This document shows, one piece after another, positions 1 to 64,000 of a DNA stretch of 64,000 nucleotides. This stretch comes from Oscillospiraceae bacterium (GTDB lineage: Bacteria; Bacillota; Clostridia; Oscillospirales; SIG627), in assembly GCA_015065325.1 (NCBI GenBank), contig SVQO01000001.1, positions 62,001 to 126,000 on the forward strand, given 5' to 3'. A program made the position numbers and the translations under genes. Positions within the stretch are counted from its first letter, which is position 1. Each line of letters opens with the position of its first letter. The notes below the pieces were generated by a model. That model made no database searches and was not told the DNA's origin. It worked only from the letters and a program-made list of their open reading frames with translations.

Positions 1-20
1 TTTCTTCTTTTTGTTTTTTC

Positions 21-26
21 TATAAT
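21..26 (+). promoter_or_regulatory. Possible -10 box for the LysR gene
   Basis: A TATAAT hexamer lies 21 bases upstream of the chosen ATG. Its -35 partner would fall outside the window, so only half of the promoter can be judged. Confidence 0.4.
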
Positions 27-47
27 TTTAAGAAATAGGTGAACGCT

Positions 48-923
48 ATGGATATTAAAACCCTGCGCAATTTCGTGGAAATTGTTGATTCCGGCTCCTT
101 AACTGCAGCATCCAAAAAGCTTTTCATCGCACAGCCCGCCCTTTCCAACCAACTGAAGGCTTTGGAAAAGGAGGTAAATACCACCCTGATCGAACGAAAC
201 TCCCGTCATCAAAGGCTGACCGATGCAGGAAAGCTGTTTTACGATCGGGCAAAAAGCATCATCCTTCTGGAAAACGCGATGTTCAGCGAGATCTCCGATA
301 CCCGTGAAGGGGAGGTCGGCTGTCTGAAGATCGCTACCATCCAGTCCGGAGAGATCAATCTGCTTCAAGAGATCATCCCTCTTTTTTCCAAGCAGTACCC
401 CCGAGTCACCTACGAGATTTTGGAAAAGGAATCAGAGGACATTTTGCGGCTTTTGGAAAACGGAAGCGCCGAGATCGGCGTAGTCAGCACTCCCTGCCCC
501 ATCAGTTCGGAAATGGACGTTTTCTATATCAGCGACGAAAGACTGGTCTGCGCCTACGATCCGGAGATCTTCTCCTTTGACGAAAAGGAAAAGGTTATTT
601 CCCTGCACGCTTTGGCAGATAAGCCCATCCTGATCATCCGCCGCTACGAGGATATGTTCCGCGCCCTGTGCGAAAAGGAGCTGTTCCACCCCAATATCCG
701 CGCAAGAAACAAGCAGCTCACCTTAAACCTGAAGTGGGCGGAGGCGGGACTCGGCATTGCCATCGTTCCCGAAAACAGCCTCTCCTATTGCCGTAAAAAG
801 CTTGCCTATAAGGTGATCGACAGCAAGGGCTTGACCACCCGACGCGCCATCGTCACCATGAAAAACAGCTTTCATTCCAAGGCAACCAAAAACTTTCTCG
901 CCCTTTGCAAGGAAAAGCTTTGA
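48..923 (+). CDS. LysR-family transcriptional regulator
   Basis: A 291-residue LysR-type regulator. It has an N-terminal winged helix-turn-helix (about residues 1-60, with the family pattern FVEIVDSGSLTAASKKLF and QPALSNQLKALE) followed by a two-lobed periplasmic-binding-protein-like effector domain (about 90-290). The length is typical. I chose ATG at 48 because AGGTGA sits five bases upstream; an in-frame GTG at 39 lacks that spacing. Such proteins bind DNA as dimers or tetramers and respond to a small co-inducer. No divergent partner gene is visible because the window starts 47 bases upstream, and the gene to the right is convergent, so the regulon and ligand cannot be told. The assignment is confident at family level only. 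Confidence 0.93.
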   Translation: MDIKTLRNFVEIVDSGSLTAASKKLFIAQPALSNQLKALEKEVNTTLIERNSRHQRLTDAGKLFYDRAKSIILLENAMFSEISDTREGEVGCLKIATIQSGEINLLQEIIPLFSKQYPRVTYEILEKESEDILRLLENGSAEIGVVSTPCPISSEMDVFYISDERLVCAYDPEIFSFDEKEKVISLHALADKPILIIRRYEDMFRALCEKELFHPNIRARNKQLTLNLKWAEAGLGIAIVPENSLSYCRKKLAYKVIDSKGLTTRRAIVTMKNSFHSKATKNFLALCKEKL

Positions 924-931
924 TCCTTATC

Positions 932-957
932 GCCCCACCTCGGTGGGGCATTTTTTA
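932..957 (+). terminator. Rho-independent terminator of the LysR gene
   Basis: GCCCCACC pairs perfectly with GGTGGGGC across a 2-base loop, followed by ATTTTTT. It reads as a terminator only on the plus strand. Confidence 0.88.
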
Positions 958-2124
958 TTGCTCCAGAGTAGATACCGCGTTTTTCATCATGACCTCAAAG
1001 GTCTTATCAAAGCGAATGGCTTCCATCAAAACCTCTTTGGTATAGTGCTTTTCAAATTCCTCTACGGTTTTGAATTCTTCCTTTTTTACCTCCCAGGCCT
1101 TTTCCAGACCCTCGCGGTATTCCTTCTCGGAAACCTCCACCTTCAAAAGTCTGCCTGCCTGAATATGCGCCATATCGTTTTTCACGCGCTCGCGGGCATC
1201 CTCCAGTGACATTTTATTGATCTTATCCACGGTGGTCTGCAAATACTCAGACACGTATTCCTCGTAGGTGATCCCCAGATCCTCCGCCATGGCTTTGATC
1301 TCGGTGATATATTCCTCCACGTATTTCTTCACCATTTCCTCGGGGTACTTTTTTACCACCACGCCGGCGAGAAAGGCGTCCAGAACGAGACTTGCCTTCG
1401 CCTCGGTCTTTTGCTCCTTCAGACTCTCTTTGACGTGCACGCGAAAATCCTGAACGTCGGCGTAATCTCCCAGTTGCTGCACGAATTCATCGGTGCAAAC
1501 GGGAACCAGAGAGCTCTGGATCTCCAGGATCGTTCCCTGACACTGCAGGGTCGCGCCTGCCCAGGCGCCCATGGAAATATCGTCGGCGGCTACTGTATTG
1601 GTGACCGTACAGACGTCTCCCACCTTTTTACCCACCAAGGCGTTGGCAAGTGCCTCGTCACCGTTTCCGTCGTAGCCGATAATGAGCATATACTGAGGCT
1701 GGCAGAATTCATCCACCGCTTCCCCTTCGTAAAAGACCTTGTAATCCACGATGACCCTGTCGTACGTCTCAACTACGGCACCTGCCTCCTTGGTCGTAAA
1801 TTCCGAGTGGGAAAGCATCACCTGATGGATTGCGTAGTCGATCTCATCCTCGGTGCATACCTCGGGATCCGCAAAAGGAGCGCGGATGGGATCAAGCTGC
1901 TTTAATTCTATGTACTCCGACAGGTCGTAATCGTAATAGGAGTTTTTCGGCTCGTCCTTTTTCTGAATGAGGGCAATGATCCCCCAGATCAAAAGGCCAA
2001 CCGCCGCCAAAACACAAGCGGAGATCACCGTGATCTTTTCAATCTGCTTCTTTTTCAGTTTTCGTCTAAAGGGCTTTTTCGCCTTGGACGTTTTTTTCTT
2101 TCCGCTTTTTTTTGATTTATCCAT
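955..2124 (-). CDS. Membrane-anchored trigger-factor-like protein (paralogue 1)
   Basis: A 389-residue protein with a Lys/Arg-rich cytoplasmic tail (about 1-45), one membrane segment (about 50-72, ending GLLIWGIIALI), then a large extracytoplasmic part. Residues about 120-220 look like a degenerate FKBP-type insert of trigger factor (pattern YDRVIVDYKVFYEG, later a conserved LVGKKVGD turn). The C-terminal 170 residues are Glu/Lys-rich helices like the trigger factor arms. The ribosome-binding N-terminal domain of true trigger factor is missing. A YDYDLSEY motif is shared with the next gene upstream, so the two are paralogues. It is the last gene of a seven-gene operon and starts 13 bases after the preceding stop. 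The inferred role is a foldase or chaperone outside the membrane; prolyl isomerase activity is unproven and may be lost. Confidence 0.75.
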   Translation of the reverse strand: MDKSKKSGKKKTSKAKKPFRRKLKKKQIEKITVISACVLAAVGLLIWGIIALIQKKDEPKNSYYDYDLSEYIELKQLDPIRAPFADPEVCTEDEIDYAIHQVMLSHSEFTTKEAGAVVETYDRVIVDYKVFYEGEAVDEFCQPQYMLIIGYDGNGDEALANALVGKKVGDVCTVTNTVAADDISMGAWAGATLQCQGTILEIQSSLVPVCTDEFVQQLGDYADVQDFRVHVKESLKEQKTEAKASLVLDAFLAGVVVKKYPEEMVKKYVEEYITEIKAMAEDLGITYEEYVSEYLQTTVDKINKMSLEDARERVKNDMAHIQAGRLLKVEVSEKEYREGLEKAWEVKKEEFKTVEEFEKHYTKEVLMEAIRFDKTFEVMMKNAVSTLEQ

Positions 2125-2137
2125 TCGTTCCTCTTTT

Positions 2138-3271
2138 CTATCCGCCGATGCGCACCGCGCCGTCGACCACTGTCTTCAAGGCCTTGTCTTTCAAAAGCTC
2201 ACGACGCAGACCTTCCTCGGTATAATATTCCACGAATTCCTCAAAGGTAGAAAATCCTGCCTCATCCTTTTCAAAATACTCCCGTGCACCCGCAAGGTAT
2301 TCCTCGTCGGTCAGAGTCATATTTTGCAGTCGGATCAACTGCGTGAAGATCATATCGTTGGTCGTCATTTCCTCCGCGTACTCTCTGGCAGAGACGGCAA
2401 ATTCCTCCATGGTCTGACCCATATAGGTCGTCACCAGCTGCTCCAGAGTCAGTTCATACCGAGCAGCCAGAGTCTCGTAGTAGCTCTGATAGGATGCAAT
2501 ATGCTCCTGCAGCTCCTTCTCGGGGAATCGACGGACGTGGGCGTCCCGCTTGATGGCAAGCCATACTGCTTGGATCTTCGCCAATTCCTTTTGCGCGTAA
2601 ATATCCTGTCGGATCGCTTCACGAAATTCCTGTACCGTAGTAAAGGTATCTCCGGAGATCTCCCCTACCGTAGCGTCGATCAATTCGGGGATCAACTGCT
2701 TTTCGATTTTTTTGACCGTAGCGTACAAAACCACGCTCTGACCGGAAAGTCCCTCTCCGCCGAGCACTTCGGGATAGGTGTACGCCACGTTGCGGCTTTC
2801 TCCCACCGTAGCCCCAAGCAGTGCTTCCCCCAAAACCGGATCCTCTCCGTTTTCGGTTTCCAGACCGATGACCACCGTATAGTCGATCCGACTGTACTCG
2901 GCAAGCACGGTCTGGTTTTGCATCACGGCAAGATCCACCGTCACTCTGTTATACAGCTCTGCCTTTTGATTCAAGGGCTTTTCTTCGAAATCCGCTTGAG
3001 ACAGGAGGACCTGAAATACCGCCGCATCCACTTCCTTTTCCGTGCAAACGGCAGGATCGTCAAACTCCGCCTGTACCGCGGTAATATCTCCCATGGTCAT
3101 ATACTCGGAAAGATCATAGTCGTAGGGACTCTGCTTCTGCTCCGTTTCAACAGTAGGAGAGGGTGCGGGCTTCGCCTCCTTCAGGAGTACTCCGCGAAGC
3201 GGTGCATCTCCTCCCAATATCATTGAGAAGATCAGGAAAAGTGCGGCAAAGGACGTTCTGAAATATCTCAT
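2138..3271 (-). CDS. Exported trigger-factor-like protein (paralogue 2)
   Basis: A 377-residue protein with an N-terminal hydrophobic export signal (about 4-24, SFAALFLIFSMILGG) and no lipobox cysteine. The YDYDLSEYMTMGDI segment near residue 50 matches paralogue 1. A degenerate FKBP-like region (about 100-200, with LGEALLGATVGE and ATVKKIEKQLIPEL) is followed by a long helical C-terminal domain. The start ATG overlaps the stop of the upstream paralogue (ATGA), so translation is probably coupled. The likely role is an extracytoplasmic chaperone-like protein. Its FKBP part is shorter and less conserved than in paralogue 3, so activity as a prolyl isomerase is doubtful. Confidence 0.72.
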   Translation of the reverse strand: MRYFRTSFAALFLIFSMILGGDAPLRGVLLKEAKPAPSPTVETEQKQSPYDYDLSEYMTMGDITAVQAEFDDPAVCTEKEVDAAVFQVLLSQADFEEKPLNQKAELYNRVTVDLAVMQNQTVLAEYSRIDYTVVIGLETENGEDPVLGEALLGATVGESRNVAYTYPEVLGGEGLSGQSVVLYATVKKIEKQLIPELIDATVGEISGDTFTTVQEFREAIRQDIYAQKELAKIQAVWLAIKRDAHVRRFPEKELQEHIASYQSYYETLAARYELTLEQLVTTYMGQTMEEFAVSAREYAEEMTTNDMIFTQLIRLQNMTLTDEEYLAGAREYFEKDEAGFSTFEEFVEYYTEEGLRRELLKDKALKTVVDGAVRIGG

Positions 3272-4542
3272 ACAGCCTCTTTCACTGCGTATTCAACGAT
3301 TTTTTCCGATACCATGGCGCCGATGACCTGGGTCTCGAAATAATTGGCTCCGAACAGCTCAGTGCATTCCTTGACCATCGCCTCCAGATTGGGATAATAG
3401 CCCTCGGCATTTTGAGTGGTATAAAGCCCCTCAATAAAGGCACTGATCTGGTCGGAGGTGCAAGTGATCCCTTCCTCGTTTGCGATGTGAAAAATCATCA
3501 AAAGCGGCAGGATTTGCTCCTTGGCATAGACCTCGGCTTCCTTCATAAAATCCTCGTAGGAAAGACCGAGCGTCTCCGAGCAATATACGTTCCAATCCGT
3601 ATCTTCCCCCTTCACGCTTTCGTAATAGGCAACAAAATGATCGACGTAATGCTCCAATTCCTTTTCGGGATACTGGACCACCTTCAGATCCTCCATCATT
3701 TTTTGCTGCAAATAGGTGGAAAGAAGACTGTAACGCTGGTTCTTCGACTTCACCTCAAGTGCGTCCTTGAACCAGACCTTGGCTTCCTCAACGGTGGTAA
3801 ATTCCGTCTCGTAATACTCGTTGATCAGGTCCAGAGAAAATTCGGGGATCTCGGGTCTTAGGATCTTTTTAATCGTTACGTAGAAGGTCACGTCCTTCCC
3901 CGCAACGTCTTTCGATCCGTAATAGGGAGAAAATTTCAGGTCCAGACGAACCTCCTCTCCAAGCTTTTTCCCAATCAGTCCGCTCTCAAAACCATCAATA
4001 TACGAGCCGCTTCCGATCAGAAGTTCCTCATCCGTTCCGACGGTATTGTCAGCTACCACACCGTCAATTTCGCCGCGATAATCCAGAGTCAGAAGATCGT
4101 ACTTTTGCACCACACCCTCGGAAAGCTCCTTGTACTGGTCGTCGTTGACCGCAGCCGACAGGAAAAATAAAGTCAGATAGTCATCTACTTCTTCGTCGGT
4201 AACCTCTGCCTGAAGCATGGGATCGTCGGGGTACGTGAGTCCCTTGTATTCAAAGGGCGCAATAAATTCGGTAAACCTTTGATACTCGAAGAACTTTTCC
4301 CCTTCGAAAATGCCTGCCTCGTAATTGGCAAGATAATTTTTCAAATATTCCCGATCCGCTTCGGTCAGCTCTACGCCGTTCTGCTCCGCTTCGGCTTCGG
4401 TCTTTTTTTCTGCCGTAGCAACCGTAGCCTTTTCTTTCTTCGGCTCGGCGGTATTTTTTTGTACTTTTTCTTCACCGCATGCAGACAAAACCAGCATCAG
4501 AAACGCCAAAAGCAGTGCCGAAAGGGCTTTGATCTTCTTCAT
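3268..4542 (-). CDS. Trigger-factor-like lipoprotein with FKBP domain (paralogue 3)
   Basis: A 424-residue predicted lipoprotein. The signal peptide MKKIKALSALLLAFLM ends in a lipobox (LSAC), with the lipid-bearing cysteine at about residue 21. Near the middle lies a clear FKBP-type core of trigger factor: LIGSGSYIDGFESGLIGKK, then FSPYYG and a VTFYVTIKKI strand. The C-terminal part is the helical trigger factor arm region. The ribosome-binding domain is absent. Translation should start at ATG 4542, which has AAAGGAG upstream; an upstream in-frame extension has no ribosome site. This is the best conserved of three tandem paralogues and the most likely to be an active peptidyl-prolyl isomerase. 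Its neighbour lgt encodes the enzyme that would lipidate it. Confidence 0.82.
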   Translation of the reverse strand: MKKIKALSALLLAFLMLVLSACGEEKVQKNTAEPKKEKATVATAEKKTEAEAEQNGVELTEADREYLKNYLANYEAGIFEGEKFFEYQRFTEFIAPFEYKGLTYPDDPMLQAEVTDEEVDDYLTLFFLSAAVNDDQYKELSEGVVQKYDLLTLDYRGEIDGVVADNTVGTDEELLIGSGSYIDGFESGLIGKKLGEEVRLDLKFSPYYGSKDVAGKDVTFYVTIKKILRPEIPEFSLDLINEYYETEFTTVEEAKVWFKDALEVKSKNQRYSLLSTYLQQKMMEDLKVVQYPEKELEHYVDHFVAYYESVKGEDTDWNVYCSETLGLSYEDFMKEAEVYAKEQILPLLMIFHIANEEGITCTSDQISAFIEGLYTTQNAEGYYPNLEAMVKECTELFGANYFETQVIGAMVSEKIVEYAVKEAV

Positions 4543-4552
4543 CGTATCTCCT

Positions 4553-5407
4553 TTATTTCGCCTGTGCCGCCTTACGGGCACTTGTCAGCGTATTTTGCAA
4601 AAGCATGGTAATGGTCATAGGTCCCACACCGCCGGGTACGGGCGTAATATGGGATACCAAAGGCTCTACCTCGGCAAAGGCAACGTCGCCGCAAAGACCG
4701 TTTTCATCGCGGTTCATACCCACGTCGATCACCACCGCACCGGGCTTTACCATATCTGCAGTAACGAAGTTTGCCTTGCCTACGGCGGCAACCAAAATAT
4801 CCGCCTCGCGGCAGATCTCCGCAAGATTTTGGGTTCTGGAATGGCACACCGTCACCGTCGCGTTTTTGTGGAGCAGGAGCATTGCCATAGGCTTGCCCAC
4901 GATATTGCTCCGTCCGATGACCACTGCACGCTTTCCGGCAGGGTCGATCCCGTATTCCTCCAGCAGGACCATAATGCCTGCGGGAGTACAGGGCACGAAA
5001 TCAAAGTCTCCGGTCATAATTCTGCCAACGTTTTCATAGCCGAAGGCATCTACGTCCTTTTCGGGTGCAATGCGAGCAATCACCTTTTTATCGTCAATAT
5101 GCTTGGGCACGGGAAGCTGAACCAGAATGCCGTGGATCTCGGGATCTCCGTTCAGTGTATCGATCAGGCTCAGCAGTTCCTCCTCGGAGGTTTCCGCGGG
5201 CAGACGGTACTCACGGGACAAAAAGCCCATATCCTCACAGCCCTTTTTCTTATTTCTCACGTAAATCGCAGAGGCAGGATCATCCCCCACCAAAATCACC
5301 GCAAGACCGGGACGAACACCCGTTTCAGCGATCAGCTTCTGCGTTTCGGCAAGAATTCTTTCTCTGCGCTTGATCGAGGTTGCTTTCCCGTCAATTCTCA
5401 CTGCCAT
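4553..5407 (-). CDS. folD: Methylenetetrahydrofolate dehydrogenase/cyclohydrolase FolD
   Basis: A 284-residue bifunctional enzyme that interconverts 5,10-methylene-, methenyl- and 10-formyl-tetrahydrofolate in the cytoplasm. Family signatures are clear: the active-site Tyr/Lys stretch [29 protein letters not shown], the Rossmann stretch [18 protein letters not shown], and the C-terminal [16 protein letters not shown]. The start ATG at 5407 gives the normal FolD length; the longer in-frame reading only adds Lys/Arg-rich codons that are the reverse frame of the lgt tail. It overlaps the end of lgt by 17 bases and precedes paralogue 3 by 10 bases, so it belongs to the same operon. Confidence 0.97.
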
Positions 5408-6443
5408 CGTTTTTCTCCTGTTTTTGCTCAGCCTTTTCCTCGGCGGGAGCCTTTTCCTTTTTTTCCTTTTTCTGCTTCTTGGACTTGGCTTTTTTATCGT
5501 TCTTCTTTTCAACCTTGGGCTCAGCCTTTTCGCCCTTTGCTTCATCTTCGGCGTTTTCCTCTGTATTTTCCTTCTTTTCGTCCCCTGCGGACTCGGTGGC
5601 AGAAGCAGTGGCGGGAGCCACTCTGGGAGTGCCGTACAGGCTCAGGATCAAAAACAGTGCCACACCGCCCAGAGCAGAGGCAAGACCGATGCACTGTGCA
5701 AGGCGAAGCTGATTCTCCACCAGCCAGAGAGAGTCTACGCGCAGGCCCTCAATAATCGTTCTGCCCACGCCGTACCAGATCAGATAGAAGGCGAACACCT
5801 GGCCGTCAACCTTCTTAAAGCGGTAAACCACAAACATTGCGATCAGAAAGCCCACGAGGGTGACGATGGATTCATAAAGGAAGGTAGGATGTACGGGGCC
5901 GGTACCGTTGACCCACATTGCCCAGGGGAGGCTGCATCCGATCTTGGGATCGCCGAAAGCCTCACCGTTGACGAAATTGCCCCAGCGGCCGATGGACTGC
6001 GCCAGAAGAAGACCGGGAACGATGGCATCATATACCGCAAGTACCTTGTGCTTTTTGATCAAAGCGACTACCAGAACGGTGATCGCACCCACGATGACGC
6101 CGCCGTAAATGGCAAGGCCGCCCTCCCAAATGGCGATCATTTTGGAGAAGGTCTGATATTCCTTCAGGTTGGCGAGCACGTACATGGCTCTGGCACCTAC
6201 GATTCCCAGCGGGATGGCAAAAATGAAATAATCCAGGAAGGAGTCCAGATTCAGACCCTCCTTCTTTACTGCGTTGCGCAGAATAATGGCACAAGCAACG
6301 ATCATTGCGATACAGATGATCACGCCGTACCAAGCGATGCTAAGCTTTCCGAACAGATCCTTCACCAGATAGCGATCCATCTCCCATTCCAGATCCAGTT
6401 CTCGGAATTGTACAAAAGTTTTTGAGCTTTCAGTCATTGGCAT
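5391..6443 (-). CDS. lgt: Prolipoprotein diacylglyceryl transferase with charged C-terminal tail
   Basis: A 350-residue polytopic membrane enzyme that transfers diacylglycerol from phosphatidylglycerol to the lipobox cysteine of prelipoproteins. The Lgt signature [13 protein letters not shown] is intact, and the enzyme body has about seven membrane segments. The last roughly 75 residues are a low-complexity Lys/Glu tail ([19 protein letters not shown] and similar runs) that typical Lgt proteins lack. AGGAGG lies nine bases before the ATG at 6443. Lipoprotein substrates are plentiful in this window (for example at 4542, 27131, 34011, 46060 and 47337). The tail probably sits in the cytoplasm, but its role is unknown. 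Confidence 0.95.
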
Positions 6444-6444
6444 T

Positions 6445-7740
6445 TTATTTTTCCTCCTTTGTTTTTTTTACCACCGACAGAACCAGTCTGGCGGGCTTAT
6501 AGGAAGCGGCGATCCGCTTTTTGATATCTTCAAAGGTGACGTTTGCCACCGTATCGGGGTAAGCCAGCATATCCGTTCCGGAAAAAGCAAAATCCATAAA
6601 GTTTTCCGCGATCTCCGTGGTGGAATTCCAATCCTGCACCGCTCGGGCGTACACTGCCTTGCGGCTTCTCTCGAAATCCTCGGGCGTTATCAGCTCCGCA
6701 GCATTTTTCACCGTCTCGCGGATCCTTTTATAAACCGTTTCCGGGCGGCTGCTTTCTCCGAAGATCAAAAGATATCCGTAGCTTTCGGAAAGATTGTATT
6801 CCAAAGAAAAGCGGTCTCCGATCAGTCCCTTATCGTAAAGCTCGTTGTAAAGGGTGCCGGATTTCCCGAACAGCATATCCGACAAGATCTCGTGCTGTGC
6901 CTGCTGCTTGAGTGTCTGCTCGGACGTTCTGCGTTTTTTCAGATCGTCCTCTTTCATTCCCACGGCAAAAAGCGGGGTTCCTACGGGGAATTCCTTGACC
7001 ACCTTTTTCTTGTGGATCCGCTTCGGCTCCGAGGGGAAACGGGTCTGAATACGGCAGGGCTCGCTCTTTTTCAACTGCTCGTCCAGCACCTTCTTCACCT
7101 TCGTCTTATCCCAGGGACCGCAAAGCACCAAGAGCATATTATTCAGGTTGTAAAAGGTATTGTAGCAGCGGTAAAGAATATCGCTTGTAATATGGGAAAT
7201 GGTTTCCTCGGTCCCCGCAATGTCCACTTTTACGTTATGGTTGACGAAAAGCGCGTCCAAAAGCCCGTAGTACAGCTGATGGAAGGGCTCGTCGTGGCAC
7301 ATACGGATCTCCTGTCCGATGATACCCATTTCCTTTTCTACCGTTTCGGGGGTGAAATAAGGCTCCGTTACAAAATTCAGCAAAACGGAAAGATTTTCGT
7401 AATACTTGTCCGTCGCGGAAAACAGATACGCGGTCATCTCCGTAGAAGTAAAGGCATTACAGCTTGCTCCCAGAGAAGCAAAGTGTGCAAAGGTGTCGCT
7501 GCCGTCCTCGTTCTCAAACAGCTTATGCTCCAGAAAATGGGCAATACCGTCGGGGACGGTGAGAAAATCCGCATCCTTTTCGGTTTTGAAAATTCGGTTC
7601 ACAGAGCCATAACGGGTTCCTAACAGAGCAAATGCCTTTTTGTGCGCCTTGGGAACGATGACCACCTCAAGACCGGAGGAATGCTTCCCGCGGTAATATT
7701 TTTCCTGCAAGTGCGGGTTTTCCGTTGTATAAAAGCGCAT
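6445..7740 (-). CDS. M16-family zinc peptidase, catalytic subunit (YmfH-like)
   Basis: A 431-residue M16 (pitrilysin-like) metallopeptidase. The inverted zinc motif HFLEH is at residues 68-72, and the third zinc-ligand glutamate is probably E144 in the GQEIRM segment. The fold is expected to be two repeated alpha/beta lobes. The preceding gene encodes a partner without zinc ligands, the usual arrangement of YmfF/YmfH pairs. Its ATG shares a base with the stop of that partner (TGATG), and AAAGGAGG lies seven bases upstream, which decides for this ATG over the GTG just before it. The substrate is unknown; members degrade or process short peptides. Confidence 0.92.
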   Translation of the reverse strand: MRFYTTENPHLQEKYYRGKHSSGLEVVIVPKAHKKAFALLGTRYGSVNRIFKTEKDADFLTVPDGIAHFLEHKLFENEDGSDTFAHFASLGASCNAFTSTEMTAYLFSATDKYYENLSVLLNFVTEPYFTPETVEKEMGIIGQEIRMCHDEPFHQLYYGLLDALFVNHNVKVDIAGTEETISHITSDILYRCYNTFYNLNNMLLVLCGPWDKTKVKKVLDEQLKKSEPCRIQTRFPSEPKRIHKKKVVKEFPVGTPLFAVGMKEDDLKKRRTSEQTLKQQAQHEILSDMLFGKSGTLYNELYDKGLIGDRFSLEYNLSESYGYLLIFGESSRPETVYKRIRETVKNAAELITPEDFERSRKAVYARAVQDWNSTTEIAENFMDFAFSGTDMLAYPDTVANVTFEDIKKRIAASYKPARLVLSVVKKTKEEK

Positions 7741-9023
7741 CACTTCGCCTCCTTTCCCGTCAGGGTATACACCGTGTCCAGCGTAATGCTCTCGGACACC
7801 TTCACCACGTCCTCGGCAGTCAGCCCCTTCAGCTCCGCAATGATCTCGTCGGGGGTCTGAAAATTACCGGTAAGAATGCGGGGCAAATACCAATCCGCCA
7901 AAACGGCGGGATTATCCTGTAAGCCTCTCAGTGAGTGGATCAGAGCGCCACGGGCGTTTTCCAATTCCTCGGGCGTAATATTCCCCTTACGGATCTCCTC
8001 CATCTGATTAAGCGCCTCGCGGATGGCAACCTCACGGTTTTCGGGTGCAATGCCCGCATAAACGGACATGATCCCCTTGAGCGCGTCGGGGGTGGAGGAA
8101 ATGGAGTAGCATAGACTCATTTTCTCACGCAAAACACAGAACAGCTTGGAGGTCAGAGATCCACCCAAAACCGCGTTGTAAAGGCTCATGGCACGCCAAG
8201 AGGGGTCGTAAATAGTGCAGGCAGTGCGGAAGCCCATCACCAGATTTGCCTGGGTGATATCCATGGTCTCGGTGATCTCCTTAACGGTGCGCGCCTTGGT
8301 TCGGATGGAAAGGGCAGGCAAAGGCTCGAAGGCACGCTCCGGACCGCACAGCATAGCACCGATCTGCTCCCGAACCTTTTCCTGATCAAAGCGTCCCACG
8401 AAAAAAATCTCGATCTGAGCGGTCTTAAGAAGCTTTTTGTAATATGCGGCAAGGCTTTCCGCCGTGATCTTTCCGATCTCTGAGCGATTTCCAATGGCAC
8501 AAGTGGAATAGGGCTCCAGCTTACACATATGCTCGATCATCCGCCCTTTGGCATATCTTGCCTTGTTGTTCACCAGCGAAGCGATCTCCAAAAGCGCCTG
8601 CTTTTTCTCCCCCTTCACGTATTCCTCGCAAAAGGCTCCGGAGGGAAGCAAGGGGTGGAAGATCACCTGCTCCAGAAGGGAAAGTCCCTCGGAGGAAAGA
8701 TCCTGACCGTCAAAGGTGAAAGCGTTATCCAAAAGGGAAAGGGATACGGAAAGCGTATGCCACTCTCCTACCTTCACCGAATCCGATGAAAGAGACGCGT
8801 CGTACAGTTCGTCTAAAGCGCGGTTCAGCATCAGCTGGCTGGGATACCGTTCACAGCCTCTGGTGAGAACGCGGGACAGCACCGTATTATACGAAGCGGT
8901 GACCCGATTCAGCGGCGTCAGAAAATCAAAGGTGATAAAATTTGTTTTATAGCGATCGTTCTCCACAAAGTTCAGATGAACCCCGGGGGAAACCTCAATT
9001 CGCCGAAGATTTTGTTGACTCAT
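7740..9023 (-). CDS. M16-family peptidase-like, non-catalytic subunit (YmfF-like)
   Basis: A 427-residue M16-family protein. Where the catalytic partner has HFLEH, this one reads VLTRGCERYPSQLMLN, so the zinc ligands are missing. The rest of the M16 layout is recognisable (FHPLLPSGAFCEEYVKGEKKQ region, then IFFVGRFDQEKVREQI). Inactive M16 subunits commonly pair with an active one to close the peptide chamber. It is the first gene of the minus-strand operon that continues through ymfH-like, lgt, folD and the trigger-factor-like genes. A TTGAAA-17-TATAAT promoter lies about 40 bases upstream. Confidence 0.9.
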   Translation of the reverse strand: MSQQNLRRIEVSPGVHLNFVENDRYKTNFITFDFLTPLNRVTASYNTVLSRVLTRGCERYPSQLMLNRALDELYDASLSSDSVKVGEWHTLSVSLSLLDNAFTFDGQDLSSEGLSLLEQVIFHPLLPSGAFCEEYVKGEKKQALLEIASLVNNKARYAKGRMIEHMCKLEPYSTCAIGNRSEIGKITAESLAAYYKKLLKTAQIEIFFVGRFDQEKVREQIGAMLCGPERAFEPLPALSIRTKARTVKEITETMDITQANLVMGFRTACTIYDPSWRAMSLYNAVLGGSLTSKLFCVLREKMSLCYSISSTPDALKGIMSVYAGIAPENREVAIREALNQMEEIRKGNITPEELENARGALIHSLRGLQDNPAVLADWYLPRILTGNFQTPDEIIAELKGLTAEDVVKVSESITLDTVYTLTGKEAK

Positions 9024-9063
9024 ATTCCGTCCTTTCTGCTATCTGTATAGCAAACTATTTTAT

Positions 9064-9092
9064 ATTATACTATATTTTTTGTTCCTTTTCAA
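9064..9092 (-). promoter_or_regulatory. Promoter of the M16-lgt-folD-foldase operon
   Basis: On the minus strand TTGAAA (9087-9092) and TATAAT (9064-9069) are separated by 17 bases. A good sigma-A type promoter 41 bases before the first ATG. Confidence 0.8.
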
Positions 9093-9326
9093 ACCTTTTT
9101 TTGATTTTTTCGTGAAATCTGAGAATTTTTTCCTGCCGAGCACGCCTTTCTCCCTTCCTGAGCAAAGCATCCGGCAGTTGGAAAAGCCGAGCCCATCCAT
9201 CACTTTCTTTTCTTTTGCAAAAAAACTTAAAGGTTGGCAAAACAGCAAACTATTTTCTGCCTTTTGTTATTTTTCGTAAGTTTTGAGAAAAAAAGCATAT
9301 TTTTTCGTTTTTCTGTCCTTCACCCC
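9093..9326. other. AT-rich divergent intergenic region
   Basis: Non-coding spacer between two divergent promoters. It is rich in T and A runs. The 13-mer AGCAAACTATTTT occurs at 9244-9256 and again at 9049-9061, next to the minus-strand promoter. No ORF with a ribosome site is seen. Confidence 0.6.
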
Positions 9327-9355
9327 TTGCACATTTTTTTATATTTTAGTATAAT
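9327..9355 (+). promoter_or_regulatory. Promoter of the PEP carboxykinase gene
   Basis: TTGCAC (9327-9332) and TATAAT (9350-9355) with a 17-base spacer. It lies 42 bases before the ATG, with GAAAGGAA as ribosome site. Confidence 0.85.
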
Positions 9356-9397
9356 AGGTTTGAATTTGAACCAAAATGAGAGAAAGGAACTCAAATC

Positions 9398-11173
9398 ATG
9401 ACCACCAACGCAACCGTAACCAAGTGGATCGAGGAGATGAAAGCCCTCCTGAATCCCGACCAGATCGTATGGATCACCGGCGAAGAGGCTCAGCTGGAAG
9501 CACTCCGTGCAGAGGCATGTGCCACCGGCGAGCTCCAGAAGCTCAACGAAGAAAAGCTTCCCGGCTGCTACCTCCACAGAACCCGTCAGAACGACGTAGC
9601 TCGTGTTGAGGACAGAACCTTTATCTGCACCACCGTTAAGGAAGATGCAGGCCCCACCAATAACTGGTGTGCTCCCGCAGAGATGTATGAAAAGCTTTAC
9701 AACATCGCTCGCGGCACCTACAAGGGCAGAACCATGTATATCATCCCCTTCTCTATGGGTCCCATCGGTTCTCCTCTTGCAAAAGTAGGTATTGAAGTTA
9801 CCGACTCCATCTACGTTGTGCTCAACATGGTGATCATGACCCGCGTTGGCGTTAAGGTACTGGAAGTTCTGGGCGACTCCAACGACTGGGTACGCGGTCT
9901 GCACGCGAAGTGTGACGTGAATCCCGAGAACAGATACATCTGCCAGTTCCCCGAAGACAACACCATCATTTCCGTAAACTCTGCATACGGTGGAAACGTC
10001 CTTTTGGGCAAGAAGTGCTTCGCACTCCGTATCGCTTCCTACCAGGGCTGGAAGGAAGGCTGGATGGCAGAGCATATGCTCATCCTGGGTCTTGAGAATC
10101 CCAAGGGCGAGGTTAAGTACATCGCCGCTGCATTCCCCTCCGCTTGCGGTAAGACCAACCTGGCAATGCTCATTCCCCCCAAGTACCTCCGCGACAAGGG
10201 CTACAAGGTATGGACCGTAGGTGACGACATTGCTTGGATGAGAATCGGCGCTGACGGCAGACTCTACGCCATCAACCCCGAGAACGGCTTCTTCGGTGTT
10301 GCTCCCGGTACCAACGAGAAGTCCAACTTCAACGCACTCGAGTCCACCAAGAAGAATACCATCTTCACCAACGTGGCTCTCGACCTGAACGACAACACCG
10401 TATGGTGGGAGGGTCTGAATAAGAACCTGCCCGAGAATGCCATCGACTGGAAGGGCAACCCCTGGGATCCCTCCAAGTTCGACAAGGCCGACAAGTCCAC
10501 CTGCGCTGCTCATCCCAACTCCCGTTTCACCGCTCCTGCTGTGAACTGCCCCTGCATTTCCGAGGAGTTTGACAAGGGTGCAGGCGTACCCATCTCCGCC
10601 ATCGTATTCGGCGGCAGACGTGCTAAGCTGGCTCCCCTGGTTTACCAGTCCAAGGATTGGAAGAACGGTGTATTCGTAGGTGCTACCATGGCTTCCGAGA
10701 CCACCGCAGCCGCTGCAGGTGCAGTCGGCGTGGTTCGTCACGATCCTATGGCTATGCTTCCCTTCTGCGGCTACAACATGGGCGACTACTTCCAGCACTG
10801 GCTCGATATGGGCGAAAAGCTGGGTGACAAGGCTCCCAAGATCTTCAACGTTAACTGGTTCCGTACCGACGACGAAGGCAACTTCGTATGGCCCGGCTTC
10901 GGTGACAATATGAGAGTACTGAACTGGATCATCGACCGTTGCGAGGGCAAGGCAGACGCTGCCGAGACCGCAATCGGCTTCATTCCCAGACCCGAAGACA
11001 TCGATCTGACCGATCTGGATATGGATATCGAGGTCCTCAAGTCCATCCTCACCGTTGACAAGGATGCTTGGAACGAGTATGCAGCCGACGTTGAAGAATA
11101 CTTCAAGAAGTTTGACCGTCTGCCCGCAGAGCTGAAAGCTCAGCTGGAGACCCTGAAGGCTAACCTGAAGTGA
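9398..11173 (+). CDS. pckG: Phosphoenolpyruvate carboxykinase (GTP)
   Basis: A 591-residue GTP-type PEP carboxykinase that interconverts oxaloacetate and PEP with GTP/GDP and CO2. Diagnostic segments are IPFSMGPIGSPLAKVGIEVT, the phosphate-binding loop FPSACGKTNLAMLIP (with the reactive cysteine of the GTP class), VGDDIAWMRIGADGRLYAIN and PENGFFGVAPGTN. The length fits the GTP family, not the ATP family (about 530). In anaerobes it often runs in the carboxylating direction to make C4 acids, but it also serves gluconeogenesis. It is monocistronic with its own promoter and a strong terminator. Its codon use is very regular (many CTG, ACC, AAG), as expected for a highly expressed gene. Confidence 0.98.
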   Translation: MTTNATVTKWIEEMKALLNPDQIVWITGEEAQLEALRAEACATGELQKLNEEKLPGCYLHRTRQNDVARVEDRTFICTTVKEDAGPTNNWCAPAEMYEKLYNIARGTYKGRTMYIIPFSMGPIGSPLAKVGIEVTDSIYVVLNMVIMTRVGVKVLEVLGDSNDWVRGLHAKCDVNPENRYICQFPEDNTIISVNSAYGGNVLLGKKCFALRIASYQGWKEGWMAEHMLILGLENPKGEVKYIAAAFPSACGKTNLAMLIPPKYLRDKGYKVWTVGDDIAWMRIGADGRLYAINPENGFFGVAPGTNEKSNFNALESTKKNTIFTNVALDLNDNTVWWEGLNKNLPENAIDWKGNPWDPSKFDKADKSTCAAHPNSRFTAPAVNCPCISEEFDKGAGVPISAIVFGGRRAKLAPLVYQSKDWKNGVFVGATMASETTAAAAGAVGVVRHDPMAMLPFCGYNMGDYFQHWLDMGEKLGDKAPKIFNVNWFRTDDEGNFVWPGFGDNMRVLNWIIDRCEGKADAAETAIGFIPRPEDIDLTDLDMDIEVLKSILTVDKDAWNEYAADVEEYFKKFDRLPAELKAQLETLKANLK

Positions 11174-11186
11174 GGTTAGAATAAAC

Positions 11187-11220
11187 AAAAATCACGGAGC
11201 TTCGGCTTCGTGATTTTTTT
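11187..11220 (+). terminator. Terminator of the PEP carboxykinase gene
   Basis: A 13-pair stem with a TTCG tetraloop (AAAATCACGGAGC / GCTTCGTGATTTT) followed by a T run. Confidence 0.93.
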
Positions 11221-11222
11221 GC

Positions 11223-11258
11223 AAAAAACGACCGCTTGCAACGTGCAAACGGTCGTTT
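11223..11258 (-). terminator. Terminator of the SNF symporter gene
   Basis: AACGACCG pairs with CGGTCGTT, with a further inner TTGCA/TGCAA pairing. On the minus strand the stem is followed by TTTTTT. Confidence 0.88.
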
Positions 11259-11273
11259 CGTTTTTTTCTCTTT

Positions 11274-12749
11274 TTATTTCTCGTCGGCGTTGGTACCCGT
11301 ATCGCTTTTTTTAAAGAACAGGAAATACACAAGCGCGCCCACTGCAAGCAATCCGTAAGCGGAAAGGGTGATACCGAGGCCGTTTCCGGAAAATTTTCCC
11401 TCCGGGAAAACCAACTCATATACACCCAAGATCTCAATGGCAAGGATCAAAAGCGGGGTAACGTATTTTACCATAAACATAAAGATCGGACGGAAAAAGC
11501 CAAGCTTTTGCCCATCCCGTTCCATTTCGCCGACTGCTTTTTTCGGTCCCATCATCCAGCCCACGGCAATACAACTGAAAAAGGCGCAAACAGGCATCAG
11601 TACCGTATTGGTCACCGTATCAAAGAAGGTCAGAAGATCCATCCCGAAAAGCTTGACATCCGCACCGCCTGCGGAAATTCCTACGGGAATGGAGATCGCA
11701 AAGCAGATCAAGGCAAGAAGCGCAACGGCCTTTTTGCGGGAGAAGCGGAATTTCTGGATCACGAACTGACAAACCACCTCCAGCAACGAGATGACAGAGG
11801 TGAGAGCCGCGATCACCACCATCGCAAAAAACAGGAAACTGACGATCTTTCCAACGATGCCCAGGGACTCGAATACCATGGGCAGAGTTTTGAACATCAG
11901 GGTAGATCCCTTCATTTCCGAGGGATCAAAGGCTGCTCCCTCCACTGCTTTATAGTGATACAGTGCAGGGAATACGGCAAAGCCCGCCAGGAGCGCTACC
12001 ATGGTGTCAAACAGACAGATCATCCCGGTGGATTTCACCAGACTGATCTTCTTCCCGGTGTAGGAGCCGTACACGATCATAGCACCCATTCCCAAAGAAA
12101 GGGAATAGAACGCTTGCCCCATCGCAGCCAGGATCTCCGTTCCGCCAAGCTTTTTAAAATCGGGCTTTAGATAGAATTCCAGACCTTCCGCAACACCTTC
12201 CCCGAGACACAGGGAAAAGATCGCCGTACCGAGAAGCAAAATAAACAGGGCGGGCATCAGCACCTTGGACGCTTTTTCAATGCCGCCCTTAACGCCTGCC
12301 ATTACCACGAAGATCGCACCCGCAATAAAAATGGCGGTAAAGAGGGTCACCAGCCAGCCGTTTGCCGCGAACTCATCCATAGTACCCGCATTTCCGTTAA
12401 AGGAATTGGCGGCAAAACGAACGGTATATCCGCCCAGCACCGAATAATAGCAAGCGATAAAGCCGGGAATCAGAATGGCGAGCACGCCGAACCAGCCGAA
12501 TTTCGGGTTGATGTTTTTAAATGCGGTAACAGGGTTCGCCTGAGCACGGCGGCCGATAAAGATCTCGCAGACCATAGTGACCGCACCGATCAGAAGCACG
12601 CAGGCAATATAAACCAGAACGAAAGCCGCACCGCCGTACTCCTGGGTCTTATAGGGAAAGCCCCACAGATTGCCAAGACCCACCGCCGAGCCGGCAGCTG
12701 CCAGAACGAATCCAAGACCGCTGGCAAAGCCGTTTTTCTTTTTGTCCAT
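11274..12749 (-). CDS. Sodium-dependent SNF/NSS-family transporter
   Basis: A 491-residue neurotransmitter:sodium symporter family protein (LeuT fold), probably a Na+-coupled amino-acid importer. TM1 carries the hallmark GSAVGLGNLWGFPYK, with unwound Gly residues that bind substrate and sodium. About 11-12 hydrophobic segments follow. In LeuT the residue after Trp in NxWRFPY is the extracellular gate Arg30; here it is Gly (WGFPY). The gene is monocistronic between its own promoter and terminator. The substrate cannot be read from the sequence. Confidence 0.94.
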   Translation of the reverse strand: MDKKKNGFASGLGFVLAAAGSAVGLGNLWGFPYKTQEYGGAAFVLVYIACVLLIGAVTMVCEIFIGRRAQANPVTAFKNINPKFGWFGVLAILIPGFIACYYSVLGGYTVRFAANSFNGNAGTMDEFAANGWLVTLFTAIFIAGAIFVVMAGVKGGIEKASKVLMPALFILLLGTAIFSLCLGEGVAEGLEFYLKPDFKKLGGTEILAAMGQAFYSLSLGMGAMIVYGSYTGKKISLVKSTGMICLFDTMVALLAGFAVFPALYHYKAVEGAAFDPSEMKGSTLMFKTLPMVFESLGIVGKIVSFLFFAMVVIAALTSVISLLEVVCQFVIQKFRFSRKKAVALLALICFAISIPVGISAGGADVKLFGMDLLTFFDTVTNTVLMPVCAFFSCIAVGWMMGPKKAVGEMERDGQKLGFFRPIFMFMVKYVTPLLILAIEILGVYELVFPEGKFSGNGLGITLSAYGLLAVGALVYFLFFKKSDTGTNADEK

Positions 12750-12784
12750 AACAAAAACCTTTCTCTATTCAAAATAACTCGCAC

Positions 12785-12813
12785 ATTCTATCATATAATG
12801 ACAAAAAAATCAA
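12785..12813 (-). promoter_or_regulatory. Promoter of the SNF symporter gene
   Basis: On the minus strand TTGATT (12808-12813) and TAGAAT (12785-12790) with a 17-base spacer, and TGA directly before the -10 (extended -10). Confidence 0.78.
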
Positions 12814-12833
12814 GATAAAACTGCTTTTCACCG

Positions 12834-12868
12834 AAAAAAATTACCCGACCTCTTTCGAGATCGGGTAA
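12834..12868 (-). terminator. Terminator of the ABC ATPase gene
   Basis: TTACCCGATCTC, GAAA loop, GAGGTCGGGTAA, then a T run on the minus strand. Confidence 0.92.
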
Positions 12869-12881
12869 AAGCTTTTTTCAA

Positions 12882-14003
12882 TTAGTGGCAGATGCAAACC
12901 TCGGTGTCCTTATCGAAGATGTGCAGTCTGTTGATATCGAAGGCAACCTTGATGGAATCGCCAACCTTTGCCTTGGAACGGGGAGATACTCTTGCGATGA
13001 AGTTGGTCTCCTGGCTGTTCAGGTACAGGAAGATCTCAGCACCCATAAGCTCAGTTACGTCAACGTTGGCATCGATGACCCAGTTAGAGAACTGAGACAG
13101 GTACATGGGCTCGTCGTGAATTGCCTCGGAACGGATACCGGCAATAACTTCCTTGCCAATGTATTCCTGAAGTGCTTCTTCCTCAGCCTTTTCCTCGGGA
13201 AGCTTGAACTCGTTGCTCTCGCCGAAGGTGAAGTAGATTCCGTCCTCGCCTCTCTTCTTGATGAGCTTACCGTTAATGAAGTTCATCTGAGGAGTTCCGA
13301 TAAAGCCTGCTACGAACAGGTTCACGGGCAGATCGTACAGATTTTGAGGAGTATCAACCTGCTGGATGATACCGTCCTTCATAACGACGATTCTGGAAGC
13401 CATGGTCATAGCCTCGGTCTGGTCGTGGGTTACGTAGATAAAGGTGGTCTGCAGCTTCTGATGGAGCTTGGTCAGCTCGGTTCTCATGGATGCACGGAGC
13501 TTTGCGTCCAGGTTGGACAGAGGCTCGTCGAGAAGGAATACCTTAGGCTCACGAACGATTGCACGGCCGAGAGCAACACGCTGTCTCTGACCACCGGAAA
13601 GAGCCTTGGGCTTACGGTCAAGCAGGTGAGCGATGTCAAGGATGCGTGCTGCTTCCTCAACGCGTCTCTTGATCTCTTCCTTGGGAACCTTACGGAGCTT
13701 CAGACCGAACGCCATATTATCAAACACGGACATATGAGGATACAGAGCGTAGTTCTGGAACACCATCGCAATATCTCTGTCCTTGGGAGCTACGTCGTTT
13801 ACCAGCTTGTCGCCGATAAAGAGCTCACCTTCGGTAATTTCTTCCAGACCTGCTACCATACGCAGAGTCGTAGACTTACCGCAACCGGAAGGACCAACCA
13901 GGATGATAAACTCCTTGTCCTTAATCTCCAGGCAGAAGTCGGTTACTGCAGTAACACCGCCGGGGTACTTCTTAAAAATATGCTTCAAAGATACACTAGC
14001 CAT
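12882..14003 (-). CDS. ugpC: Sugar ABC transporter ATP-binding protein (UgpC/MsmK type)
   Basis: A 373-residue ABC ATPase of the carbohydrate-uptake class. It has Walker [10 protein letters not shown] (about 37-45), a Q-loop in [20 protein letters not shown], signature ALSGGQRQR, Walker [15 protein letters not shown] and the H-loop in [13 protein letters not shown]-terminal regulatory TOBE/OB region (about 240-373) with [11 protein letters not shown] follows. There is no permease or binding-protein gene beside it. In Firmicutes such stand-alone MsmK-type ATPases energise several sugar importers whose operons lack an ATPase, and that is the likely role here. The solute-binding lipoprotein at 25.6-27.1 kb is one possible client. 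Monocistronic. Confidence 0.96.
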
Positions 14004-14057
14004 TTTTTCCTCCTAAAAATATGCGCAGAAAAACCCTCTGCATAATCAAACAACTGT

Positions 14058-14086
14058 ATTCTAACAAATTTCTCGCGCGAAATAAA
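14058..14086 (-). promoter_or_regulatory. Probable promoter of the ABC ATPase gene
   Basis: On the minus strand TTTATT (14081-14086), 17-base spacer, TAGAAT (14058-14063) preceded by TGT (extended -10). The -35 is weak. Confidence 0.6.
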
Positions 14087-14302
14087 GAGTTTTATTCTCC
14101 AAAAATACAAAAAACAATTTATGCAATATATACAAAACATTTCCAAAAAGATAATTATTGATACAGTTTTTCCTTGTTATTACTATGTTTTCCATTTTTC
14201 GTTATATATTTTTAAGAACCAAAAACAATCTTTTAAACCTTTCAAAACTATTTCATTACACAATAAATTTTTACTTTATTCACAAAAGTTTGCGATTTTT
14301 TC
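14087..14302. other. AT-rich divergent intergenic region
   Basis: About 215 bases of very AT-rich DNA between two divergent promoters. No supported ORF, hairpin or RNA gene is visible. The composition alone would favour a regulatory or promoter-upstream (UP-element-like) role. Confidence 0.6.
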
Positions 14303-14332
14303 TTGCAAGGAATACCCTTTTGCTGATATAAT
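14303..14332 (+). promoter_or_regulatory. Promoter of the HTH-like/prenyl synthase/carboxypeptidase operon
   Basis: TTGCAA (14303-14308), 18-base spacer, TATAAT (14327-14332) with TGA before it (extended -10). Confidence 0.78.
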
Positions 14333-14365
14333 GTATTTTGTATTAAAAAACAAAGGTAGGAAATC

Positions 14366-14725
14366 ATGACTTTCAACAAGCGCATTTTCTCGCTTTTGCT
14401 GGAACAGGCAAAAGGGGAACGCTCCTGGCGTCAGTTTGCCATGGACTGCGACATCAGTTACATTCAGATGAGAAAGCTTGCCCTGGGTCAGCAGGAGAAT
14501 TCCCCCAGGCTAAAGCTCATCAACAAGATCGCCCAGAACGCGGCAGGCGGCATCACCGCAGACGATCTGCTGTTCTGCTCGGGCGTATATAAAGAAACGG
14601 AAGAAAAGAAGCCCTCCGGCAGTGCCTATCGCTCCGGCGAGCTTTTCAACGAGAAATTTCAGAATCTCTCTATGGGTCAGAGAAAAATGGTTCTGGATTT
14701 CATTGATTTTCTTCAGACACGATGA
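14366..14725 (+). CDS. Small helix-turn-helix-like protein of unknown function
   Basis: A 119-residue cytoplasmic protein. Residues about 5-70 have the spacing of a Cro/C1 (XRE) helix-turn-helix: FSLLLEQAKGERSWRQFAMD, then ISYIQMRKLALGQQ as a possible turn and recognition helix, and LKLINKIAQNAAGGITADDLL. The C-terminus (85-119) forms a predicted helix ending MVLDFIDFLQTR. I do not recognise a named family beyond the HTH resemblance. Its stop overlaps the start of the prenyl synthase (ATGA), so the two are co-translated. It may regulate this operon or be an accessory factor; neither is shown. Confidence 0.72.
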   Translation: MTFNKRIFSLLLEQAKGERSWRQFAMDCDISYIQMRKLALGQQENSPRLKLINKIAQNAAGGITADDLLFCSGVYKETEEKKPSGSAYRSGELFNEKFQNLSMGQRKMVLDFIDFLQTR

Positions 14726-15804
14726 ACGCAGCGCTGCTGAATTACTTAAAGGAAAGCGGCGAAGCCATCCTTTCCTATTATAAGGAAAATCCCCCCTACG
14801 CCTTGACCCCGGCGGAGCTATTCGAGGGAACCTTCGTTTACTTTGAGCGCGGCGGAAAGCGTCTCCGCCCCGCCATTTGCCGACTTGCAGCAGGTGCCTT
14901 GGGCGGCAAGGAGGCAGAAAAAGCCGCGACCCCCTGCGCCCTTGCGCTGGAGCTGTATCACAACTGGACCCTGATCCACGACGATATGATCGACCACGAC
15001 GATACCCGCCGCGGCAAAAGCGCAGTGCATAAGCTGATCACCGACGCCTTTGCAGACTTTGGTGCGAAAAAAGCCGCCGAATACGGCTTCGACGCAGCGT
15101 TGCTTGCAGGTGACGCCCTGCACAGTGCTTCCGTTGCCTACCTTTCAAAGCTGTCCGACACCGGCTTCGTCCCCCCCGCCGTCACCTTAAAGATTCTCTC
15201 CCTTTTGGAGGGAAAATACGGCCCCTTCCTCATCAGCGGAGAAACCATCGATACCAAAAACGGCGTCCTTTACGGACAAGGCGCCTTCGACAATCTGACC
15301 ACCGACGAGGTGACCTATATGATGGCAGGCAAGACCGGCGCCCTTTTTGCCATCAGTGCCCTTTCCGGTGCTCTGATCGGCTCCCGTCAGACTGATGAGA
15401 CCCTCGAATCCTGTGCCGCGCTTGCCACCTTTGCCGAGCTTTGCGGTCTGGCATTCCAGCTTCAAGACGATATTCTCGGCGTCACCTCCACGGAAAAGAC
15501 TCTCGGAAAGCCCATCGGAAGCGACATCCGAGAAGGCAAGCCCACGGTTCTTCTCCTCACCGCCTACAAAAACGCTGCCGAGGAGGAAAAAGCGTTTCTG
15601 CGTCGCGTCGTCGGCTCCTCAAAAAGTGAAGACGAGATCTGCAAAGCCAGATCCATTCTGATGGAACGCGGTCTGGAGGAAACCCGCGCTCTCGCCGTCG
15701 ACTATCTTGCACAGGCAGAGAAAGCGCTTGCCGTGCTTCCCGACTCCTCTTACAAGCAGCTCTTGGAAGAATGGCGCAGCTTTATGCTAAACCGTGAAAT
15801 GTAA
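14722..15804 (+). CDS. Polyprenyl (geranylgeranyl/farnesyl-type) diphosphate synthase
   Basis: A 360-residue trans-isoprenyl diphosphate synthase. It has GGKRLRPAICRLAAG, the first aspartate-rich motif DDMID (87-91, followed by HDDTRRG), KTGALFA and the second motif FQLQDDILG (249-253), then GSDIREGKPTVLLL. It condenses IPP with allylic diphosphates to make a C15-C20 or longer chain. It is longer than IspA (about 290), with an insert around residues 165-195 (SGETIDTKNGVLYGQGAFDN). It is translationally coupled to the HTH-like gene upstream and 23 bases before a D,D-carboxypeptidase gene. Product chain length is unknown. The link to cell-wall carrier lipid is inference from the neighbour. Confidence 0.92.
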   Translation: MNAALLNYLKESGEAILSYYKENPPYALTPAELFEGTFVYFERGGKRLRPAICRLAAGALGGKEAEKAATPCALALELYHNWTLIHDDMIDHDDTRRGKSAVHKLITDAFADFGAKKAAEYGFDAALLAGDALHSASVAYLSKLSDTGFVPPAVTLKILSLLEGKYGPFLISGETIDTKNGVLYGQGAFDNLTTDEVTYMMAGKTGALFAISALSGALIGSRQTDETLESCAALATFAELCGLAFQLQDDILGVTSTEKTLGKPIGSDIREGKPTVLLLTAYKNAAEEEKAFLRRVVGSSKSEDEICKARSILMERGLEETRALAVDYLAQAEKALAVLPDSSYKQLLEEWRSFMLNREM

Positions 15805-15827
15805 TACGAAGGAACGTTTAAAAACTT

Positions 15828-17216
15828 ATGAAAAAGATCCTATCTCTCCTTTTGGCGCTGATCCTGCTTCTTTTCAGCTTGCCTATGTCGGTTTTTGCCG
15901 AAAAAGATCAAGGCAATGGGTCCTCCTCGATTTCCACGGAGGAATATCGCATTACCGAAAAAGATCCCATCGGAGACCTGGCTCTGGACTCCCAGGGAGT
16001 TTTTCTGATCAATACGGAAACCGAAACCGTTTTATATTCCAAAAACGCAGACGCCCGTATGTTCCCTGCCTCCACTACCAAGATTTTGACGGCGCTGGTG
16101 GTGCTTCGGGAAAAGCCGGATCTGAAAAAGGAAACCATTACCATCACGAATCTGTCTATGTTTGATTACATCATCAAGGACCGAGGCGTACATATGGGTC
16201 TGAAGGTCGGTGAGACCTTCACGCTCTACGACCTCCTGGCAGGTCTTATGATTTCCTCCTACTGCGACGTGGCAGATCTTCTGGCAGAGTATTTCGGAGA
16301 CGGAAAGATCGAGAATTTCATCGCAAAAATGAATGCCACCGCCAAGGAGCTCGGTCTGGAAAACTCCAATTTCAAAAACGCACACGGTCTTCATCACCCC
16401 GACCATTATTCTTCGCCTCGGGATATGTCGATCATTTTGCGGGAGGCGATGAAGTACGACGTGTTCCGCGAGATCATTTCACTGCGGAACTACTCCATCC
16501 CCGCCACGGAGCAAAATCCCGCCCGTCCCCTTCGCCACACCGTGCAAAGCTACTCGGAAAACGGCAAATATTATCTCCCCTGCTACGTCGGAGGAAAATC
16601 GGGCTATACCGCCCAGGCGGGCAGATGTCTTGCCACTTACAGCGAACAGGACGGTGTCAGTTACGTTTCCGTACTGTTTGGCGCCAATATGGACGGTAAC
16701 CAAAGATATCCCGGCAATATGGCAGAGATCGAAACCAACACCCTGATTTCCTACGCCTACGAAAACTACGCGTTAAAGACCGTCTTTAAAAAAGGTCAGG
16801 AGGTGGGAAAGATTGCCGTCCGTGACTCCGATCAAAAGCTTTCCGTCACCACCTCGGAATCCATCCGTGCACTGGTGCGAACGGATGCAAAACCCGCCTA
16901 CAACATCACCCTTCCCGAAAGCATTAGCGTCAAGGACGTAAAAAACGGCAAAAAGATCGGCTCTCTGAACTTCAAATTCAACGATTCCCCTGTGGAAGAC
17001 AAGGTCTATTCCCTGGTTCTCTCCTGGGACGGAAAGCCCATTGAGACAAAATCCGCTTTGGAAAAAAGCGCCGAAGGTCTTTCGGGCATTTTCCGTGAGG
17101 ATAAGGTCTTCGTAACCCTCTTTATCTGTTTGCTTCTCGTGGTGTTTATCACCTTACCGGGCCTTCGCCTGGCAGACTATCTGCACAGAAGAAAATCTCA
17201 CACCCCTAAGCATTGA
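15828..17216 (+). CDS. D-alanyl-D-alanine carboxypeptidase (DacF-like)
   Basis: A 462-residue class A low-molecular-weight penicillin-binding protein that removes the terminal D-Ala from peptidoglycan pentapeptides. Visible parts are a signal peptide (1-24, ending SVFA), the catalytic SxxK motif S82-T-T-K85 (PASTTKIL), the second motif S144-Y-C146 (instead of the commoner SxN; SxC is known in some D,D-peptidases such as Streptomyces K15), and the third motif K257-S-G259 (GGKSGYTAQAG). A membrane-anchoring helix (about 430-452) and a basic tail close the protein. ATG at 15828 gives the complete signal peptide. It is the last gene of the three-gene operon. Confidence 0.95.
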   Translation: MKKILSLLLALILLLFSLPMSVFAEKDQGNGSSSISTEEYRITEKDPIGDLALDSQGVFLINTETETVLYSKNADARMFPASTTKILTALVVLREKPDLKKETITITNLSMFDYIIKDRGVHMGLKVGETFTLYDLLAGLMISSYCDVADLLAEYFGDGKIENFIAKMNATAKELGLENSNFKNAHGLHHPDHYSSPRDMSIILREAMKYDVFREIISLRNYSIPATEQNPARPLRHTVQSYSENGKYYLPCYVGGKSGYTAQAGRCLATYSEQDGVSYVSVLFGANMDGNQRYPGNMAEIETNTLISYAYENYALKTVFKKGQEVGKIAVRDSDQKLSVTTSESIRALVRTDAKPAYNITLPESISVKDVKNGKKIGSLNFKFNDSPVEDKVYSLVLSWDGKPIETKSALEKSAEGLSGIFREDKVFVTLFICLLLVVFITLPGLRLADYLHRRKSHTPKH

Positions 17217-17218
17217 AA

Positions 17219-17250
17219 AAGAACCGTGCTCTGTCCGCACGGTTCTTTTC
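17219..17250. terminator. Bidirectional terminator between convergent genes
   Basis: GAACCGTGC pairs with GCACGGTTC over a 7-base loop. T runs follow on both strands. It serves the carboxypeptidase gene and the unknown gene ending at 17254. Confidence 0.9.
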
Positions 17251-17253
17251 GCA

Positions 17254-17691
17254 TTATTGGGCAAAAAAGCTTGCATCAAAGGGAAGGGGAATGACGAAGC
17301 GAAGCTCTGCACAAGGCTCAGCAAAGCGCGGCAGATCGGGAGAAAGATCCTCGCTTTTTCCCACGAAGATCACGCTGATCCCGCCGATTTCCTCGCTTTG
17401 GCGCGGCTCGGTATCTCCGCCTGCAAGCACCCGCGCGCAAAGAGGGGCACATGCAAGGTACAGGATCTCACCCCGCTCGTCAGGCTCGGTCAGCGGGCGG
17501 CAAAGTGTGATCTTAAGCGGATCGATCCCCAGACTTTCCAAAAAGCCGAGCGACTCCGCAGACGCCTGCTTTAACAAATGATGAAAAAAGAGCACCGCCG
17601 CATCCTCTCCCCCGTAACAAGGAAGGGTGTGGTATTCCCTTTTCGTTTCTTCGGCAAAAAGCTCTAATTTGTAAGAGCCGATCTCAAGCAT
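17254..17691 (-). CDS. Conserved-looking protein of unknown function
   Basis: A 145-residue soluble protein with no signal peptide or membrane segment. It starts MLEIGSYKLELFAEETKR and contains FFHHLLKQASAESLGFLESL and a C-terminal strand-rich part (GGISVIFVGKSEDL, LRFVIPLPF). I recognise no family or catalytic motif. ATG at 17691 is preferred (AGGGA just before it); a GTG nine codons upstream is the alternative. It overlaps the end of the yigZ-like gene by eight bases, so it is expressed from the gyrB-like operon. Confidence 0.6.
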   Translation of the reverse strand: MLEIGSYKLELFAEETKREYHTLPCYGGEDAAVLFFHHLLKQASAESLGFLESLGIDPLKITLCRPLTEPDERGEILYLACAPLCARVLAGGDTEPRQSEEIGGISVIFVGKSEDLSPDLPRFAEPCAELRFVIPLPFDASFFAQ

Positions 17692-18316
17692 CTTCCCTAT
17701 CTTCTGCAAAAGTATCACCTACGATTTCCAGTTTCATTTTACCGCCGGAAAGATCCCCCAGAAGCGTCTCCAGCCCCTCCTTTTCCTTTTCGGAAACCAA
17801 AAGGAACAGGTCCACTCCCTCTCCGAATTCCTTTCCCGTCAGACGGTATTTTCTCGTATTCAATTCAAATTCCACCTTGGAAAAAAGCGGATAAGGCACC
17901 GTGATCTTTCCCTTGTAAAATCGGGAAAAACGACAAATCCCCGCCGCAGCAACCGCATCGCGGGCTCCGCGGGCATAAGCACGGGCAAGGCCGCCCGCGC
18001 CCAGAAGGATCCCGCCGAAATAGCGAGTCACCACCACACACAGGCCGGTGACCTCCTCCTTCTTCAGAACCTCCAGCATAGGGATCCCACCCGTGCCCTT
18101 CGGCTCTCCGTCGTCGTCAAAGCGCTGAATATTGCCCTCTTTATTGATAAAGGCGGAAACGTAATGTCTGGCATCGGGAAACGCTTCCCGCGCCCGATCC
18201 ACGAATGATTTCGCTTCCTCCCAGCTGTCGCAGGGCTCGACCCAGCCGATAAACTCACTTTTCTTTTCCGTGAAGCGGCTCTCCGCAAAGCCGCGCACCG
18301 TACGGTAAAACTCCAT
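17684..18316 (-). CDS. yigZ: YigZ/IMPACT-family protein
   Basis: A 210-residue member of the UPF0029/IMPACT family. The N-terminal IMPACT domain shows KKSEFIGWVEP, ARHYVSAFINKEGNIQRFDDDGEPKGTGG and the signature VTRYFGGILLGAGGLARAY. A C-terminal ferredoxin-like domain (about 140-205) follows. Eukaryotic IMPACT inhibits GCN2; the bacterial role is not settled and may be nucleic-acid or translation related. The ATG shares one base with the stop of the gyrB-like gene (TGATG), so the two are translationally coupled. Confidence 0.9.
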   Translation of the reverse strand: MEFYRTVRGFAESRFTEKKSEFIGWVEPCDSWEEAKSFVDRAREAFPDARHYVSAFINKEGNIQRFDDDGEPKGTGGIPMLEVLKKEEVTGLCVVVTRYFGGILLGAGGLARAYARGARDAVAAAGICRFSRFYKGKITVPYPLFSKVEFELNTRKYRLTGKEFGEGVDLFLLVSEKEKEGLETLLGDLSGGKMKLEIVGDTFAEDREDA

Positions 18317-20373
18317 CAATACGCGTCCGCCAGATCAATATAAAGGTGACCGTTTTCGGAAATATAGCGTTTTCTTCCGTCCAGATCATCGCCCAGAAGG
18401 ATCTCAAACATTTCGCGGGTAGCGTATTCATCCTCGGGCATAATGCGGATCAATCTGCGGGTGGCGGGATCCATGGTGGTACGCCGCATCATATCCGGCT
18501 CATTTTCACCCAGGCCCTTGGAGCGCTGGATGGTATATTTCCGATCCCCCAGATCGGACAGGATCTTGTTCTTTTCCTTTTCGTCGTAGGCGAAGAAGAT
18601 CTCCTCTTCGCCCTCCTTTTTCTTGCCCTTGCAGGTGATCTCGTACAGAGGCGATTCCGCAATATACACCCTGCCCTTTTGGATCAGAGTAGGCAAAAGA
18701 CGGTAAAACATGGTCAGGATCAGGGTGCGGATCTGATAACCGTCCTCATCCGCATCGGTACAAATAATGATCTTGCTCCATTTCAAGTTTTCGTAATTGA
18801 AGCCGGCAAGATCCTTATGTCCCTTGCCGATCTCAACACCGCAACCGATGATGCGGAGCAGATCCACGATGATCTCACTTTTGAAAATACGGTCGTAACC
18901 GCATTTCAAGCAGTTCAGCGTTTTGCCGCGGACGGGGATGATTGCCTGAAATTCCGCGTCCCTGCCCAGCTTACAGCTTCCCAGTGCAGAGTCACCCTCT
19001 ACGATGTAAAGCTCGCGCTTATCCTTATCCTTACTGCGGCAGTTTGCAAACTTTTCGATACGGTTGGTCACGTCCAGTGTGCCCGACAGCTTCTTTTTGA
19101 TATTAACGCGTGCGCTTTCCGCATTTTCACGGCTTCTCTTATTGATCAGAACCTGCTGAGAAATACGGTCTGCATCCGCGGGATTCTCCGCAAAATAGAT
19201 CTCCAGCTTCTCGTCGAAAAACTCCGTCATGGCGTCGGCGATAAACTTATTGGTGACCTTCTTCTTGGTCTGGTCGGAGAAGGACGCGATATTGGAGAAG
19301 CAGTTGGTCACCAGGATCAAGCAGTCCTCCACGTCCTGAAAGCTGATCTTCGCCTCGTTTTTATTGTATTTGCCCGTATTTTTCAAATAGGCATCCACCG
19401 CCCGCAAAAAGCTGGATTTTACCGCCTTTTCAGGGCTTCCGCCGTGCTCCAGCCAGCTGGAGTTATGGTAATATTCCAATTTCTGCGCCTTGGCAGAGAA
19501 GCAAAAGGCTACCTCCATCCGCACGTCGTATTCACTCTTATCCTCACGGTCACGGCCGCGCTTTTCTCCTTCCCAGAAAACGGGAACGGTCAAGGTCCCC
19601 ACCTTCCCTTCGGTAGCAGTCACCTCGTTAAATTCATTGATCTCCGCTGCCTCGCGCACGTAGTCCAGAATTCCCTCCTTGTAAAGGAAGCTGTGCTCGG
19701 ACCATTCCGAGTCGGCATTCTGATACTTCAGATGCAGATTCAAGCCGCCGTTGACCACGGCCTGACGGCGCATCACATCAACGAAATATTCCTCCGGGAT
19801 TCCGATCTCGGTAAAAACGTCCAGGTCGGGACGCCAGGTAATGGTAGTTCCGGTGCGGCGATGGTTCACTTCTTCCTTGATCAGTTCTCCCGCCGCTTCA
19901 CCTTTTTTAAAGTGGATCTCGTAGCGGGCGTTTTTGGTGCGCACCTCAACGTCCATAAACTCGGAGCTGTACTGCGTGGCACAGGCACCCAAACCGTTCA
20001 GACCCAGAGAATACTGGTACGCGCCGCCCTTGGCGTTGTCGTACTTGCCGCCTGCATACAGCTCGCAAAAAATCAGTTCCCAGTTAAATCTTCCCTCTTT
20101 TTCATTCCAATCCAAAGGGATACCGCGGCCAAAATCCTCCACGGTAATCACGTGGTCACGGGTCACGGTCACGTTGATTGCATCTCCATAGCCCGCTCTC
20201 GCCTCGTCGATGGAGTTGGACAAGATCTCGAAGAAGGAATGGGCGCAGCCGTCCAGTCCGTCAGAGCCGAAAATAACACCGGGTCTTTTTCGGACCCGTT
20301 CCGCGCCCTTCAGACTTTGTATGCTTTGATCGTTGTATTCCGTCTGCTTTTTTGCTTTGCTAAGTTCTGCCAT
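18316..20373 (-). CDS. Divergent type II topoisomerase B subunit (GyrB/ParE-like)
   Basis: A 685-residue GyrB/ParE-type protein. The GHKL ATPase part has EILSNSIDEARAGYGD (catalytic Glu and Mg Asn), VEDFGRGIP and YSLGLNGLGA. The TOPRIM part has EGDSALGS (459-466, canonical EGDSAGGS) and TDADEDG (539-545). The C-terminal RSKGLGENEP replaces canonical RYKGLGEMNP. These changes mark a side branch rather than the housekeeping gyrB. No GyrA/ParC partner is adjacent; downstream are yigZ and an unknown gene. It should be ATP-dependent and need an A subunit encoded elsewhere. Confidence 0.9.
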   Translation of the reverse strand: MAELSKAKKQTEYNDQSIQSLKGAERVRKRPGVIFGSDGLDGCAHSFFEILSNSIDEARAGYGDAINVTVTRDHVITVEDFGRGIPLDWNEKEGRFNWELIFCELYAGGKYDNAKGGAYQYSLGLNGLGACATQYSSEFMDVEVRTKNARYEIHFKKGEAAGELIKEEVNHRRTGTTITWRPDLDVFTEIGIPEEYFVDVMRRQAVVNGGLNLHLKYQNADSEWSEHSFLYKEGILDYVREAAEINEFNEVTATEGKVGTLTVPVFWEGEKRGRDREDKSEYDVRMEVAFCFSAKAQKLEYYHNSSWLEHGGSPEKAVKSSFLRAVDAYLKNTGKYNKNEAKISFQDVEDCLILVTNCFSNIASFSDQTKKKVTNKFIADAMTEFFDEKLEIYFAENPADADRISQQVLINKRSRENAESARVNIKKKLSGTLDVTNRIEKFANCRSKDKDKRELYIVEGDSALGSCKLGRDAEFQAIIPVRGKTLNCLKCGYDRIFKSEIIVDLLRIIGCGVEIGKGHKDLAGFNYENLKWSKIIICTDADEDGYQIRTLILTMFYRLLPTLIQKGRVYIAESPLYEITCKGKKKEGEEEIFFAYDEKEKNKILSDLGDRKYTIQRSKGLGENEPDMMRRTTMDPATRRLIRIMPEDEYATREMFEILLGDDLDGRKRYISENGHLYIDLADAY

Positions 20374-20440
20374 AAAATCTCCTGCACGCCGTCATTCGGC
20401 AATTGTTTTTTATGTAAACAACATTATCTCATTCTATTCT

Positions 20441-20469
20441 ATTATAAATAACTTTTCCCTTTTCGTCAA
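20441..20469 (-). promoter_or_regulatory. Promoter of the GyrB-like gene
   Basis: On the minus strand TTGACG (20464-20469), 17-base spacer, TATAAT (20441-20446). Confidence 0.85.
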
Positions 20470-20570
20470 CTCCCCAAACCCCTCCCGTGATTTTTTCTCC
20501 AATCTCACATCCTATCCTCCGATTTTTCCAAAAAAAGCCTTTTCGCCTGTACTTTTTCCCCCTTTCATTG

Positions 20571-20599
20571 TTGACACTCCAAGTGCTTTGTGGTAAAAT
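20571..20599 (+). promoter_or_regulatory. Promoter of the five-gene sugar operon
   Basis: Consensus TTGACA (20571-20576), 17-base spacer, TAAAAT (20594-20599) with TGG before it (extended -10). No obvious operator or CRE box was recognised around it. Confidence 0.88.
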
Positions 20600-20663
20600 T
20601 ATGTACGGAATATGTTGGATTTTTTCCGCAAAAACAGAGTTTTTTTCGAAGGAGAGAAACAAA

Positions 20664-22076
20664 ATGAATTTACTGGGAATCGACGTAGGTACCACCTCTC
20701 TGAAAGCAGTCTGCTTTGACGAGAAGGGCACCTGCCTTGCCGAAACCAATATCGACTATACCCTGGATACCCACGGAGATCTGGTGGAATTCGATGCCAC
20801 CGAGTACGTCCGCATCGCAAAAGAGGCCATCGCCAAGATCGAGGAGACGGTCAAGATCGACGCCATCTCCATCGACACCCAGGGCGAGACCCTGATTCTG
20901 ACCGACGCTGAAGGGACTCCCACCATGCCCGCCATCGTATGGCTGGACAACCGCGCCGTAAAGGAAGCAGAAGAGATCGAGGCACATTTCGGCGGCGAGA
21001 CCATTTACAACGTGACCGGTCAGGCAGAGACCACCGGCGGTTGGCCCGCCTGCAAGCTTCTCTGGGTACGGAGAAACCTGCCCGAGGTATGGGCAAAGAC
21101 CAAAAAAGTATTTATGCTGGAGGATTGGCTGCTTTGGGCACTTTCCGGTGAATTCGTAACCGAGCCCACCATTCAGTCTTCCACCATTTACCTTGACATC
21201 GTGAAAAAAGATTGGTGGCAGGAAATGCTGGATTTCATCGGCGTTGACCGTGCAATGCTTCCCGCCATCGTTCCTTCTGCGACCAAGGTCGGCACCTTCG
21301 GTGATATTTCCATCGTTACCGGTGCTCTGGACCAGATCGCAGGCGCCGTCGGCGTTGGCGTGGTGGATGAAAACATCGTCAGCGAAATGACCGGTACCAT
21401 TATGGCAATTTGTGTGGTCACCGATTCCATTCCTCCCTACGATCCCGCTTCCAAGATCCCCTGCCATCTGCACGCCATCGGAGACAAGTACGTTTCCCTC
21501 CTGTGGAGCTCTACCGCAGGAATGGCTCTGAAATGGTTCCGCAACAATTTTGCCTCCGAGCTTTCCTTCAAGGAGCTTGACGAAGAAGCGGCAAAGGCGG
21601 GTCCCGGCGCAGAAGGTCTTGCCTTCCTGCCTCACCTGTGCGGATCTACCATGCCTGTTTACAACCCCGACGCCAGAGGTGCCTTCTGGGGTATGACCCT
21701 GGCACACGGCAAGGGGCACTTTGCCCGCGCCATTTTGGAGTCCGTTGCCTTCACCCTTAAGGATGACCTGGAGTGTATCGGCGCCGAAGCAGACGAGATC
21801 CGCATTACCGGCGGCGGCGCAACCAGTCCTCTCTGGGCACAGATCAAGGCAGACGTTACCGGTCTGAACCTTTCCACCCTGCAGGAAAAGGAATCTGCCT
21901 GTCTGGGTACCGCCATTATGGCAGGCGTTGGCTGCGGCGTTTATTCCTCCATCGAGGAGGCTTGCCAAGGCATCATCAAAACCAAAAAGACCTATTCCCC
22001 CCAAGGCGTGGATTATTCCGCCGCCTATCGCAAGTACAAAAAGCTGGATCAGCTTTTGAATATTTCGGAGGTTTAA
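20664..22076 (+). CDS. FGGY-family carbohydrate kinase (xylulokinase-like)
   Basis: A 470-residue sugar kinase of the FGGY family. The N-terminal phosphate-binding strand is LLGIDVGTTSLKAVCFDEKG. ISIDTQGETLILTD and PAIVWLDNRA follow, then the putative catalytic aspartate in GALDQIAGAVGVG, and the C-terminal nucleotide site RITGGGATSPLWAQIKAD. ATG at 20664 has AAGGAG at proper distance; the longer in-frame reading begins inside the promoter region and is rejected. It leads an operon with two sugar isomerase-like genes, a TIM-like gene and yjbQ. The substrate is unknown; FGGY members phosphorylate ketoses, polyols and related compounds. Confidence 0.93.
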   Translation: MNLLGIDVGTTSLKAVCFDEKGTCLAETNIDYTLDTHGDLVEFDATEYVRIAKEAIAKIEETVKIDAISIDTQGETLILTDAEGTPTMPAIVWLDNRAVKEAEEIEAHFGGETIYNVTGQAETTGGWPACKLLWVRRNLPEVWAKTKKVFMLEDWLLWALSGEFVTEPTIQSSTIYLDIVKKDWWQEMLDFIGVDRAMLPAIVPSATKVGTFGDISIVTGALDQIAGAVGVGVVDENIVSEMTGTIMAICVVTDSIPPYDPASKIPCHLHAIGDKYVSLLWSSTAGMALKWFRNNFASELSFKELDEEAAKAGPGAEGLAFLPHLCGSTMPVYNPDARGAFWGMTLAHGKGHFARAILESVAFTLKDDLECIGAEADEIRITGGGATSPLWAQIKADVTGLNLSTLQEKESACLGTAIMAGVGCGVYSSIEEACQGIIKTKKTYSPQGVDYSAAYRKYKKLDQLLNISEV

Positions 22077-22079
22077 ACT

Positions 22080-23429
22080 ATGTCTAAAGTAGCATTTATC
22101 GGCTTCGGAGAAGTCAACACCCCCGTAGAAGTCATTATTTCCCGTACCACGGCAGCTGCCGAGGCACTGGAAAAAGAGGGGCTTGATCTCGTCAAGGTCA
22201 TTCCCGTTGCCGACGATTACGAGGAAGTGCAAATCAAGGGCGCCATCGAAACCCTTTCCAAGGAGCATTACGATGCAGTGGTTCTTTGCGTCGGTGGCTG
22301 GATCCCCACCCACGCAGTGGTAAAGATCGCCGAGCACTACCGTCATCTTCCCATGGTCCTTTGGGGACTTTGCGGCTGGATGGAGGACGGTAGAATCGTC
22401 ACCACCGCTGACCAGGCAGGTACCACGGGTCTCCGTGCCGCACTGGAGGATCTCGGCTTCACCTTTACCTATATTTACGATATGATCGGCAAGCCCTCCA
22501 ATTCCAAGCGCGTTGCCGATTACTGCAAGGCAGCCATTGCCGCCCGCACTCTGCGCCATCAGAAGGCAGGTATGGCAGGCTACCGCGATATGAACCTTTA
22601 CGGCACCCTGTACGACGGCGCTTCCCTGAAAAAGGTCATCGGTCCCGAGATCGAAACCTTTGAAATGCTGGACATGCAGCAGAGATTTGAGAAGCTGGAC
22701 GAAAAGGAAATCATGGACGTTGTGGAAAACCGCATCAAGAAGTGGACCTTCGTTTCTCCCTGCAGTGACGAGCCTATGAAGACCGCCGCCGCATATTACC
22801 TGACCGTAAAGCAGATCGCCGAGGAAAGAGACTATAAGGCGATCTCCCTGAAGGATGTAGACGGTATGAAGAAGTTTATGGGCTTCCCCCCCGCTCCCGT
22901 ATTTATGCTTTTGGCAGAGGACGGCTACCTGACCGTTCCCGAGAACGACTCTCTGGGCTGTATCACTTTGATGATGATGAAGGAGCTGGTAGGCGGTACT
23001 CCCTTCTATCTGGAATTCTACGAATTCTTTGAGGACGGCGTTTTGGCAGGTGTTCCCGACTACGTACCTTCTCAGGTCGTGGACGGTGAGGTTACCGTAA
23101 TGCCCGCCGCCTTCGGTCTGCTCAACCAGGGCATTCTGAATATCTCCAAGGTAAAAACCGGCGAACTTACCATGAGCCGTCTGGTTTACAAGAACGGCAA
23201 ATATATGATGCACATCGTTCACGGCAACGGTGTCACCCCTCCCAAGTGGGAGGAATACGGTTGGGCTCAGCCCGCTCCTCAGCTTCCCTCCCTCAAGATC
23301 GAGATGGAAAATGTGGACGATTTTGCTCAGCACGTTGCTTGCCAACACTACGTGATCACCTATGGTGATAACCGTGCTCAGATCAGAAATATCTGTTCAA
23401 TTTTAGGAATCGAGGTGTATGAATCTTGA
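22080..23429 (+). CDS. L-fucose/L-arabinose isomerase-fold protein
   Basis: A 449-residue protein of the L-fucose/arabinose isomerase superfamily. It has an N-terminal Rossmann-like part (VAFIGFGEVNTPVEV, DAVVLCVGGWIPTHAVVKIA, VLWGLCGW), a middle domain, and a C-terminal metal-site domain with PENDSLGCITLMMMKELVGG and later HIVHGNGVTPPKWEEYGW. Superfamily members interconvert aldoses and ketoses with Mn2+. It starts three bases after the kinase stop, using GGAGG in the kinase's last codons. It is shorter and quite diverged from FucI (about 590), so substrate transfer is unsafe. Confidence 0.85.
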   Translation: MSKVAFIGFGEVNTPVEVIISRTTAAAEALEKEGLDLVKVIPVADDYEEVQIKGAIETLSKEHYDAVVLCVGGWIPTHAVVKIAEHYRHLPMVLWGLCGWMEDGRIVTTADQAGTTGLRAALEDLGFTFTYIYDMIGKPSNSKRVADYCKAAIAARTLRHQKAGMAGYRDMNLYGTLYDGASLKKVIGPEIETFEMLDMQQRFEKLDEKEIMDVVENRIKKWTFVSPCSDEPMKTAAAYYLTVKQIAEERDYKAISLKDVDGMKKFMGFPPAPVFMLLAEDGYLTVPENDSLGCITLMMMKELVGGTPFYLEFYEFFEDGVLAGVPDYVPSQVVDGEVTVMPAAFGLLNQGILNISKVKTGELTMSRLVYKNGKYMMHIVHGNGVTPPKWEEYGWAQPAPQLPSLKIEMENVDDFAQHVACQHYVITYGDNRAQIRNICSILGIEVYES

Positions 23430-24022
23430 AGAAAGAAGCATTGATCGCCGCACAGAACGCTTTCGGCATTGAAGCGACTGAAATCAACCGTGCCAAGGAA
23501 GTTATGGATTGGGACGCATTTGCAAAGGCAGTTGAGGCACTGGCTAAGGCAGAACGCATCGGCACCGCAGGCTGCGGACACTCCGGCATCTGCTGCACCC
23601 ACTTTGCACATTCTCTGTGCTGCGTAGAGCGCCCTGCTCGCTTTATCTCCCCCGCAGAAGCCGTACACGGCGCTATGGGCTTCATCCAGAAGGGTGACGT
23701 TATGGTGCTTGCTTCCCGCGGCGGCAAAACTGCCGAGCTGATCCCCATTATGAACATTGCCCGCACCAAGGGCGCCACCATCATCTCCGTAACCGAGAAA
23801 ATGGACTCTCCCCTTGCACAGGGCTCTGACATTGTAATTCCTATGAAGGTGGAGCTGGAAACCGATAAGTACAACTCTCAGTCCACCTCCAGCTTCGTTG
23901 CTCTTGCATCCGTATTCGATGCACTGCAGACCGCCCTCATCGAGGAAACCGGCTTTGTCAACGAGCAGTTTGCCCTCACCCACCCCGGCGGAGCCGTAGG
24001 CGAGCGCTTGAACAAGAAATAA
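23426..24022 (+). CDS. SIS-domain phosphosugar isomerase
   Basis: A 198-residue single SIS-domain protein like the isomerase half of arabinose-5-phosphate isomerase (KdsD/GutQ) but without the C-terminal CBS pair. Key segments are RIGTAGCGHSGICCTHFAHS (phosphosugar-binding Ser region), GAMGFIQKGDVMVLASRGGKTAELI, and the C-terminal THPGGAVGERL shared with KdsD. The only suitable start is TTG at 23426, which overlaps the TGA stop of the isomerase gene. AGGTG lies about ten bases before. It probably converts an aldose phosphate and a ketose phosphate into each other. Confidence 0.88.
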   Translation: MKKEALIAAQNAFGIEATEINRAKEVMDWDAFAKAVEALAKAERIGTAGCGHSGICCTHFAHSLCCVERPARFISPAEAVHGAMGFIQKGDVMVLASRGGKTAELIPIMNIARTKGATIISVTEKMDSPLAQGSDIVIPMKVELETDKYNSQSTSSFVALASVFDALQTALIEETGFVNEQFALTHPGGAVGERLNKK

Positions 24023-24039
24023 TTGGAAGGAGAAAACCA

Positions 24040-24750
24040 ATGATTAAAAACATTACCATTAAGGCACCCTTCTTCGAAATCGGTCCCAAGAACTATCTTT
24101 GGGGCGACGACGTGGTAGAGCTTGCCAAGGTTGCAGATGCCGCCAGCAAAAAGTACAATGTTGACATCATCTTCACCACCCCCATCGTTGAGATCCGCAG
24201 AGTAAAGGAAGCAACGGAGAAAATCCACGTTTTCGCACCTCATATGGATTCTCTCACCCCCGGCAGAGGTCTGGCAGACATTCTTCCCGAGAGCCTGGTG
24301 GCTGCAGGGGCAGAGGGCGTAATGCTGAACCACTGCGAAAAGCCCGTTACCGTAGCTGAGCTCAAGGCTGCCATCAAGCGCGCCGATGAAGTCGGTCTGG
24401 CTACTATCGTTTGTGCAGACTCCTGCGCAGAGGCAGCTGCCATCGCACACCTGGAGCCCAACATCATCGTTGCAGAGCCCACCGAGCTGATCGGCACCGG
24501 CAAAGCAAGCGACGAGGAGTACGTTGAAGCTTCCATCCGCGCCGTCAAGGACGTAAACCCCGACATTCTGGTTCTTCAGGGTGCAGGCATTAAGTGCTAT
24601 GACGACGTTTACCGCAACATTTACGCAGGCGCAGAAGCAACCGGCTCTTCCTCCGGTATCGTGGGTCTCCCCACTCCCGAGGCAAGATATCAGATGGTTG
24701 ACGATATGATCCGCGCAGTCCGCGAAGCCTGGGACGCAAGACAGGCATAA
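24040..24750 (+). CDS. Triose-phosphate-isomerase-like protein (archaeal-type length)
   Basis: A 236-residue TIM-barrel protein close in length to archaeal TpiA. It retains the catalytic His context as LNHCEKP (canonical LNHSE) and the catalytic Glu loop as AEPTELIGTG (canonical EPPELIGTG). The N-terminal N-x-K motif is changed: the best alignment gives GPKNYL, keeping Lys but with Gly for Asn. The phosphate-binding end reads ATGSSSGIVGLPTPE. These differences and the operon context argue for a pathway enzyme acting on a larger sugar phosphate (compare TIM homologues acting on tetrulose phosphates in erythritol catabolism), not the glycolytic enzyme. A ribosome site (AAGGAG) lies eight bases upstream. 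Confidence 0.85.
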   Translation: MIKNITIKAPFFEIGPKNYLWGDDVVELAKVADAASKKYNVDIIFTTPIVEIRRVKEATEKIHVFAPHMDSLTPGRGLADILPESLVAAGAEGVMLNHCEKPVTVAELKAAIKRADEVGLATIVCADSCAEAAAIAHLEPNIIVAEPTELIGTGKASDEEYVEASIRAVKDVNPDILVLQGAGIKCYDDVYRNIYAGAEATGSSSGIVGLPTPEARYQMVDDMIRAVREAWDARQA

Positions 24751-24786
24751 CACAGTTTAATTTTTATTCTTAGGAGGAATAATATA

Positions 24787-25407
24787 ATGGAATTCAAAGT
24801 AGTACAAAAAGAGATTCAATTGCAGTCCAGAGGATGGATCCCCACCTTCCACGACATTTCCATCGACGTTCACAAGATCGTTGAGGAATCCGGCGTGAAG
24901 AACGGTACCGTAGCTGTTGTTTCTCACCACACCACCTGCTCCGTAATGATCCAGGAGTGCTCCCACGACTTCGATACCTTTGACCTGGAGTTCCTGCAGC
25001 ACGACCTGCTCGACATCATGAGAAAGATGATCCCCGACTTTGCTGAGGAGCATCAGTACCGTCACCCCGGTCCTGTACACGCTCAGTTCGGCAGATACGT
25101 AAACGAGCCCGGCAACTTCACCTCTATGAATACCGACGGTCACCTCCGCTCCGTATTCTTTGGCAGAAGTGAAACCATCACCATCAAGGACGGCGTTCTT
25201 GACCTTGGTGAGTTTGCTCACATCTACTTCATCGACTGGGATCACGTTCGTGCTCGTCCCCGTCAGTGCAACGTTACCATTATGGGTACCACTGAGGACG
25301 TTGGATGCCGCAAGTACAACAACGGCGAGATTGTTAACACCCTTCGTAAGTTCCCCGAGGAAGAAAAGACCTATATGGAGCAGTACGACGAGTGGAAGAA
25401 GAGATAA
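24787..25407 (+). CDS. yjbQ: YjbQ-family (UPF0047) protein, extended form
   Basis: A 206-residue member of the YjbQ/UPF0047 family. Family features are VVSHHTTCSVMIQE (canonical HTSAgl.inE), NTDGHLRSVFFG (canonical HAHLraSLlG) and DLGEFAHIYFIDWDH. It is about 65 residues longer than E. coli YjbQ, with an insert before the metal-site region (RHPGPVHAQFGRYV) and a charged C-terminus. YjbQ proteins show a weak secondary thiamine phosphate synthase activity, but their real role is unclear. Placement as last gene of a sugar operon suggests a phosphosugar substrate. TAGGAGGA lies eight bases before the ATG. Confidence 0.88.
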   Translation: MEFKVVQKEIQLQSRGWIPTFHDISIDVHKIVEESGVKNGTVAVVSHHTTCSVMIQECSHDFDTFDLEFLQHDLLDIMRKMIPDFAEEHQYRHPGPVHAQFGRYVNEPGNFTSMNTDGHLRSVFFGRSETITIKDGVLDLGEFAHIYFIDWDHVRARPRQCNVTIMGTTEDVGCRKYNNGEIVNTLRKFPEEEKTYMEQYDEWKKR

Positions 25408-25423
25408 CCCATCTCAAAAGCGC

Positions 25424-25456
25424 AAAGAAGATCGGCTTTCGCCGATCTTCTTTTTT
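25424..25456 (+). terminator. Terminator of the sugar operon
   Basis: AAAGAAGATCGGC, TTTC loop, GCCGATCTTC, then TTTTTT. Confidence 0.95.
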
Positions 25457-25578
25457 GTTTCCCGCGTCTCCAATATTCGTTCTCCTCGCAAGGGATCGCT
25501 CTGCCCAATATAACCAAAACGAAATCTTCCCTTCCCGCTGAAACATTCAACCAAAGCTTCAGACCGAATTTCAAGCAT

Positions 25579-25616
25579 AAAAAAAGAACTTCGCCGTTTG
25601 GCGAAGTTCTTTTTTG
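25579..25616. terminator. Terminator of the solute-binding protein gene
   Basis: AAGAACTTCGCC, GTTT loop, GGCGAAGTTCTT with A and T runs on the two sides. It works on the minus strand for the gene ending at 25623 and could work in both directions. Confidence 0.92.
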
Positions 25617-25622
25617 GTCTAA

Positions 25623-27131
25623 TTAAAGAGCCTCGGTGTTGATGTAGTTCAGGTAATCCTGCAGAGCCTTACGGGCTGCGGTATATCTGGACTCGTAGGT
25701 GGATACGAAGGTATCGTATGCAGCATCAGAACCGGGAGCCTCATTGTTGGGAGAACCAACTTCGTAGAACAGCTTCAGGAGCTTACCGAAGTCGTAACCA
25801 ACAACGGGATCGTAGATCTTGTTCTCCATTGCGTACTCTACCATCTTAGCAGACTCAACGTCACGGATGGACTGCTTGAGAATAACCTGATCGTAGAATG
25901 CGGGAGTCAGGATACGCATGGACTGGTAGCAGAATGCTTCCAGGAAGTAAGCTGCCTGCTCACGGCCGGAAGAGAATCCGTTGGTCTCCCAGTCTTCACA
26001 GTTGTCGGTGGTGGTGGGGATTGCGAAGCAACCGAGCTGTGCGTAGGAAACGCCGTTGTAGTACTTTTCCTGCTCAGCGTTCAGCTTAGGCAGGGGAAGT
26101 ACACCCAGAGAAATGGTAGAGGAAGCAGCGTTCAGAATGGTACCGGTGTTACAAGAGAAGAAGGTGGACAGACCGGAACGGAAGAGAGAACCGGCGTCGT
26201 CAACCAGACGCTTGTCAGAGGTCAGCAGAGGACGAAGCTTTTCCCAGATGGTGAGAAGCTCAGCCTTGGGCTGTGCGGGGATCTCGTACTCTCCGGAGGA
26301 GGAGATACGGGACAGGGTCTCGCCACAACCGTTTACGTGTACCCAGTTGTTAAATCTCTCGCCGATGTAGCCAAAACGGTCCTTACGGGCAGTCATGACA
26401 CCGTCGTTGTCCAGGTCTTTTGCGGTGTTAACCATGAGCTCATACATAAGATCGATGGTCCACTCGCCCTTTTCTACTACGTCGTAGAGGTTGAGTTCGG
26501 GATCGTACTCTTCAACCCAGTCCTTGTTAAAGAACAGGATCCAAGCAGCTCTGTCGTCCAGAGTAGTACCGTCGCCGTTAACGAAGAAGGTCTTGCCGCC
26601 TACGTTCATACCCTGCATACCGTTGGGATCCCACCAAGCCTTGTTCAGGTTGATAACACTGCTCAGTTCGTTCAGGTCAGCAACCAGGTTTGCAGCTGCA
26701 AGGGATCTCAGGTTCATTGCGGTACCCAAGAGGAAGTCGGCAACATACTCACCTGCGATCAAAGGTTCACGTACTGCACTTGCGGGATTGGACTGACGGT
26801 CCTCAACGATGGTGCACTGGTAATCCTTCTCAAGCTGGGCGTTACGAGCATATACTGCGTCGTTGATCTTGTCGCCGTTGATGTTTTCGGCATAAACTTC
26901 GTTTACGGAAAGGTGAGAAGCACTGGTGTTTCTAACCACGAAACGGAATTCATGACCGTTGAGTTTTTTGATCTTAGCGTCGTATTTGCTGTTTGCATCC
27001 TTGGAATCGCTTCCAACGATCAAAGACTGCTGCTGGGTCTGCTTGGGTTCTTCCTTTGCACAGGAAACCAAGAAGAGAGAGCAGAGCATAACGAGCGCCA
27101 AAACCAAAGAAAGGATTCTTTTCGCGTTCAT
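25623..27131 (-). CDS. Extracellular solute-binding lipoprotein (ABC sugar-type)
   Basis: A 502-residue family 1-like solute-binding protein. The signal peptide ends in lipobox LVSC with Cys24 as lipid anchor. A Gln/Lys-rich linker is followed by the binding fold, with LFFNKDWVEEYDPELNLYDVVEKGEWTIDLMYEL typical of sugar-binding proteins in gut Clostridia (quoted segments LFFNKDWVEEYDP and GEWTIDLMYEL). No permease or ATPase genes are next to it, so it is an orphan. It might serve the sugar operon that converges on it or use the orphan ATPase at 12.9 kb. The ligand is unknown, but the size and aromatic content suit a sugar or oligosaccharide. Confidence 0.93.
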   Translation of the reverse strand: MNAKRILSLVLALVMLCSLFLVSCAKEEPKQTQQQSLIVGSDSKDANSKYDAKIKKLNGHEFRFVVRNTSASHLSVNEVYAENINGDKINDAVYARNAQLEKDYQCTIVEDRQSNPASAVREPLIAGEYVADFLLGTAMNLRSLAAANLVADLNELSSVINLNKAWWDPNGMQGMNVGGKTFFVNGDGTTLDDRAAWILFFNKDWVEEYDPELNLYDVVEKGEWTIDLMYELMVNTAKDLDNDGVMTARKDRFGYIGERFNNWVHVNGCGETLSRISSSGEYEIPAQPKAELLTIWEKLRPLLTSDKRLVDDAGSLFRSGLSTFFSCNTGTILNAASSTISLGVLPLPKLNAEQEKYYNGVSYAQLGCFAIPTTTDNCEDWETNGFSSGREQAAYFLEAFCYQSMRILTPAFYDQVILKQSIRDVESAKMVEYAMENKIYDPVVGYDFGKLLKLFYEVGSPNNEAPGSDAAYDTFVSTYESRYTAARKALQDYLNYINTEAL

Positions 27132-27179
27132 TGTTCTTTCTCCTTCAAAAGATTTTTTTGCCTAAATCAGGCTGAGTAC

Positions 27180-27208
27180 ATTGTAGCACACTTTTTTCAA
27201 AAATGGAA
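27180..27208 (-). promoter_or_regulatory. Promoter of the solute-binding protein gene
   Basis: On the minus strand TTCCAT (27203-27208), 17-base spacer, TACAAT (27180-27185) with TGC before it (extended -10). The -35 is poor. Confidence 0.65.
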
Positions 27209-27338
27209 GCCTTTTTTTATAATTTACAATCTCCTCACAACTTTTCATTTTTTTGCTATTTTCGGGATTTTTTTCTTGTGTAAATTGAACAAAACAAGGC
27301 TATGTAAAAACGACGCGACGGGCATCGTTCTTCGTATC

Positions 27339-27776
27339 TTATCTGCTTCCCGTACTGCCAAAGCCGCCCGCACCGCGAACCGTGTCCTCCAGCTCACCCC
27401 GTTCTTCGAATTCCGCCTTGAGAAAGGGCGCGATGACCAGCTGTGCCACTCTTTCCCCGTTCTCCACCGTCTGAGCTTCAGCGCCGTGATTATGCAAAGC
27501 GACGCGGATCTCACCGCGGTAGTCGGAGTCGATCACTCCCACTTTATTTGCGGGAGCAAGTCCCTTCTTCACCCCCAGACCGCTTCTGGCGTAAATAAAG
27601 CCTCCGTAGCCCTCGGGGATCTCCATGGCGATCCCCGTGTGCAGAAGCACCGTCTCGCCGGGTGCGATGGTACAAGGCTCCTCCAGCAAAGCGTACAGAT
27701 CCGCCCCTGCGGCAAAATCGCTGCCGTAGGTCGGCAGTTTCGCATCGGGCAAAACCTTTTTTACTGCAATCTTCAT
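27339..27776 (-). CDS. dut: dUTP diphosphatase
   Basis: A 145-residue trimeric dUTPase that hydrolyses dUTP to dUMP and pyrophosphate. All five family motifs are visible: SDFAAGADLYA, ARSGLGVKKGL, NKVGVIDSDYRGEI (catalytic Asp), GERVAQLVIAPF and the C-terminal GAGGFGSTGSR flap. ATG at 27776 gives the standard length, with AAAGGAG upstream. It is a single gene between its own promoter and the antiporter terminator. Confidence 0.97.
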   Translation of the reverse strand: MKIAVKKVLPDAKLPTYGSDFAAGADLYALLEEPCTIAPGETVLLHTGIAMEIPEGYGGFIYARSGLGVKKGLAPANKVGVIDSDYRGEIRVALHNHGAEAQTVENGERVAQLVIAPFLKAEFEERGELEDTVRGAGGFGSTGSR

Positions 27777-27807
27777 TTTCCTTCTCCTTTTTCTTTTCTT
27801 CCTTATT

Positions 27808-27836
27808 ATTTTAACATTGCGCAAATCATCCGTCAA
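27808..27836 (-). promoter_or_regulatory. Promoter of dut
   Basis: On the minus strand TTGACG (27831-27836), 17-base spacer, TAAAAT (27808-27813) with TGT before it (extended -10). It directly follows the antiporter terminator. Confidence 0.85.
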
Positions 27837-27868
27837 GAGAAAAAGCACTTGCTCTCGCAAGTGCTTTT
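27837..27868 (-). terminator. Terminator of the NhaC-family antiporter gene
   Basis: AAAAGCACTTGC, GAGA loop, GCAAGTGCTTTTTCTC on the minus strand. Confidence 0.9.
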
Positions 27869-27871
27869 GAT

Positions 27872-29737
27872 TCACTTTTGTTTTTTACTCGTGAAGAAAC
27901 GAATCGCAAAAAGCGTTCCGCCAAGCAAAGCAAAGCCTGCCGGCAAAGCGATCCAGGCGTTGGGAACAAAGCCCGCCAGAATGTAGGTCACGAAGGACAC
28001 AGCCGCTACGGTCAGCGCATAAGGAAGCTGGGTTGTAACGTGATTCAGGTGATTGGACTGGCTTCCCGCCGACGCCATAATGGTCGTATCGGAGATGGGA
28101 CTGCAGTGGTCACCGCAAACCGCGCCTGCCATACAAGCGGAGATCGCAACTACCGTCATATTGTCGTTAACGCCGCTGAACACGGACAGAACGATGGGAA
28201 TGAGAATTCCGAAGGTGCCCCAGCTGGTACCCGTGGCGAAGGAAAGCCCCACGGCGATCAGGAAGATGATGGCAGGCAGGAACGCTTGAAAACCTGCAGC
28301 ACTTTCTTCGATCAGAGAGGAAACGAAGATCTTTGCTCCCAGGGAATCGGTCATAGACTTCAGCGTCCAAGCGCAGATCAGGATCATGATCGCGGGCACC
28401 ATTGCCTTAAAGCCCTCGGGAACGGACTCCATACACTGCTTGAAGGTAAGTACTCTTCTGCAGATGAAATAAATGATGGAAACAATGACGGTGATAAAAG
28501 AGCCGTACAAGAGTCCCACGGAAGCATTGGACTCGGAAAAAGCAATGATAAAGTTTCGGTAGCCGTCCGCTTCCGCGTCAAAGAAGCCGCCGGAATAGAT
28601 CATACCGATCACGCAGGCAAAAACCAAAAATACCACGGGAAGCACCAGGTCAATGACACGCCCCTTGGGATTGGCATCCTCGTCCTTCGTTACGGAATCG
28701 AGAAATTCCTCTTTGCCCGAGGTAAACAGATCACCCTTCTCCCGTGCGTTGGCTTCGTGGGTCTTCATGGGACCGTAGTCAAACTTCGCAAACGTGAGAA
28801 TCAGCATCATACCGATCGTAAGCAAAGCGTAGAAGTTAAAGGGAATCGCCTTGATAAACAGAGAAATTCCGCTCATGGGACCCTTGCCCTGTGCAAAGCC
28901 GGAAACGGCGGCAGCCCAGGAGGAAATGGGAGCAATGATGCAAACGGGAGCCGCGGTGGCATCGATCAGATACGCCAGCTTTGCGCGGCTGATTTTATGC
29001 TTGTCCGCGACGGGACGCATTACAGAGCCTACGGTCAAACAGTTAAAATAGTCGTCAATGAAGATCAGGCATCCCAAAACGATGGTAGCAATCTGTGCGC
29101 CGACTCTGCTCTTAATATGGGTGGAAGCCCATCTGCCGAAGGCAGCAGAGCCGCCCGCCTTGTTCATCATAGAGACCAAAGCGCCCAGCATAACCAAAAA
29201 GATCAGAATACCGACGTTGTAAGAATCCGAGATACTCGCCACGAGACCGTCGGTAAATACGTGGGTCACGGTCTTTTCAAAGCTGAAGCCGGACCAGATC
29301 AAGCCGCCCGCCAGAATTCCCACGAACAGGGAGGAATAGACCTCCTTTGTGATCAGAGCAAGGGCAATGGCGATCACTGCGGGAAGCAAAGACCAGAAGG
29401 TGGCGTAAGCGGGAACGCTTTTCCGTACCGTTTTGACCGCATCCTTGGAATGGGTCTTAAAGCCGGGGTCCGTTTCCATATAGTTTTCGTATTGTCCCAG
29501 ATATTCGTACGCAGACTCCTCACCGGTGGACTCTTTTTCCTCGGTGACGGTCACGCCATTTTCAAAATCGTATTTCGTTTCGGTCTTGTCCTCGCCTTCT
29601 CCCACGGTCACCGTGAATTCGGTTTCCGATTTTTTCTCTGCATTCTTTTGTTCGGTTGCATAAACACTGATGCCCAAAACCGTACTCAGCAGCAGAAAGA
29701 TCATCAGACAAGCCAAAAGCTTTCTTTTTTTCAGCAC
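27872..29737 (-). CDS. NhaC-family Na+/H+ antiporter with exported N-terminal extension
   Basis: A 621-residue transporter. The antiporter body has about 11-13 hydrophobic segments and family stretches such as LGCLIFIDDYFNCLTVGSVM, DATAAPVCIIAPISSWAA, FATGTSWGTFGILIPI and CGDHCSPISDTTIMASAG. Before it are a cleavable-looking signal sequence (LLACLMIFLLLSTVLGISVYA) and about 85 hydrophilic, Glu/Thr-rich residues. I chose GTG at 29737 because GGAGG lies eight bases upstream; the in-frame ATG at 29761 has no ribosome site and is only about 15 bases from the likely transcription start. The substrate could also be an amino acid or malate/lactate, since NhaC-like proteins are broad. Confidence 0.9.
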   Translation of the reverse strand: MLKKRKLLACLMIFLLLSTVLGISVYATEQKNAEKKSETEFTVTVGEGEDKTETKYDFENGVTVTEEKESTGEESAYEYLGQYENYMETDPGFKTHSKDAVKTVRKSVPAYATFWSLLPAVIAIALALITKEVYSSLFVGILAGGLIWSGFSFEKTVTHVFTDGLVASISDSYNVGILIFLVMLGALVSMMNKAGGSAAFGRWASTHIKSRVGAQIATIVLGCLIFIDDYFNCLTVGSVMRPVADKHKISRAKLAYLIDATAAPVCIIAPISSWAAAVSGFAQGKGPMSGISLFIKAIPFNFYALLTIGMMLILTFAKFDYGPMKTHEANAREKGDLFTSGKEEFLDSVTKDEDANPKGRVIDLVLPVVFLVFACVIGMIYSGGFFDAEADGYRNFIIAFSESNASVGLLYGSFITVIVSIIYFICRRVLTFKQCMESVPEGFKAMVPAIMILICAWTLKSMTDSLGAKIFVSSLIEESAAGFQAFLPAIIFLIAVGLSFATGTSWGTFGILIPIVLSVFSGVNDNMTVVAISACMAGAVCGDHCSPISDTTIMASAGSQSNHLNHVTTQLPYALTVAAVSFVTYILAGFVPNAWIALPAGFALLGGTLFAIRFFTSKKQK

Positions 29738-29783
29738 TGTATCATCCTCCAAAAAAGTCATTTTTTGACAAATTAGTGCAATT

Positions 29784-29811
29784 ATTTTACCATATTTCTT
29801 CTAATTGTCAA
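29784..29811 (-). promoter_or_regulatory. Promoter of the NhaC-family gene
   Basis: On the minus strand TTGACA (29806-29811), 16-base spacer, TAAAAT (29784-29789) with TGG before it. Confidence 0.82.
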
Positions 29812-29870
29812 GTCTTTAGAAAAAAATACTTCTTTGCCCTTATTATTTTATTAAAAGTTTGCGAAAACTG

Positions 29871-29899
29871 TTGACATTTGCCGTTGTATTCTGTAAACT
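29871..29899 (+). promoter_or_regulatory. Promoter of the marR-ABC exporter operon
   Basis: TTGACA (29871-29876), 17-base spacer, TAAACT (29894-29899). The two palindromes that follow begin about eight bases after the expected transcription start. Confidence 0.8.
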
Positions 29900-29913
29900 G
29901 AATGCAGAAAATA

Positions 29914-29942
29914 GTTGCGATTGCAACCGTTGCGATTGCAAC
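29914..29942 (+). promoter_or_regulatory. Tandem MarR operator: two identical palindromes
   Basis: GTTGCGATTGCAAC occurs at 29914-29927 and again at 29929-29942, one base apart. Each copy is a GTTGC/GCAAC inverted repeat around GATT. They lie between the -10 box and the ribosome site of the MarR gene, where bound repressor would block transcription. Confidence 0.85.
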
Positions 29943-29956
29943 AAATGGAGGAGCCT

Positions 29957-30382
29957 ATGCACATTATGCGATCCATCGGGCAAACGGAGCGTGCTTACGT
30001 TTTGTTTCGCAATGCCAGGTTGGAGCAGTACGGCTTGACGGATTATCAAGGACTTTATCTGCGCACCGTCTGCGTCCACCCCGGCATCACCCAAGAAGAA
30101 ATGGCAAGCAAGCTGGTCTTCAATAAATCCAGCGTGTCCCGCCAGCTGGCAGCTCTGGAACAGGACGGACTGATCCTGCGCAAGCGCTGTGAAAAGGATA
30201 AGAGAAGTATCCGCGTCTATCCCACCGAAAAAGGAGAGGCTCTGCTTCCAATCATCCGTGAAACCGCACGGGACTTTTTTGCAGAAATCTCCAAGGAGCT
30301 GACCGAGGAGGAGAAGGAACTGCTGGATCAGCTTTGTCAAAAGCTCTGTGAGGGCGCAAAGGGGGCAATTCGTCAAAAATGA
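29957..30382 (+). CDS. MarR-family transcriptional regulator
   Basis: A 141-residue MarR-type winged-helix repressor. The DNA-binding core reads ITQEEMASKLVFNKSSVSRQLAALEQDGLILRK followed by the wing RCEKDKRSIRVYPTEKG (quoted in two parts), flanked by helical dimerisation segments. ATG at 29957 has GGAGG five bases upstream; the longer in-frame ORF begins inside the operator repeats and is rejected. It overlaps the first ABC gene (ATGA). It most likely represses its own operon through the two palindromes upstream and is released by a ligand that the exporter handles. Confidence 0.95.
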   Translation: MHIMRSIGQTERAYVLFRNARLEQYGLTDYQGLYLRTVCVHPGITQEEMASKLVFNKSSVSRQLAALEQDGLILRKRCEKDKRSIRVYPTEKGEALLPIIRETARDFFAEISKELTEEEKELLDQLCQKLCEGAKGAIRQK

Positions 30383-32094
30383 AAAGAATCATTGATTATT
30401 GTAAGCCTTTTGCGGGTATGCTGACGTTGATGCTCTGCATCAAATTCATAGGTACCATGATGGATCTGGTCATCCCCTATCTGCTTGGCTACATTTTGGA
30501 CGAGGTGGTTCCCGCAAAGCAAATCGCACCCGTATTCTTCTGGGGCGGGATGATGGTTCTGTGTGCACTCGTCGCTGTGTTTTCCAATATCTTCGCGAAC
30601 CGACGCATTGCCCGCATTTCCACAGACGTGGTCAAAAAGATCCGCAGTGATATGTTTGACAAAATTCTGTCACTTTCCGCGTCACAAACCGACTCCTTTA
30701 CGGTTCCCTCTCTGGTTGCGCGAATGTCCAGTGACACCTATTCCATCCACAATATGCTGAATATGACCTTCCGCGCGGGGGTGCGCGCGCCCATTCTTCT
30801 GCTGGGCGGCATCCTCATCACCCTGTTCATCGAACCGGTGCTGAGCTTGACTCTCATTGCAATTTTACCTCTGATGGCGATCATCGTCATTTACGTTTCC
30901 AAAAAAGGTATCCGTCTGTTTAAAACCAAGCAGAAAAAGGTGGATCGCATGGTGGAAAAGGTGCGAGACACCTTCACCGGTATCCGCGTGATCAAGGCAC
31001 TGTCTCAGGTGGATCACGAAAAGGATTCCTTCGGCGAGATCAACTCCGACCTGAGTCACAGTGAAGAAAAAGCAAACGTGACCATGGCGATCACCCCCGC
31101 CACCGTTACCCTTTGTCTGAATCTCGGTATGACCGCCGTTGTGCTGCTTGGCGCCATCCGCGTACAGTCCGGCCATGCAACCCCCGGGCAGATCCTTTCC
31201 TTCACGTCCTATTTTACCATCATCCTCAACGCCACCCTGGTCCTGACCCGTATTTTCATCGCCTATTCCCGCGGTGCCGCCAGCGCGGAGCGTCTCTCCG
31301 AGGTATTGGACGAAAAGAAGGACCTTGTCGTGCTCCCTCCCACGGAAGCGGAAGAAAACGGAGCTTTTCTGGAATTCAGAAACGTTACCTTTTCTTATAA
31401 TAAAAACATCCCTACCGTGGAGAATATCTCCTTTTGTCTGAACAAGGGAGGCACGCTGGGGATCATCGGCGGTACCGGCAGCGGCAAAAGCACCCTGATC
31501 CAGCTTCTGATGCGCTTTTACGATCCCGACGAGGGAAGTATTCTTCTGGAGGGACGGGACCTGCGCACCATTCCCGCGGCGGAACTGAAGAAATGTTTCG
31601 GCGTGATCTTCCAGAATGACTTTCTTATGGCAGATACCCTGCGGGAAAACGTTTCCTTCGGCAGACAGATCGACGAAAGCGATTTAAAGGCAGCCGCAGA
31701 AAGCGCCCAGGCGCTTTCCTTTATCGAAGCTCTTGAAGACGGCTTTGACTACGCCTTGACCACCAAGGGCTCCAACCTGTCCGGCGGTCAGCGTCAGCGC
31801 GTCCTCATATCCCGTGCTTTGGCAGGCGATCCCGAGATCCTGATCCTGGACGACGCCTCCTCCGCGCTGGACTATAAGACCGATGCCTGCTTACGCACCG
31901 CTCTGCGCGAGAACTACAAAAACACCACCAAGATCGTGGTTGCTCAGAGAATCAGCTCCATTCGAGACGCAGATCTGATCTTGGTTCTGGAGCATGGCAA
32001 GATCTGCGGAATGGGCACGGACGAGGAATTAAGCGAAAGCTGCGAGATCTACCGCGAGATCGCACAATCGCAGATGGGAGAGATGCAGTTATGA
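30379..32094 (+). CDS. ABC exporter half-transporter, subunit A (degenerate catalytic Glu)
   Basis: A 571-residue half-transporter with a six-helix membrane domain (about 10-300) and an ATPase domain (about 330-571). Walker A is GGTGSGKS (364-371), the signature is canonical LSGGQ (467-471), and Walker B is ILILDD: the catalytic Glu position is Asp492. The switch His is Gln523 (VVAQRISS). These two changes mark the degenerate-site subunit of a heterodimeric exporter. It is translationally coupled to marR before it and to subunit B after it (ATGA overlaps). Likely a drug, lipid or peptide exporter in the cell membrane. Confidence 0.95.
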   Translation: MKRIIDYCKPFAGMLTLMLCIKFIGTMMDLVIPYLLGYILDEVVPAKQIAPVFFWGGMMVLCALVAVFSNIFANRRIARISTDVVKKIRSDMFDKILSLSASQTDSFTVPSLVARMSSDTYSIHNMLNMTFRAGVRAPILLLGGILITLFIEPVLSLTLIAILPLMAIIVIYVSKKGIRLFKTKQKKVDRMVEKVRDTFTGIRVIKALSQVDHEKDSFGEINSDLSHSEEKANVTMAITPATVTLCLNLGMTAVVLLGAIRVQSGHATPGQILSFTSYFTIILNATLVLTRIFIAYSRGAASAERLSEVLDEKKDLVVLPPTEAEENGAFLEFRNVTFSYNKNIPTVENISFCLNKGGTLGIIGGTGSGKSTLIQLLMRFYDPDEGSILLEGRDLRTIPAAELKKCFGVIFQNDFLMADTLRENVSFGRQIDESDLKAAAESAQALSFIEALEDGFDYALTTKGSNLSGGQRQRVLISRALAGDPEILILDDASSALDYKTDACLRTALRENYKNTTKIVVAQRISSIRDADLILVLEHGKICGMGTDEELSESCEIYREIAQSQMGEMQL

Positions 32095-33902
32095 ACAGAG
32101 GCTTCAGTAATACGCGCTATAACCCGGAAGACGACAAACAGCAAGCGCGCAGATATCAAGGTCCCAACGTATTTCTCCGCTTGTCCAAGTACCTTCTTGC
32201 ATTTCGCTGGACGGGACTTCTGGCAATGCTCTTGGTGGTTGCCGCGAACGTCCTCGCCCTTCTCGGCCCTTACCTGTCGGGAAAGGCGATCGACGCCATT
32301 CATTTTGACAGTGTAACAAAAACGGCAAACGTAGATTTTCCCACCGTTTACCGCTACTGCGCCTATATGGTTCTGTTTTATTTGCTGTCTGCGGGACTTT
32401 CCTATATCCGTTCCTTGGTTATGACCCGATTTTCCCAAAAGATCACGAGAAGGATCCGCTCGGAATCCTACAACAAGCTCCTTTCCCTCCCCGTAGCCTA
32501 TTTTGATAAATTACAAGCAGGCGACGTGATCAGCCGTCTTTCCTATGATATCGACACCATTAATACCAGCCTTACAGGTGATCTGGTACAGATCCTCACC
32601 TCTCTGATCACCGTTACGGGAGCTTTCGTGATGATGGTCAGCATTTCCTGGAAAATGCTTCTGGTCTTTCTCATTACCGTTCCCATGTCTATTTTCGTCA
32701 CGATCAAGCGCAGCCGCATGGTCCGTCCCCTGTTCCGAAAGAGAAGTGCGGCACTGGGTGCGCTGAACGGCTACACCGAGGAGATCCTTTCCGGCTCAAA
32801 AACCATTAAGGCGTACGGCAAGGAAGAAGAGTTTGCCCGCCGTTACGGCGTTCAAAACGCGCAGGCAAGCGAAGCGTACTTTATGGCAGACTATCAAGCC
32901 GCCACCATCGGTCCTTCGGTCAACTTCATCAACAATCTGTCAATGGCGATCATCAGCGTCGCAGGCGCTTGCCTGTTCATTTCAGGCTCCATGTCCTTCG
33001 GTGCCATTTCCGCCTTTATACTCTACGGCAGAAAATTCTCCGGCCCCATCAACGAGTTCTCCAACATTCTCGCCGACCTGCAAAGTCTCCGTTCCGCTTC
33101 GGAACGCGTATTCACGCTGATGGACGAGGATCCCGAGCTCCCCGACGACCCCGATGCCGTGGCGCTGACCGACGTAAAGGGTGAGATCGAATTCCGAAAC
33201 GTAAAATTTTCCTACGTCCCCGAAAAGGAGATCATCCACGGGCTTTCCCTGAAGGTTCCCGCCGGAAAAACCGTCGCCATCGTAGGACCTACCGGCGGTG
33301 GAAAGACTACCATCGTCAACTTGCTGATGCGTTTTTACGACCGTGATTCGGGCGTGATCCTGCTGGATGGAATCCCCATTAACAAAATTTGCCGAGATGA
33401 TCTTCGAAAAGCATATACCATGGTATTGCAGGAAACCTGGCTGATGGGCGGCACCGTAGCGGAAAACATCGCCTACGGAAAAAAAGGCGCCACCCGCGAG
33501 GAGATCGAGGAAGCCGCAAAAAGAGCGGGCATTCACAAATTCATCCTGTCCCTTCCGAAAGGGTACGATACCCGTATGGAGGACGGCGGTCTGAACATTT
33601 CCAAGGGGCAAAAACAGCTTTTGACCATTGCCCGCAGTATGCTCTCCGATGCAAAAATGCTGATTCTGGACGAAGCCACCAGCAACGTAGATACCCGTAC
33701 CGAGATCAAGATCGAGAAGGCAATGCTGAAGCTGATGGAGGGAAAGACCTGCTTCGTCATCGCACACCGTCTCTCCACCGTCAAAAACGCGGATATGATC
33801 ATGGTGGTTCGGGACGGCGACGTAGTGGAAACGGGCACGCACCGTTCCCTTTTGGAGCAAAACGGCTTTTATGCCGAGCTTTACCGCTCTCAATACGTCT
33901 GA
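32091..33902 (+). CDS. ABC exporter half-transporter, subunit B (degenerate signature)
   Basis: A 603-residue half-transporter. The membrane domain (about 35-330) follows a hydrophilic N-terminus. The ATPase domain has Walker A GPTGGGKT (399-406), an altered signature ISKGQ (503-507, canonical LSGGQ), Walker B LILDE with catalytic Glu528, and the switch His559 (FVIAHRLST). Subunit B thus supplies the active Walker motifs, and subunit A supplies the good signature. This is the pattern known from heterodimeric exporters such as TM287/288, BmrCD and LmrCD. The stop is followed by a strong terminator. Confidence 0.95.
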   Translation: MNRGFSNTRYNPEDDKQQARRYQGPNVFLRLSKYLLAFRWTGLLAMLLVVAANVLALLGPYLSGKAIDAIHFDSVTKTANVDFPTVYRYCAYMVLFYLLSAGLSYIRSLVMTRFSQKITRRIRSESYNKLLSLPVAYFDKLQAGDVISRLSYDIDTINTSLTGDLVQILTSLITVTGAFVMMVSISWKMLLVFLITVPMSIFVTIKRSRMVRPLFRKRSAALGALNGYTEEILSGSKTIKAYGKEEEFARRYGVQNAQASEAYFMADYQAATIGPSVNFINNLSMAIISVAGACLFISGSMSFGAISAFILYGRKFSGPINEFSNILADLQSLRSASERVFTLMDEDPELPDDPDAVALTDVKGEIEFRNVKFSYVPEKEIIHGLSLKVPAGKTVAIVGPTGGGKTTIVNLLMRFYDRDSGVILLDGIPINKICRDDLRKAYTMVLQETWLMGGTVAENIAYGKKGATREEIEEAAKRAGIHKFILSLPKGYDTRMEDGGLNISKGQKQLLTIARSMLSDAKMLILDEATSNVDTRTEIKIEKAMLKLMEGKTCFVIAHRLSTVKNADMIMVVRDGDVVETGTHRSLLEQNGFYAELYRSQYV

Positions 33903-33907
33903 TACGC

Positions 33908-33939
33908 AAAAAAAGCGTTCGCTTCGAACGCTTTTTTTC
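33908..33939 (+). terminator. Terminator of the marR-ABC operon
   Basis: AAAGCGTTCG, CTT loop, CGAACGCTTT, then a long T run. Confidence 0.92.
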
Positions 33940-33947
33940 GTTTTTTC

Positions 33948-33976
33948 TTTACTTCTTCCCCGTTTTGGAGTATGAT
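33948..33976 (+). promoter_or_regulatory. Promoter of the leucine-rich-repeat lipoprotein gene
   Basis: TTTACT (33948-33953), 17-base spacer, TATGAT (33971-33976). Confidence 0.68.
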
Positions 33977-34010
33977 ATGAGTAAGAATATATTCGCGAAA
34001 GGAATTTGCA

Positions 34011-34796
34011 ATGAAAAAAACGCTTTCCCTTCTTCTTGCAATGACACTGCTTTTTTGTCTGCTCGGCTGTGAAAAGGTGATCGAAGCTCCCGAGCCTGTT
34101 TATACCCCTGAGCAGATCGCTCCCGAGGATCGTGAGAGAACCGGCGAGCTGGAGTTCATCGGTCTGTATTTCGCCCTTTACAACGACAAGACCTGCGAGC
34201 TTTTGGGTCAGTCGGAATCCGCCAATCCGGAAACCACCATCTCCATTCCCGAGACCTGCGACGGCTATAAGCTGGTCAAGATCTGTGAGAGCGCTCTGGC
34301 GGAAAGCGCCTTTACCGAGATCACTCTCCCCGACTCCATTACGGAGATTGCCGATTACGCCTTTCAAAAAAGCGCCGTTGTTTCGCTTACCCTGCCCGCA
34401 AATCTGAAGAAAATAGGCGTAGAATGCTTCGACGGTTGTCTGAATCTTGAAACTGTAAAATTCCAAAGCGCCGTAGAGGTCATTCCCACCGCCGCCTTTT
34501 ACGGCTGCCGAAGTCTGAAGGAGCTGACCCTCCCCGAGGGAGTCCGCGAGATCGGCGAGGAAGCCTTTGCTTCTTTGAAGGCACTGGAAAAGCTGACCCT
34601 TCCCGAGAGCCTTGAGACCGTCGGACCTTACGCATTTTGGAGCAGCGGAACCGAGACTCTTGAGATCACCGTCCCCGCGGGGGTCAAAGCCGTTGGCGAG
34701 GATGCCTTCAAAAATGCAGGCTCGGGTCAGCTTACCTATAAAGGCAACAGCGAATCGGTCAAAGCCGCCCTTGCCGCACAGACCACTTTAAAATGA
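34011..34796 (+). CDS. Leucine-rich-repeat (BspA-like) lipoprotein
   Basis: A 261-residue surface lipoprotein. The signal peptide ends in lipobox LLGC (Cys20). Residues about 90-240 hold five or six BspA/TpLRR-type repeats of about 23 residues with the pattern ITLPDSITEIADYAFQKS, LTLPANLKKIGVECFDGC and LTLPEGVREIGEEAFASL. This repeat class is common in surface proteins that bind host or substrate macromolecules. No catalytic domain or cell-wall sorting signal is seen. It sits ten bases before the next gene and may share its transcript. Confidence 0.92.
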   Translation: MKKTLSLLLAMTLLFCLLGCEKVIEAPEPVYTPEQIAPEDRERTGELEFIGLYFALYNDKTCELLGQSESANPETTISIPETCDGYKLVKICESALAESAFTEITLPDSITEIADYAFQKSAVVSLTLPANLKKIGVECFDGCLNLETVKFQSAVEVIPTAAFYGCRSLKELTLPEGVREIGEEAFASLKALEKLTLPESLETVGPYAFWSSGTETLEITVPAGVKAVGEDAFKNAGSGQLTYKGNSESVKAALAAQTTLK

Positions 34797-34806
34797 GGAA
34801 ACGTTT

Positions 34807-35205
34807 ATGACTCTCATCGTATGCATCGACGATAAAAACGGAATGATGTTCGGCTCCAAGCGCCAATCCCGTGACGGTACACTGATCCAAAGGATCCTTG
34901 CGCTCACCGAGGGAAAACGCTTGGTGCTTTCTCCCTATTCCGCTCCTCTTTTCTCCGAAAAGAAAGAGCTTCTCATTCACGATGACCCTGCCTCAGTCTG
35001 CGAAAAGGACGATTTCTTCTTTGCGGAAAACACACCGCTTCCCGAAAAAAAGCCCGACGGTCTCCTGATCTATCGATGGAACAGACGCTACCCCGCAACC
35101 CGTTTTTTCAACCTCTCCACCGAGGGCTTCACTTTGACAAAATCCTCTGATTTTTGCGGCTCGTCCCACGAGCGTATTACAGAAGAAAGGTGGGAGAGCA
35201 AATGA
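34807..35205 (+). CDS. Small protein of unknown function coupled to a nuclease
   Basis: A 132-residue cytoplasmic-looking protein without signal peptide. It begins MTLIVCIDDKNGMMFGSKRQ and contains SRDGTLIQRILALTEGKR, LVLSPYSAPLFSE and GLLIYRWNRRYPATRFF. The nucleotide-binding look of the first strand (CIDDKNGMMF resembles dihydrofolate-reductase-type starts) is only a resemblance. I do not recognise a catalytic motif. Its stop overlaps the nuclease start (ATGA), so the two are made together; it might assist or restrain the nuclease before export, but nothing in the sequence proves it. Confidence 0.7.
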   Translation: MTLIVCIDDKNGMMFGSKRQSRDGTLIQRILALTEGKRLVLSPYSAPLFSEKKELLIHDDPASVCEKDDFFFAENTPLPEKKPDGLLIYRWNRRYPATRFFNLSTEGFTLTKSSDFCGSSHERITEERWESK

Positions 35206-36107
35206 GAAAGCATTTCATTTCTCTTTTTGCACTGTGTCTGGCACTTCTCCTCGTCTCCTGCACCGTTCCCGCTGAAGACACCGCGTCCGCAAAGAATAAT
35301 CCCCTCTCCGATCCTCTGATCTCCGCGCCGAAGGTGGAGTCTCTCGCCTCCGTCCCCGCCTTCGACTCATCCTGTGCCTTCGTCATCATCGGGGACAATT
35401 CCCCAACCTTCACCCAAGAGGAGATCACGGAGAAATCCTTCGAAGCCTATTCGTCCTTGGATGCCTTGGGAAGATGCGGCACCGCCTTTGCCTGCATCGG
35501 CAAGGACCTGATGCCTACCGAGGAACGCGGAAGCATCGGGCAGGTCAAGCCCAGCGGCTGGCAAACGGTCAAGTACGATATCGTCGATGGCAAATACCTT
35601 TATAACCGTTGTCACCTCATCGGATTTCAGCTGACGGGCGAAAACGCCAACGAGCGAAACCTGATCACGGGCACGCGCTATATGAACGTGGAGGGGATGC
35701 TTCCTTTCGAAAATATGGTGGCGGACTATATCCGTGAAACAGGCAATCACGTGATGTATCGCGTCACTCCCGTCTATACCGGAGAAAATCTGCTGTGCGA
35801 CGGCGTGCTGATGGAAGCATATTCTGTCGAGGACAAGGGAGAGGGCATTGCCTTTTTCGTTTATTGCTACAACGCTCAGCCCGGAATAGAAATTGATTAC
35901 ACCAACGGAGACTCGAAGCTTTCCGCCGAGAAAAATAGCTCCAACGGAGAAAAAGGGAAGTTCGTTCTGAACGTAAACACCAAAAAGATCCATAAGCCGG
36001 ACTGTTCTTCGGTAAAAGATATGTCCTCCAAAAACCGCCAGGACTACGAAGGCTCCCTAGACCCTATTCTTGCTCAGGGCTTTGAAAAATGCAAATCCTG
36101 CTTCTGA
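35202..36107 (+). CDS. Secreted DNA/RNA non-specific endonuclease with C-terminal Cys module
   Basis: A 301-residue predicted lipoprotein (signal peptide ending LVSC, Cys20). The beta-beta-alpha-metal nuclease core reads YLYNRCHLIGFQLTGENANE (about 132-151) with the putative general-base His138, and LITGTRYMNVEGMLPFENMV follows. Residues about 255-301 form a separate module, VLNVNTKKIHKPDC then KCKSCF at the end. It resembles the small Ada-like zinc-binding tails found on some Firmicutes nucleases. Likely roles are nucleotide scavenging or DNA processing at the cell surface. ATG 35202 has GGGAGAG upstream. Confidence 0.92.
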   Translation: MRKHFISLFALCLALLLVSCTVPAEDTASAKNNPLSDPLISAPKVESLASVPAFDSSCAFVIIGDNSPTFTQEEITEKSFEAYSSLDALGRCGTAFACIGKDLMPTEERGSIGQVKPSGWQTVKYDIVDGKYLYNRCHLIGFQLTGENANERNLITGTRYMNVEGMLPFENMVADYIRETGNHVMYRVTPVYTGENLLCDGVLMEAYSVEDKGEGIAFFVYCYNAQPGIEIDYTNGDSKLSAEKNSSNGEKGKFVLNVNTKKIHKPDCSSVKDMSSKNRQDYEGSLDPILAQGFEKCKSCF

Positions 36108-36111
36108 AAAG

Positions 36112-36142
36112 AAAAACGCGATGAAAATTCATCGCGTTTTTT
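36112..36142. terminator. Bidirectional terminator between nuclease and CarD genes
   Basis: AAAACGCGATGAA pairs with TTCATCGCGTTTT. It overlaps the last base pair region of the CarD stop codon. Confidence 0.9.
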
Positions 36143-36647
36143 ATTCTTCGATTTTTAAAAGGAGCTTTACTTCCCGTTCCACTTGACCGTATTCCTTATT
36201 CAACACGTAGGCGAGCTCGGAGAAGATCAAGGCTTCCGCATCCTTGAGAAAGTAGTCATCGGTGGTGTGAACGCGCACGCCCTTCCCCTGCATTTCCTTG
36301 CGGTGGGCGTAAATGTTTTTCACCAAAAGAAGAACGTCGGTTCTGTCATTGGAAGCGAGTGCTTTCTTGGATGCCTCACTGCGACGGCGGAAATCACGGA
36401 TCCACTCCGTCTCCTCCTCAGAAACCCTGGCAAGAAGCTCCTTCACCTCCGTTTCAGTCAGCGGCGGGCACATTCTTTGAACCAATTCCGCATTACCGCA
36501 AGGCACGAAAACCGTTGCCCCTTTTTTATACAATGGCGAAAGCACGAAATACTCTTGTTTTTCTCCGCCAAGTTCCTTTTCGCATTTGCCCTCAATTTTA
36601 CAAAGTCCCGATTGTCCGTAACGAACCGTTTCTCCGATTTTTGGCAT
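36141..36647 (-). CDS. CarD-family transcriptional regulator
   Basis: A 168-residue CarD/CdnL-type protein. The N-terminal RNA-polymerase-interacting Tudor-like domain (about 1-60) reads IGETVRYGQSGLCKIEGKCE and YFVLSPLYKKGATVFVPCGN. The C-terminal helical DNA-binding part (about 75-168) has WIRDFRRRSEASKKAL. CarD proteins bind the polymerase beta subunit and stabilise open promoter complexes, typically at stable RNA promoters. It is monocistronic, with an inverted repeat between promoter and gene. Confidence 0.92.
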   Translation of the reverse strand: MPKIGETVRYGQSGLCKIEGKCEKELGGEKQEYFVLSPLYKKGATVFVPCGNAELVQRMCPPLTETEVKELLARVSEEETEWIRDFRRRSEASKKALASNDRTDVLLLVKNIYAHRKEMQGKGVRVHTTDDYFLKDAEALIFSELAYVLNKEYGQVEREVKLLLKIEE

Positions 36648-36671
36648 TTTTCTGTCCCTTCTTCGCTGTCG

Positions 36672-36688
36672 GATCGGATTATCCGATC
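36672..36688 (-). promoter_or_regulatory. Perfect palindrome in the CarD leader
   Basis: GATCGGAT-T-ATCCGATC, an 8-1-8 inverted repeat between the likely promoter and the CarD start. It could be a protein-binding site or an mRNA hairpin. Confidence 0.6.
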
Positions 36689-36710
36689 AAGTTCTCTACC
36701 TATTATATAG

Positions 36711-36719
36711 ATTATATCA
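36711..36719 (-). promoter_or_regulatory. Extended -10 element of the CarD gene
   Basis: TGATATAAT on the minus strand; a second TATAAT lies at 36702-36707. No convincing -35 is seen. Confidence 0.55.
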
Positions 36720-36763
36720 TAAAAAGGCGAAAAATGGTATCAGAAATTTTCATCTTTTTTCGA

Positions 36764-38065
36764 TTATTTTTTGGGGATTTTTGACAAATTCTTTTCCTTT
36801 TTTCCCCGAATCAAAAGAATTCCCGCAAGGATCCCCGCAGGCACGGCAAAGCCCGTAAACACCAAAGGCAGGACGCTCCGTTCCTCTTTTTCCTGAGAAA
36901 CCACCGGAATCGTCGTAGTGGCAAACGTAGCAGCCACCTTGATCGCAGGGTATAAATGACGGGATTCCAAGATTCCCGCATCGGCAAAGACCGCACAAGT
37001 TCCTCCCGCAGGATCAGGACTTGCCGCTTCGGGCATCTCCTCGTAAACCGGTATCAAAAAATGCAAAGGTGCTGAGGTCTCTGCAAGGCTCTGCGCCAGA
37101 AAGTCTCCTTCGGTTTTTGCCGCGCCGATATTTTGCATATACTGCGCCCAGAAGTTGCGGCTTCCGCCCGGTCCCTCCGATCGGGGATCTACATTCCATT
37201 TTTGGAGATAAAGGGTATTCTGATATTTGCCCACGTATTCCTGTGCAAGCTGCTCCGCACCGCCCCGCAAGCCCTTTTCCTGACTGTCCCAGCCCTTGGA
37301 TCTGGCGTATTCCGCTCCGGAACGGTAGATCTGCCCCTCGCCCTTCCCGCTGGCTGACAAATTATACGGATTGTAGTAACCGTCTAAGTGCTTATCTGCG
37401 CCGCCCAGATAGCTTCCCACCGTTCCCGTGAGAAGCGCATTTCCCTCACTTCCCTGTTCCTGACGCAAGCGTGTCGCCAGCTGCAAGGGATTGATGTCGC
37501 ATTCCTTCCCCAACTGCACCAAAAATTCCGCGAGCCCACCGGGGACGTCCTTTGCCGCCGAAAGCGCCGCGCAACCCTGTAAAAGCTTTTCCACCTCTGA
37601 AGCGGGCACGTCGGAGCCTCCCGTTAAAATCAAGAACTGAAAGATCCCCTCCTCGGATAAAAAGTTTCTCGGATCCATAAAATATGCCACCGCCCCCCGA
37701 TTGGCTCGGTAAAAGCCGGAATCGTACAGATCACTGCCCGTCTGAACGTAGGCAGTGTATTCCTTCCGTGCGGAAACCAAACTCCTGCCCGCAACCTGCC
37801 ATTCTTCCTCCACCACGTAAGGAAAATCATAGTTTTTTCCCTTTTCACGACTCAGTGCCGTTACGTTCAGCACCTCAAAATCCCAGTTCGGATGATCCAG
37901 CTTCAACGCACAAAGCGCGGTGCGGTAGGATTCGGGAAAGCCCTTCGCCCGCAAGGTGGCACAAACCGTGCATTCCTCAGCCCCGGCAGCAGACACCGCA
38001 GTACCGCAAAGCACCGCCGCCAACAAAATGCATAATAGTCTCGCCGCTCCTTTTTTTCTTTTCAT
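36764..38065 (-). CDS. Membrane-anchored cell-wall N-acetylglucosaminidase (GH73-like)
   Basis: A 433-residue exported protein with a signal peptide (1-28, ending VSAAGA), a wall-hydrolase region and a C-terminal membrane helix (about 405-423) with a Lys-rich tail. Residues 105-300 match the layout of clostridial beta-N-acetylglucosaminidases: NRGAVAYFMDPRNFLSEEGI, LATRLRQEQGSEGNALLTG (candidate catalytic Glu), YLGGADKHLDGYYNPYN and NTLYLQKWNVDP. The protein would cut the glycan strand between GlcNAc and MurNAc while tethered to the membrane. It has no repeat or LysM wall-binding module. Confidence 0.85.
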   Translation of the reverse strand: MKRKKGAARLLCILLAAVLCGTAVSAAGAEECTVCATLRAKGFPESYRTALCALKLDHPNWDFEVLNVTALSREKGKNYDFPYVVEEEWQVAGRSLVSARKEYTAYVQTGSDLYDSGFYRANRGAVAYFMDPRNFLSEEGIFQFLILTGGSDVPASEVEKLLQGCAALSAAKDVPGGLAEFLVQLGKECDINPLQLATRLRQEQGSEGNALLTGTVGSYLGGADKHLDGYYNPYNLSASGKGEGQIYRSGAEYARSKGWDSQEKGLRGGAEQLAQEYVGKYQNTLYLQKWNVDPRSEGPGGSRNFWAQYMQNIGAAKTEGDFLAQSLAETSAPLHFLIPVYEEMPEAASPDPAGGTCAVFADAGILESRHLYPAIKVAATFATTTIPVVSQEKEERSVLPLVFTGFAVPAGILAGILLIRGKKEKNLSKIPKK

Positions 38066-38201
38066 CCTTTTCCCCTCCTTTTTTCTTATTCTATCCCGCG
38101 GGAAGCGAAAATTTTGGCTGATTTGGGCGAACGGAATTAAATCCCTTTTTTCGCGTCAACACTAAAGAAGACGGAGAATTTGTGAATTTTTTGTAATGCC
38201 C

Positions 38202-38230
38202 TTGACAAGTTTTCCCTTTCGTGGTACAGT
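38202..38230 (+). promoter_or_regulatory. Promoter of the hrcA-grpE-dnaK-dnaJ operon
   Basis: TTGACA (38202-38207), 17-base spacer, TACAGT (38225-38230) with TGG before it (extended -10). Confidence 0.88.
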
Positions 38231-38243
38231 ATGAATACAGAGA

Positions 38244-38270
38244 TTAGCACTCGAGCATCGAGAGTGCTAA
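38244..38270 (+). promoter_or_regulatory. CIRCE operator (HrcA binding site)
   Basis: A perfect TTAGCACTC-N9-GAGTGCTAA inverted repeat just downstream of the promoter. HrcA bound here represses the heat-shock operon. Confidence 0.98.
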
Positions 38271-38291
38271 ATCGAATAGGCGGTGAGAAAA

Positions 38292-39341
38292 ATGGAACTG
38301 AGCGAACGCAAACGGGAAATTCTGCGACTTGTGATCGATTCCTTTATTACGTCGGGCGAGCCGGTCGGTTCCAAGACGATCATGGAGAAGATGCACAAGC
38401 CCTGCTCCTCCGCTACCATTCGAAACGAGATGAGTGCTCTGGAGGAGATGGGTCTTTTGGAGCAGCCCCACACCTCTGCGGGGCGGACTCCCACGGGGCG
38501 CGGCTATCGGGTTTACGTGGATTCTCTGATGGAAAATTACACCCTTTCCTTTGAGGAAACGCTCCTGCTCAACTCTCTTTTGTCGGACAAGATCCGCGAG
38601 CCGGAGAAAATTCTGGAGGATATGACCGAGCTTCTGGCAAAAATGACCGGCTACACCGTAGTTTCCTCTGCAAGAGAGTACTGCGGCACCATCGAGCGCT
38701 TCGACGGAGTATATATCGGAAAGAGGAGCTTTCTTCTGGTGATGATCACCTCCTCCGGAAAAGCCATTACCAAACAGCTTCGGGTGGACTTCCCCCTGGA
38801 TCGGGACAAGGTGCGTCGGATCACCGAGGCGATCGACAACCACCTGGCAAAGAAGGAATTGGGCGGCATCACCCTGGAGCGCATGATCGCTATGGAGGAG
38901 GATCTGGGAGAGTATCGCGTGATCATCCCCTCCCTGCTTCAGATCATTTTCGACGCTACCTCGGAGATCAGCACGCCCGGCATCAGCATCAGAGGGCTGT
39001 CGAGCCTTTTCGACTATCCCGAGTTTCGGGAGGGCGATGCGGCAAGCAGACTTCTGAAGGAGCTGGAGGACCGAGAGCTTCTGCGGGAACGCTTCGGAAA
39101 GGATATTCCCTCCCATCTGCGAGTACACATCGGTCGCGACGGCAAGGGTCTGAGCAGTGCCAGCCTGGTCACCTGCCCCTTCCGTTTGAAAACGGGACTG
39201 GAGGGCGCCATCTGCATCATCGGACCCAAGCGTATGAATTACGCAAAGGTTGTGGCGCGGCTGGAATATCTGGCAAAAGAAATTCACGCGGTATATGGAT
39301 TTAAGCCTTCCCTGCCGCTGATTGAAACAAAGGATGAATAA
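38292..39341 (+). CDS. hrcA: Heat-inducible transcription repressor HrcA
   Basis: A 349-residue repressor of class I heat-shock genes. It has an N-terminal winged helix (RKREILRLVIDSFITSGEPV, CSSATIRNEMSALEEMGLLE, HTSAGRTPTGRGYRVYVD) and a GAF-like dimerisation domain with C-terminal LVTCPFRLKTGLEGAICIIG. It binds CIRCE immediately upstream, giving autoregulation titrated by chaperones. ATG at 38292 (GGTGAG four to six bases upstream) is preferred over GTG at 38283. Confidence 0.97.
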   Translation: MELSERKREILRLVIDSFITSGEPVGSKTIMEKMHKPCSSATIRNEMSALEEMGLLEQPHTSAGRTPTGRGYRVYVDSLMENYTLSFEETLLLNSLLSDKIREPEKILEDMTELLAKMTGYTVVSSAREYCGTIERFDGVYIGKRSFLLVMITSSGKAITKQLRVDFPLDRDKVRRITEAIDNHLAKKELGGITLERMIAMEEDLGEYRVIIPSLLQIIFDATSEISTPGISIRGLSSLFDYPEFREGDAASRLLKELEDRELLRERFGKDIPSHLRVHIGRDGKGLSSASLVTCPFRLKTGLEGAICIIGPKRMNYAKVVARLEYLAKEIHAVYGFKPSLPLIETKDE

Positions 39342-39342
39342 C

Positions 39343-41816
<2,474 letters not shown>

Positions 41817-41828
41817 TAAAAAAAGCCT

Positions 41829-41849
41829 CCCCCGAGCTTCCCTCGGGGG
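41829..41849 (+). other. Stable hairpin between dnaK and dnaJ
   Basis: CCCCCGAG pairs perfectly with CTCGGGGG across CTTCC. There is no T run after it, so it is more likely an RNA stability or processing element than a terminator. Confidence 0.75.
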
Positions 41850-41876
41850 AATGGCATATTAAGAAAAGGCAAGATC

Positions 41877-43019
41877 ATGGCTGATAAAAGAGACTATTAC
41901 GAGGTCCTGGGAGTATCCAAGACCGCCGGCGACGACGAGATCAAAAAGGCTTACCGCAAGCTGGCAAAAAAATATCACCCCGATATGAACCCCGGTGATT
42001 CCGAAGCTGAAGTAAAATTCAAGGAAGTCAACGAGGCTTACTCCGTTCTGTCCGACGAGGAGAAAAAGAGCCGCTACGATCAATTCGGTCATGCAGGCGT
42101 TGATCCCAATTTCGGTGCAGGCGGCGGAAGCGGCTTCGGCGGCTTTGGTGGCTTTGGCGGTATGGACTTTGATATGGGAGATATCTTCTCCTCCTTTTTC
42201 GGTGGCGGCGGCAGAAGCGTTCGCAACGGTCCGGTCCGCGGTGACGACATTCTCACCCGTCTTGTGATCTCCTTCGAAGAAGCAGCCTTCGGTTGTAAAA
42301 AGACCATCAACTTTCCCCGTACCGAAACCTGCTCCGAATGCTCGGGCAGCGGTGCGGAAAAGGGTACACATCCCGAAACCTGCTCGAAATGCGGCGGTTC
42401 GGGTCAGATCCGCATCCAACAACGCACGATGCTCGGTATGATGCAGACCACCCGCCCCTGCGACGTGTGCGGAGGAACGGGCAAGATCATCAAAACGCCC
42501 TGTAAAAACTGCCGCGGAACCGGTGTGGAACGGAAAAATAAAAAATTCGACTCCACCATTCCCGCAGGCATCGGTGACGGAGAACGCATCCTTCTTCGAG
42601 GTCAGGGACACGCGGGCAAGCGCGGCGGTGAAAACGGCGACCTGATCGTAGAGATCAACATTCGTCCCCATCCCGTCTTTACCAGGAAAGGCTACGACAT
42701 CTACTGCGAAGTACCGATCTCCTTTGCGGAAGCGGCACTGGGCGGAGAGATTCAGATCCCCACTCTTGAAGGAAAAGAATCCTTCAAAATCCCCGAAGGA
42801 ACGCAGACCGGCACCCAATTCACCCTGAAGGGACGCGGTATTCAGGTGATCCGCACCTCCAGACGCGGCAATCTTTACTTCACCGTACAGATCGAAGTTC
42901 CTCAGAATCTGTCCTCCAAGCAAAAGGAGCTTTTAAAGGAATTCGACAACAGCTGCAATTCTACCAATATGTCAAGCAAGCAGTCCTTCGGCGAAAAGCT
43001 GAAAAATTTGTTTAAGTAA
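41877..43019 (+). CDS. dnaJ: Chaperone DnaJ (Hsp40)
   Basis: A 380-residue type I Hsp40. The J-domain has the HPD tripeptide in [10 protein letters not shown] (about 33-35). A Gly/Phe-rich linker ([17 protein letters not shown]) follows. Four CxxCxGxG zinc repeats are present: [24 protein letters not shown] and CKNCRGTG. The C-terminal substrate-binding domains follow ([20 protein letters not shown]). It delivers substrate to DnaK and stimulates ATP hydrolysis. Last gene of the heat-shock operon. Confidence 0.98.
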
Positions 43020-43023
43020 AAGA

Positions 43024-43057
43024 AAAAACACTTGCGACGCTGTCGCAAGTGTTTTTG
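43024..43057 (+). terminator. Terminator of the heat-shock operon
   Basis: ACACTTGCGAC, GCT loop, GTCGCAAGTGT, then TTTTGTTTTG. Confidence 0.92.
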
Positions 43058-43158
43058 TTTTGTTGCTTTTTTGACAGAGCATTGTCGCTTTTTGAAAAAA
43101 GCTCCGCAAAAACTTCAAACAAAAAAAAGAATAAATCCGTTTTTCCGGCTGATCCCAA

Positions 43159-43207
43159 ACTCGGTCTTGTCGGCCGAGTCTTACTTTCTTTTTCAAAAGA
43201 AAGTAAG
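43159..43207. repeat. Two stacked inverted repeats at the 3' end of the dus gene
   Basis: ACTCGG/CCGAGT (43159-43164 and 43174-43179) is followed directly by a 13-base perfect inverted repeat, CTTACTTTCTTTT (43180-43192) and its complement (43195-43207), separated by only two bases. The second repeat includes the last codons and stop of dus. It has no long T run. Confidence 0.7.
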
Positions 43208-44119
43208 GAGCTCTAAATAATCCTCTTTGGTTTCCGCGTGGCTCGATCTTTCCCGAAGAGCCGCCGCACCGCGAAAGCCCTTCATATAATGCGCCATGTG
43301 AGTACGAAGCTCCCGTCCCGCCGTGATCGGCTTATAGCGAAAGGCAAGCTCAATATGGTGCAGGATCGCCCCTCGGCGATCGATCTCAGGCAGTTCCTTT
43401 CTCAAAAGCGCCGCACGAATTTCTGCAAAGACCCAAGGCGCTCCCACGGCACCGCGGCCGATCATCAAACCGTCACAGCCGGTTTGCTCCAGAAGACGAA
43501 GCGCACTCTCTGAGTCCGTCACGTCGCCGTTGGCAAGTACAGGGATGGACACAGCCTCCTTGACGGCACGAATGACCCGAGGACGCATGGTGCCATCACG
43601 ATAAAAATCCTCGCGGGTACGTCCGTGTACGGCGATCCCCGTTGCCCCGGCTTTTTCGCAGAGCGCCGCAATTTCGGGAGCATTCAGATGCTCCGAGTCC
43701 CAGCCCGCGCGGATCTTCACCGTAACGGGAAGAGGGGAAGCCTCCACCGCCGCCCGCGTGATCTCATAGCAAAGAGCGGGATTCTTCATCAGCGCACTGC
43801 CGTCTCCGTTATTTACGATTTTCGGTACGGGGCAACCGAAATTCAGATCGATGCGGTCACAGCGATCCTCGGTGCCCAGCTTTGCCGCCGCCTCCGCCAC
43901 GATCTCGGGATCGGAGCCGAACAGCTGTATGGCAATAGGTCGTTCCGCCTGCCCCGTCTCTGCCAAAAGGACGGTCTTCTTGTCCCCGAAATGAACCGCC
44001 TTGGCGGAGATCATCTCCGTACAAAACAGGTCCACCCCGAAAAGGGCGCAGGTTTCGCGAAAAGCTCTGTCTCCGGCACCTGCCATGGGTGCAAGAGCGA
44101 GTACGATCTTGTTTTCCAT
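43193..44119 (-). CDS. dus: tRNA-dihydrouridine synthase (DusB-like)
   Basis: A 308-residue FMN-dependent TIM-barrel enzyme that reduces uridines in tRNA D-loops. It shows LAPMAGAGDRAFRETCALFG, the FMN-binding QLFGSDPEIVAEAA, DLNFGCPVPKIVNNGDGSAL (reactive Cys), VKIRAGWDSEHLNAPEIA, GIAVHGRTREDFYRDG and GDGLMIGRGAVGAPWVF-like ends (read as CDGLMIGRGAVGAPWVF). Monocistronic with its own promoter. The closest subfamily by eye is DusB, but the split among Dus types was not tested. Confidence 0.95.
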   Translation of the reverse strand: MENKIVLALAPMAGAGDRAFRETCALFGVDLFCTEMISAKAVHFGDKKTVLLAETGQAERPIAIQLFGSDPEIVAEAAAKLGTEDRCDRIDLNFGCPVPKIVNNGDGSALMKNPALCYEITRAAVEASPLPVTVKIRAGWDSEHLNAPEIAALCEKAGATGIAVHGRTREDFYRDGTMRPRVIRAVKEAVSIPVLANGDVTDSESALRLLEQTGCDGLMIGRGAVGAPWVFAEIRAALLRKELPEIDRRGAILHHIELAFRYKPITAGRELRTHMAHYMKGFRGAAALRERSSHAETKEDYLELLTFF

Positions 44120-44125
44120 AGCCTC

Positions 44126-44154
44126 ATTGTAGCACAGAAAAACGGTTTTGTAAA
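44126..44154 (-). promoter_or_regulatory. Promoter of dus
   Basis: On the minus strand TTTACA (44149-44154), 17-base spacer, TACAAT (44126-44131) with TGC before it (extended -10). Confidence 0.8.
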
Positions 44155-44171
44155 GAAAGCGCTTTTTTTTC

Positions 44172-44200
44172 TTGACCGTTTTTTTCTTCTGTGTTATACT
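44172..44200 (+). promoter_or_regulatory. Promoter of the FAD oxidoreductase gene
   Basis: TTGACC (44172-44177), 17-base spacer, TATACT (44195-44200) with TGT before it (extended -10). Confidence 0.84.
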
Positions 44201-44229
44201 GAAAAAAATAAAACTTAGGAGAAAGCATA

Positions 44230-45441
44230 ATGGCTTTTATCACGGAACAAAAAAAACAAACACCCCTTGTCGGTGAATACGACGTATTGGTCTGTGGCGG
44301 TGGCTTCGGCGGTATTGCGGCGGCTTTGGCGGCGGCAAGAGAAGGGAAAAAGGTTCTCCTTTGCGAGCGTGAATTCGCTCTGGGAGGGCTTGGCACCTTG
44401 GGTCTGGTTACCATTTATCTCCCCCTTTGCGACGGCTTTGGCAAGCAAGTCAGCTACGGGATTGCCGAGGAACTGCTTCGCCTTTCCATCAAGCACGGCG
44501 CAGACACCCACAAGCACGCCGCGCCCACTTGTTGGCTGAACGGAACGGGAACCAAGGAGGAACGTACCGCAGTACGCTTCAAGGTTCAGTACAACCCTTG
44601 GTATTTCGTAGCCGACGTCGAGCAGCTTTTGAAAAAGGAAGGCGTTACCATTCTTTACGGAACGGCAGTAGACGACGTCATCGTTGAAAACCATAAGATC
44701 CGCTACGTGCTCATCGACAGTATCAACGGCAGAGAGGCTATAAAAGTCAATGCCGTAGTTGACGCTTCCGGAAGTGCGGTGGTTTGCAAAATGGCAGGGG
44801 AAGATACCGCCGTATATTCCGCGGGCAACGTTCCCTCCTCATGGTATTATTACGCGTCCAAGGACGGAAATAAATTGAAAATGTTCGGTCCCTCCGACTA
44901 TCAGGGTGCAACTTTGGACGGAGCTCTGCAGGGCGTCCATTTCTCCGGTCTGGATGCAAAGGAGAATTCCGAGATGCTTATGTTCAGCCGTGAAAAGATG
45001 GTCGCCGACATTGAAGAGATGAAGGTCAAGAAAGAAGATCCTGAACTCTCTCCCATTATGATCTCCACCATTCAGGAACTGAGAATGACACGCCGCATCG
45101 TAGGCGTAGAGGATTTCCGCTACGACGACGTGGAAAAGAGAATCGAAAGCAGTATCGGCTGTATCGGCAACTGGCACAAGTGCGGGCGCGGACACGAAAT
45201 TCCTTTCGGAAGTCTGTTCGGCAAAAAGATCAAGAATCTGATCACCGCAGGGCGCATCACCTCAACCGACGATGCCGGTTGGGATCTGACCCGTGTCATT
45301 CCCTCCTGTGCCGTCACCGGTGAAGCCGCAGGCGTTGCCGCCGCTATGACGGACGACTTTGCTTCCCTTGACGTGACCCTTCTCCAAAGCAAGCTTCGCA
45401 AAAAGGGCGTTTTGATTCATCTGGATGAAGCCAAGGCTTAA
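44230..45441 (+). CDS. FAD-dependent oxidoreductase (FAD_oxidored type), copy 1
   Basis: A 403-residue flavoprotein of the FAD-dependent oxidoreductase family often found near sugar-degradation genes (Pfam FAD_oxidored-like). The N-terminal dinucleotide-binding strand is YDVLVCGGGFGGIAAALAAA, followed by GGLGTLGLVT. A middle region gives VVDASGSAVVCKMAGED, and the C-terminal FAD strand is KKIKNLITAGRITSTDDAGW and VIPSCAVTGEAAGVAAAM. No signal peptide. It is a single gene between promoter and terminator. The substrate is unknown. The gene at 62089-63354 encodes a relative with the same architecture. Confidence 0.9.
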   Translation: MAFITEQKKQTPLVGEYDVLVCGGGFGGIAAALAAAREGKKVLLCEREFALGGLGTLGLVTIYLPLCDGFGKQVSYGIAEELLRLSIKHGADTHKHAAPTCWLNGTGTKEERTAVRFKVQYNPWYFVADVEQLLKKEGVTILYGTAVDDVIVENHKIRYVLIDSINGREAIKVNAVVDASGSAVVCKMAGEDTAVYSAGNVPSSWYYYASKDGNKLKMFGPSDYQGATLDGALQGVHFSGLDAKENSEMLMFSREKMVADIEEMKVKKEDPELSPIMISTIQELRMTRRIVGVEDFRYDDVEKRIESSIGCIGNWHKCGRGHEIPFGSLFGKKIKNLITAGRITSTDDAGWDLTRVIPSCAVTGEAAGVAAAMTDDFASLDVTLLQSKLRKKGVLIHLDEAKA

Positions 45442-45444
45442 AAC

Positions 45445-45479
45445 AAAAAAGAAGTGTGAATTTTCCACACTTCTTTTTT
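45445..45479. terminator. Bidirectional terminator
   Basis: AAAAAAGAAGTGTG and CACACTTCTTTTTT around a 7-base loop, serving the FAD oxidoreductase and the convergent lipoprotein gene. Confidence 0.93.
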
Positions 45480-45490
45480 GTTTACTCTTT

Positions 45491-46060
45491 TTATTTGAAC
45501 ATTTTATCTACGTCGGCGATCTTGGTATCATCCAGCAGCTTTACCGTTGCCGTGAAAAGAATTTCGTCATCCAATTCCTTCATATAGATTGCGAAACGGA
45601 CGTCCTTGCCAACGATCACGCGGTAGAAGCCTTCACCGAATTTCATTTTCTCTATTTCGGTCATGGGGATCTGGGTCATAGGATCCTGGATCTTCAGCTC
45701 CGCTCTGATGCTCTCGGCATAGACTTCCTTAGAAAACTTTTCAATATCCAGCGTCTTCTTATCCTCAAACTTAAAAACCACCGTATTACCGGCACCGGGC
45801 TTGTTGGATTTTGCAACAGCGTCGTAAGCAACGCCGCTCTTTAACTGCTCGTCAAAGCTCTTGTTCCCCAGATTCCATTCCACGGAAATTTCTTCATCGG
45901 ACATAAACTCCCATCCCTCGGGAGCGGTAAAGGTGATGCCTACACCTTTGTTTTCATAAACGTTCCCATCAATCTTTCCACGCTGCGTTCCCTCCTCTGA
46001 GCAGGAGATCAAGGGCAAAACCATAATCAATGCAAGAACGAAAAACAATACTCTCTTCAT
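45491..46060 (-). CDS. Predicted lipoprotein of unknown function
   Basis: A 189-residue protein with a signal peptide and lipobox LISC (Cys20). The mature part starts with a short polar linker and then NKGVGITFTAPEGWEFMSDEE, a pattern seen in small secreted beta-rich proteins of the PsbP/DUF1795-like fold. No catalytic motif is seen. ATG at 46060 gives a proper signal peptide, so the longer in-frame reading is rejected. It is downstream of the SGNH-like gene but separated from it by a terminator-like hairpin. Confidence 0.82.
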   Translation of the reverse strand: MKRVLFFVLALIMVLPLISCSEEGTQRGKIDGNVYENKGVGITFTAPEGWEFMSDEEISVEWNLGNKSFDEQLKSGVAYDAVAKSNKPGAGNTVVFKFEDKKTLDIEKFSKEVYAESIRAELKIQDPMTQIPMTEIEKMKFGEGFYRVIVGKDVRFAIYMKELDDEILFTATVKLLDDTKIADVDKMFK

Positions 46061-46089
46061 TGTCTCAAAAACCTTTCTGACGATCTTAT

Positions 46090-46124
46090 GCAAAAAGGAG
46101 ATCAAAAACCGATCTCCTTTCTGC
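46090..46124 (-). terminator. Terminator of the SGNH-like lipoprotein gene
   Basis: On the minus strand AAAGGAGATC pairs with GATCTCCTTT, followed by TTGC. Moderately convincing because the T run is short; it may be leaky and allow read-through. Confidence 0.7.
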
Positions 46125-46134
46125 AAAACCAAAC

Positions 46135-47337
46135 TTATTTACCAAGAAGCTCCTTCAAATAAGGAACCAGGATATCAACGCTCTTCTGATGATCCTCTGC
46201 ACTGGGATAACGATCGGTTTCGGTAGAACCGGAGCCGTTGGCACCGTAAGCAAGCTTCAGTGCATATACATTGGCATCAGCACCACCCATATACTGCATC
46301 AACGCCTCAATCTCACCTGCTCTCACCGTATGGTACAGGGTATTGTAAACCCAGATCACGGGGATGGTCTGATCCTTGTAGTAATCGCGGAGATCGATGG
46401 TGAAATTCTTTGCCTTCACGATATACTCACCCATTGGCAGATTTTCCAGAGAGTCGTCCATACCCAAGTGAACGATGATGGCATCGGGCTTGCGGTCGGG
46501 CTTGTAACGGGTATCCAATTCTCTGTAAGCGTAGCGATTGTCGTACAGAGCGGGCATCTGATAAGAGCCTGCCTTGGTCACGAAGCCGATCTGGCTGTGA
46601 GCGACGATGCTGTAATCCGCATCCATTGCCTGAGCAGTCAGGTAAGGCAGAGCAGCGGTAACACTGGTCTCATCCACAATGGCGGAAGCGGTAGAGGAGG
46701 AGCCCTTTCCGAGGGCGCCGAAACCTACCAGGTAGCCGTCACCGACGAATTCCAAATACAGATCCTTTTCAGCGGGAGCCTCCAAAAATTCACCGTTGAA
46801 AGCAACGGATACGACGCTGTTGTAGTTGTTACGGCTGGTAGCGGGCTGAGTATCCTTAACCAGAGCGACGGTATGCTCACCGGCAGGGATACCGCGGGCA
46901 ACGATCATTTTCTTATTACCGTTACCGGTGGCAAATCTTTCACCGAACTGCTCACCGTCAACGAAGACCTTCCAGCGTGCGGAATAGTTGCAGCGGAAGC
47001 CGATACGAAGGTCAGAGCCCTCTTCGCCGATCTCTACGTTCATTTCGAAACCGGAGCCGCTCCACTCGGCGATCAGCTCTCCGTCCTTATTGTAGCCGGA
47101 TCTTTCGCCCAAAAGCTTGATGGAATCCTTTACGTCGCCCAGCTTATATTCATTCATGGGCATAGAGCTCTCCTCAATAGCGGGCGCTTCTTCTTCCTCA
47201 ACGGTTTCCTCAACCGTAGCAGTCTCTTTGGTTTCCTCGGTCTTCTCTTTCTCCTTGGGCTCGGAGGCACAGGAAGCCAGGGGCAACAGCATACATAACA
47301 AAAGAACTGCTGCGAGAAGGGTTCTGTAAAATTTCAT
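46135..47337 (-). CDS. CE2/SGNH-like lipoprotein lacking catalytic Ser and His
   Basis: A 400-residue lipoprotein: lipobox ASC (Cys23), a Glu/Thr-rich linker (28-58), a beta-sandwich like the N-terminal domain of carbohydrate esterase family 2 (about 65-185), then an SGNH-like domain. In CE2 enzymes the domain opens EFIGDS with the nucleophile Ser; here it is EFVGDG (Gly201). The catalytic Asp-x-His near the end (DWHPS type) is DRYPS here, with Tyr377 for His. The Asp is kept. Other fold marks (IVAHSQIGF, HLGMDDSLEN) remain. It is probably a carbohydrate-binding pseudoenzyme rather than an esterase. Confidence 0.82.
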   Translation of the reverse strand: MKFYRTLLAAVLLLCMLLPLASCASEPKEKEKTEETKETATVEETVEEEEAPAIEESSMPMNEYKLGDVKDSIKLLGERSGYNKDGELIAEWSGSGFEMNVEIGEEGSDLRIGFRCNYSARWKVFVDGEQFGERFATGNGNKKMIVARGIPAGEHTVALVKDTQPATSRNNYNSVVSVAFNGEFLEAPAEKDLYLEFVGDGYLVGFGALGKGSSSTASAIVDETSVTAALPYLTAQAMDADYSIVAHSQIGFVTKAGSYQMPALYDNRYAYRELDTRYKPDRKPDAIIVHLGMDDSLENLPMGEYIVKAKNFTIDLRDYYKDQTIPVIWVYNTLYHTVRAGEIEALMQYMGGADANVYALKLAYGANGSGSTETDRYPSAEDHQKSVDILVPYLKELLGK

Positions 47338-47585
47338 GGAAAATCTCCTTTCAAATGCGAACTTTAATTCGCAGTATTCGGGGGCATAAACTCCACCCCT
47401 TATACTATGTTCATTTTATTTTAACACAGAGCGCTTCATCTGTAAAGAGGAAATTTCTCTATTTTTTCCTTCTTTTTTTCGGCATTATTCCTAAAAGACC
47501 GTTTTTTTGTCGAAAAAACGCCGTAACTTCTCTCACGCGCGGTGCATAAACTATCAACGGGAGGAGAGTTTCGGAGAGGAACGCC

Positions 47586-47783
47586 ATGCAAACATTTATC
47601 ATCCGATTTCCGTCCATCACCTATGCTCAGAAGGCAGGACGCCTTTTGGAACAAAAAGGAATTCGCGCAAGGCTGACGCGCGGCAATACCCACGGATGCT
47701 CCTACGGACTTGAGATCTACGCCCAAAGTCCCGATGAGGTCAAAGCATTTTTGGAAGAACAAGGTGTAATTTTCAGCATCTAG
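47586..47783 (+). CDS. DUF3343-type small protein (putative sulfur/selenium carrier-like)
   Basis: A 65-residue protein: MQTFIIRFPSITYAQKAGRL, then ARLTRGNTHGCSYGLEIYA. It fits the DUF3343 pattern, a small ferredoxin-like fold with one conserved Cys in a CxY/CSYG motif. Members are usually found beside cysteine desulfurase or selenium-metabolism genes and have been suggested to carry sulfur or selenium. Here the next gene, 13 bases later, is a cysteine desulfurase-family protein. GGAGAGGAA lies just upstream of the ATG. Confidence 0.8.
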   Translation: MQTFIIRFPSITYAQKAGRLLEQKGIRARLTRGNTHGCSYGLEIYAQSPDEVKAFLEEQGVIFSI

Positions 47784-47796
47784 GGAGAAGCTTTTT

Positions 47797-48933
47797 ATGA
47801 TCTACCTTGACAACGCAGCCACGTCCTATCCCAAGCCTCAAAACGTCCTAAACGCCGTAAAAAACGCCGTGGAGGGACAATACGGCAACCCGGGCAGAAG
47901 CGGGCACGCTTTCAGCAAAAGAAGCGCCGAAGCGGTTTTTTCCGCACGGGAACAGATCGCCCTCCTCCTGGGTCTGAAAAAAAGCGAAAACGTGGTGTTT
48001 ACCGGCGGTGCCACCGCCGCCTTGAACGTTGCCATTCTCGGGACCGTCTCCGCTTTGAGCAAACGAACTCCCGTTCCGCGGGTCGTAAGCAGCGTTTTCG
48101 AGCACAATTCCGTTCTGCGTCCCCTATTCTTTTTGGAAAAAAAGGGGCTCATCCGCCTAACCCTTCTTTCCCCCGATCGGGACGGAGGCCTTCCACTTGC
48201 CCGGCTTTTGTCCTCTCCCCCGCAGTTATTGGTTCTGACCCTGCGCAGTAACCTGACGGGCAGAAGTTTCGACACGAAATTTCTCTCCCGCCTGCTTGCC
48301 CCCTACGGCACGGTGATTCTTGCGGACGGTGCACAGGCGGTGGGAGGTGCGGGAGCAAGCTTCAGAGAAAGCGGTGCGCATATCCTTTGCGCTCCCGGAC
48401 ACAAAGGACTTCTCGGAATTATGGGCGGCGGCCTGATCGCCTTTTCCGAGGATTGCCCCCTTCTGCCCGACGCCGTTTTCACCGGAGGAAGCGGAAGCGA
48501 CACCTTCAATCCCGAAATGCCCTCTTTTCTCCCCGAGCGTCTGGAGGCGGGCACACTGCCCGTACCTGCAATCATTTCTATGGGAGAGGGTGCGCGTTTT
48601 TTGCAAAGTCAAAAGCTTGAAAGCATCACCGCACGTGAGCGTGCGCTGAAAAAAAGACTGCTGAGCGGTCTTGCCGCTATGAAAAAATACACCCTTTACG
48701 AGCCCTGGTTTGAAGACGGTCCCCTTTTGATCAACCACAAAAGGCTACCGTCCGAAAAAGCCGCCGAAAGCCTTGCGGAAAAGGGTCTGATGCTCCGCGG
48801 AGGCTTTCACTGTGCTCCCCTGGCGCATCGCTGGCTGGGCACGGAGGAACACGGTGCCTTGCGCTTGTCCCCCGGTCCCTTTACCACCGCGCACCAGATC
48901 GACCGTGCTCTGAATCTTCTGGAAAGCCTGTAA
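47797..48933 (+). CDS. Cysteine desulfurase-family protein (class V aminotransferase)
   Basis: A 378-residue PLP enzyme of the cysteine desulfurase/selenocysteine lyase family. It starts MIYLDNAATSYPKPQNVLNA. The PLP lysine is in CAPGHKGLLGIMGGG, and the catalytic cysteine loop is LRGGFHCAPLAHRWLG, followed by GALRLSPGPFTTAHQIDRAL. The intact Cys supports sulfur (or selenium) transfer. It forms a two-gene unit with the DUF3343-like gene. No iscU/sufU or selD is present in the window, so the acceptor is unknown. Confidence 0.93.
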   Translation: MIYLDNAATSYPKPQNVLNAVKNAVEGQYGNPGRSGHAFSKRSAEAVFSAREQIALLLGLKKSENVVFTGGATAALNVAILGTVSALSKRTPVPRVVSSVFEHNSVLRPLFFLEKKGLIRLTLLSPDRDGGLPLARLLSSPPQLLVLTLRSNLTGRSFDTKFLSRLLAPYGTVILADGAQAVGGAGASFRESGAHILCAPGHKGLLGIMGGGLIAFSEDCPLLPDAVFTGGSGSDTFNPEMPSFLPERLEAGTLPVPAIISMGEGARFLQSQKLESITARERALKKRLLSGLAAMKKYTLYEPWFEDGPLLINHKRLPSEKAAESLAEKGLMLRGGFHCAPLAHRWLGTEEHGALRLSPGPFTTAHQIDRALNLLESL

Positions 48934-48965
48934 AAAAGCTGCTTCCTTCGGGAAGCAGCTTTTTA
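48932..48965. terminator. Bidirectional terminator
   Basis: AAGCTGCTTCC, TTC loop, GGGAAGCAGCTT with A and T flanks. It serves the desulfurase and the convergent lipid kinase gene. Confidence 0.92.
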
Positions 48966-49853
48966 TCAATAGAAAACGCGTAAACGCTTGTGGAGATTAT
49001 GGATCTCCGCGTGCTCGAATTTTCCTGCGAATTCCCCATCCACGCACCAGGGAATTTCTTCATCGCAATCAAATACGATCTTCTTTCCGCGAAGGATCTG
49101 AATGGATTTGTTGTCAAATTTTCCGCTGAGCAAAGCAGTGGAAAGCTGGGCAAAATCGCCAGCCGTCTTGGGGTTTTTAACCAGAAGCACCTCGTGATAA
49201 CCGTCCTTCATATCCACCAGCTCCGCCTTCAGCTTCATAACTCCGCCCAAGGAAAGGGTGTTGGAAGCGGCACCGAACAGATATTCTCCCTCGTAGTGCT
49301 CCCCGTCACACTCTACCTTTACGAAATATTTCCGCAGCTCCGTCAAATGGGCAATTCCCTCGGAAATATAGGCAGCGTGACCGAACATATTCTTCAATTT
49401 TTGATCCGTCTTGTAGGAGACCTCGGTAAAGGCACCGAAGGCGGCTACGTAAATAAAGGTACGAAGACGGTTAAAGGAGCCGAAGTCCAGATCCTTGGCT
49501 TCTCCCTCTGCGATCAATTCCGCCGCTTTCACAAGGTTCTTGGGAATTCCCAAAGAGTTTGCAAAGTCGTTGGTGGTACCGCAGGGCAAAAAGCCGATAG
49601 CACCCTCGAAGCGAATGCGCAAAGCGCCCGCAACCACCTCGTTGAGCGTCCCGTCCCCTCCGCAGGCAACGATCACGTCGTAGCTTTTTCCCACCTTGAC
49701 CACCTGCTCGGTGGCATCACCGGAACGGCGGGTCACGTACACCGTCGGATCAAGATCCGCATCGGAAAAGACCTTGAGAATCCCCAGCAGCTCCGTTTTC
49801 ACACGGCTCTTTCCCGAAACGGGATTCACAAGAAGCAACAGCTTTTTCTGCAT
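48966..49853 (-). CDS. Diacylglycerol/lipid kinase-family protein (YegS/BmrU-like)
   Basis: A 295-residue DAGK-catalytic-domain protein. The N-terminus LLLVNPVSGKSRVKTELL, the nucleotide motif VIVACGGDGTLNEVVAGAL and FLPCGTTNDFANSLGIPKN are typical. The C-terminal half has TLSLGGVMKLKAELVDMKDG. It phosphorylates a lipid, probably diacylglycerol or a relative, at the membrane surface. It follows the HPr-like gene by six bases and shares its promoter. Confidence 0.94.
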   Translation of the reverse strand: MQKKLLLLVNPVSGKSRVKTELLGILKVFSDADLDPTVYVTRRSGDATEQVVKVGKSYDVIVACGGDGTLNEVVAGALRIRFEGAIGFLPCGTTNDFANSLGIPKNLVKAAELIAEGEAKDLDFGSFNRLRTFIYVAAFGAFTEVSYKTDQKLKNMFGHAAYISEGIAHLTELRKYFVKVECDGEHYEGEYLFGAASNTLSLGGVMKLKAELVDMKDGYHEVLLVKNPKTAGDFAQLSTALLSGKFDNKSIQILRGKKIVFDCDEEIPWCVDGEFAGKFEHAEIHNLHKRLRVFY

Positions 49854-49859
49854 TTTGGC

Positions 49860-50090
49860 TTATTTCTCGATGAACTTCTCCACCCGTGCCAAAAATTCCT
49901 CGGCATTGTCGGAATGAATGGTCATACGGATGGGGTTGAGCAGATCCAGAGAGAAAATACCCATAATGGATTTGGCATCCACGATATATCTGCCGCTGGC
50001 AAGGTCAACCTCAAAGTCACAACGGGTCACTTCGTTGACGAAGTTACGAACGTCCTCAATGGTAGAAAGTCTGATATCAAAAATCTGCAT
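49860..50090 (-). CDS. HPr-like protein lacking the active-site histidine
   Basis: A 76-residue protein with the HPr fold pattern. The region around Ser46 is preserved (VDAKSIMGIFSLDL matches NLKSIMGVMSLGI of HPr), but the phospho-histidine segment GIHARPA is replaced by IEDVRNF. It therefore cannot carry PTS phosphate, while the Ser that HPr kinase modifies in HPr and Crh remains. TAGGAGGA lies upstream of ATG 50090; the longer in-frame reading runs through the promoter and is rejected. It leads a two-gene operon with the lipid kinase. Confidence 0.85.
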   Translation of the reverse strand: MQIFDIRLSTIEDVRNFVNEVTRCDFEVDLASGRYIVDAKSIMGIFSLDLLNPIRMTIHSDNAEEFLARVEKFIEK

Positions 50091-50133
50091 AATTTGGTTC
50101 CTCCTAAAAGATATTTTTTCTTTTTCTGCCCTC

Positions 50134-50162
50134 ATTATAACCTCGGAATTTAAACAAGTCAA
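50134..50162 (-). promoter_or_regulatory. Promoter of the HPr-like/lipid kinase operon
   Basis: On the minus strand TTGACT (50157-50162), 17-base spacer, TATAAT (50134-50139). Confidence 0.85.
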
Positions 50163-50202
50163 CAATTCCGGCCTCTTTTCTGAAGAAAATTCCATTTTCA
50201 CC

Positions 50203-50231
50203 TTGCCAAAACCGTGTTTTTGAAGTAAAAT
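50203..50231 (+). promoter_or_regulatory. Promoter of the yhiN-like/proS/nadABC operon
   Basis: TTGCCA (50203-50208), 17-base spacer, TAAAAT (50226-50231). Confidence 0.72.
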
Positions 50232-50263
50232 AAGATGATATTCTATATATAAGGATGATTTTT

Positions 50264-51499
50264 TTGAAAATTGCCATAATCGGCGGCGGTGCCGCAGGTC
50301 TGATGGCGGCTTGCGCCACAGAAAAAGCAGACCGCACTTCCGTTGTTCTTTACGAAAAAAACGCCTTTTTGGGAAAGAAGCTTGCCATCACGGGAAAAGG
50401 AAGATGCAACGTAACCAACACCGCTTCCGTAGCGGAAACGGAGCAGGTCATCCCTCGCGGGGCAAAGTTTCTGCGGACGGCGCTATACGCCTTTCCTCCC
50501 GAAGCGGTTCGCTCCTTTTTTGAGGATGCGGGCGTGCCCTTGAAGGAGGAACGCGGAGGCAGGGTTTTTCCCGTTTCCGACAAGGCGCGCGATATCGTGG
50601 ATGCCCTTGTAAAAAAAGCACTTTCCGATCCGCGCGTTACTCTGCGAAAGGAAGAGGTGCTTTCTGTTTCACGGGATGAAAGCGGCTTTACCGTAAAAAG
50701 CGAAAAAAGAAGCGACACCTTCGACCGCGTTCTCATCGCAACGGGAGGAAAAAGCTATCCGCTGACGGGCTCTACCGGCGACGGATACCGTTTCGCCAAG
50801 GAGCTGGGACACAGCGTCGTCTCCCCCGCCCCCTCTCTGGTTCCCCTTGTCACCAAAGAAGGCTTACCCCGTGAAGCAATGGGACTTTCCCTGAAAAATT
50901 GTGCCCTGAAGGTCAAGACCCTTTCGGGCAAGACCGTTTATGAGGATTTCGGTGAAATGCTGTTTTGCCATTTCGGTATTTCCGGACCTATGGTGCTTTC
51001 CGCCTCCTCGTATCTTGATTTTGAAAAAGAAAAAAGCTACCGCGTGTTTTTGGATCTGAAGCCTGCTCTCGATGCGGAAACGTTGGATCGGAGAGTTTTA
51101 TCCGACTTCGAAGAAAACCGAAACCGCGATCTGATCAATGCGATGAACCGCTTGCTTCCCCAAAAGCTCATCGCTCCCATTCTGGACGCAGCAGGGCTGG
51201 ATGCACGAAAAAAGGTACATCTTGTCACCAAGCAGGAGCGGCACGCTCTGGTGGAAACGATGAAAAATCTTCCGCTGACCGTGACCGGCACCCGTCCCCT
51301 TTCCGAAGCCATCGTCACCCGCGGCGGTATAAGTCTGAAGGAGATCGACCCACGCACCATGCAGTCCCGCCTAACGAAAGGTCTGTTCTTTGCGGGCGAG
51401 GTGCTGGATGCCGATGCATTGACCGGAGGCTTTAATTTACAGATTGCATTCTCCACCGGCTTTTTGGCCGGAGAGAATATTTCACGGGAGGATTTATGA
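50264..51499 (+). CDS. NAD(P)/FAD-dependent oxidoreductase (YhiN/HI0933-like flavoprotein)
   Basis: A 411-residue flavoprotein of the HI0933/YhiN family. It has the N-terminal KIAIIGGGAAGLMAACATEK, the family motif LGKKLAITGKGRCNVTN, FCHFGISGPMVLSASSYLDF and the C-terminal GGISLKEIDPRTMQSRL, LFFAGEVLDADALTGGFNLQ. TTG at 50264 is the likely start: AAGGATGAT is well spaced before it, whereas the in-frame ATG at 50255 overlaps that ribosome site. The family's reaction is not established. It is coupled to the next gene by an ATGA overlap. Confidence 0.93.
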   Translation: MKIAIIGGGAAGLMAACATEKADRTSVVLYEKNAFLGKKLAITGKGRCNVTNTASVAETEQVIPRGAKFLRTALYAFPPEAVRSFFEDAGVPLKEERGGRVFPVSDKARDIVDALVKKALSDPRVTLRKEEVLSVSRDESGFTVKSEKRSDTFDRVLIATGGKSYPLTGSTGDGYRFAKELGHSVVSPAPSLVPLVTKEGLPREAMGLSLKNCALKVKTLSGKTVYEDFGEMLFCHFGISGPMVLSASSYLDFEKEKSYRVFLDLKPALDAETLDRRVLSDFEENRNRDLINAMNRLLPQKLIAPILDAAGLDARKKVHLVTKQERHALVETMKNLPLTVTGTRPLSEAIVTRGGISLKEIDPRTMQSRLTKGLFFAGEVLDADALTGGFNLQIAFSTGFLAGENISREDL

Positions 51500-52173
51500 C
51501 GTTACCCCAAACCGAGCCGCGCGCGCTGCGGTGCCGCTTTGAAAAGACGGGTCCCATTCGCTTCATTTCCCATCTGGACCTGACCCGCGCCTTTCACCGC
51601 GCATTTTCCCGCGCCTCCATACCGCTGAAATTCAGCGAAGGCTTTTCCCCACACCCCAAGTTTTCCTTTGCTCTCCCCCTTTCCGTAGGAACGGAAAGCA
51701 CGGCAGAGCTTGCAGACTTCACCTTGAAGGCAGGATACGAAGCCTCCCCCGACGAGATCCGTGACTCCTTGCAGGCACAAATGCCACAGGGGATCAAGAT
51801 CCTCACCGTAGAGGAGCAGACGGGAAAGTTTTCCGAAATCGCCTTTGCGGAATATCGGATCAAGCTGCCCAAGGCAGACCCCTCCCTTTGCGACACGCTT
51901 CGAGATGCTCTGACGGGAGAAGTCGTCGTAAAGAAGAAAAACAAAAAAGGAAAATGGGTGGAAAAGGATATTTCCCAAGGCATTTTCAAGATCTGCTTTG
52001 CCGAGGAAGACGGCGGCATCGGCGTTTACGCCTGTCTGTCCGCCTCGGGCGAGAATTACCTGAAGCCCGAAACGGTGCTGGAAGCGTTGGCACTGCGCAT
52101 CCCCGCCTTTGACGCCGACGAAAAACGGATCCTGCGTTGCAAGGTTTTGCGCGGCGATCTGACCCCCTTTTAA
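51496..52173 (+). CDS. DUF2344/TIGR03936-family protein
   Basis: A 225-residue member of the DUF2344 family (radical-SAM-linked protein). The signature is [20 protein letters not shown] and [20 protein letters not shown], with [17 protein letters not shown]. In many Clostridia this domain follows, or is fused to, a radical SAM protein and lies next to Rne/RluB-type or ribosome genes. No radical SAM gene is present in this window. The function is unknown; it probably acts in RNA modification or processing. Start overlaps the preceding stop. Confidence 0.88.
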
Positions 52174-52208
52174 ACGAGAACATAAAGAAAATTGAGAGGA
52201 TAAATATT

Positions 52209-53657
52209 ATGGCAAACAAAGAAAAGAACGGACTTTTGGACGAAATTACCCCCATGGACGTGGATTTCGCCAAATGGTACACAGATATTTGCAAAAAAGC
52301 GGAATTGGTAGAATACACCAGCGTAAAGGGCTGTATGGTCATTCGCCCCTACGGCTACGCCATCTGGGAAAACATTCAGAAGCTTCTGGACGGATACTTT
52401 AAGGCAACCGGTCACGAAAACGTATGTATGCCTATGTTCATTCCCGAATCCCTTCTGCAAAAGGAGAAGGATCACGTGGAAGGCTTTGCCCCCGAGGTTG
52501 CCTGGGTAACTCACGGCGGCTCCGAGGAGCTGGAGGACAGACTTTGCGTCCGTCCCACCTCCGAGACCCTGTTCTGTGAGCACTATTCCAATATCATCCA
52601 TTCCTACCGCGACCTGCCCAAGCTCTATAACCAGTGGGTCAGCGTCGTTCGCTGGGAAAAGACCACCCGTCCCTTCCTGCGCAGCAGAGAATTTCTGTGG
52701 CAGGAGGGCCACACCATTCACGAGACCGCGGAAGAAGCCATCATCGAAACCGAAAAGATGCTGAACATCTACGCCGATTTCTGTGAGAAGGATCTGGCAA
52801 TGCCCGTGGTCAAAGGTAAAAAAACCGAAAGCGATAAATTTGCCGGAGCCGTTTCCACCTACGCCATTGAAGCACTGATGCACGACGGTAAGGCGTTACA
52901 GGCAGGCACCAGCCATTATTTCGGCGACGGTTTTGCCCGCGCCTTCGATATCGAGTTTACCTCCCGCGAAAACAAGAGAGAATTCCCCCACCAAACCTCC
53001 TGGGGTGTTACAACCCGTCTCATCGGTGCCATCATTATGACCCACGGCGATAACAAGGGGTTGGTTCTTCCTCCCCGCGTCGCTCCCATTCAGGCGATCA
53101 TCGTTCCCATCGCTCAGCATAAGGAGGGGGTTCTGGACAAGGCGGGCGAGCTCCGCGACAAGCTGGCCGCCTCCTTCCGCGTAAAGATGGACGACTCCTC
53201 CAACTCCCCCGGATGGAAATTTGCCGAGTATGAAATGAAGGGCGTGCCCGTAAGAATCGAGCTCGGTCCCCGCGACATCGAAAACGGTCAGTGTGTTTTG
53301 GTTCTCCGTCACAACGGCGAAAAGCGCGTGGTGAAGCTGGACGAGATCGAAGCCGAGCTTGCCAAGGCACTGGAGGACGTAAACAACGGTCTGTACGAAA
53401 AAGCCGTTGCCAACCGTGAGAAAAAGACCTATACCTGTCTGACTTTGGACGAGATCAAGGCGGCTCTCGAGGAAAAGGGACCCGGCTTTGTCAGAGCACT
53501 GTGGTGCGGTGACGAGGAATGCGAGGACAAGGTAAAGGAAGTTACCGGTGTCGGAAGCCGTTGTATGCCTCTGGATCAGCAGGAGGGTATCACAGGCAAG
53601 TGCGTTTGCTGCGGCAAGGAAGCCAAGCATATGGTCCTTTGGGGCATCGCTTACTAA
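52209..53657 (+). CDS. proS: Prolyl-tRNA synthetase (archaeal/eukaryotic-like, ProS type 3)
   Basis: A 482-residue class II synthetase. Motif 2 is in [20 protein letters not shown] and motif 3 near [19 protein letters not shown]. The C-terminal zinc-binding extension ends [18 protein letters not shown], as in the short archaeal-type ProS without the editing insertion of E. coli ProS. It charges tRNA-Pro in the cytoplasm. ATG at 52209 with GAGAGGA upstream. It has no T-box or own promoter that I can see, so it depends on the operon promoter at 50.2 kb. Confidence 0.97.
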
Positions 53658-53669
53658 AAAGGAGCTTTT

Positions 53670-54563
53670 ATGATTGAAGCAATCAAAAAACTCAAACGAG
53701 AGAAAAACGCGCTGATTTTGGCGCACTATTACGCTCCCCTGGAGATTTGGGAGATCGCCGACGCCATCGGAGATTCGTTGGAGCTTTCCCGCAAGGCGGC
53801 TCAGGCTACAGAGGATCTGATCGTTTTTTGCGGCGTCCGCTTTATGGCAGAGTCCGCCAAGATCCTGAATCCCGATAAAAAGGTTCTGCTCCCCGTTGCC
53901 GATGCAGGCTGTCCCATGGCGGATATGATCACCGCCGACGCCCTGCGCACTCTAAAGGAGGAGCACCCCGAGGCAGGGGTCATCTGCTACGTCAATTCCT
54001 CCGCCGAGGTAAAGGCAGAAAGTGACATCTGCTGCACCTCTGCCGGTGCGCTGAAGGTAGCCGGCTCCCTTCCCCACAAGGAGATCATCTTCGTTCCCGA
54101 TAAGAACCTGGGCTCCTACGTTGCCTCCCACTATCCCGAGAAGAAGTTTTACTTCATCGACGGGTATTGTCCCATTCATAATTCCTGCACTGCTGAGGAC
54201 CTCAAGCGTGCAAAGGCACTGTATCCCAACGCCTTGATCGCCGCCCATCCCGAATGCGGAAAGGGCACCTCCGAGATTGCCGATTTCGTAGGCTCTACCA
54301 CCGGTATTTTGGACTTTTGCCGTAAGAGCGACTCAGAGGAATTTATCATCGGCACGGAGATCGAGATCGTACGAGCCCTGCAAAAGGAATTTCCTCAAAA
54401 GAAATTCTACGAGGCAAAGGAAGCCTTCGTTTGTCAGGATATGAAAAAGAACACCCTCTCCACTCTGCTGAAAGCTCTGCAAGAGGAGAAAAACGAGATC
54501 CTTCTGGATGAAAAAACCCTTCGCCTTGCAAAAAAAGCGTTGGAGAATATGATAAACCTGTAA
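53670..54563 (+). CDS. nadA: Quinolinate synthase NadA
   Basis: A 297-residue [4Fe-4S] enzyme that condenses iminoaspartate with dihydroxyacetone phosphate to quinolinate. The three cluster cysteines sit in VADAGCPMADMI (C81), AHPECGKGTSEIADFVGSTT and FVCQDMKKNTLSTL. Other marks are LAHYYAPLEIWEIADAIGDS and GVRFMAESAKILNPDKKVLL. First of the nadABC set, 12 bases after proS. Confidence 0.98.
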   Translation: MIEAIKKLKREKNALILAHYYAPLEIWEIADAIGDSLELSRKAAQATEDLIVFCGVRFMAESAKILNPDKKVLLPVADAGCPMADMITADALRTLKEEHPEAGVICYVNSSAEVKAESDICCTSAGALKVAGSLPHKEIIFVPDKNLGSYVASHYPEKKFYFIDGYCPIHNSCTAEDLKRAKALYPNALIAAHPECGKGTSEIADFVGSTTGILDFCRKSDSEEFIIGTEIEIVRALQKEFPQKKFYEAKEAFVCQDMKKNTLSTLLKALQEEKNEILLDEKTLRLAKKALENMINL

Positions 54564-54579
54564 AAAAGAGGTTGTTGAA

Positions 54580-56130
54580 ATGCGCAGATATTTATATCAC
54601 GGAAAAACTCCCCTGGATCAGCTCCCCCGTGAAAATTACGACGTGGTCGTAGTAGGAAGCGGCGTAGCAGGTCTGTTTGCCGCGCTGAATCTGGATCCTT
54701 CTCTGAAGGTTGCCATTCTGACCAAAACCGAGCTGAAGGACTCCAATTCCTGGCAGGCACAGGGCGGTATTGCCGCAGTGCTGGCAGAGGAGGATTGCTT
54801 TAAGCTTCATATGGAGGATACCATCACCGCCGGTGCCGGTCTTTGCAAGGAAGAAGCGGTACGCGTTTTGGTGGAGGAGGGACCTCAGGCGATCCACACC
54901 CTGGAGGAATGGAAGGTTCCCTTCGACTATAACGAATCCGGTAATCTGATCCTTGCCCGTGAGGGCGGACACAGACTGCGCCGCATCGTACATTGCGACG
55001 GTGACGCAACCGGCCGCGAAACGACGAAGCGCCTGGGCGAGATCATTCTCACCCGTGAAAACATTACCGCCCGCTTCCGTCATAACATGACGGATATCGC
55101 CACCGATGAAAACGGCGTTTGCGGCGTCATCGTGTACGATGAAGAAAAGCTTTGCTGGAAATATTTTGCCACCCGCAACGTAATCCTTGCCACCGGTGGC
55201 ATCGGACAGCTTTATACCCATACCACCAACCCCCGCGGCGCAGTGGGAGACGGTATGGCGGCGGCATTCCGCGCAGGTGCCACGCCGGAGAATATGGAAA
55301 TGGTGCAGTTCCACCCCACTACCCTGATGGCGGGCGAGTTGGAAGGGCGGCTGTTTCTGATCTCCGAAGCAGTGCGCGGTGAAGGTGCCATTCTCCGCAA
55401 CGGCAGAGGCGAACCCTTTATGCAGGGCAAGCATCCGATGGCAGACCTTGCTCCCCGTGACATCGTCACCCGCAACATTTTGAAAGAGCTTCGCCGTACA
55501 GGCGAGGACCGCGCCTGGCTGGACTGCTCGGGAATGACCCGCGAATTCTTTCTGAAGCGCTTCCCCAATATTTCCGCTCGTTGTGCACAAATGGGAATCG
55601 AGCTGACACGCGACTATATTCCCATTCATCCCGCTCAGCACTATTTTATGGGCGGTGTTGCCACCGATCTGGACGGTAAGACCACCGTATCCGGCCTTTA
55701 CGCCTGCGGCGAGGTCAGCTGTACGGGTGTACACGGCGCCAACCGTCTTGCCTCCAACTCTATGCTGGAATGCTTGGTATTCGGCAAGCGCTGTGCCGAC
55801 AGCATCAACCGCGGTGAAAGAACCGGGGTTGCAAAGATCCCCGCGCTGACCGAAGAAAAAGGTTTTATCAAGCCCAGCTACGAGGAGATCCGAAACGATC
55901 GGAACAAGCTGCGCAAGACTCTTACCCACGCCTTCGGTCCCGTCAGAAGAAGCGGCGAAATGCAATACGGTCTGGAAACCATCCGTTCCCTTTGGGAAAA
56001 ATACGACCGCGTGCTTTGCGAGGATCCCGCCACCGCAGAGCTTTGCAATATGACGCTGGTTGCCCTGCGCATTGCCGAGGGAGCCGTCGCCCGCAAGGAA
56101 AGCCAGGGCGCACACTATATCGAGGATTAA
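54580..56130 (+). CDS. nadB: L-aspartate oxidase NadB
   Basis: A 516-residue flavoprotein oxidising L-aspartate to iminoaspartate for NadA. FAD motif DVVVVGSGVAGLFAALNLDP, then DSNSWQAQGGIAAVLAEEDC, GGHRLRRIVHCDGDATGRET, ATGGIGQLYTHTTNPRGAVG, and the substrate-site HPAQHYFMGGVATDLDGKTT and CTGVHGANRLASNSMLECLV. In an anaerobe fumarate is the likely electron acceptor. Sixteen bases after nadA. Confidence 0.98.
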   Translation: MRRYLYHGKTPLDQLPRENYDVVVVGSGVAGLFAALNLDPSLKVAILTKTELKDSNSWQAQGGIAAVLAEEDCFKLHMEDTITAGAGLCKEEAVRVLVEEGPQAIHTLEEWKVPFDYNESGNLILAREGGHRLRRIVHCDGDATGRETTKRLGEIILTRENITARFRHNMTDIATDENGVCGVIVYDEEKLCWKYFATRNVILATGGIGQLYTHTTNPRGAVGDGMAAAFRAGATPENMEMVQFHPTTLMAGELEGRLFLISEAVRGEGAILRNGRGEPFMQGKHPMADLAPRDIVTRNILKELRRTGEDRAWLDCSGMTREFFLKRFPNISARCAQMGIELTRDYIPIHPAQHYFMGGVATDLDGKTTVSGLYACGEVSCTGVHGANRLASNSMLECLVFGKRCADSINRGERTGVAKIPALTEEKGFIKPSYEEIRNDRNKLRKTLTHAFGPVRRSGEMQYGLETIRSLWEKYDRVLCEDPATAELCNMTLVALRIAEGAVARKESQGAHYIED

Positions 56131-56141
56131 AGGAGTATATT

Positions 56142-56975
56142 ATGCTGGATCTGAATTTGAACGATTTGATTGAAAAGGCGTTGAAGGAGGACGTGGGTAC
56201 AGGTGATATCACCACCCTTTCCACCATTCCCGCCGACAAGACCATTACGGGACGCTTTATCGCAAAGGAAAGCGGCATTCTCTGCGGTGAGGACGTTGCC
56301 CGCGCCGTATTTGCTTTCGTAGATCCCGCCATCGAGCTGAACTTTTTCTATAAGGACGGCGATAAGATCACCAAGGGTGAGGTGATCGCAACGGTTTCCG
56401 GTCTCGCCCGCTCCATTCTTACCGGAGAGCGTCTGGCTCTCAATTTGCTGCAGCATATGTCCGGCATCGCTACCAGAACCGGTGAAGCCGTGGAAAAGGT
56501 AGCAGGCACCAAGGCACGCATCGCCGATACCAGAAAGACCACCCCCGGTCTGCGCGTTCTGGAGAAGTACGCGGTCAAGTGCGGCGGCGGAAGCAACCAC
56601 CGCTTTAATCTTGCCGACGGCGTTCTCATCAAGGACAACCACATCGAAGCCGCAGGCGGCATTACCGCAGCAGTGGAAATGGCAAGAAGAAACATCCCCC
56701 ACACCCTGAAGATCGAGGTGGAAATCGAGACCTTCGAGCAGCTTCGCGAGGCTCTTGCCGCAGGCGCCGATATCATTATGCTGGACAATATGTCTAACGA
56801 GGATATGAAAAAGGCAGTTGAGATCGTGGCAGGCCGTGCCATTACCGAGGCAAGCGGCAACATGGGAGAAAAGGACTTGCGCGCCGTTGCGGAAACAGGC
56901 GTGGACCTGATTTCCATCGGTGCTCTGACCCACTCCGTCAAGGCACTTGACATCAGCTTGAAATTTAAGTTTTAA
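56142..56975 (+). CDS. nadC: Nicotinate-nucleotide pyrophosphorylase NadC
   Basis: A 277-residue quinolinate phosphoribosyltransferase making nicotinate mononucleotide from quinolinate and PRPP. Marks are LKEDVGTGDITTLSTIPAD, LALNLLQHMSGIATRTGEAV, ADTRKTTPGLRVLEKYAVKC and GGGSNHRFNLADGVLIKDNH. ATG 56142 with AAAGGAG upstream; the reading that extends into nadB is rejected. It completes de novo NAD synthesis to the mononucleotide. No NadR/NiaR regulator gene is in the window. Confidence 0.98.
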   Translation: MLDLNLNDLIEKALKEDVGTGDITTLSTIPADKTITGRFIAKESGILCGEDVARAVFAFVDPAIELNFFYKDGDKITKGEVIATVSGLARSILTGERLALNLLQHMSGIATRTGEAVEKVAGTKARIADTRKTTPGLRVLEKYAVKCGGGSNHRFNLADGVLIKDNHIEAAGGITAAVEMARRNIPHTLKIEVEIETFEQLREALAAGADIIMLDNMSNEDMKKAVEIVAGRAITEASGNMGEKDLRAVAETGVDLISIGALTHSVKALDISLKFKF

Positions 56976-57033
56976 GATTTACTTGGGAACTTTTTTTAAA
57001 AAAACCCAAACCTTCAAAAACTTCACACATAAT

Positions 57034-57068
57034 GAAAAAGAGTCTTGCACAAAGCAAGGCTCTTTCTT
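57034..57068. terminator. Bidirectional terminator between nadC and the spoVM-like gene
   Basis: AAAGAGTCTTGC, ACAAA loop, GCAAGGCTCTTT (12 pairs with one G-U). A T run follows on the minus strand; the plus-strand run is interrupted. Confidence 0.82.
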
Positions 57069-57139
57069 CTTACGTTCTCTCCCTTTTAAAAGCTTTGAGG
57101 GGGTGTGGGAGATCTTTTTAAAGGTCCCCCACGTCTTTT

Positions 57140-57211
57140 CTACTTCACGCGGAAGATCCTGCGCAGAATTCCTCTTAAAAAGCGCGGCGAACGAAATACG
57201 AATACTTTCAT
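57140..57211 (-). CDS. spoVM: SpoVM-like 23-residue sporulation peptide
   Basis: A 23-codon gene. The peptide starts MKVFVFRSPRFLRGILRRIF and ends RVK. B. subtilis SpoVM (26 residues) starts MKFYTIKLPKFLGGIVRAML. They share MK, the central Pro9, the basic-FL-x-GI pattern and Arg17. In Bacillus this amphipathic peptide binds the positively curved outer forespore membrane and recruits SpoIVA to start the spore coat. AGGAGG lies about six bases before the ATG, and the gene follows a 48-codon membrane ORF by ten bases. The homology is by eye on a very short protein, but position, ribosome site and pattern agree. Confidence 0.75.
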   Translation of the reverse strand: MKVFVFRSPRFLRGILRRIFRVK

Positions 57212-57221
57212 CTCTCTCCTC

Positions 57222-57368
57222 CTATCCCTTAGAAAATAAGATCCCGGACGTGACGATCACCCCTGCCTCCAATACGATCAGTACCGATTCGGGAAGAAAA
57301 AAAGCCACCAGGATCCCGCAGCCGAATGCCACCACTCCGACTCCAACCGTTTTTGAAAATGTAACCAT
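57222..57368 (-). CDS. 48-residue membrane peptide upstream of the spoVM-like gene
   Basis: A short ORF with ATG at 57368 and AGGAGA six bases upstream. The peptide begins MVTFSKTVGVGVVAFGCGIL and continues VAFFLPESVLIVLEAG, then VIVTSGILFSKG. It is almost entirely hydrophobic, with two likely membrane segments around a Pro-Glu turn. I recognise no family. It would be co-transcribed with the spoVM-like gene, so a role in the sporulating cell is a reasonable guess. Confidence 0.62.
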   Translation of the reverse strand: MVTFSKTVGVGVVAFGCGILVAFFLPESVLIVLEAGVIVTSGILFSKG

Positions 57369-57394
57369 AGCTTTCTCCTATCCTTTCTGCTTTC

Positions 57395-57421
57395 ATTCTA
57401 TGCAAAAACAGAAAAAAATGT
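57395..57421 (-). promoter_or_regulatory. Possible sigma-E-like promoter for the spoVM-like pair
   Basis: On the minus strand ACATTT (57416-57421), 13-base spacer, CATAGAAT (57395-57402). It loosely resembles mother-cell sigma-E sites (CATACAnT -10). No sigma-A promoter is seen here. Confidence 0.3.
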
Positions 57422-57468
57422 GTCCATTCTCCTTGATTTTTCATATTCTACAAGGAGGTGAACACGTT

Positions 57469-57843
57469 TTGAAGGAAGAAAAGAACGCTCTTTCCTTTGC
57501 CTCCCACCGCCAAAGCGGCTCGGTAAGGGGAAAAAGCTGTATCGCATACGCCTTTGATCTCCCGAGGGGGACGCGGGAGGAGGATCGGGAAACAGAGGAG
57601 TTTTTCCTCGGCCTTGCCGAGCATTACCTTTCTTTTTTGAAGAAGGAAAGCGAAAACGATTGTGACTTCGTCCGCTTCGCTGGACTTGGTTTCCGCAAAG
57701 AGGAGAATACTCTGATCCTCCTTGCCGCCTTCTGCCCCTTTTCAGAGCGAGAATTCCAAAAGGTGGCAACTCTTATTTACGACGGGGAGGGAAACCTGCA
57801 CTCCATCCGCAAGGAAAAACGGTCAAGACGAAAACAGTCTTGA
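57469..57843 (+). CDS. Protein of unknown function with TTG start
   Basis: A 124-residue soluble, charged protein divergent from the spoVM-like pair. The start is TTG at 57469, chosen because a full-length ribosome site AAGGAGGTGA (57452-57461) lies seven bases before it; no ATG fits. It begins KEEKNALSFASHRQSGSVRG and contains EEFFLGLAEHYLSFLKKESE and CDFVRFAGLGFRKEENTLIL, ending in a basic RKEKRSRRKQS tail. I recognise no family. A strong ribosome site with a weak start codon suggests controlled translation. Confidence 0.68.
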   Translation: MKEEKNALSFASHRQSGSVRGKSCIAYAFDLPRGTREEDRETEEFFLGLAEHYLSFLKKESENDCDFVRFAGLGFRKEENTLILLAAFCPFSEREFQKVATLIYDGEGNLHSIRKEKRSRRKQS

Positions 57844-57852
57844 CCGTTTTTT
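57815..57852. terminator. Bidirectional terminator
   Basis: AAAAACGGTCAAGAC, 7-base loop, GTCTTGACCGTTTTTT. It overlaps the end of the 124-codon gene and ends pheT transcription on the other strand. Confidence 0.93.
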
Positions 57853-57855
57853 CAT

Positions 57856-60273
57856 TTATCTCAGCTCGATACCGTACATAAAGGCAAGCTTTTTGAGGAT
57901 CTTCTGAACGTACTTGTCGATCTCATCGGAAGCAAATTCGTGATCCACAGGAGTGAATACCAGGTTGAACGCCATACTCTTTTTCCCTTCACCGATGGCG
58001 TCGGAGCGATACACGTCAAAGAGGGTAACCTCGGTCAGGTACTTGCAGGAGGACAGAATTGCCTCACTCAGCTCGCCGCAGGTCATTTCCTCACCGACCA
58101 CCAGAGCCAGGTCACGCTTCTCCACGGCAAACTTGGAAATGGGAGTGTAGCGGAGCTTCTCGTCCAGCATGGTAGCCAAAAGGGCGTAATCCAGCTCTAC
58201 GATGAAAATGGGCTTTTCTACCGCCAGCTCCTCGCAGATCTCGTAGCTGACTCTACCCATTACACCGATCTCCGTTCCGCCGCACTTGATAACTGCCGTC
58301 ATACCGGGGTGATAGTAGGGACGGGTGGCTTTCTCGTAAGTAAACTTCACGCCAAATGCCTCGGCAATGCTCTCGGGCGCGCTCTTTGCGGTAAAGAAGG
58401 TCTCCTTCTCGCCAAATGCCATAATACAAAGGGTATCTCTCTCCTCGGGATACTCGGTGAGAGGAAGCGCCTTGGGACGGAAAATACGGGCAAGCTCGAA
58501 AAATCTTCCTTCGGTATTGCCGCGGCGCAGATTTCTCACGGCACAGTTGATCATAGAAGGAACCAGAGTGGTACGCATCAGAGACAGGTCCTCAGTCAGA
58601 GGATTCATCAGACGGATGGCAAGGCGCTCGGGCGCATCCTCGGGCAAGCGGATCAGATCCAGATCTTTGGGGGAGAAGAAGGAGTAGAAAATAGACTCGG
58701 AAAATCCCGCCTTGCAAAGGGTGGTCTTCATTTTCAGTGCCTTTTTCTGTTCGTCGGTTCTGCCGCCGCTGGTAACGTGAGCAAGATCCAGGAAGCGGGG
58801 ACGGATGTTTTCGTACCCCCACATACGGATAATTTCTTCCGCAATATCGGCGGCACTGTCGTCAATGTCATCGCGGTATGCGGGAACCTGCACCGTAAGA
58901 GCGTCGCCGTCCAATTCGGGTTCAAAATCCAGAGCGGAAAGCTCGCGGAGCGCTACCTCGGCGGGTACGGGAACGCCCAAGATCTCCTCGATCTTCTTCA
59001 TAGAAACGGTGAGAGGACGGGAAGCGATCTCGGGATTCACGGCTACCTCGCAGTGATAGGAGGTAACGGTGCCGCAACCAAGCTCCTCGACCAGATGCAG
59101 AGCGCGCTTCAGTCCCATTACGGTAGAATATTCGTCCACGCCCTTTTCAAATCGTGAGGAGGAGTCGGAGGACTGACCCAGGCTTCTGCCGGTCTTACGG
59201 ACGCTGTCACGGGCAAATTTTGCCGCCTCAAACAAAACCTCGGTGGTGCTGTCCTTGATCTCGGAATTCAAGCCGCCCATAATACCTGCCAGAGCAACGG
59301 GGCGGGTCTTGTCACAGATCACAAGGTTATCGGTGGTCAGCTTAAAGGTCTTTTCGTCCAGCGTGGTGATTTCTTCGCCCTCCGCGGCGCGGCGAACGAC
59401 GATACAATTATCCTTGAGATCTCTGCGATCAAAGGCGTGCATGGGCTGGCCGAATTCCTTGAGCACGTAGTTGGTAATATCTACGATACCGGAAATGGCG
59501 TTGATTCCAACCAGCGCCAATCTTCTCTGCATCCAGGCGGGAGAAGGAACCACCTTTACGTCCTCTACGGCGTGTCCGATATAGCGGGGGCAAAGGTCGG
59601 GAGCCTCTACGGTGATGGTAAAATCAATGGTCTTTCCGTTTTCGGTATAAGACAGATCGGGCATACGGAAGGGCTTTTTCAGAACGGCGGCAACCTCGCG
59701 GGCGATACCGATGATGCTCTGACAGTCGGGACGGTTTGCGGTGATGGCAATATCAAATACCACCTCGTCCAATCCTACGATGGGCTTTACGTCTGCGCCC
59801 ATGGGAGCATCGTCGGGAAGCTCCAAAAGTCCCAGATAGCCTGCGCCGGGGTACATTTCCTCGCTCAGACCCAGCTCGATGCCGGAGCAAAGCATTCCAC
59901 AGGATTCCTGTCCGCGGAGCTTGCCCGCCTTAATGGTCATCACGCCCTCAATGGTCACGTGATCCTTAGCGGTAGCGTAAACCGTAGCGCCAACCAATGC
60001 GGCGGGGAATTTCTTACCCGTGCGCACGTTGTCTGCGCCGCAACAGATCTGGAAGGTACCGTGCTCGCCGCAATTCACGCGGCAAACGCTGATGTGAGTA
60101 TCGGGAATGAGGTTGCACTCCTCTACCAGACCTACCACAACGCCGGAAATATCCTTACCGATCTCATTAACCTCCTCGACCTCAAAGCCTGCGGAGAAAA
60201 GCTTTTCTTCCAATTCCTTGGCAGATACGTCGATCTCGACGTAATCCTTCAGCCAACTAAGCGGTGCCAGCAT
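57856..60273 (-). CDS. pheT: Phenylalanyl-tRNA synthetase beta subunit
   Basis: An 805-residue beta subunit. From the N-terminus: MLAPLSWLKDYVEIDVSAKE, the tRNA-binding (EMAP-like) domain (about 40-150), the B3/B4 editing domain (VFDIAITANRPDCQSIIGIA, QPMHAFDRRDLKDNCIVVRR), the B5 domain, the core catalytic-like domain and the C-terminal anticodon-binding ferredoxin fold (ISKFAVEKRDLALVVGEEMT, VFTPVDHEFASDEIDKYVQK). The normal full length. It follows pheS by 17 bases in one transcript. Confidence 0.98.
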   Translation of the reverse strand: MLAPLSWLKDYVEIDVSAKELEEKLFSAGFEVEEVNEIGKDISGVVVGLVEECNLIPDTHISVCRVNCGEHGTFQICCGADNVRTGKKFPAALVGATVYATAKDHVTIEGVMTIKAGKLRGQESCGMLCSGIELGLSEEMYPGAGYLGLLELPDDAPMGADVKPIVGLDEVVFDIAITANRPDCQSIIGIAREVAAVLKKPFRMPDLSYTENGKTIDFTITVEAPDLCPRYIGHAVEDVKVVPSPAWMQRRLALVGINAISGIVDITNYVLKEFGQPMHAFDRRDLKDNCIVVRRAAEGEEITTLDEKTFKLTTDNLVICDKTRPVALAGIMGGLNSEIKDSTTEVLFEAAKFARDSVRKTGRSLGQSSDSSSRFEKGVDEYSTVMGLKRALHLVEELGCGTVTSYHCEVAVNPEIASRPLTVSMKKIEEILGVPVPAEVALRELSALDFEPELDGDALTVQVPAYRDDIDDSAADIAEEIIRMWGYENIRPRFLDLAHVTSGGRTDEQKKALKMKTTLCKAGFSESIFYSFFSPKDLDLIRLPEDAPERLAIRLMNPLTEDLSLMRTTLVPSMINCAVRNLRRGNTEGRFFELARIFRPKALPLTEYPEERDTLCIMAFGEKETFFTAKSAPESIAEAFGVKFTYEKATRPYYHPGMTAVIKCGGTEIGVMGRVSYEICEELAVEKPIFIVELDYALLATMLDEKLRYTPISKFAVEKRDLALVVGEEMTCGELSEAILSSCKYLTEVTLFDVYRSDAIGEGKKSMAFNLVFTPVDHEFASDEIDKYVQKILKKLAFMYGIELR

Positions 60274-60290
60274 ATTTTTCTCCTCCCTTC

Positions 60291-61316
60291 TCAGTCGCGG
60301 AACTGCCCGGCAAAGCGGGTATCCGATTCAAACAAAGTCTTGATGTTGTTGATGCCGTATTTGAGCATAGCGATTCTCTCTACACCCATACCGAAGGCAA
60401 AGCCCGTATATTCCTCGGGATCAATGCCGCAGTTTTCCAAAACGTGACGGTTTACCATACCTGCACCGAGAACCTCGATCCAACCGGTACCCTTGCAGAG
60501 CTTACAGCCCTTTCCGCCGCATTCGAAGCAGGAAACGTCCACCTCTACGCTGGGCTCGGTAAAGGGGAAGTAAGAGGGACGCAGACGGGTCTTGACGCCC
60601 TTGCCGAAGATCTTCTCGGAGAACAGGTCCAGCATGCCCTGAAGATCGCAAACGGAGATCCCCTTATCTACTACCAGTCCCTCCATCTGAGAAAACATGG
60701 GAGAGTGGGTAGCGTCATCATCGGAACGGAACACCTTTCCGGGGGAAAGGATCTTGATGGGGGGCTGAGTCTTCTCCATTACGTGGATCTGACCCGCACT
60801 GGTCTGAGTACGGAGCAAAAATCCGGGAGAGAGATAGAAGGTGTCCTGCATATCTCTTGCGGGGTGATCCTCGGGCGTATTCAGAGCAGTAAAGTTATAG
60901 TAATCCGTTTCGATCTCACTGCCTTCAAAGATCTCAAAGCCCATAGACGCAAAGATCTCGATCAGCTCGTTCTGCACCAGAGTATTGGGATGGAGAGAGC
61001 CGAAACTGCGCTTTTCACAGGGCTCGGTCACATCCACCTTCTCGGAGGCGATCTTCTTCTCCAATTCCTTCTTATGCAGAGCCGCATCGGTTTCTTCAAA
61101 GAGGGCAAGCGCCCACTCCTTCACCTCGTTGATGCTTTTTCCCACCGCGGGACGGTCTTCCTTGGGAACGTCCTTCAGACCCTTCATCAAAAGGGAGATC
61201 TTGCCTTCCTTATTGTCCAGGAAGGTCTTACGGAATTCGTACAGAGAGCGAGAGGTCTCGAAGGAGTCGATCTTCTCCAAAATCTCACTGCGAATTTGTT
61301 CCAGTTTTTCTTTCAT
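60291..61316 (-). CDS. pheS: Phenylalanyl-tRNA synthetase alpha subunit
   Basis: A 341-residue class II catalytic subunit. N-terminal coiled coil (1-85), then [40 protein letters not shown] (motif 2 region), [20 protein letters not shown], and motif 3 [21 protein letters not shown] CxxCxGxxCxxC-like cluster ([17 protein letters not shown]) could bind zinc. ATG 61316 has AAGGA seven bases upstream; ATG 61322 is too close to that site, and the longer ORF runs through the T-box. Confidence 0.97.
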
Positions 61317-61322
61317 ATCCAT

Positions 61323-61575
61323 TTCCTTTCTGCAATATAAAAAGCTCCCGCCCCTTTCAGGACGAGAGCATAGCTTCGCGGTACCACCTGAATTTCGGAC
61401 AAAGCCCGACAACTCAACAGCCTGTAACGGGGCAAACCGCAGAGGGCTACCTTCCTTCACCCACCGTGCTCCAAAGGGAAACGCACCTGTCCTCCCGCCC
61501 AAAGCGCTTCCAGCCGACGGCGCTTTTTCTCTGTTTGGCTTTTGAAAACAGGGCACACTTTTTCTTTGCATTTAC
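61323..61575 (-). ncRNA. T-box riboswitch of pheST
   Basis: The untranslated leader carries the T-box AGGTGGTACCGCG (61377-61389). It is preceded by the stem III-type segment CGTTACAGGCTG and followed by a terminator/antiterminator region ending GGGCGGGAGCTTTTT (about 61333-61372). Uncharged tRNA-Phe should stabilise the antiterminator. I could not fix the specifier codon (expected TTC) in stem I by eye. Confidence 0.9.
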
Positions 61576-61581
61576 CAAGGT

Positions 61582-61610
61582 ATTTTATTACAGATTTCTT
61601 TTTTTGTCAA
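61582..61610 (-). promoter_or_regulatory. Promoter of the pheST T-box transcript
   Basis: On the minus strand TTGACA (61605-61610), 17-base spacer, TAAAAT (61582-61587). Confidence 0.9.
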
Positions 61611-61618
61611 GAAAAACC

Positions 61619-61647
61619 TTGACGAACAAAAAACTTTCGTGTATAAT
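61619..61647 (+). promoter_or_regulatory. Promoter of the PerR-type gene
   Basis: TTGACG (61619-61624), 17-base spacer, TATAAT (61642-61647). Confidence 0.88.
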
Positions 61648-61661
61648 GATAACAATTCTCA
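61647..61661 (+). promoter_or_regulatory. Fur/PerR-type operator
   Basis: TGATAAC-A-ATTCTCA matches the 7-1-7 Fur-family consensus TGATAAT-n-ATTATCA at 12 of 14 positions. It abuts the -10 box, so the protein could repress its own gene. Confidence 0.68.
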
Positions 61662-61681
61662 ATAAGAAAAGGAGGAGCGCC

Positions 61682-62056
61682 ATGCAAAAAAGGAATACCG
61701 CTCAGAAAAAGGCAATTTTCTCTGCCCTTTCCTCCAGATGTGACCACCCCTCCGCCACACGACTTTACGAGGATCTGAAGGAGCAGTACCCAAATCTTTC
61801 CCGTGCCACAGTCTATCGCGTGCTCAATTCCGCCGCAGACGAGGGAGAGATCCTTCGTATTCACGCAGGCAACGAGGATCACTTTGACGGAACGCAGAAT
61901 CATTGCCACATCATCTGTACCAGGTGCAATCACATTTTCGACGCCACCTTTCCCAAGGACGTCATTCCTGCCTTGCAGGAGGAATCGGGGTATGAAGTTA
62001 CGAGTAAAAACGTGGTGTTCTACGGACTTTGCCCCGACTGTCAAGGAAATCCGTAA
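61682..62056 (+). CDS. perR: Fur-family regulator, PerR-like
   Basis: A 124-residue Fur-family repressor. The winged helix has SRCDHPSATRLYEDLKEQYP and LSRATVYRVLNSAADEGEIL. The metal region DHFDGTQNHCHIICTRCNHIFD-type (residues split here as EDHFDGTQNHCHI and CTRCNHIFDA) keeps the ligands of PerR: the His of DHPSA, Asp (HFD), His, His and Asp. The Asp at the position that is Glu in Fur points to a peroxide sensor. Two CxxC pairs (CTRC, CPDC) form the structural zinc site. ATG 61682 with GGAGGAG upstream. Confidence 0.88.
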   Translation: MQKRNTAQKKAIFSALSSRCDHPSATRLYEDLKEQYPNLSRATVYRVLNSAADEGEILRIHAGNEDHFDGTQNHCHIICTRCNHIFDATFPKDVIPALQEESGYEVTSKNVVFYGLCPDCQGNP

Positions 62057-62090
62057 AAAAGATCTGCGACTTTCGTCGCAGATCTTTTTT
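62055..62090. terminator. Bidirectional terminator
   Basis: AAAAAAGATCTGCGAC, TTTC loop, GTCGCAGATCTTTTTT, serving perR and the convergent FAD oxidoreductase gene. Confidence 0.95.
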
Positions 62091-63354
62091 AGATGGCAAA
62101 ATTTTCTTTTCTCAGAATTTCCTGCAACGCAGGAACGGAAATTTGGGTGGTATTGATACCGCCCTTTTTCGCGACGTAAACCGCGTTGCCCGCCGCCTGA
62201 CCGATTTGCGCGCAGTAAGGCATAATACGCAGAGAAGCCTGAGCCTCGTGGGATGCGGAGATACATCTTCCCGCAACGAGAAGGTTCTTCATTCCCTTGG
62301 GGATCAGACAGCGATAAGGGATCTGGAACCATTCACCCTCAGCAAAATAGTGGTGGCTGGTGCCGCTTCCCTCGGGGTTGTGAATGTCGATATCGTAATT
62401 GCTGACGGCAACCGCGTCCTCAAATCGTGCCAAAGAAAGGCAATCCTCGTTGGTCAGCACGTATTCACCGACGATCTTACGGCTCTCGCGAATGCCGATT
62501 TGGATCGCGGTGGAAAGCACCCGAGCGTTTTCAAAGGCTTTGAAATTGGATTTGAGAAAGTGGAGCATTTCAAATACCTGCTCTCTTGCCTCGATCTCTG
62601 CCTGCGTGACCTCAAAGCCGTCAATGGGGCTCTTTTTCACGATTCGAGTGGTATTGAAATGGAGCACGCCCTGATTGTAATTCAAGAAAATAAGAACGTT
62701 TTCTCTGGGATTTTGGATCTTTCCCTCTTTTTTCCACTGATCGTACAGAGGATTGATTTGGGGCTTATCCTCTGCATACTGCTCCAGATCCACACCGCCC
62801 AATCGGAAGGAAAGGGTCATGGGCTGGCAAAGGTTGTCCCCTTCTCTGCCCAGCTGAAAATCACAGCCCGCCAAAGCGGAAAGCTCCCCGTCACCGGTAG
62901 CATCCACGAAGTAATCTGCTTCAAAGCGCAAAGTCCCGCCCTTGGTATAGACCTTTACTGCAGAAATGCTTCCATCCTCCACCTCGGTCTGAGTTACCAC
63001 GGAATTGTAAAGCAGTGTCACGCCCGCGGAAAGTGCCATACGGTTCAGCACCAGCTTCATCACTTCTTCGTCAAAGCGGGTATCGTTGTGCTCCCCCGTC
63101 AGACGCTGCATTTCGCGGATCACCTCCAAAAATACGGAGCCGCAAAAATATCCCTTGGTATCATCGGGCTCCTTATCCTTCTGGCGCTTATCCCAATAAC
63201 GCATAAAGGGCATTACCAAAGCGTGCACGGCGGCACCGCCCAGGGCGTTGTAGCGCTCAACGAGAAGGACGGAAAGTCCCTTGCGCGCGGCAGTAATGGC
63301 AGCAGTCGCACCGGCAAAGCCGCCGCCTGCTACGATCAGATCAAATTTTTTCAT
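62089..63354 (-). CDS. FAD-dependent oxidoreductase (FAD_oxidored type), copy 2
   Basis: A 421-residue flavoprotein with the same layout as the 44230 gene: N-terminal FDLIVAGGGFAGATAAITAA, GGAAVHALVMPF, YFVDATGDGELSALAGCDF, and the C-terminal MKNLLVAGRCISASHEAQAS and RIMPYCAQIGQAAGNAVYVA. No signal peptide, so it acts in the cytoplasm. It is divergent from the regulator gene at the window edge, which may control it. The substrate is unknown; relatives are annotated in pathways for modified sugars or organic acids. Confidence 0.9.
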   Translation of the reverse strand: MKKFDLIVAGGGFAGATAAITAARKGLSVLLVERYNALGGAAVHALVMPFMRYWDKRQKDKEPDDTKGYFCGSVFLEVIREMQRLTGEHNDTRFDEEVMKLVLNRMALSAGVTLLYNSVVTQTEVEDGSISAVKVYTKGGTLRFEADYFVDATGDGELSALAGCDFQLGREGDNLCQPMTLSFRLGGVDLEQYAEDKPQINPLYDQWKKEGKIQNPRENVLIFLNYNQGVLHFNTTRIVKKSPIDGFEVTQAEIEAREQVFEMLHFLKSNFKAFENARVLSTAIQIGIRESRKIVGEYVLTNEDCLSLARFEDAVAVSNYDIDIHNPEGSGTSHHYFAEGEWFQIPYRCLIPKGMKNLLVAGRCISASHEAQASLRIMPYCAQIGQAAGNAVYVAKKGGINTTQISVPALQEILRKENFAI

Positions 63355-63433
63355 CTCGTTCTCCTCACCTTCGTTTCTTGATTTAGTTATAAAAGATAGC
63401 GCTCCCCAATTCTACAAATTATGAAAGATAACC

Positions 63434-63462
63434 TTGCACAAAAGAAAGAATTGTGTTAGGAT
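63434..63462 (+). promoter_or_regulatory. Promoter of the regulator gene at the window edge
   Basis: TTGCAC (63434-63439), 17-base spacer, TAGGAT (63457-63462) with TGT before it (extended -10). Confidence 0.68.
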
Positions 63463-63490
63463 AAGAAAAAACACGCGAAAAGGAAGCAAT

Positions 63491-64000
63491 ATGACCTATA
63501 CTCCCCTCACCGAACTGATCCACGCTCTGGAAGCGGGAACTAAGCTGCATATCAGCGTGGCGTTTTTCAGTCCCGTTTACAACCGCTTGATCCGCCTGCC
63601 CTCCTCACAAATCATTCACTCCTCCGCCTACTGTACGGAAACCAAAAGGATCTCCGAGCAGCTGTCCGAATGCTACCGCATCCGTGAAAAAAAATTCAAA
63701 CGAGCAAAGGAAGAAAAAAAGCCCTTCGTTTCTCTATGCCCCTACGGCATTACCGAATATCTTCATCCCGTGCTTTTTCGTAACTCGGTGATCTGTCTGA
63801 TCATGATCTCGGGAAACACTCCCGCGGCAGGCGTCGCACCCGACTTCACACAAAATGCCCTTTCCAAAGCAAAAGTGATGGAGAACCACATCCTCCTCTT
63901 GATGGAATCAGCCCCCGTCTCTCCCGACGAGCCGGACGCCTTCTCCGCCCAAGCAACCCGGATCCTGCGAGACGGAATGGCAGACAAGATCAGCGTAAAG
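63491..64000 (+). CDS. PocR-like sensor domain protein, probably AraC-type regulator (cut by window end)
   Basis: An open frame of 170 codons without stop, beginning MTYTPLTELIHALEAGTKLH with AGGAAG seven bases upstream. The segment KPFVSLCPYGITEYLHPVLF and NSVICLIMISGNTPAAG resembles the PocR-type ligand-binding domain that precedes AraC helix-turn-helix domains in many Clostridia. The DNA-binding part would lie beyond the window. It is divergent from the FAD oxidoreductase, a common regulator-target arrangement. Family call is moderate because the diagnostic C-terminus is not visible. Confidence 0.65.
   Translation, partial: MTYTPLTELIHALEAGTKLHISVAFFSPVYNRLIRLPSSQIIHSSAYCTETKRISEQLSECYRIREKKFKRAKEEKKPFVSLCPYGITEYLHPVLFRNSVICLIMISGNTPAAGVAPDFTQNALSKAKVMENHILLLMESAPVSPDEPDAFSAQATRILRDGMADKISVK

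Follow-up and report, generated by a model that had tools for sequence, protein, structure and literature searches.

A five-gene operon of a gut bacterium, lying within the window (the whole 64,000-nucleotide stretch of DNA that was analysed), raises the question of what a carbohydrate kinase (K), a protein of the arabinose/fucose-isomerase fold (F), a SIS protein (S), a triosephosphate isomerase (TIM) homologue (T) and a YjbQ protein (Y) would do together. The features are collected in Table 1. The initial annotation had described one promoter, five packed genes and one strong terminator, and this is borne out: all five open reading frames are intact, the spacings along K-F-S-T-Y are 3, -4 (an overlap), 17 and 36 bases, the promoter agrees with consensus at 11 of 12 positions and the terminator forms a 13-pair hairpin. 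Its family calls likewise agree with Pfam and NCBIfam profile scores, and gene content confirms that transporter, aldolase and regulator are all absent inside the operon. Chance does not explain this arrangement, because each of the six genus genomes keeps S-T-Y in synteny together with K and/or F, and other families show the same combination in a different gene order.

Table 1. Features of the operon, in window coordinates
Feature	Position	Strand	Basis or remark
Sigma-70-like promoter, TTGACA-17-TAAAAT	20571..20599	+	Consensus match only; TG precedes second hexamer
Ribosome site of K, AGGAGA	20650		
K, FGGY carbohydrate kinase (XylB-like)	20664..22076	+	Pfam FGGY_N/C
F, arabinose/fucose-isomerase-fold enzyme, new subfamily	22080..23429	+	AlphaFold model, Foldseek, invariant residues
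S, single-domain SIS protein, KdsD/GutQ-like	23426..24022	+	TTG start; 4-base overlap with F
T, archaeal-type triosephosphate-isomerase homologue	24040..24750	+	TIM Asn11 -> Gly15
Y, YjbQ/UPF0047 subfamily protein	24787..25407	+	Insertion with PGxxH; HTTCS vs HTSAS in E. coli YjbQ
Intrinsic terminator	25424..25453	+	13-pair stem, then T tail

Two of the genes appear suited to prepare a sugar. K has both FGGY domains and scores 317 bits against the XylB model, under the equivalog cut-off of 380; it reaches no equivalog cut-off in profile scores, and its copies in sister species are 77–78% identical. F matches Pfam Fucose_iso_C weakly, barely over the cut-off, and its nearest named model is SftI (NF048012; 56.6 bits vs a cut-off of 700). 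Its AlphaFold model (pLDDT 89.8) has the three-domain fold of the L-arabinose/L-fucose isomerase superfamily, and the best Foldseek matches are arabinose isomerases (TM ~0.80 over the full length, 11–16% identity). Because this agreement with L-arabinose isomerases extends along the entire model, the predicted fold assignment stands despite an identity of about 15%. Three residues (E288, D290 and H423) are invariant across 25 relatives; in the alignment with AraA, E288 and H423 fall on its conserved Glu and C-terminal His, the other two AraA ligands aligning unclearly. F is probably an aldose-ketose isomerase.

The names of the next two genes give no substrate, because T lacks the substrate-binding Asn of true TIM and S has changed two of the four residues that KdsD uses in catalysis. 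T scores 176 bits against the NCBIfam PRK04302 subfamily model (cut-off 132) and 84 bits against the TIGR00419 equivalog, under its cut-off of 130.6. The TIM catalytic residues Lys17, His98 and Glu146 are kept in every aligned T that covers them (63–64 sequences). The substrate-binding Asn11 of TIM, two residues before the Lys, is replaced by Gly15 in 63/63 T proteins of the S-T-Y group; T of Shinella also has Gly there, and Asn is kept in 9/9 T proteins whose locus has a class II aldolase. An alignment to bacterial TpiA, which places the catalytic Asn-x-Lys elsewhere, was dropped in favour of the archaeal-TIM alignment because aldolase-linked T proteins show Asn-Pro-Lys at this site. A canonical TpiA is encoded elsewhere in the source genome, which rules out T as the sole TIM of the organism.

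S consists of one SIS domain only and is nearest to KdsD/GutQ and to the single-domain SIS protein 3fxa, with scores of 113 bits against the GutQ model (cut-off 481) and 62 bits against HxlB (cut-off 160). Aligned with the KdsD catalytic set, which we take to be Lys59, Glu111, Glu152 and His193, S has His52 in place of Lys59 and Lys101 in place of Glu111, while Glu145 and His186 are kept, so that the KdsD-type set is incomplete. These active-site changes suggest that T and S work on something different from triose phosphate and arabinose 5-phosphate.

Y belongs to YjbQ/UPF0047 by family score (TIGR00149, 69.7 bits, cut-off 67.75) and by fold, its predicted model (pLDDT 79.7, low in the insertion) matching the YjbQ structure 1vmj in Foldseek (E 1e-14, TMt 0.89). 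Many structures of this family have been solved, and to our knowledge it has no settled function or activity. The T-linked Y proteins form a subfamily, marked by an insertion with PGxxH and by HTTC vs the HTSA of E. coli YjbQ. About 40 positions are invariant across 41 Y proteins, many of them His, Asp, Glu and Arg, and some of the His and Glu are common with E. coli YjbQ.

How these genes travel was followed in 98 genomes of relatives and in a phylum set of 398 genomes, drawn evenly. The block S-T-Y is present in six of six genomes of the genus, as K-F-S-T-Y in G003 and as F-S-T-Y in G001, where K was not called, and in G002, where it lies at a contig end. In G004 and G005, K-S-T-Y is intact and F absent, which rules out a fixed five-gene unit. 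Twelve of the 98 relatives have S, and T together with strong Y matches occurs in the same 12 plus G013 (Fisher p ~1e-14 for S/T/Y co-occurrence, uncorrected for shared ancestry). This link is more than operon inheritance, because G032 has kept all three genes on three different contigs. F at an identity of at least 50% occurs in 13 of the 98 relatives, eight of them with S (p 3e-6, likewise uncorrected for shared ancestry), and four genomes have a K-F pair without S-T-Y (G007, G012, G020 and G021). There are thus two modules, K-F as a separable input and S-T-Y as the core. Rare co-occurrence of the five families, which the initial annotation had named as a ground for refuting its reading, is not what was found: the families do co-occur, in a modular way, with S, T and Y going together and K-F being separable.

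A scan of GTDB genomes for Y gave a wider view; 80 loci were kept, mostly from metagenome-assembled genomes of ruminant and deer gut, and neighbours were counted at the 48 with at least 4 kb on either side. S is nearby at 40 of these 48 loci, T at 38 and at least one of the two at 43. F or NagA/NagB-like genes stand at 23 of the 48 and both at only one; as they so rarely share a locus (1/48), they look like alternative inputs. RPE is a frequent neighbour of S-T-Y loci (14 loci), and FSA-type aldolase genes adjoin F in three (L035, L036 and L099). The substrates of the FSA aldolase family are 2-ketohexose 6-phosphates. Three genus genomes (G001–G003) have two more genes after Y, the first ceramidase-like (PF04734, just under the cut-off) and the second encoding a 676-aa protein with no Pfam match, which from its NE and SEW motifs looks like a clan-A glycoside hydrolase. 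Neither of these two proteins has an obvious signal peptide, which suggests that a glycoside may be opened within the cell.

Beyond this group, T and Y form a conserved pair, of which S is the regular partner inside the group. Of the 398 phylum genomes, 12 have T and these alone have Y (p 4e-23), the two genes lying within about 75 bases of each other. They also stand side by side on plasmids of Shinella, Lacticaseibacillus (L. paracasei), Enterococcus faecium and E. raffinosus. In Shinella the neighbours are an SDR, an epimerase-like TIM barrel of AP_endonuc_2 type and an FGGY kinase. T-Y pairs of Lactobacillales and some other Firmicutes are accompanied by a class II aldolase, mostly with PTS IIA/IIB/IIC; in Lacticaseibacillus and Enterococcus, PTS and class II aldolase genes adjoin the pair, E. 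raffinosus having the aldolase with no adjacent PTS. A further arrangement (G106 and G255) combines T-Y with a fructose-type PTS, HxlB (6-phospho-3-hexuloisomerase), RPE and DeoR, and three genomes (G009, G013 and G063) have a diverged T2-Y2 pair with an AraA-like isomerase, an FGGY kinase and an amidohydrolase; the T-Y locus L162 was left out of this comparison of contexts. The HxlB of the PTS-RPE operons scores 208 bits (cut-off 160), and the presence of a true HxlB suggests that these operons may run via a 3-ketohexose 6-phosphate. About 150 Enterococcus plasmids match Y, and the one typical E. faecium plasmid examined carries PTS-Y-rpe-hxlB with no T.

The genome itself bears on where such a pathway could end. 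Neither transketolase nor transaldolase was found in the source genome, an 89%-complete assembly, and no transaldolase family match was found in any of the six genus genomes. Transket_pyr has a single match in the source genome, to a 620-aa protein whose sequence we read as DXS; there is one RPE. On this account the pathway is less likely to end in erythrose 4-phosphate or in pentose phosphates, although in an assembly of that completeness this is not proof. Of the catabolic route first envisaged, the joint action of a sugar isomerase, a kinase and phosphosugar isomerases is upheld by co-occurrence, whereas its tetrose or pentose phosphate endpoint is weakened by these missing genes.

We regard it as nearly certain that the S-T-Y module is real, and as likely that it acts on a ketose phosphate produced by the input genes. 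Our best explanation, held tentatively, is that F and K together yield a ketose 1-phosphate, whose carbonyl T, Y and S then shift until a ketose resembling fructose 6-phosphate results. The substrate would be an unusual sugar, probably freed by intracellular cleavage of a glycoside of plant or microbial origin. F would convert the free aldose to a ketose, and K would phosphorylate it, most likely to the ketose 1-phosphate. T, the TIM homologue with the altered site, would move the carbonyl one carbon off the phosphomethylene end; Y might shift it one further position, mid-chain, this being the least certain step; and S, acting like 6-phospho-3-hexuloisomerase, would bring it to C2. The resulting 2-ketohexose 6-phosphate, for instance fructose 6-phosphate, could join glycolysis with no need for a dedicated aldolase, a transketolase or a transaldolase.

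The chemistry lends this scheme some logic. TIM moves a carbonyl next to the phosphomethylene, and SIS enzymes of HxlB type move it between C3 and C2. Turning a ketohexose 1-phosphate into a 2-ketohexose 6-phosphate takes three moves (TIM-like, middle and HxlB-like), which T, Y and S would fit, whereas C4 and C5 sugars need two moves only and would leave Y without a job. The FSA-type aldolase and RPE neighbours also fit the proposed product. Nevertheless, the particular order of shifts T, Y, S is doubtful, and the reaction of Y is a guess chosen to fit. NagA/NagB-like genes in one operon group would already give a ketose 6-phosphate, making T needless; the enterococcal PTS-Y-rpe-hxlB operon does without T; K-F pairs without S-T-Y imply that the product of K is usable otherwise; and transketolase could simply be absent from an 89%-complete assembly. 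Somewhat unlikely as a whole is the further proposal that this YjbQ subfamily comprises enzymes of an undescribed reaction beside the TIM homologue, which with the SIS protein would lead stepwise from ketose 1-phosphate to ketose 6-phosphate.

Y could instead be a new metal-dependent aldolase or lyase that cleaves the ketose 1-phosphate made by F and K into dihydroxyacetone phosphate and an aldehyde, T and S processing the products. The set F-K-Y-T does parallel fucI-fucK-fucA with the aldolase position empty, the wealth of invariant His, Asp, Glu and Arg in Y is congruent with such a role, and so is a source genome (89% complete) with transketolase and transaldolase undetected. However, nine T-Y loci already have a class II aldolase, so that Y is not needed for cleavage there, and the operon's T lacks the Asn of a true TIM while a canonical TpiA exists; we consider this reading unlikely. 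Quite unlikely, too, is an erythritol-like route in which a tetrose would give an erythrulose phosphate, with T resembling EryH/LerI and S or Y resembling EryI/DerI, and end at erythrose 4-phosphate. A TIM homologue of tetritol catabolism does convert L-erythrulose 1-phosphate to D-erythrulose 4-phosphate (PMC11508834, PMC10733421), multicopy E. coli yjbQ rescues a pdxB mutant, which concerns a C4-phosphate step (PMC7954711), the Shinella operon (dehydrogenase, epimerase-like barrel, T, Y and FGGY kinase) resembles the ery operon, and RPE genes lie beside many S-T-Y loci. Yet erythrose 4-phosphate would be without an evident outlet, given that transketolase and transaldolase both went undetected in the source genome, and transaldolase in all six genus genomes; moreover, aldotetroses are rare in nature and a C4 route takes two isomerases only, not three.

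A role of Y as non-catalytic or housekeeping partner (a mutarotase, an intermediate carrier or a stabiliser of T), leaving F, K, S and T as the pathway enzymes, would agree with the want of a settled activity for any YjbQ and with the frequency of mutarotases in sugar operons, such as fucU beside fucIK in E. coli. The approximately 40 invariant positions in 41 Y proteins, with His and Glu common to E. coli YjbQ, look catalytic, and Y occurs without T in the enterococcal plasmid operon; we consider this reading very unlikely. The least probable of the alternatives is a pentose route, with F and K acting on a rare pentose, an S of arabinose-5-phosphate type feeding ribulose 5-phosphate and RPE, and T and Y as auxiliaries. 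The kinship of S with KdsD/GutQ and 3fxa and the RPE neighbour at 14 loci speak for it, but in S the KdsD residues Lys59 and Glu111 are changed to His and Lys, the strict T-Y link would go unexplained, and no transketolase was found in the source genome.

Should the stepwise carbonyl shifts by T, Y and S prove true, they would constitute an aldolase-free entry route into glycolysis, its parts spread among Clostridia, Lactobacillales and Alphaproteobacteria, and the sugar route may be common in Clostridia of the herbivore gut. An annotation as triose-phosphate isomerase may be misleading in operons of this kind, where the protein could have a different substrate. The strict link of Y to one TIM homologue, which recurs in several different sugar operons, narrows the question of YjbQ function to a sugar phosphate intermediate, and the pairing across distant bacteria offers a metabolic setting for testing that function, T and Y both being small, soluble proteins suited to a joint assay.

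Among known systems, the literature on YjbQ/UPF0047 and related sugar enzymes contained no published description of the five-gene set that we could find, which agrees with the initial annotation in taking the set as undescribed; a link to apiose was considered, and a literature search showed none. The sulfoquinovose transaldolase pathway (SftI, SftT) is alike in that no named model comes closer to F than SftI, and that some loci place FSA/transaldolase-family genes beside F. Unlike it, the operon has a kinase, no sulfonate-metabolism genes were found among the annotated genes of the loci examined, and the SftI score of F rules out sulfoquinovose catabolism. The L-fucose/D-arabinose pathway (FucI, FucK, FucA) shares the fucose/arabinose-isomerase fold and an FGGY kinase, whereas the operon lacks a FucA aldolase, adds T, S and Y, and has an F only about 15% identical to solved isomerases. 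In the erythritol/threitol pathway (EryABCHI; LerI, DerI), an FGGY kinase (EryA) is likewise present and a TIM homologue is one of three phosphosugar isomerases that act in succession, the Shinella T-Y operon being especially similar. In contrast, our operon has an AraA/FucI-fold isomerase, a SIS protein and YjbQ instead of a dehydrogenase and EryC- and RpiB-type isomerases (profile searches placed none of its five genes in the families of EryB dehydrogenase, EryC or RpiB-type EryI), and the source genome showed no transketolase/transaldolase outlet. The ribulose monophosphate enzymes (HxlA/HxlB) differ in that no hexulose-6-phosphate synthase accompanies the T-Y or Y operons and that S stays far under the HxlB cut-off, but they are alike in the HxlB-type SIS isomerase and RPE-family epimerase found with T-Y or Y in PTS operons, and S is itself a SIS isomerase.

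The diverged TIM homologue-YjbQ pairs (T2-Y2) in L139, L140 and L141 belong to a second system, parallel to the T-Y pair of the window operon. The group formed by L046 and L047, which come from two sister species, is a paralogous cluster for a sugar, with kinase (K) homologues at 71-72% identity and a FucI-fold partner at 22-23%.

Gene sets and neighbouring genes, with coordinates
Locus	Coordinates	Strand	Content
L139	4445-9690		T2-Y2, AraA-like isomerase, FGGY kinase, amidohydrolase
L140	6027-10988		as L139
L141	7011-11954		as L139
L046	2693-5570		K homologue, different FucI-fold protein, two xylose-isomerase-like barrels
L047	3761-8525		as L046
L031	12704-16243		ceramidase-like (PF04734) protein beside K-F/S-T-Y genes
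Window	25623-27131	minus	lipoprotein gene, convergent with operon
L163 (E. faecium p5_126kb)	16032-34493		PTS IIA/IIC/IIB-YjbQ-rpe-hxlB

At the genus level, no transaldolase match was found in any of the six genomes (G000-G005), and the sole Transket_pyr match of the window's genome (G000) reads, by sequence, as DXS; pentose phosphate metabolism therefore looks unusual. The convergent lipoprotein, which lacks a Pfam match and has a 48% relative at the equivalent place in G004, is possibly a solute-binding protein.

In L034, L052, L063 and L133, a diverged NagA-like deacetylase adjoins the S-T-Y core or the K-F input module, accompanied by a NagB-like protein that matches no Pfam family, and together these genes may provide an unusual route for an amino sugar. 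Ceramidase-like proteins recur next to K-F and S-T-Y genes in L031, L038, L039 and L063, and 2-oxoacid/acetoin-dehydrogenase-like complex genes lie close to S-T-Y or T-Y in L078, L094, L124 and L159. The YjbQ operon of L163 is carried by a clinical plasmid, and about 150 Enterococcus plasmid records hold a YjbQ match with the same identity as the L163 protein.

Follow-up and report, generated by a model that had tools for sequence, protein, structure and literature searches.

The window, the whole 64,000-nucleotide stretch of DNA analysed here, encodes a lipoprotein of carbohydrate esterase family 2 (CE2) in which the canonical catalytic residues are replaced. Gly201 stands in place of the catalytic Ser, Asp294 in place of the oxyanion Asn, and Tyr377 in place of the catalytic His. 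The sister protein in a second species of the genus carries the motifs GDG, GIED, and ERFP, with Gly, Glu, and Phe at the same sites. The aligned sequences strongly support the loss of canonical esterase chemistry: Ser, Asn, and His have all been exchanged in two species between which synonymous change is saturated. The protein, designated pseudo-CE2, may be a natural CE2 pseudoenzyme that is kept as a surface-anchored, non-cutting binding protein with its ligand in the old active-site cleft. We give this explanation about an even chance.

Gene, product and predicted fold

The source organism of the pseudo-CE2 lipoprotein is a relative of ruminant-gut Clostridia. Genomes of its genus are labelled G000 (the own genome), G001 (RGIG1942, goat caecum), G003 (RGIG10278, yak rumen), and G004 (SRR873610_bin.94), along with G002 and G005. 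The features of the gene are collected in Table 1.

Table 1. Features of the pseudo-CE2 gene and its flanks, in window coordinates
Feature	Position	Strand	Residues	Basis or remark
Pseudo-CE2 lipoprotein gene	46135..47337	(−)	400 aa + stop	
Signal peptide and lipobox LASC	47269..47337	(−)	1–23; LASC 20–23	sequence; predicted lipid-carrying Cys23
Acidic Glu/Lys-rich linker	47158..47268	(−)	24–60	
CE2_N beta domain	46837..47097	(−)	81–167	Pfam PF17996, 35.8 bits
SGNH-fold domain	46138..46767	(−)	191–400	model and structure matches
Block I GDGY	46732..46743	(−)	199–202	Gly201 for nucleophile Ser, then Tyr202
His290	46468..46470	(−)	290	alignment
Block III GMDD	46453..46464	(−)	292–295	Asp294 for oxyanion Asn
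Block V DRYP	46204..46215	(−)	375–378	Tyr377 for catalytic His; acidic Asp375
AGGAG, likely ribosome-binding site	47345..47349	(−)		sequence
Sigma-70-like promoter candidate TTTACA-17-TAAAAT, TG before second hexamer	47418..47446	(−)		pattern scan
Strong terminator-like hairpin past stop codon	46090..46124	(−)		separates pseudo-CE2 gene from next lipoprotein gene

The lipobox was read directly from the sequence, and its Cys is invariant in all nine rows of alignment A1. With a signal peptide and a lipobox Cys, the pseudo-CE2 protein is predicted to be a bacterial lipoprotein. The linker is modeled with low confidence by AlphaFold2 (pLDDT below 50 at residues 22–54). The protein would sit outside the membrane on this flexible linker. 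Four sigma-70-like sites occur in the region against 2.3 (sd 1.8) expected, so such a site is no evidence alone. The hairpin 3′ of the gene, contained in a 57-base stretch with a folding energy of −25.8 kcal/mol, is missing from the terminator-scan list.

Directly downstream, the window encodes a second small lipoprotein (45491–46060, (−), 189 aa) with the lipobox ISC and no Pfam match at 0.01. An operon of the two lipoprotein genes is unsupported, as the hairpin lies between them and no BLAST match to the 189-aa protein was found at the G001 and G003 loci.

The CE2_N domain scores 35.8 bits against a Pfam cut-off of 27.9. The NCBIfam AxeC2 acetylxylan esterase model aligns over residues 79–398, with 35.9 bits against a cut-off of 500. 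The closest solved sequences are the CE2 enzymes 2wao/2wab (E = 1e-11), and a nine-sequence profile reaches E = 1.4e-42. The general SGNH families PF00657 and PF13472 gave no row for the pseudo-CE2 protein at E ≤1, nor, at 0.01, for P0002. In the intact G003 copy, PF00657 is above its cut-off (30.9 bits) and PF13472 below it (28.6 vs 32.9 bits). The AlphaFold2 model of the pseudo-CE2 protein has a mean pLDDT of 75.6 and is predicted to adopt the two-domain CE2 fold, composed of a beta domain and an SGNH domain. CE2 crystal structures are top-ranked for the model in Foldseek and VIA-align, with Z-scores of 28.5–33.8. The best structural match is Est2A of Butyrivibrio proteoclasticus (3U37, 4DEV; Z 33.8 over 322 residues, 22% identity), which is titled an acetyl xylan esterase, whereas the pseudo-CE2 protein lacks the catalytic residues. 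CtCE2, from Clostridium thermocellum CtCel5C-CE2, displays the same two-domain fold (2WAO, Z 32.3; S612A mutant 2WAB, Z 32.5). It is an active esterase with Ser612, Asn705, and His791, all three of which are replaced in the pseudo-CE2 protein.

The assignment to CE2 by sequence and fold is sound. The sequence-only reading had described a lipoprotein with CE2 fold marks, which the LASC lipobox, the CE2_N score, and the Z-scores bear out. The comparison of a predicted structure with CE2 esterases, which it had proposed, gave the Est2A and CtCE2 S612A matches above.

Model confidence is low in the cleft loops of the pseudo-CE2 protein. This was considered as a sign of rearrangement and rejected, since an intact G003 control built with the same nine sequences is also low there. 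The only difference visible between the two models, a short helix after GDS (197–201) in the intact G003 copy, is too weak for use.

Replacement of the catalytic residues

Two of the replacements had been read from the sequence before, GDG for GDS at the nucleophile (residues 199–201) and Tyr for the catalytic His in DRYPS (residues 375–379), and both are confirmed. The third loss goes beyond that reading: block III is GMDD in place of GxND, with Asp294 at the oxyanion position. Thus, neither the Ser-His dyad of active CE2 enzymes (Gly201 and Tyr377 here) nor the oxyanion Asn (Asp294; Glu in the sister) is found. The catalytic Asp had also been described as kept. An Asp does stand at position 375, two before the His site, but the description is misleading. 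All three intact congener copies have Asn there, G001 has Glu, and only 24 of 129 outgroup rows have Asp, and therefore Asp375 is not evidence of a retained triad. Judged from the alignment, it was probably not inherited.

An order-level search of 394 genomes yielded CE2 relatives at 72 places in 59 genomes. The 72 aligned rows, query included, contain Ser (70) or Gly (2) at the nucleophile, Asn (69), Asp, Glu, or Ser (1 each) at the oxyanion position, and His (70), Tyr, or Phe (1 each) at the His position. Scanning named genomes contributed another 54 loci, all of which contain one or more CE2 matches. The scan pattern allowed Ser or Gly at the nucleophile and was built on A1, so the set is weighted to relatives of A1. 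Across 134 non-redundant CE2 rows, Ser is present in 132 and Gly in 2; Asn in 130, with Asp, Glu, Ser, and a gap once each; and His in 131, with Tyr, Phe, and a gap once each, the gap cells belonging to one partial row. The only rows without Ser are the pseudo-CE2 protein and the G001 protein, and the same two carry Tyr or Phe for His. The GDGY pattern was matched in 8 of 391 class-level genomes; among the matches listed, from which G001 is absent, only the window's own is a CE2 protein by profile, and the search covers this one motif. A first scan of genome contigs with the single pseudo-CE2 protein as query found no relative.

The CE2 protein of G004 (L011) retains Ser and His and has GTSD in block III, with Ser for the oxyanion Asn, the sole such row among the 134. 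The own genome contains ten further PF13472 (SGNH) places (L169–L178), several with a long N-terminal region before the intact GDS/His. Genome-wide loss of SGNH catalysis was rejected: nine of the ten places are SGNH-type, and all of these keep the block I Ser and a C-terminal-proximal His, as read by eye.

Backbone NH groups together with the Asn side chain make up the oxyanion hole of CtCE2 and CjCE2A (PMC2661963). According to a review, the oxyanion Gly and Asn are present in structurally resolved GDSL/CE2 enzymes (PMC9487903). The S612A and H791A mutants of CtCE2 are reported to have no esterase activity, and the same 2009 structural paper, which discusses 26 CE2 members, calls the dyad invariant 'to date' (PMC2661963). 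In another SGNH enzyme, mutation of Ser10, Asn82, or His216 to Ala each abolished activity (PMC10779480). Because three catalytic residues are replaced, Ser-His ester hydrolysis is very unlikely, and the pseudo-CE2 protein would be unable to cut esters by this mechanism.

Motif loss need not abolish activity, which speaks against a pure binding protein. PSA_Lip, a fungal GDSL-like protein from Pleurotus sapidus, contains SGGI with the Ser kept and hydrolyses esters, and its homology model, 'relatively poor' according to its authors, places neither an Asn nor a His close to the Ser (PMC11372007). It is likewise without the usual Asn and His in that model, but unlike the pseudo-CE2 protein it retains the Ser and has measured esterase activity, and it is not a CE2 protein (PMC11372007). 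The plant GDSL pseudoenzyme At1g54030 (MVP1/GOLD36/ERMO3) is reported to be without lipase activity and to have acquired a different role; it is not a CE2 protein either, and the cited work concerns ER morphology (PMC4757993). Among the matches listed from the open-licence PMC literature, the text returned presents no inactive CE2 protein as such.

Relatives, locus and constraint

The closest homologue found is the G001 protein, which shares 43.7% identity with the pseudo-CE2 protein, compared with 37–39% for the intact congeners. The degenerate pair forms one clade with support of 100/96 in the full tree, and the three intact genus copies form its sister clade (100/98). The pair is still grouped when the motif blocks are masked (95/91). 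A single origin of the catalytic loss would fit these trees. The intact lipoproteins of G003 and G004 share the architecture of the pseudo-CE2 protein, the glycine-rich stretch before block V and, in G003, the neighbour gene. They differ in keeping GDS and RHP, and their block III reads GTND and GAND in G003 and GTSD in G004. The glycine-rich stretch, YGxNGSGS (46225–46248, residues 364–371), precedes block V in all five genus proteins; in the two columns counted, outgroups have gaps in 52 and 78 of 129 rows.

These relatives bear on whether the loss is real. The sequence-only reading had asked whether GDG is conserved and had named intact close homologues as a sign of simple mutation or sequencing error. 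GDG is conserved in the G001 sister, but 132 of the 134 CE2 rows have Ser. Intact congeners do exist, but the closest homologue (44%) shares the loss, so that neither simple mutation nor sequencing error accounts for it. The congener assemblies come from metagenomes, which would leave some room for an error in sequencing or assembly, or for a point mutation of recent date. However, the changes affect three distinct sites, and GDG, an acid in place of Asn, and the absence of His recur in a second species that was assembled independently. The second species with the same loss rules out a sequencing error or single mutation, and the chance of any such artefact is negligible.

The CE2 gene adjoins a class-V aminotransferase gene in G000, G001, and G003. 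On its other side, the dus gene lies directly beside CE2 in G001 and two genes further off in G000. The intervening genes in G000 encode an FAD-dependent oxidoreductase (44230–45441, (+)) and the 189-aa lipoprotein, and are not found there in G001. The G003 locus contains two tandem intact CE2 lipoprotein genes (L017:7467–9878) that are 47% identical. The G004 copy sits on a 3-kb contig, and G005 has no CE2 match. The own genome, with an assembly 88.7% complete, contains one CE2 in total, and no intact CE2 was found elsewhere in it. G001 has one CE2 by protein search and a second, sub-threshold CE2_N match on another contig.

In G002, the nearest species compared (PheT 81.7%; PheT was found in five of six genus genomes), dus is adjacent to the aminotransferase gene, and a profile search of the surrounding 12-kb stretch found no CE2. 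A different SGNH domain (L147:7072–7542, in a 501-codon frame) occurs about 1.1 kb from dus, near the site at which the profile search found no CE2.

At fourfold codons of G000 and G001, the third base agrees in 29 of 80 cases (0.36), against 0.33–0.35 expected by chance from composition. Agreement at the composition level indicates that synonymous change is saturated between the two. Both pseudo-CE2 frames are open; without constraint, a gene at such divergence would be expected to have a broken frame. CE2 identity in the degenerate pair is 43.7%, versus 46.4% for the neighbour gene; the corresponding values in the intact G003–G004 pair are 68.3% and 73.9%. The pseudo-CE2 gene thus evolves no faster than its neighbour.

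Within the SGNH domain of the degenerate pair, 45 of 76 motif-block residues are identical versus 50 of 131 in the rest (p = 0.004). An intact paralogue pair of similar divergence has 57 of 75 and 56 of 129, respectively. The motif blocks are less conserved in the degenerate than in the intact pair (45/76 vs 57/75, p = 0.037), with block III the lowest of the four (7 of 16 vs 12 of 15). These figures indicate that the cleft is constrained, with somewhat weaker force or differently.

The same data weigh on the reading that the gene is decaying, in which the enzyme is no longer needed, catalysis has been lost, and the gene is leaving the genome, as maybe already in G002. The CE2-free G002 locus and the low block III identity would agree with this course. 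It is nevertheless improbable in our judgement, given frames intact at saturated synonymous divergence and 43.7% identity, a ribosome-binding site and lipobox in place, and divergence matching that of the neighbour gene. Three of these observations also count against a maintained binding protein: the degenerate form is seen in two species only, its motif blocks show lower conservation than those of the intact paralogue pair, and the gene is dispensable, since no CE2 was found between dus and the aminotransferase gene at the G002 locus.

The remodelled cleft and its possible role

At 41 positions, the two degenerate proteins agree with each other and depart from all three intact congener copies; at one of these positions the residue faces gaps. 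Part of these residues, including Ser248 and Tyr265, are the common outgroup state and not new. Set against 129 outgroup rows, four states close to the centre are clearly new: Gly201, Tyr202, His290, and the acid at 294. In the outgroups, position 202 is Ile in 109 of 129 rows, position 290 is Asn in 87 and His in 4, and position 294 is Asn in 128. Both degenerate proteins contain His290 and Tyr202, and position 290 is Cys in the intact congeners. Three further oddities are genus-wide. Position 230, aromatic in the outgroups (Tyr, Phe, or Trp in 128 of 129 rows, His in the other), is Leu, Val, or Thr; Gly249 of block II is replaced by Ser or Gln; and position 376, in most outgroups Gly or Trp, is Arg.

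The aromatic sugar platform of CtCE2 is formed by Tyr665, Trp746, and Trp790, and it is incomplete in the pseudo-CE2 protein. Trp790 corresponds to Arg376 in all five genus proteins. In a HMMER alignment read by eye, Tyr665 lies opposite Ala256 and Trp746 opposite Trp329. Position 329 is Leu in G001, so only Trp746 has a possible counterpart here, and this one is missing in the sister.

CtCE2 provides a precedent for sugar in an esterase cleft without turnover (PMC2661963). Cellohexaose lies across its active site, and the S612A mutant binds about 8-fold tighter and H791A about 20-fold weaker (PMC2661963). The S612A result indicates that a CE2 cleft without its serine can bind sugar well, which makes it the strongest precedent for a role in binding. 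In the pseudo-CE2 protein, a ligand, most likely a cell-wall or dietary glycan, would enter the old active-site cleft and not be cut. Gly201 would free space, and Tyr202, Tyr/Phe377, Asp/Glu294, and Asp/Glu375, together with the neighbouring beta domain, may hold the ligand.

An acetyl carbonyl is not the expected point of contact for the ligand; the acid in place of the oxyanion Asn would repel such a group. The earlier proposal of a protein that binds acetylated sugar without cutting it accordingly stands in part: canonical chemistry is lost, but acetyl binding is unsupported, with the Asn by which CE2 enzymes help to fix the reacting carbonyl changed to Asp or Glu and two of the three platform aromatics missing. 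Glycan binding in general also faces objections. The platform is incomplete, and the equivalent of His791, which the tighter S612A binding used (PMC2661963), is gone. GH10 is found in none of six genus genomes and GH5 in two of six, the own genome included.

The fold may instead be kept for protein–protein contact at the surface, for example with another envelope lipoprotein, the old cleft being ligand-free. Inactive enzyme homologues are reported to work often via protein contacts (PMC11266112), two of the three sugar-binding aromatics of CtCE2 are missing, and the acidic linker and lipobox suit a surface scaffold. Yet in the degenerate pair the motif blocks of the cleft are more conserved than the remaining domain, the gene is followed by a hairpin, and the G000 and G001 loci share no partner gene except dus and the aminotransferase gene. 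A scaffold role is possible but somewhat doubtful.

A rebuilt active site, which the sequence-only reading had offered as its second option, would perform new catalysis or cut esters by other residues, using the acids at 294 and 375, His290, and Tyr202/377. The pair at 294/375 is Asp/Asp here and Glu/Glu in G001, in contrast to Asn (or Ser)/Asn in the intact congeners; His290 and Tyr202 are present in both degenerate proteins; and activity is reported for a GDSL-like hydrolase that lacks the usual SGNH residues (PMC11372007). Position 377, however, is Tyr in one protein and Phe in the other, leaving no common base. The comparison comprises two sequences only, and the active exception, PSA_Lip, retains its Ser. 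Such a site is unlikely. A more specific conversion, in which the carboxylates 294 and 375 with Tyr202 and His290 would constitute an acid-pair or metal site for new chemistry, such as glycosidase-like or cation-dependent, has a slim chance.

A non-cutting binding protein remains our preferred explanation. The CE2 pseudoenzyme would be a new example within the known phenomenon of inactive enzyme relatives. Its lineage may represent a natural counterpart of the S612A mutant with its tighter sugar binding. A preserved CE2 lineage without catalysts would also offer a test of whether an esterase can turn into a pure binding protein, and annotation by the CE2 domain only will label non-enzymes of this kind acetylxylan esterases.
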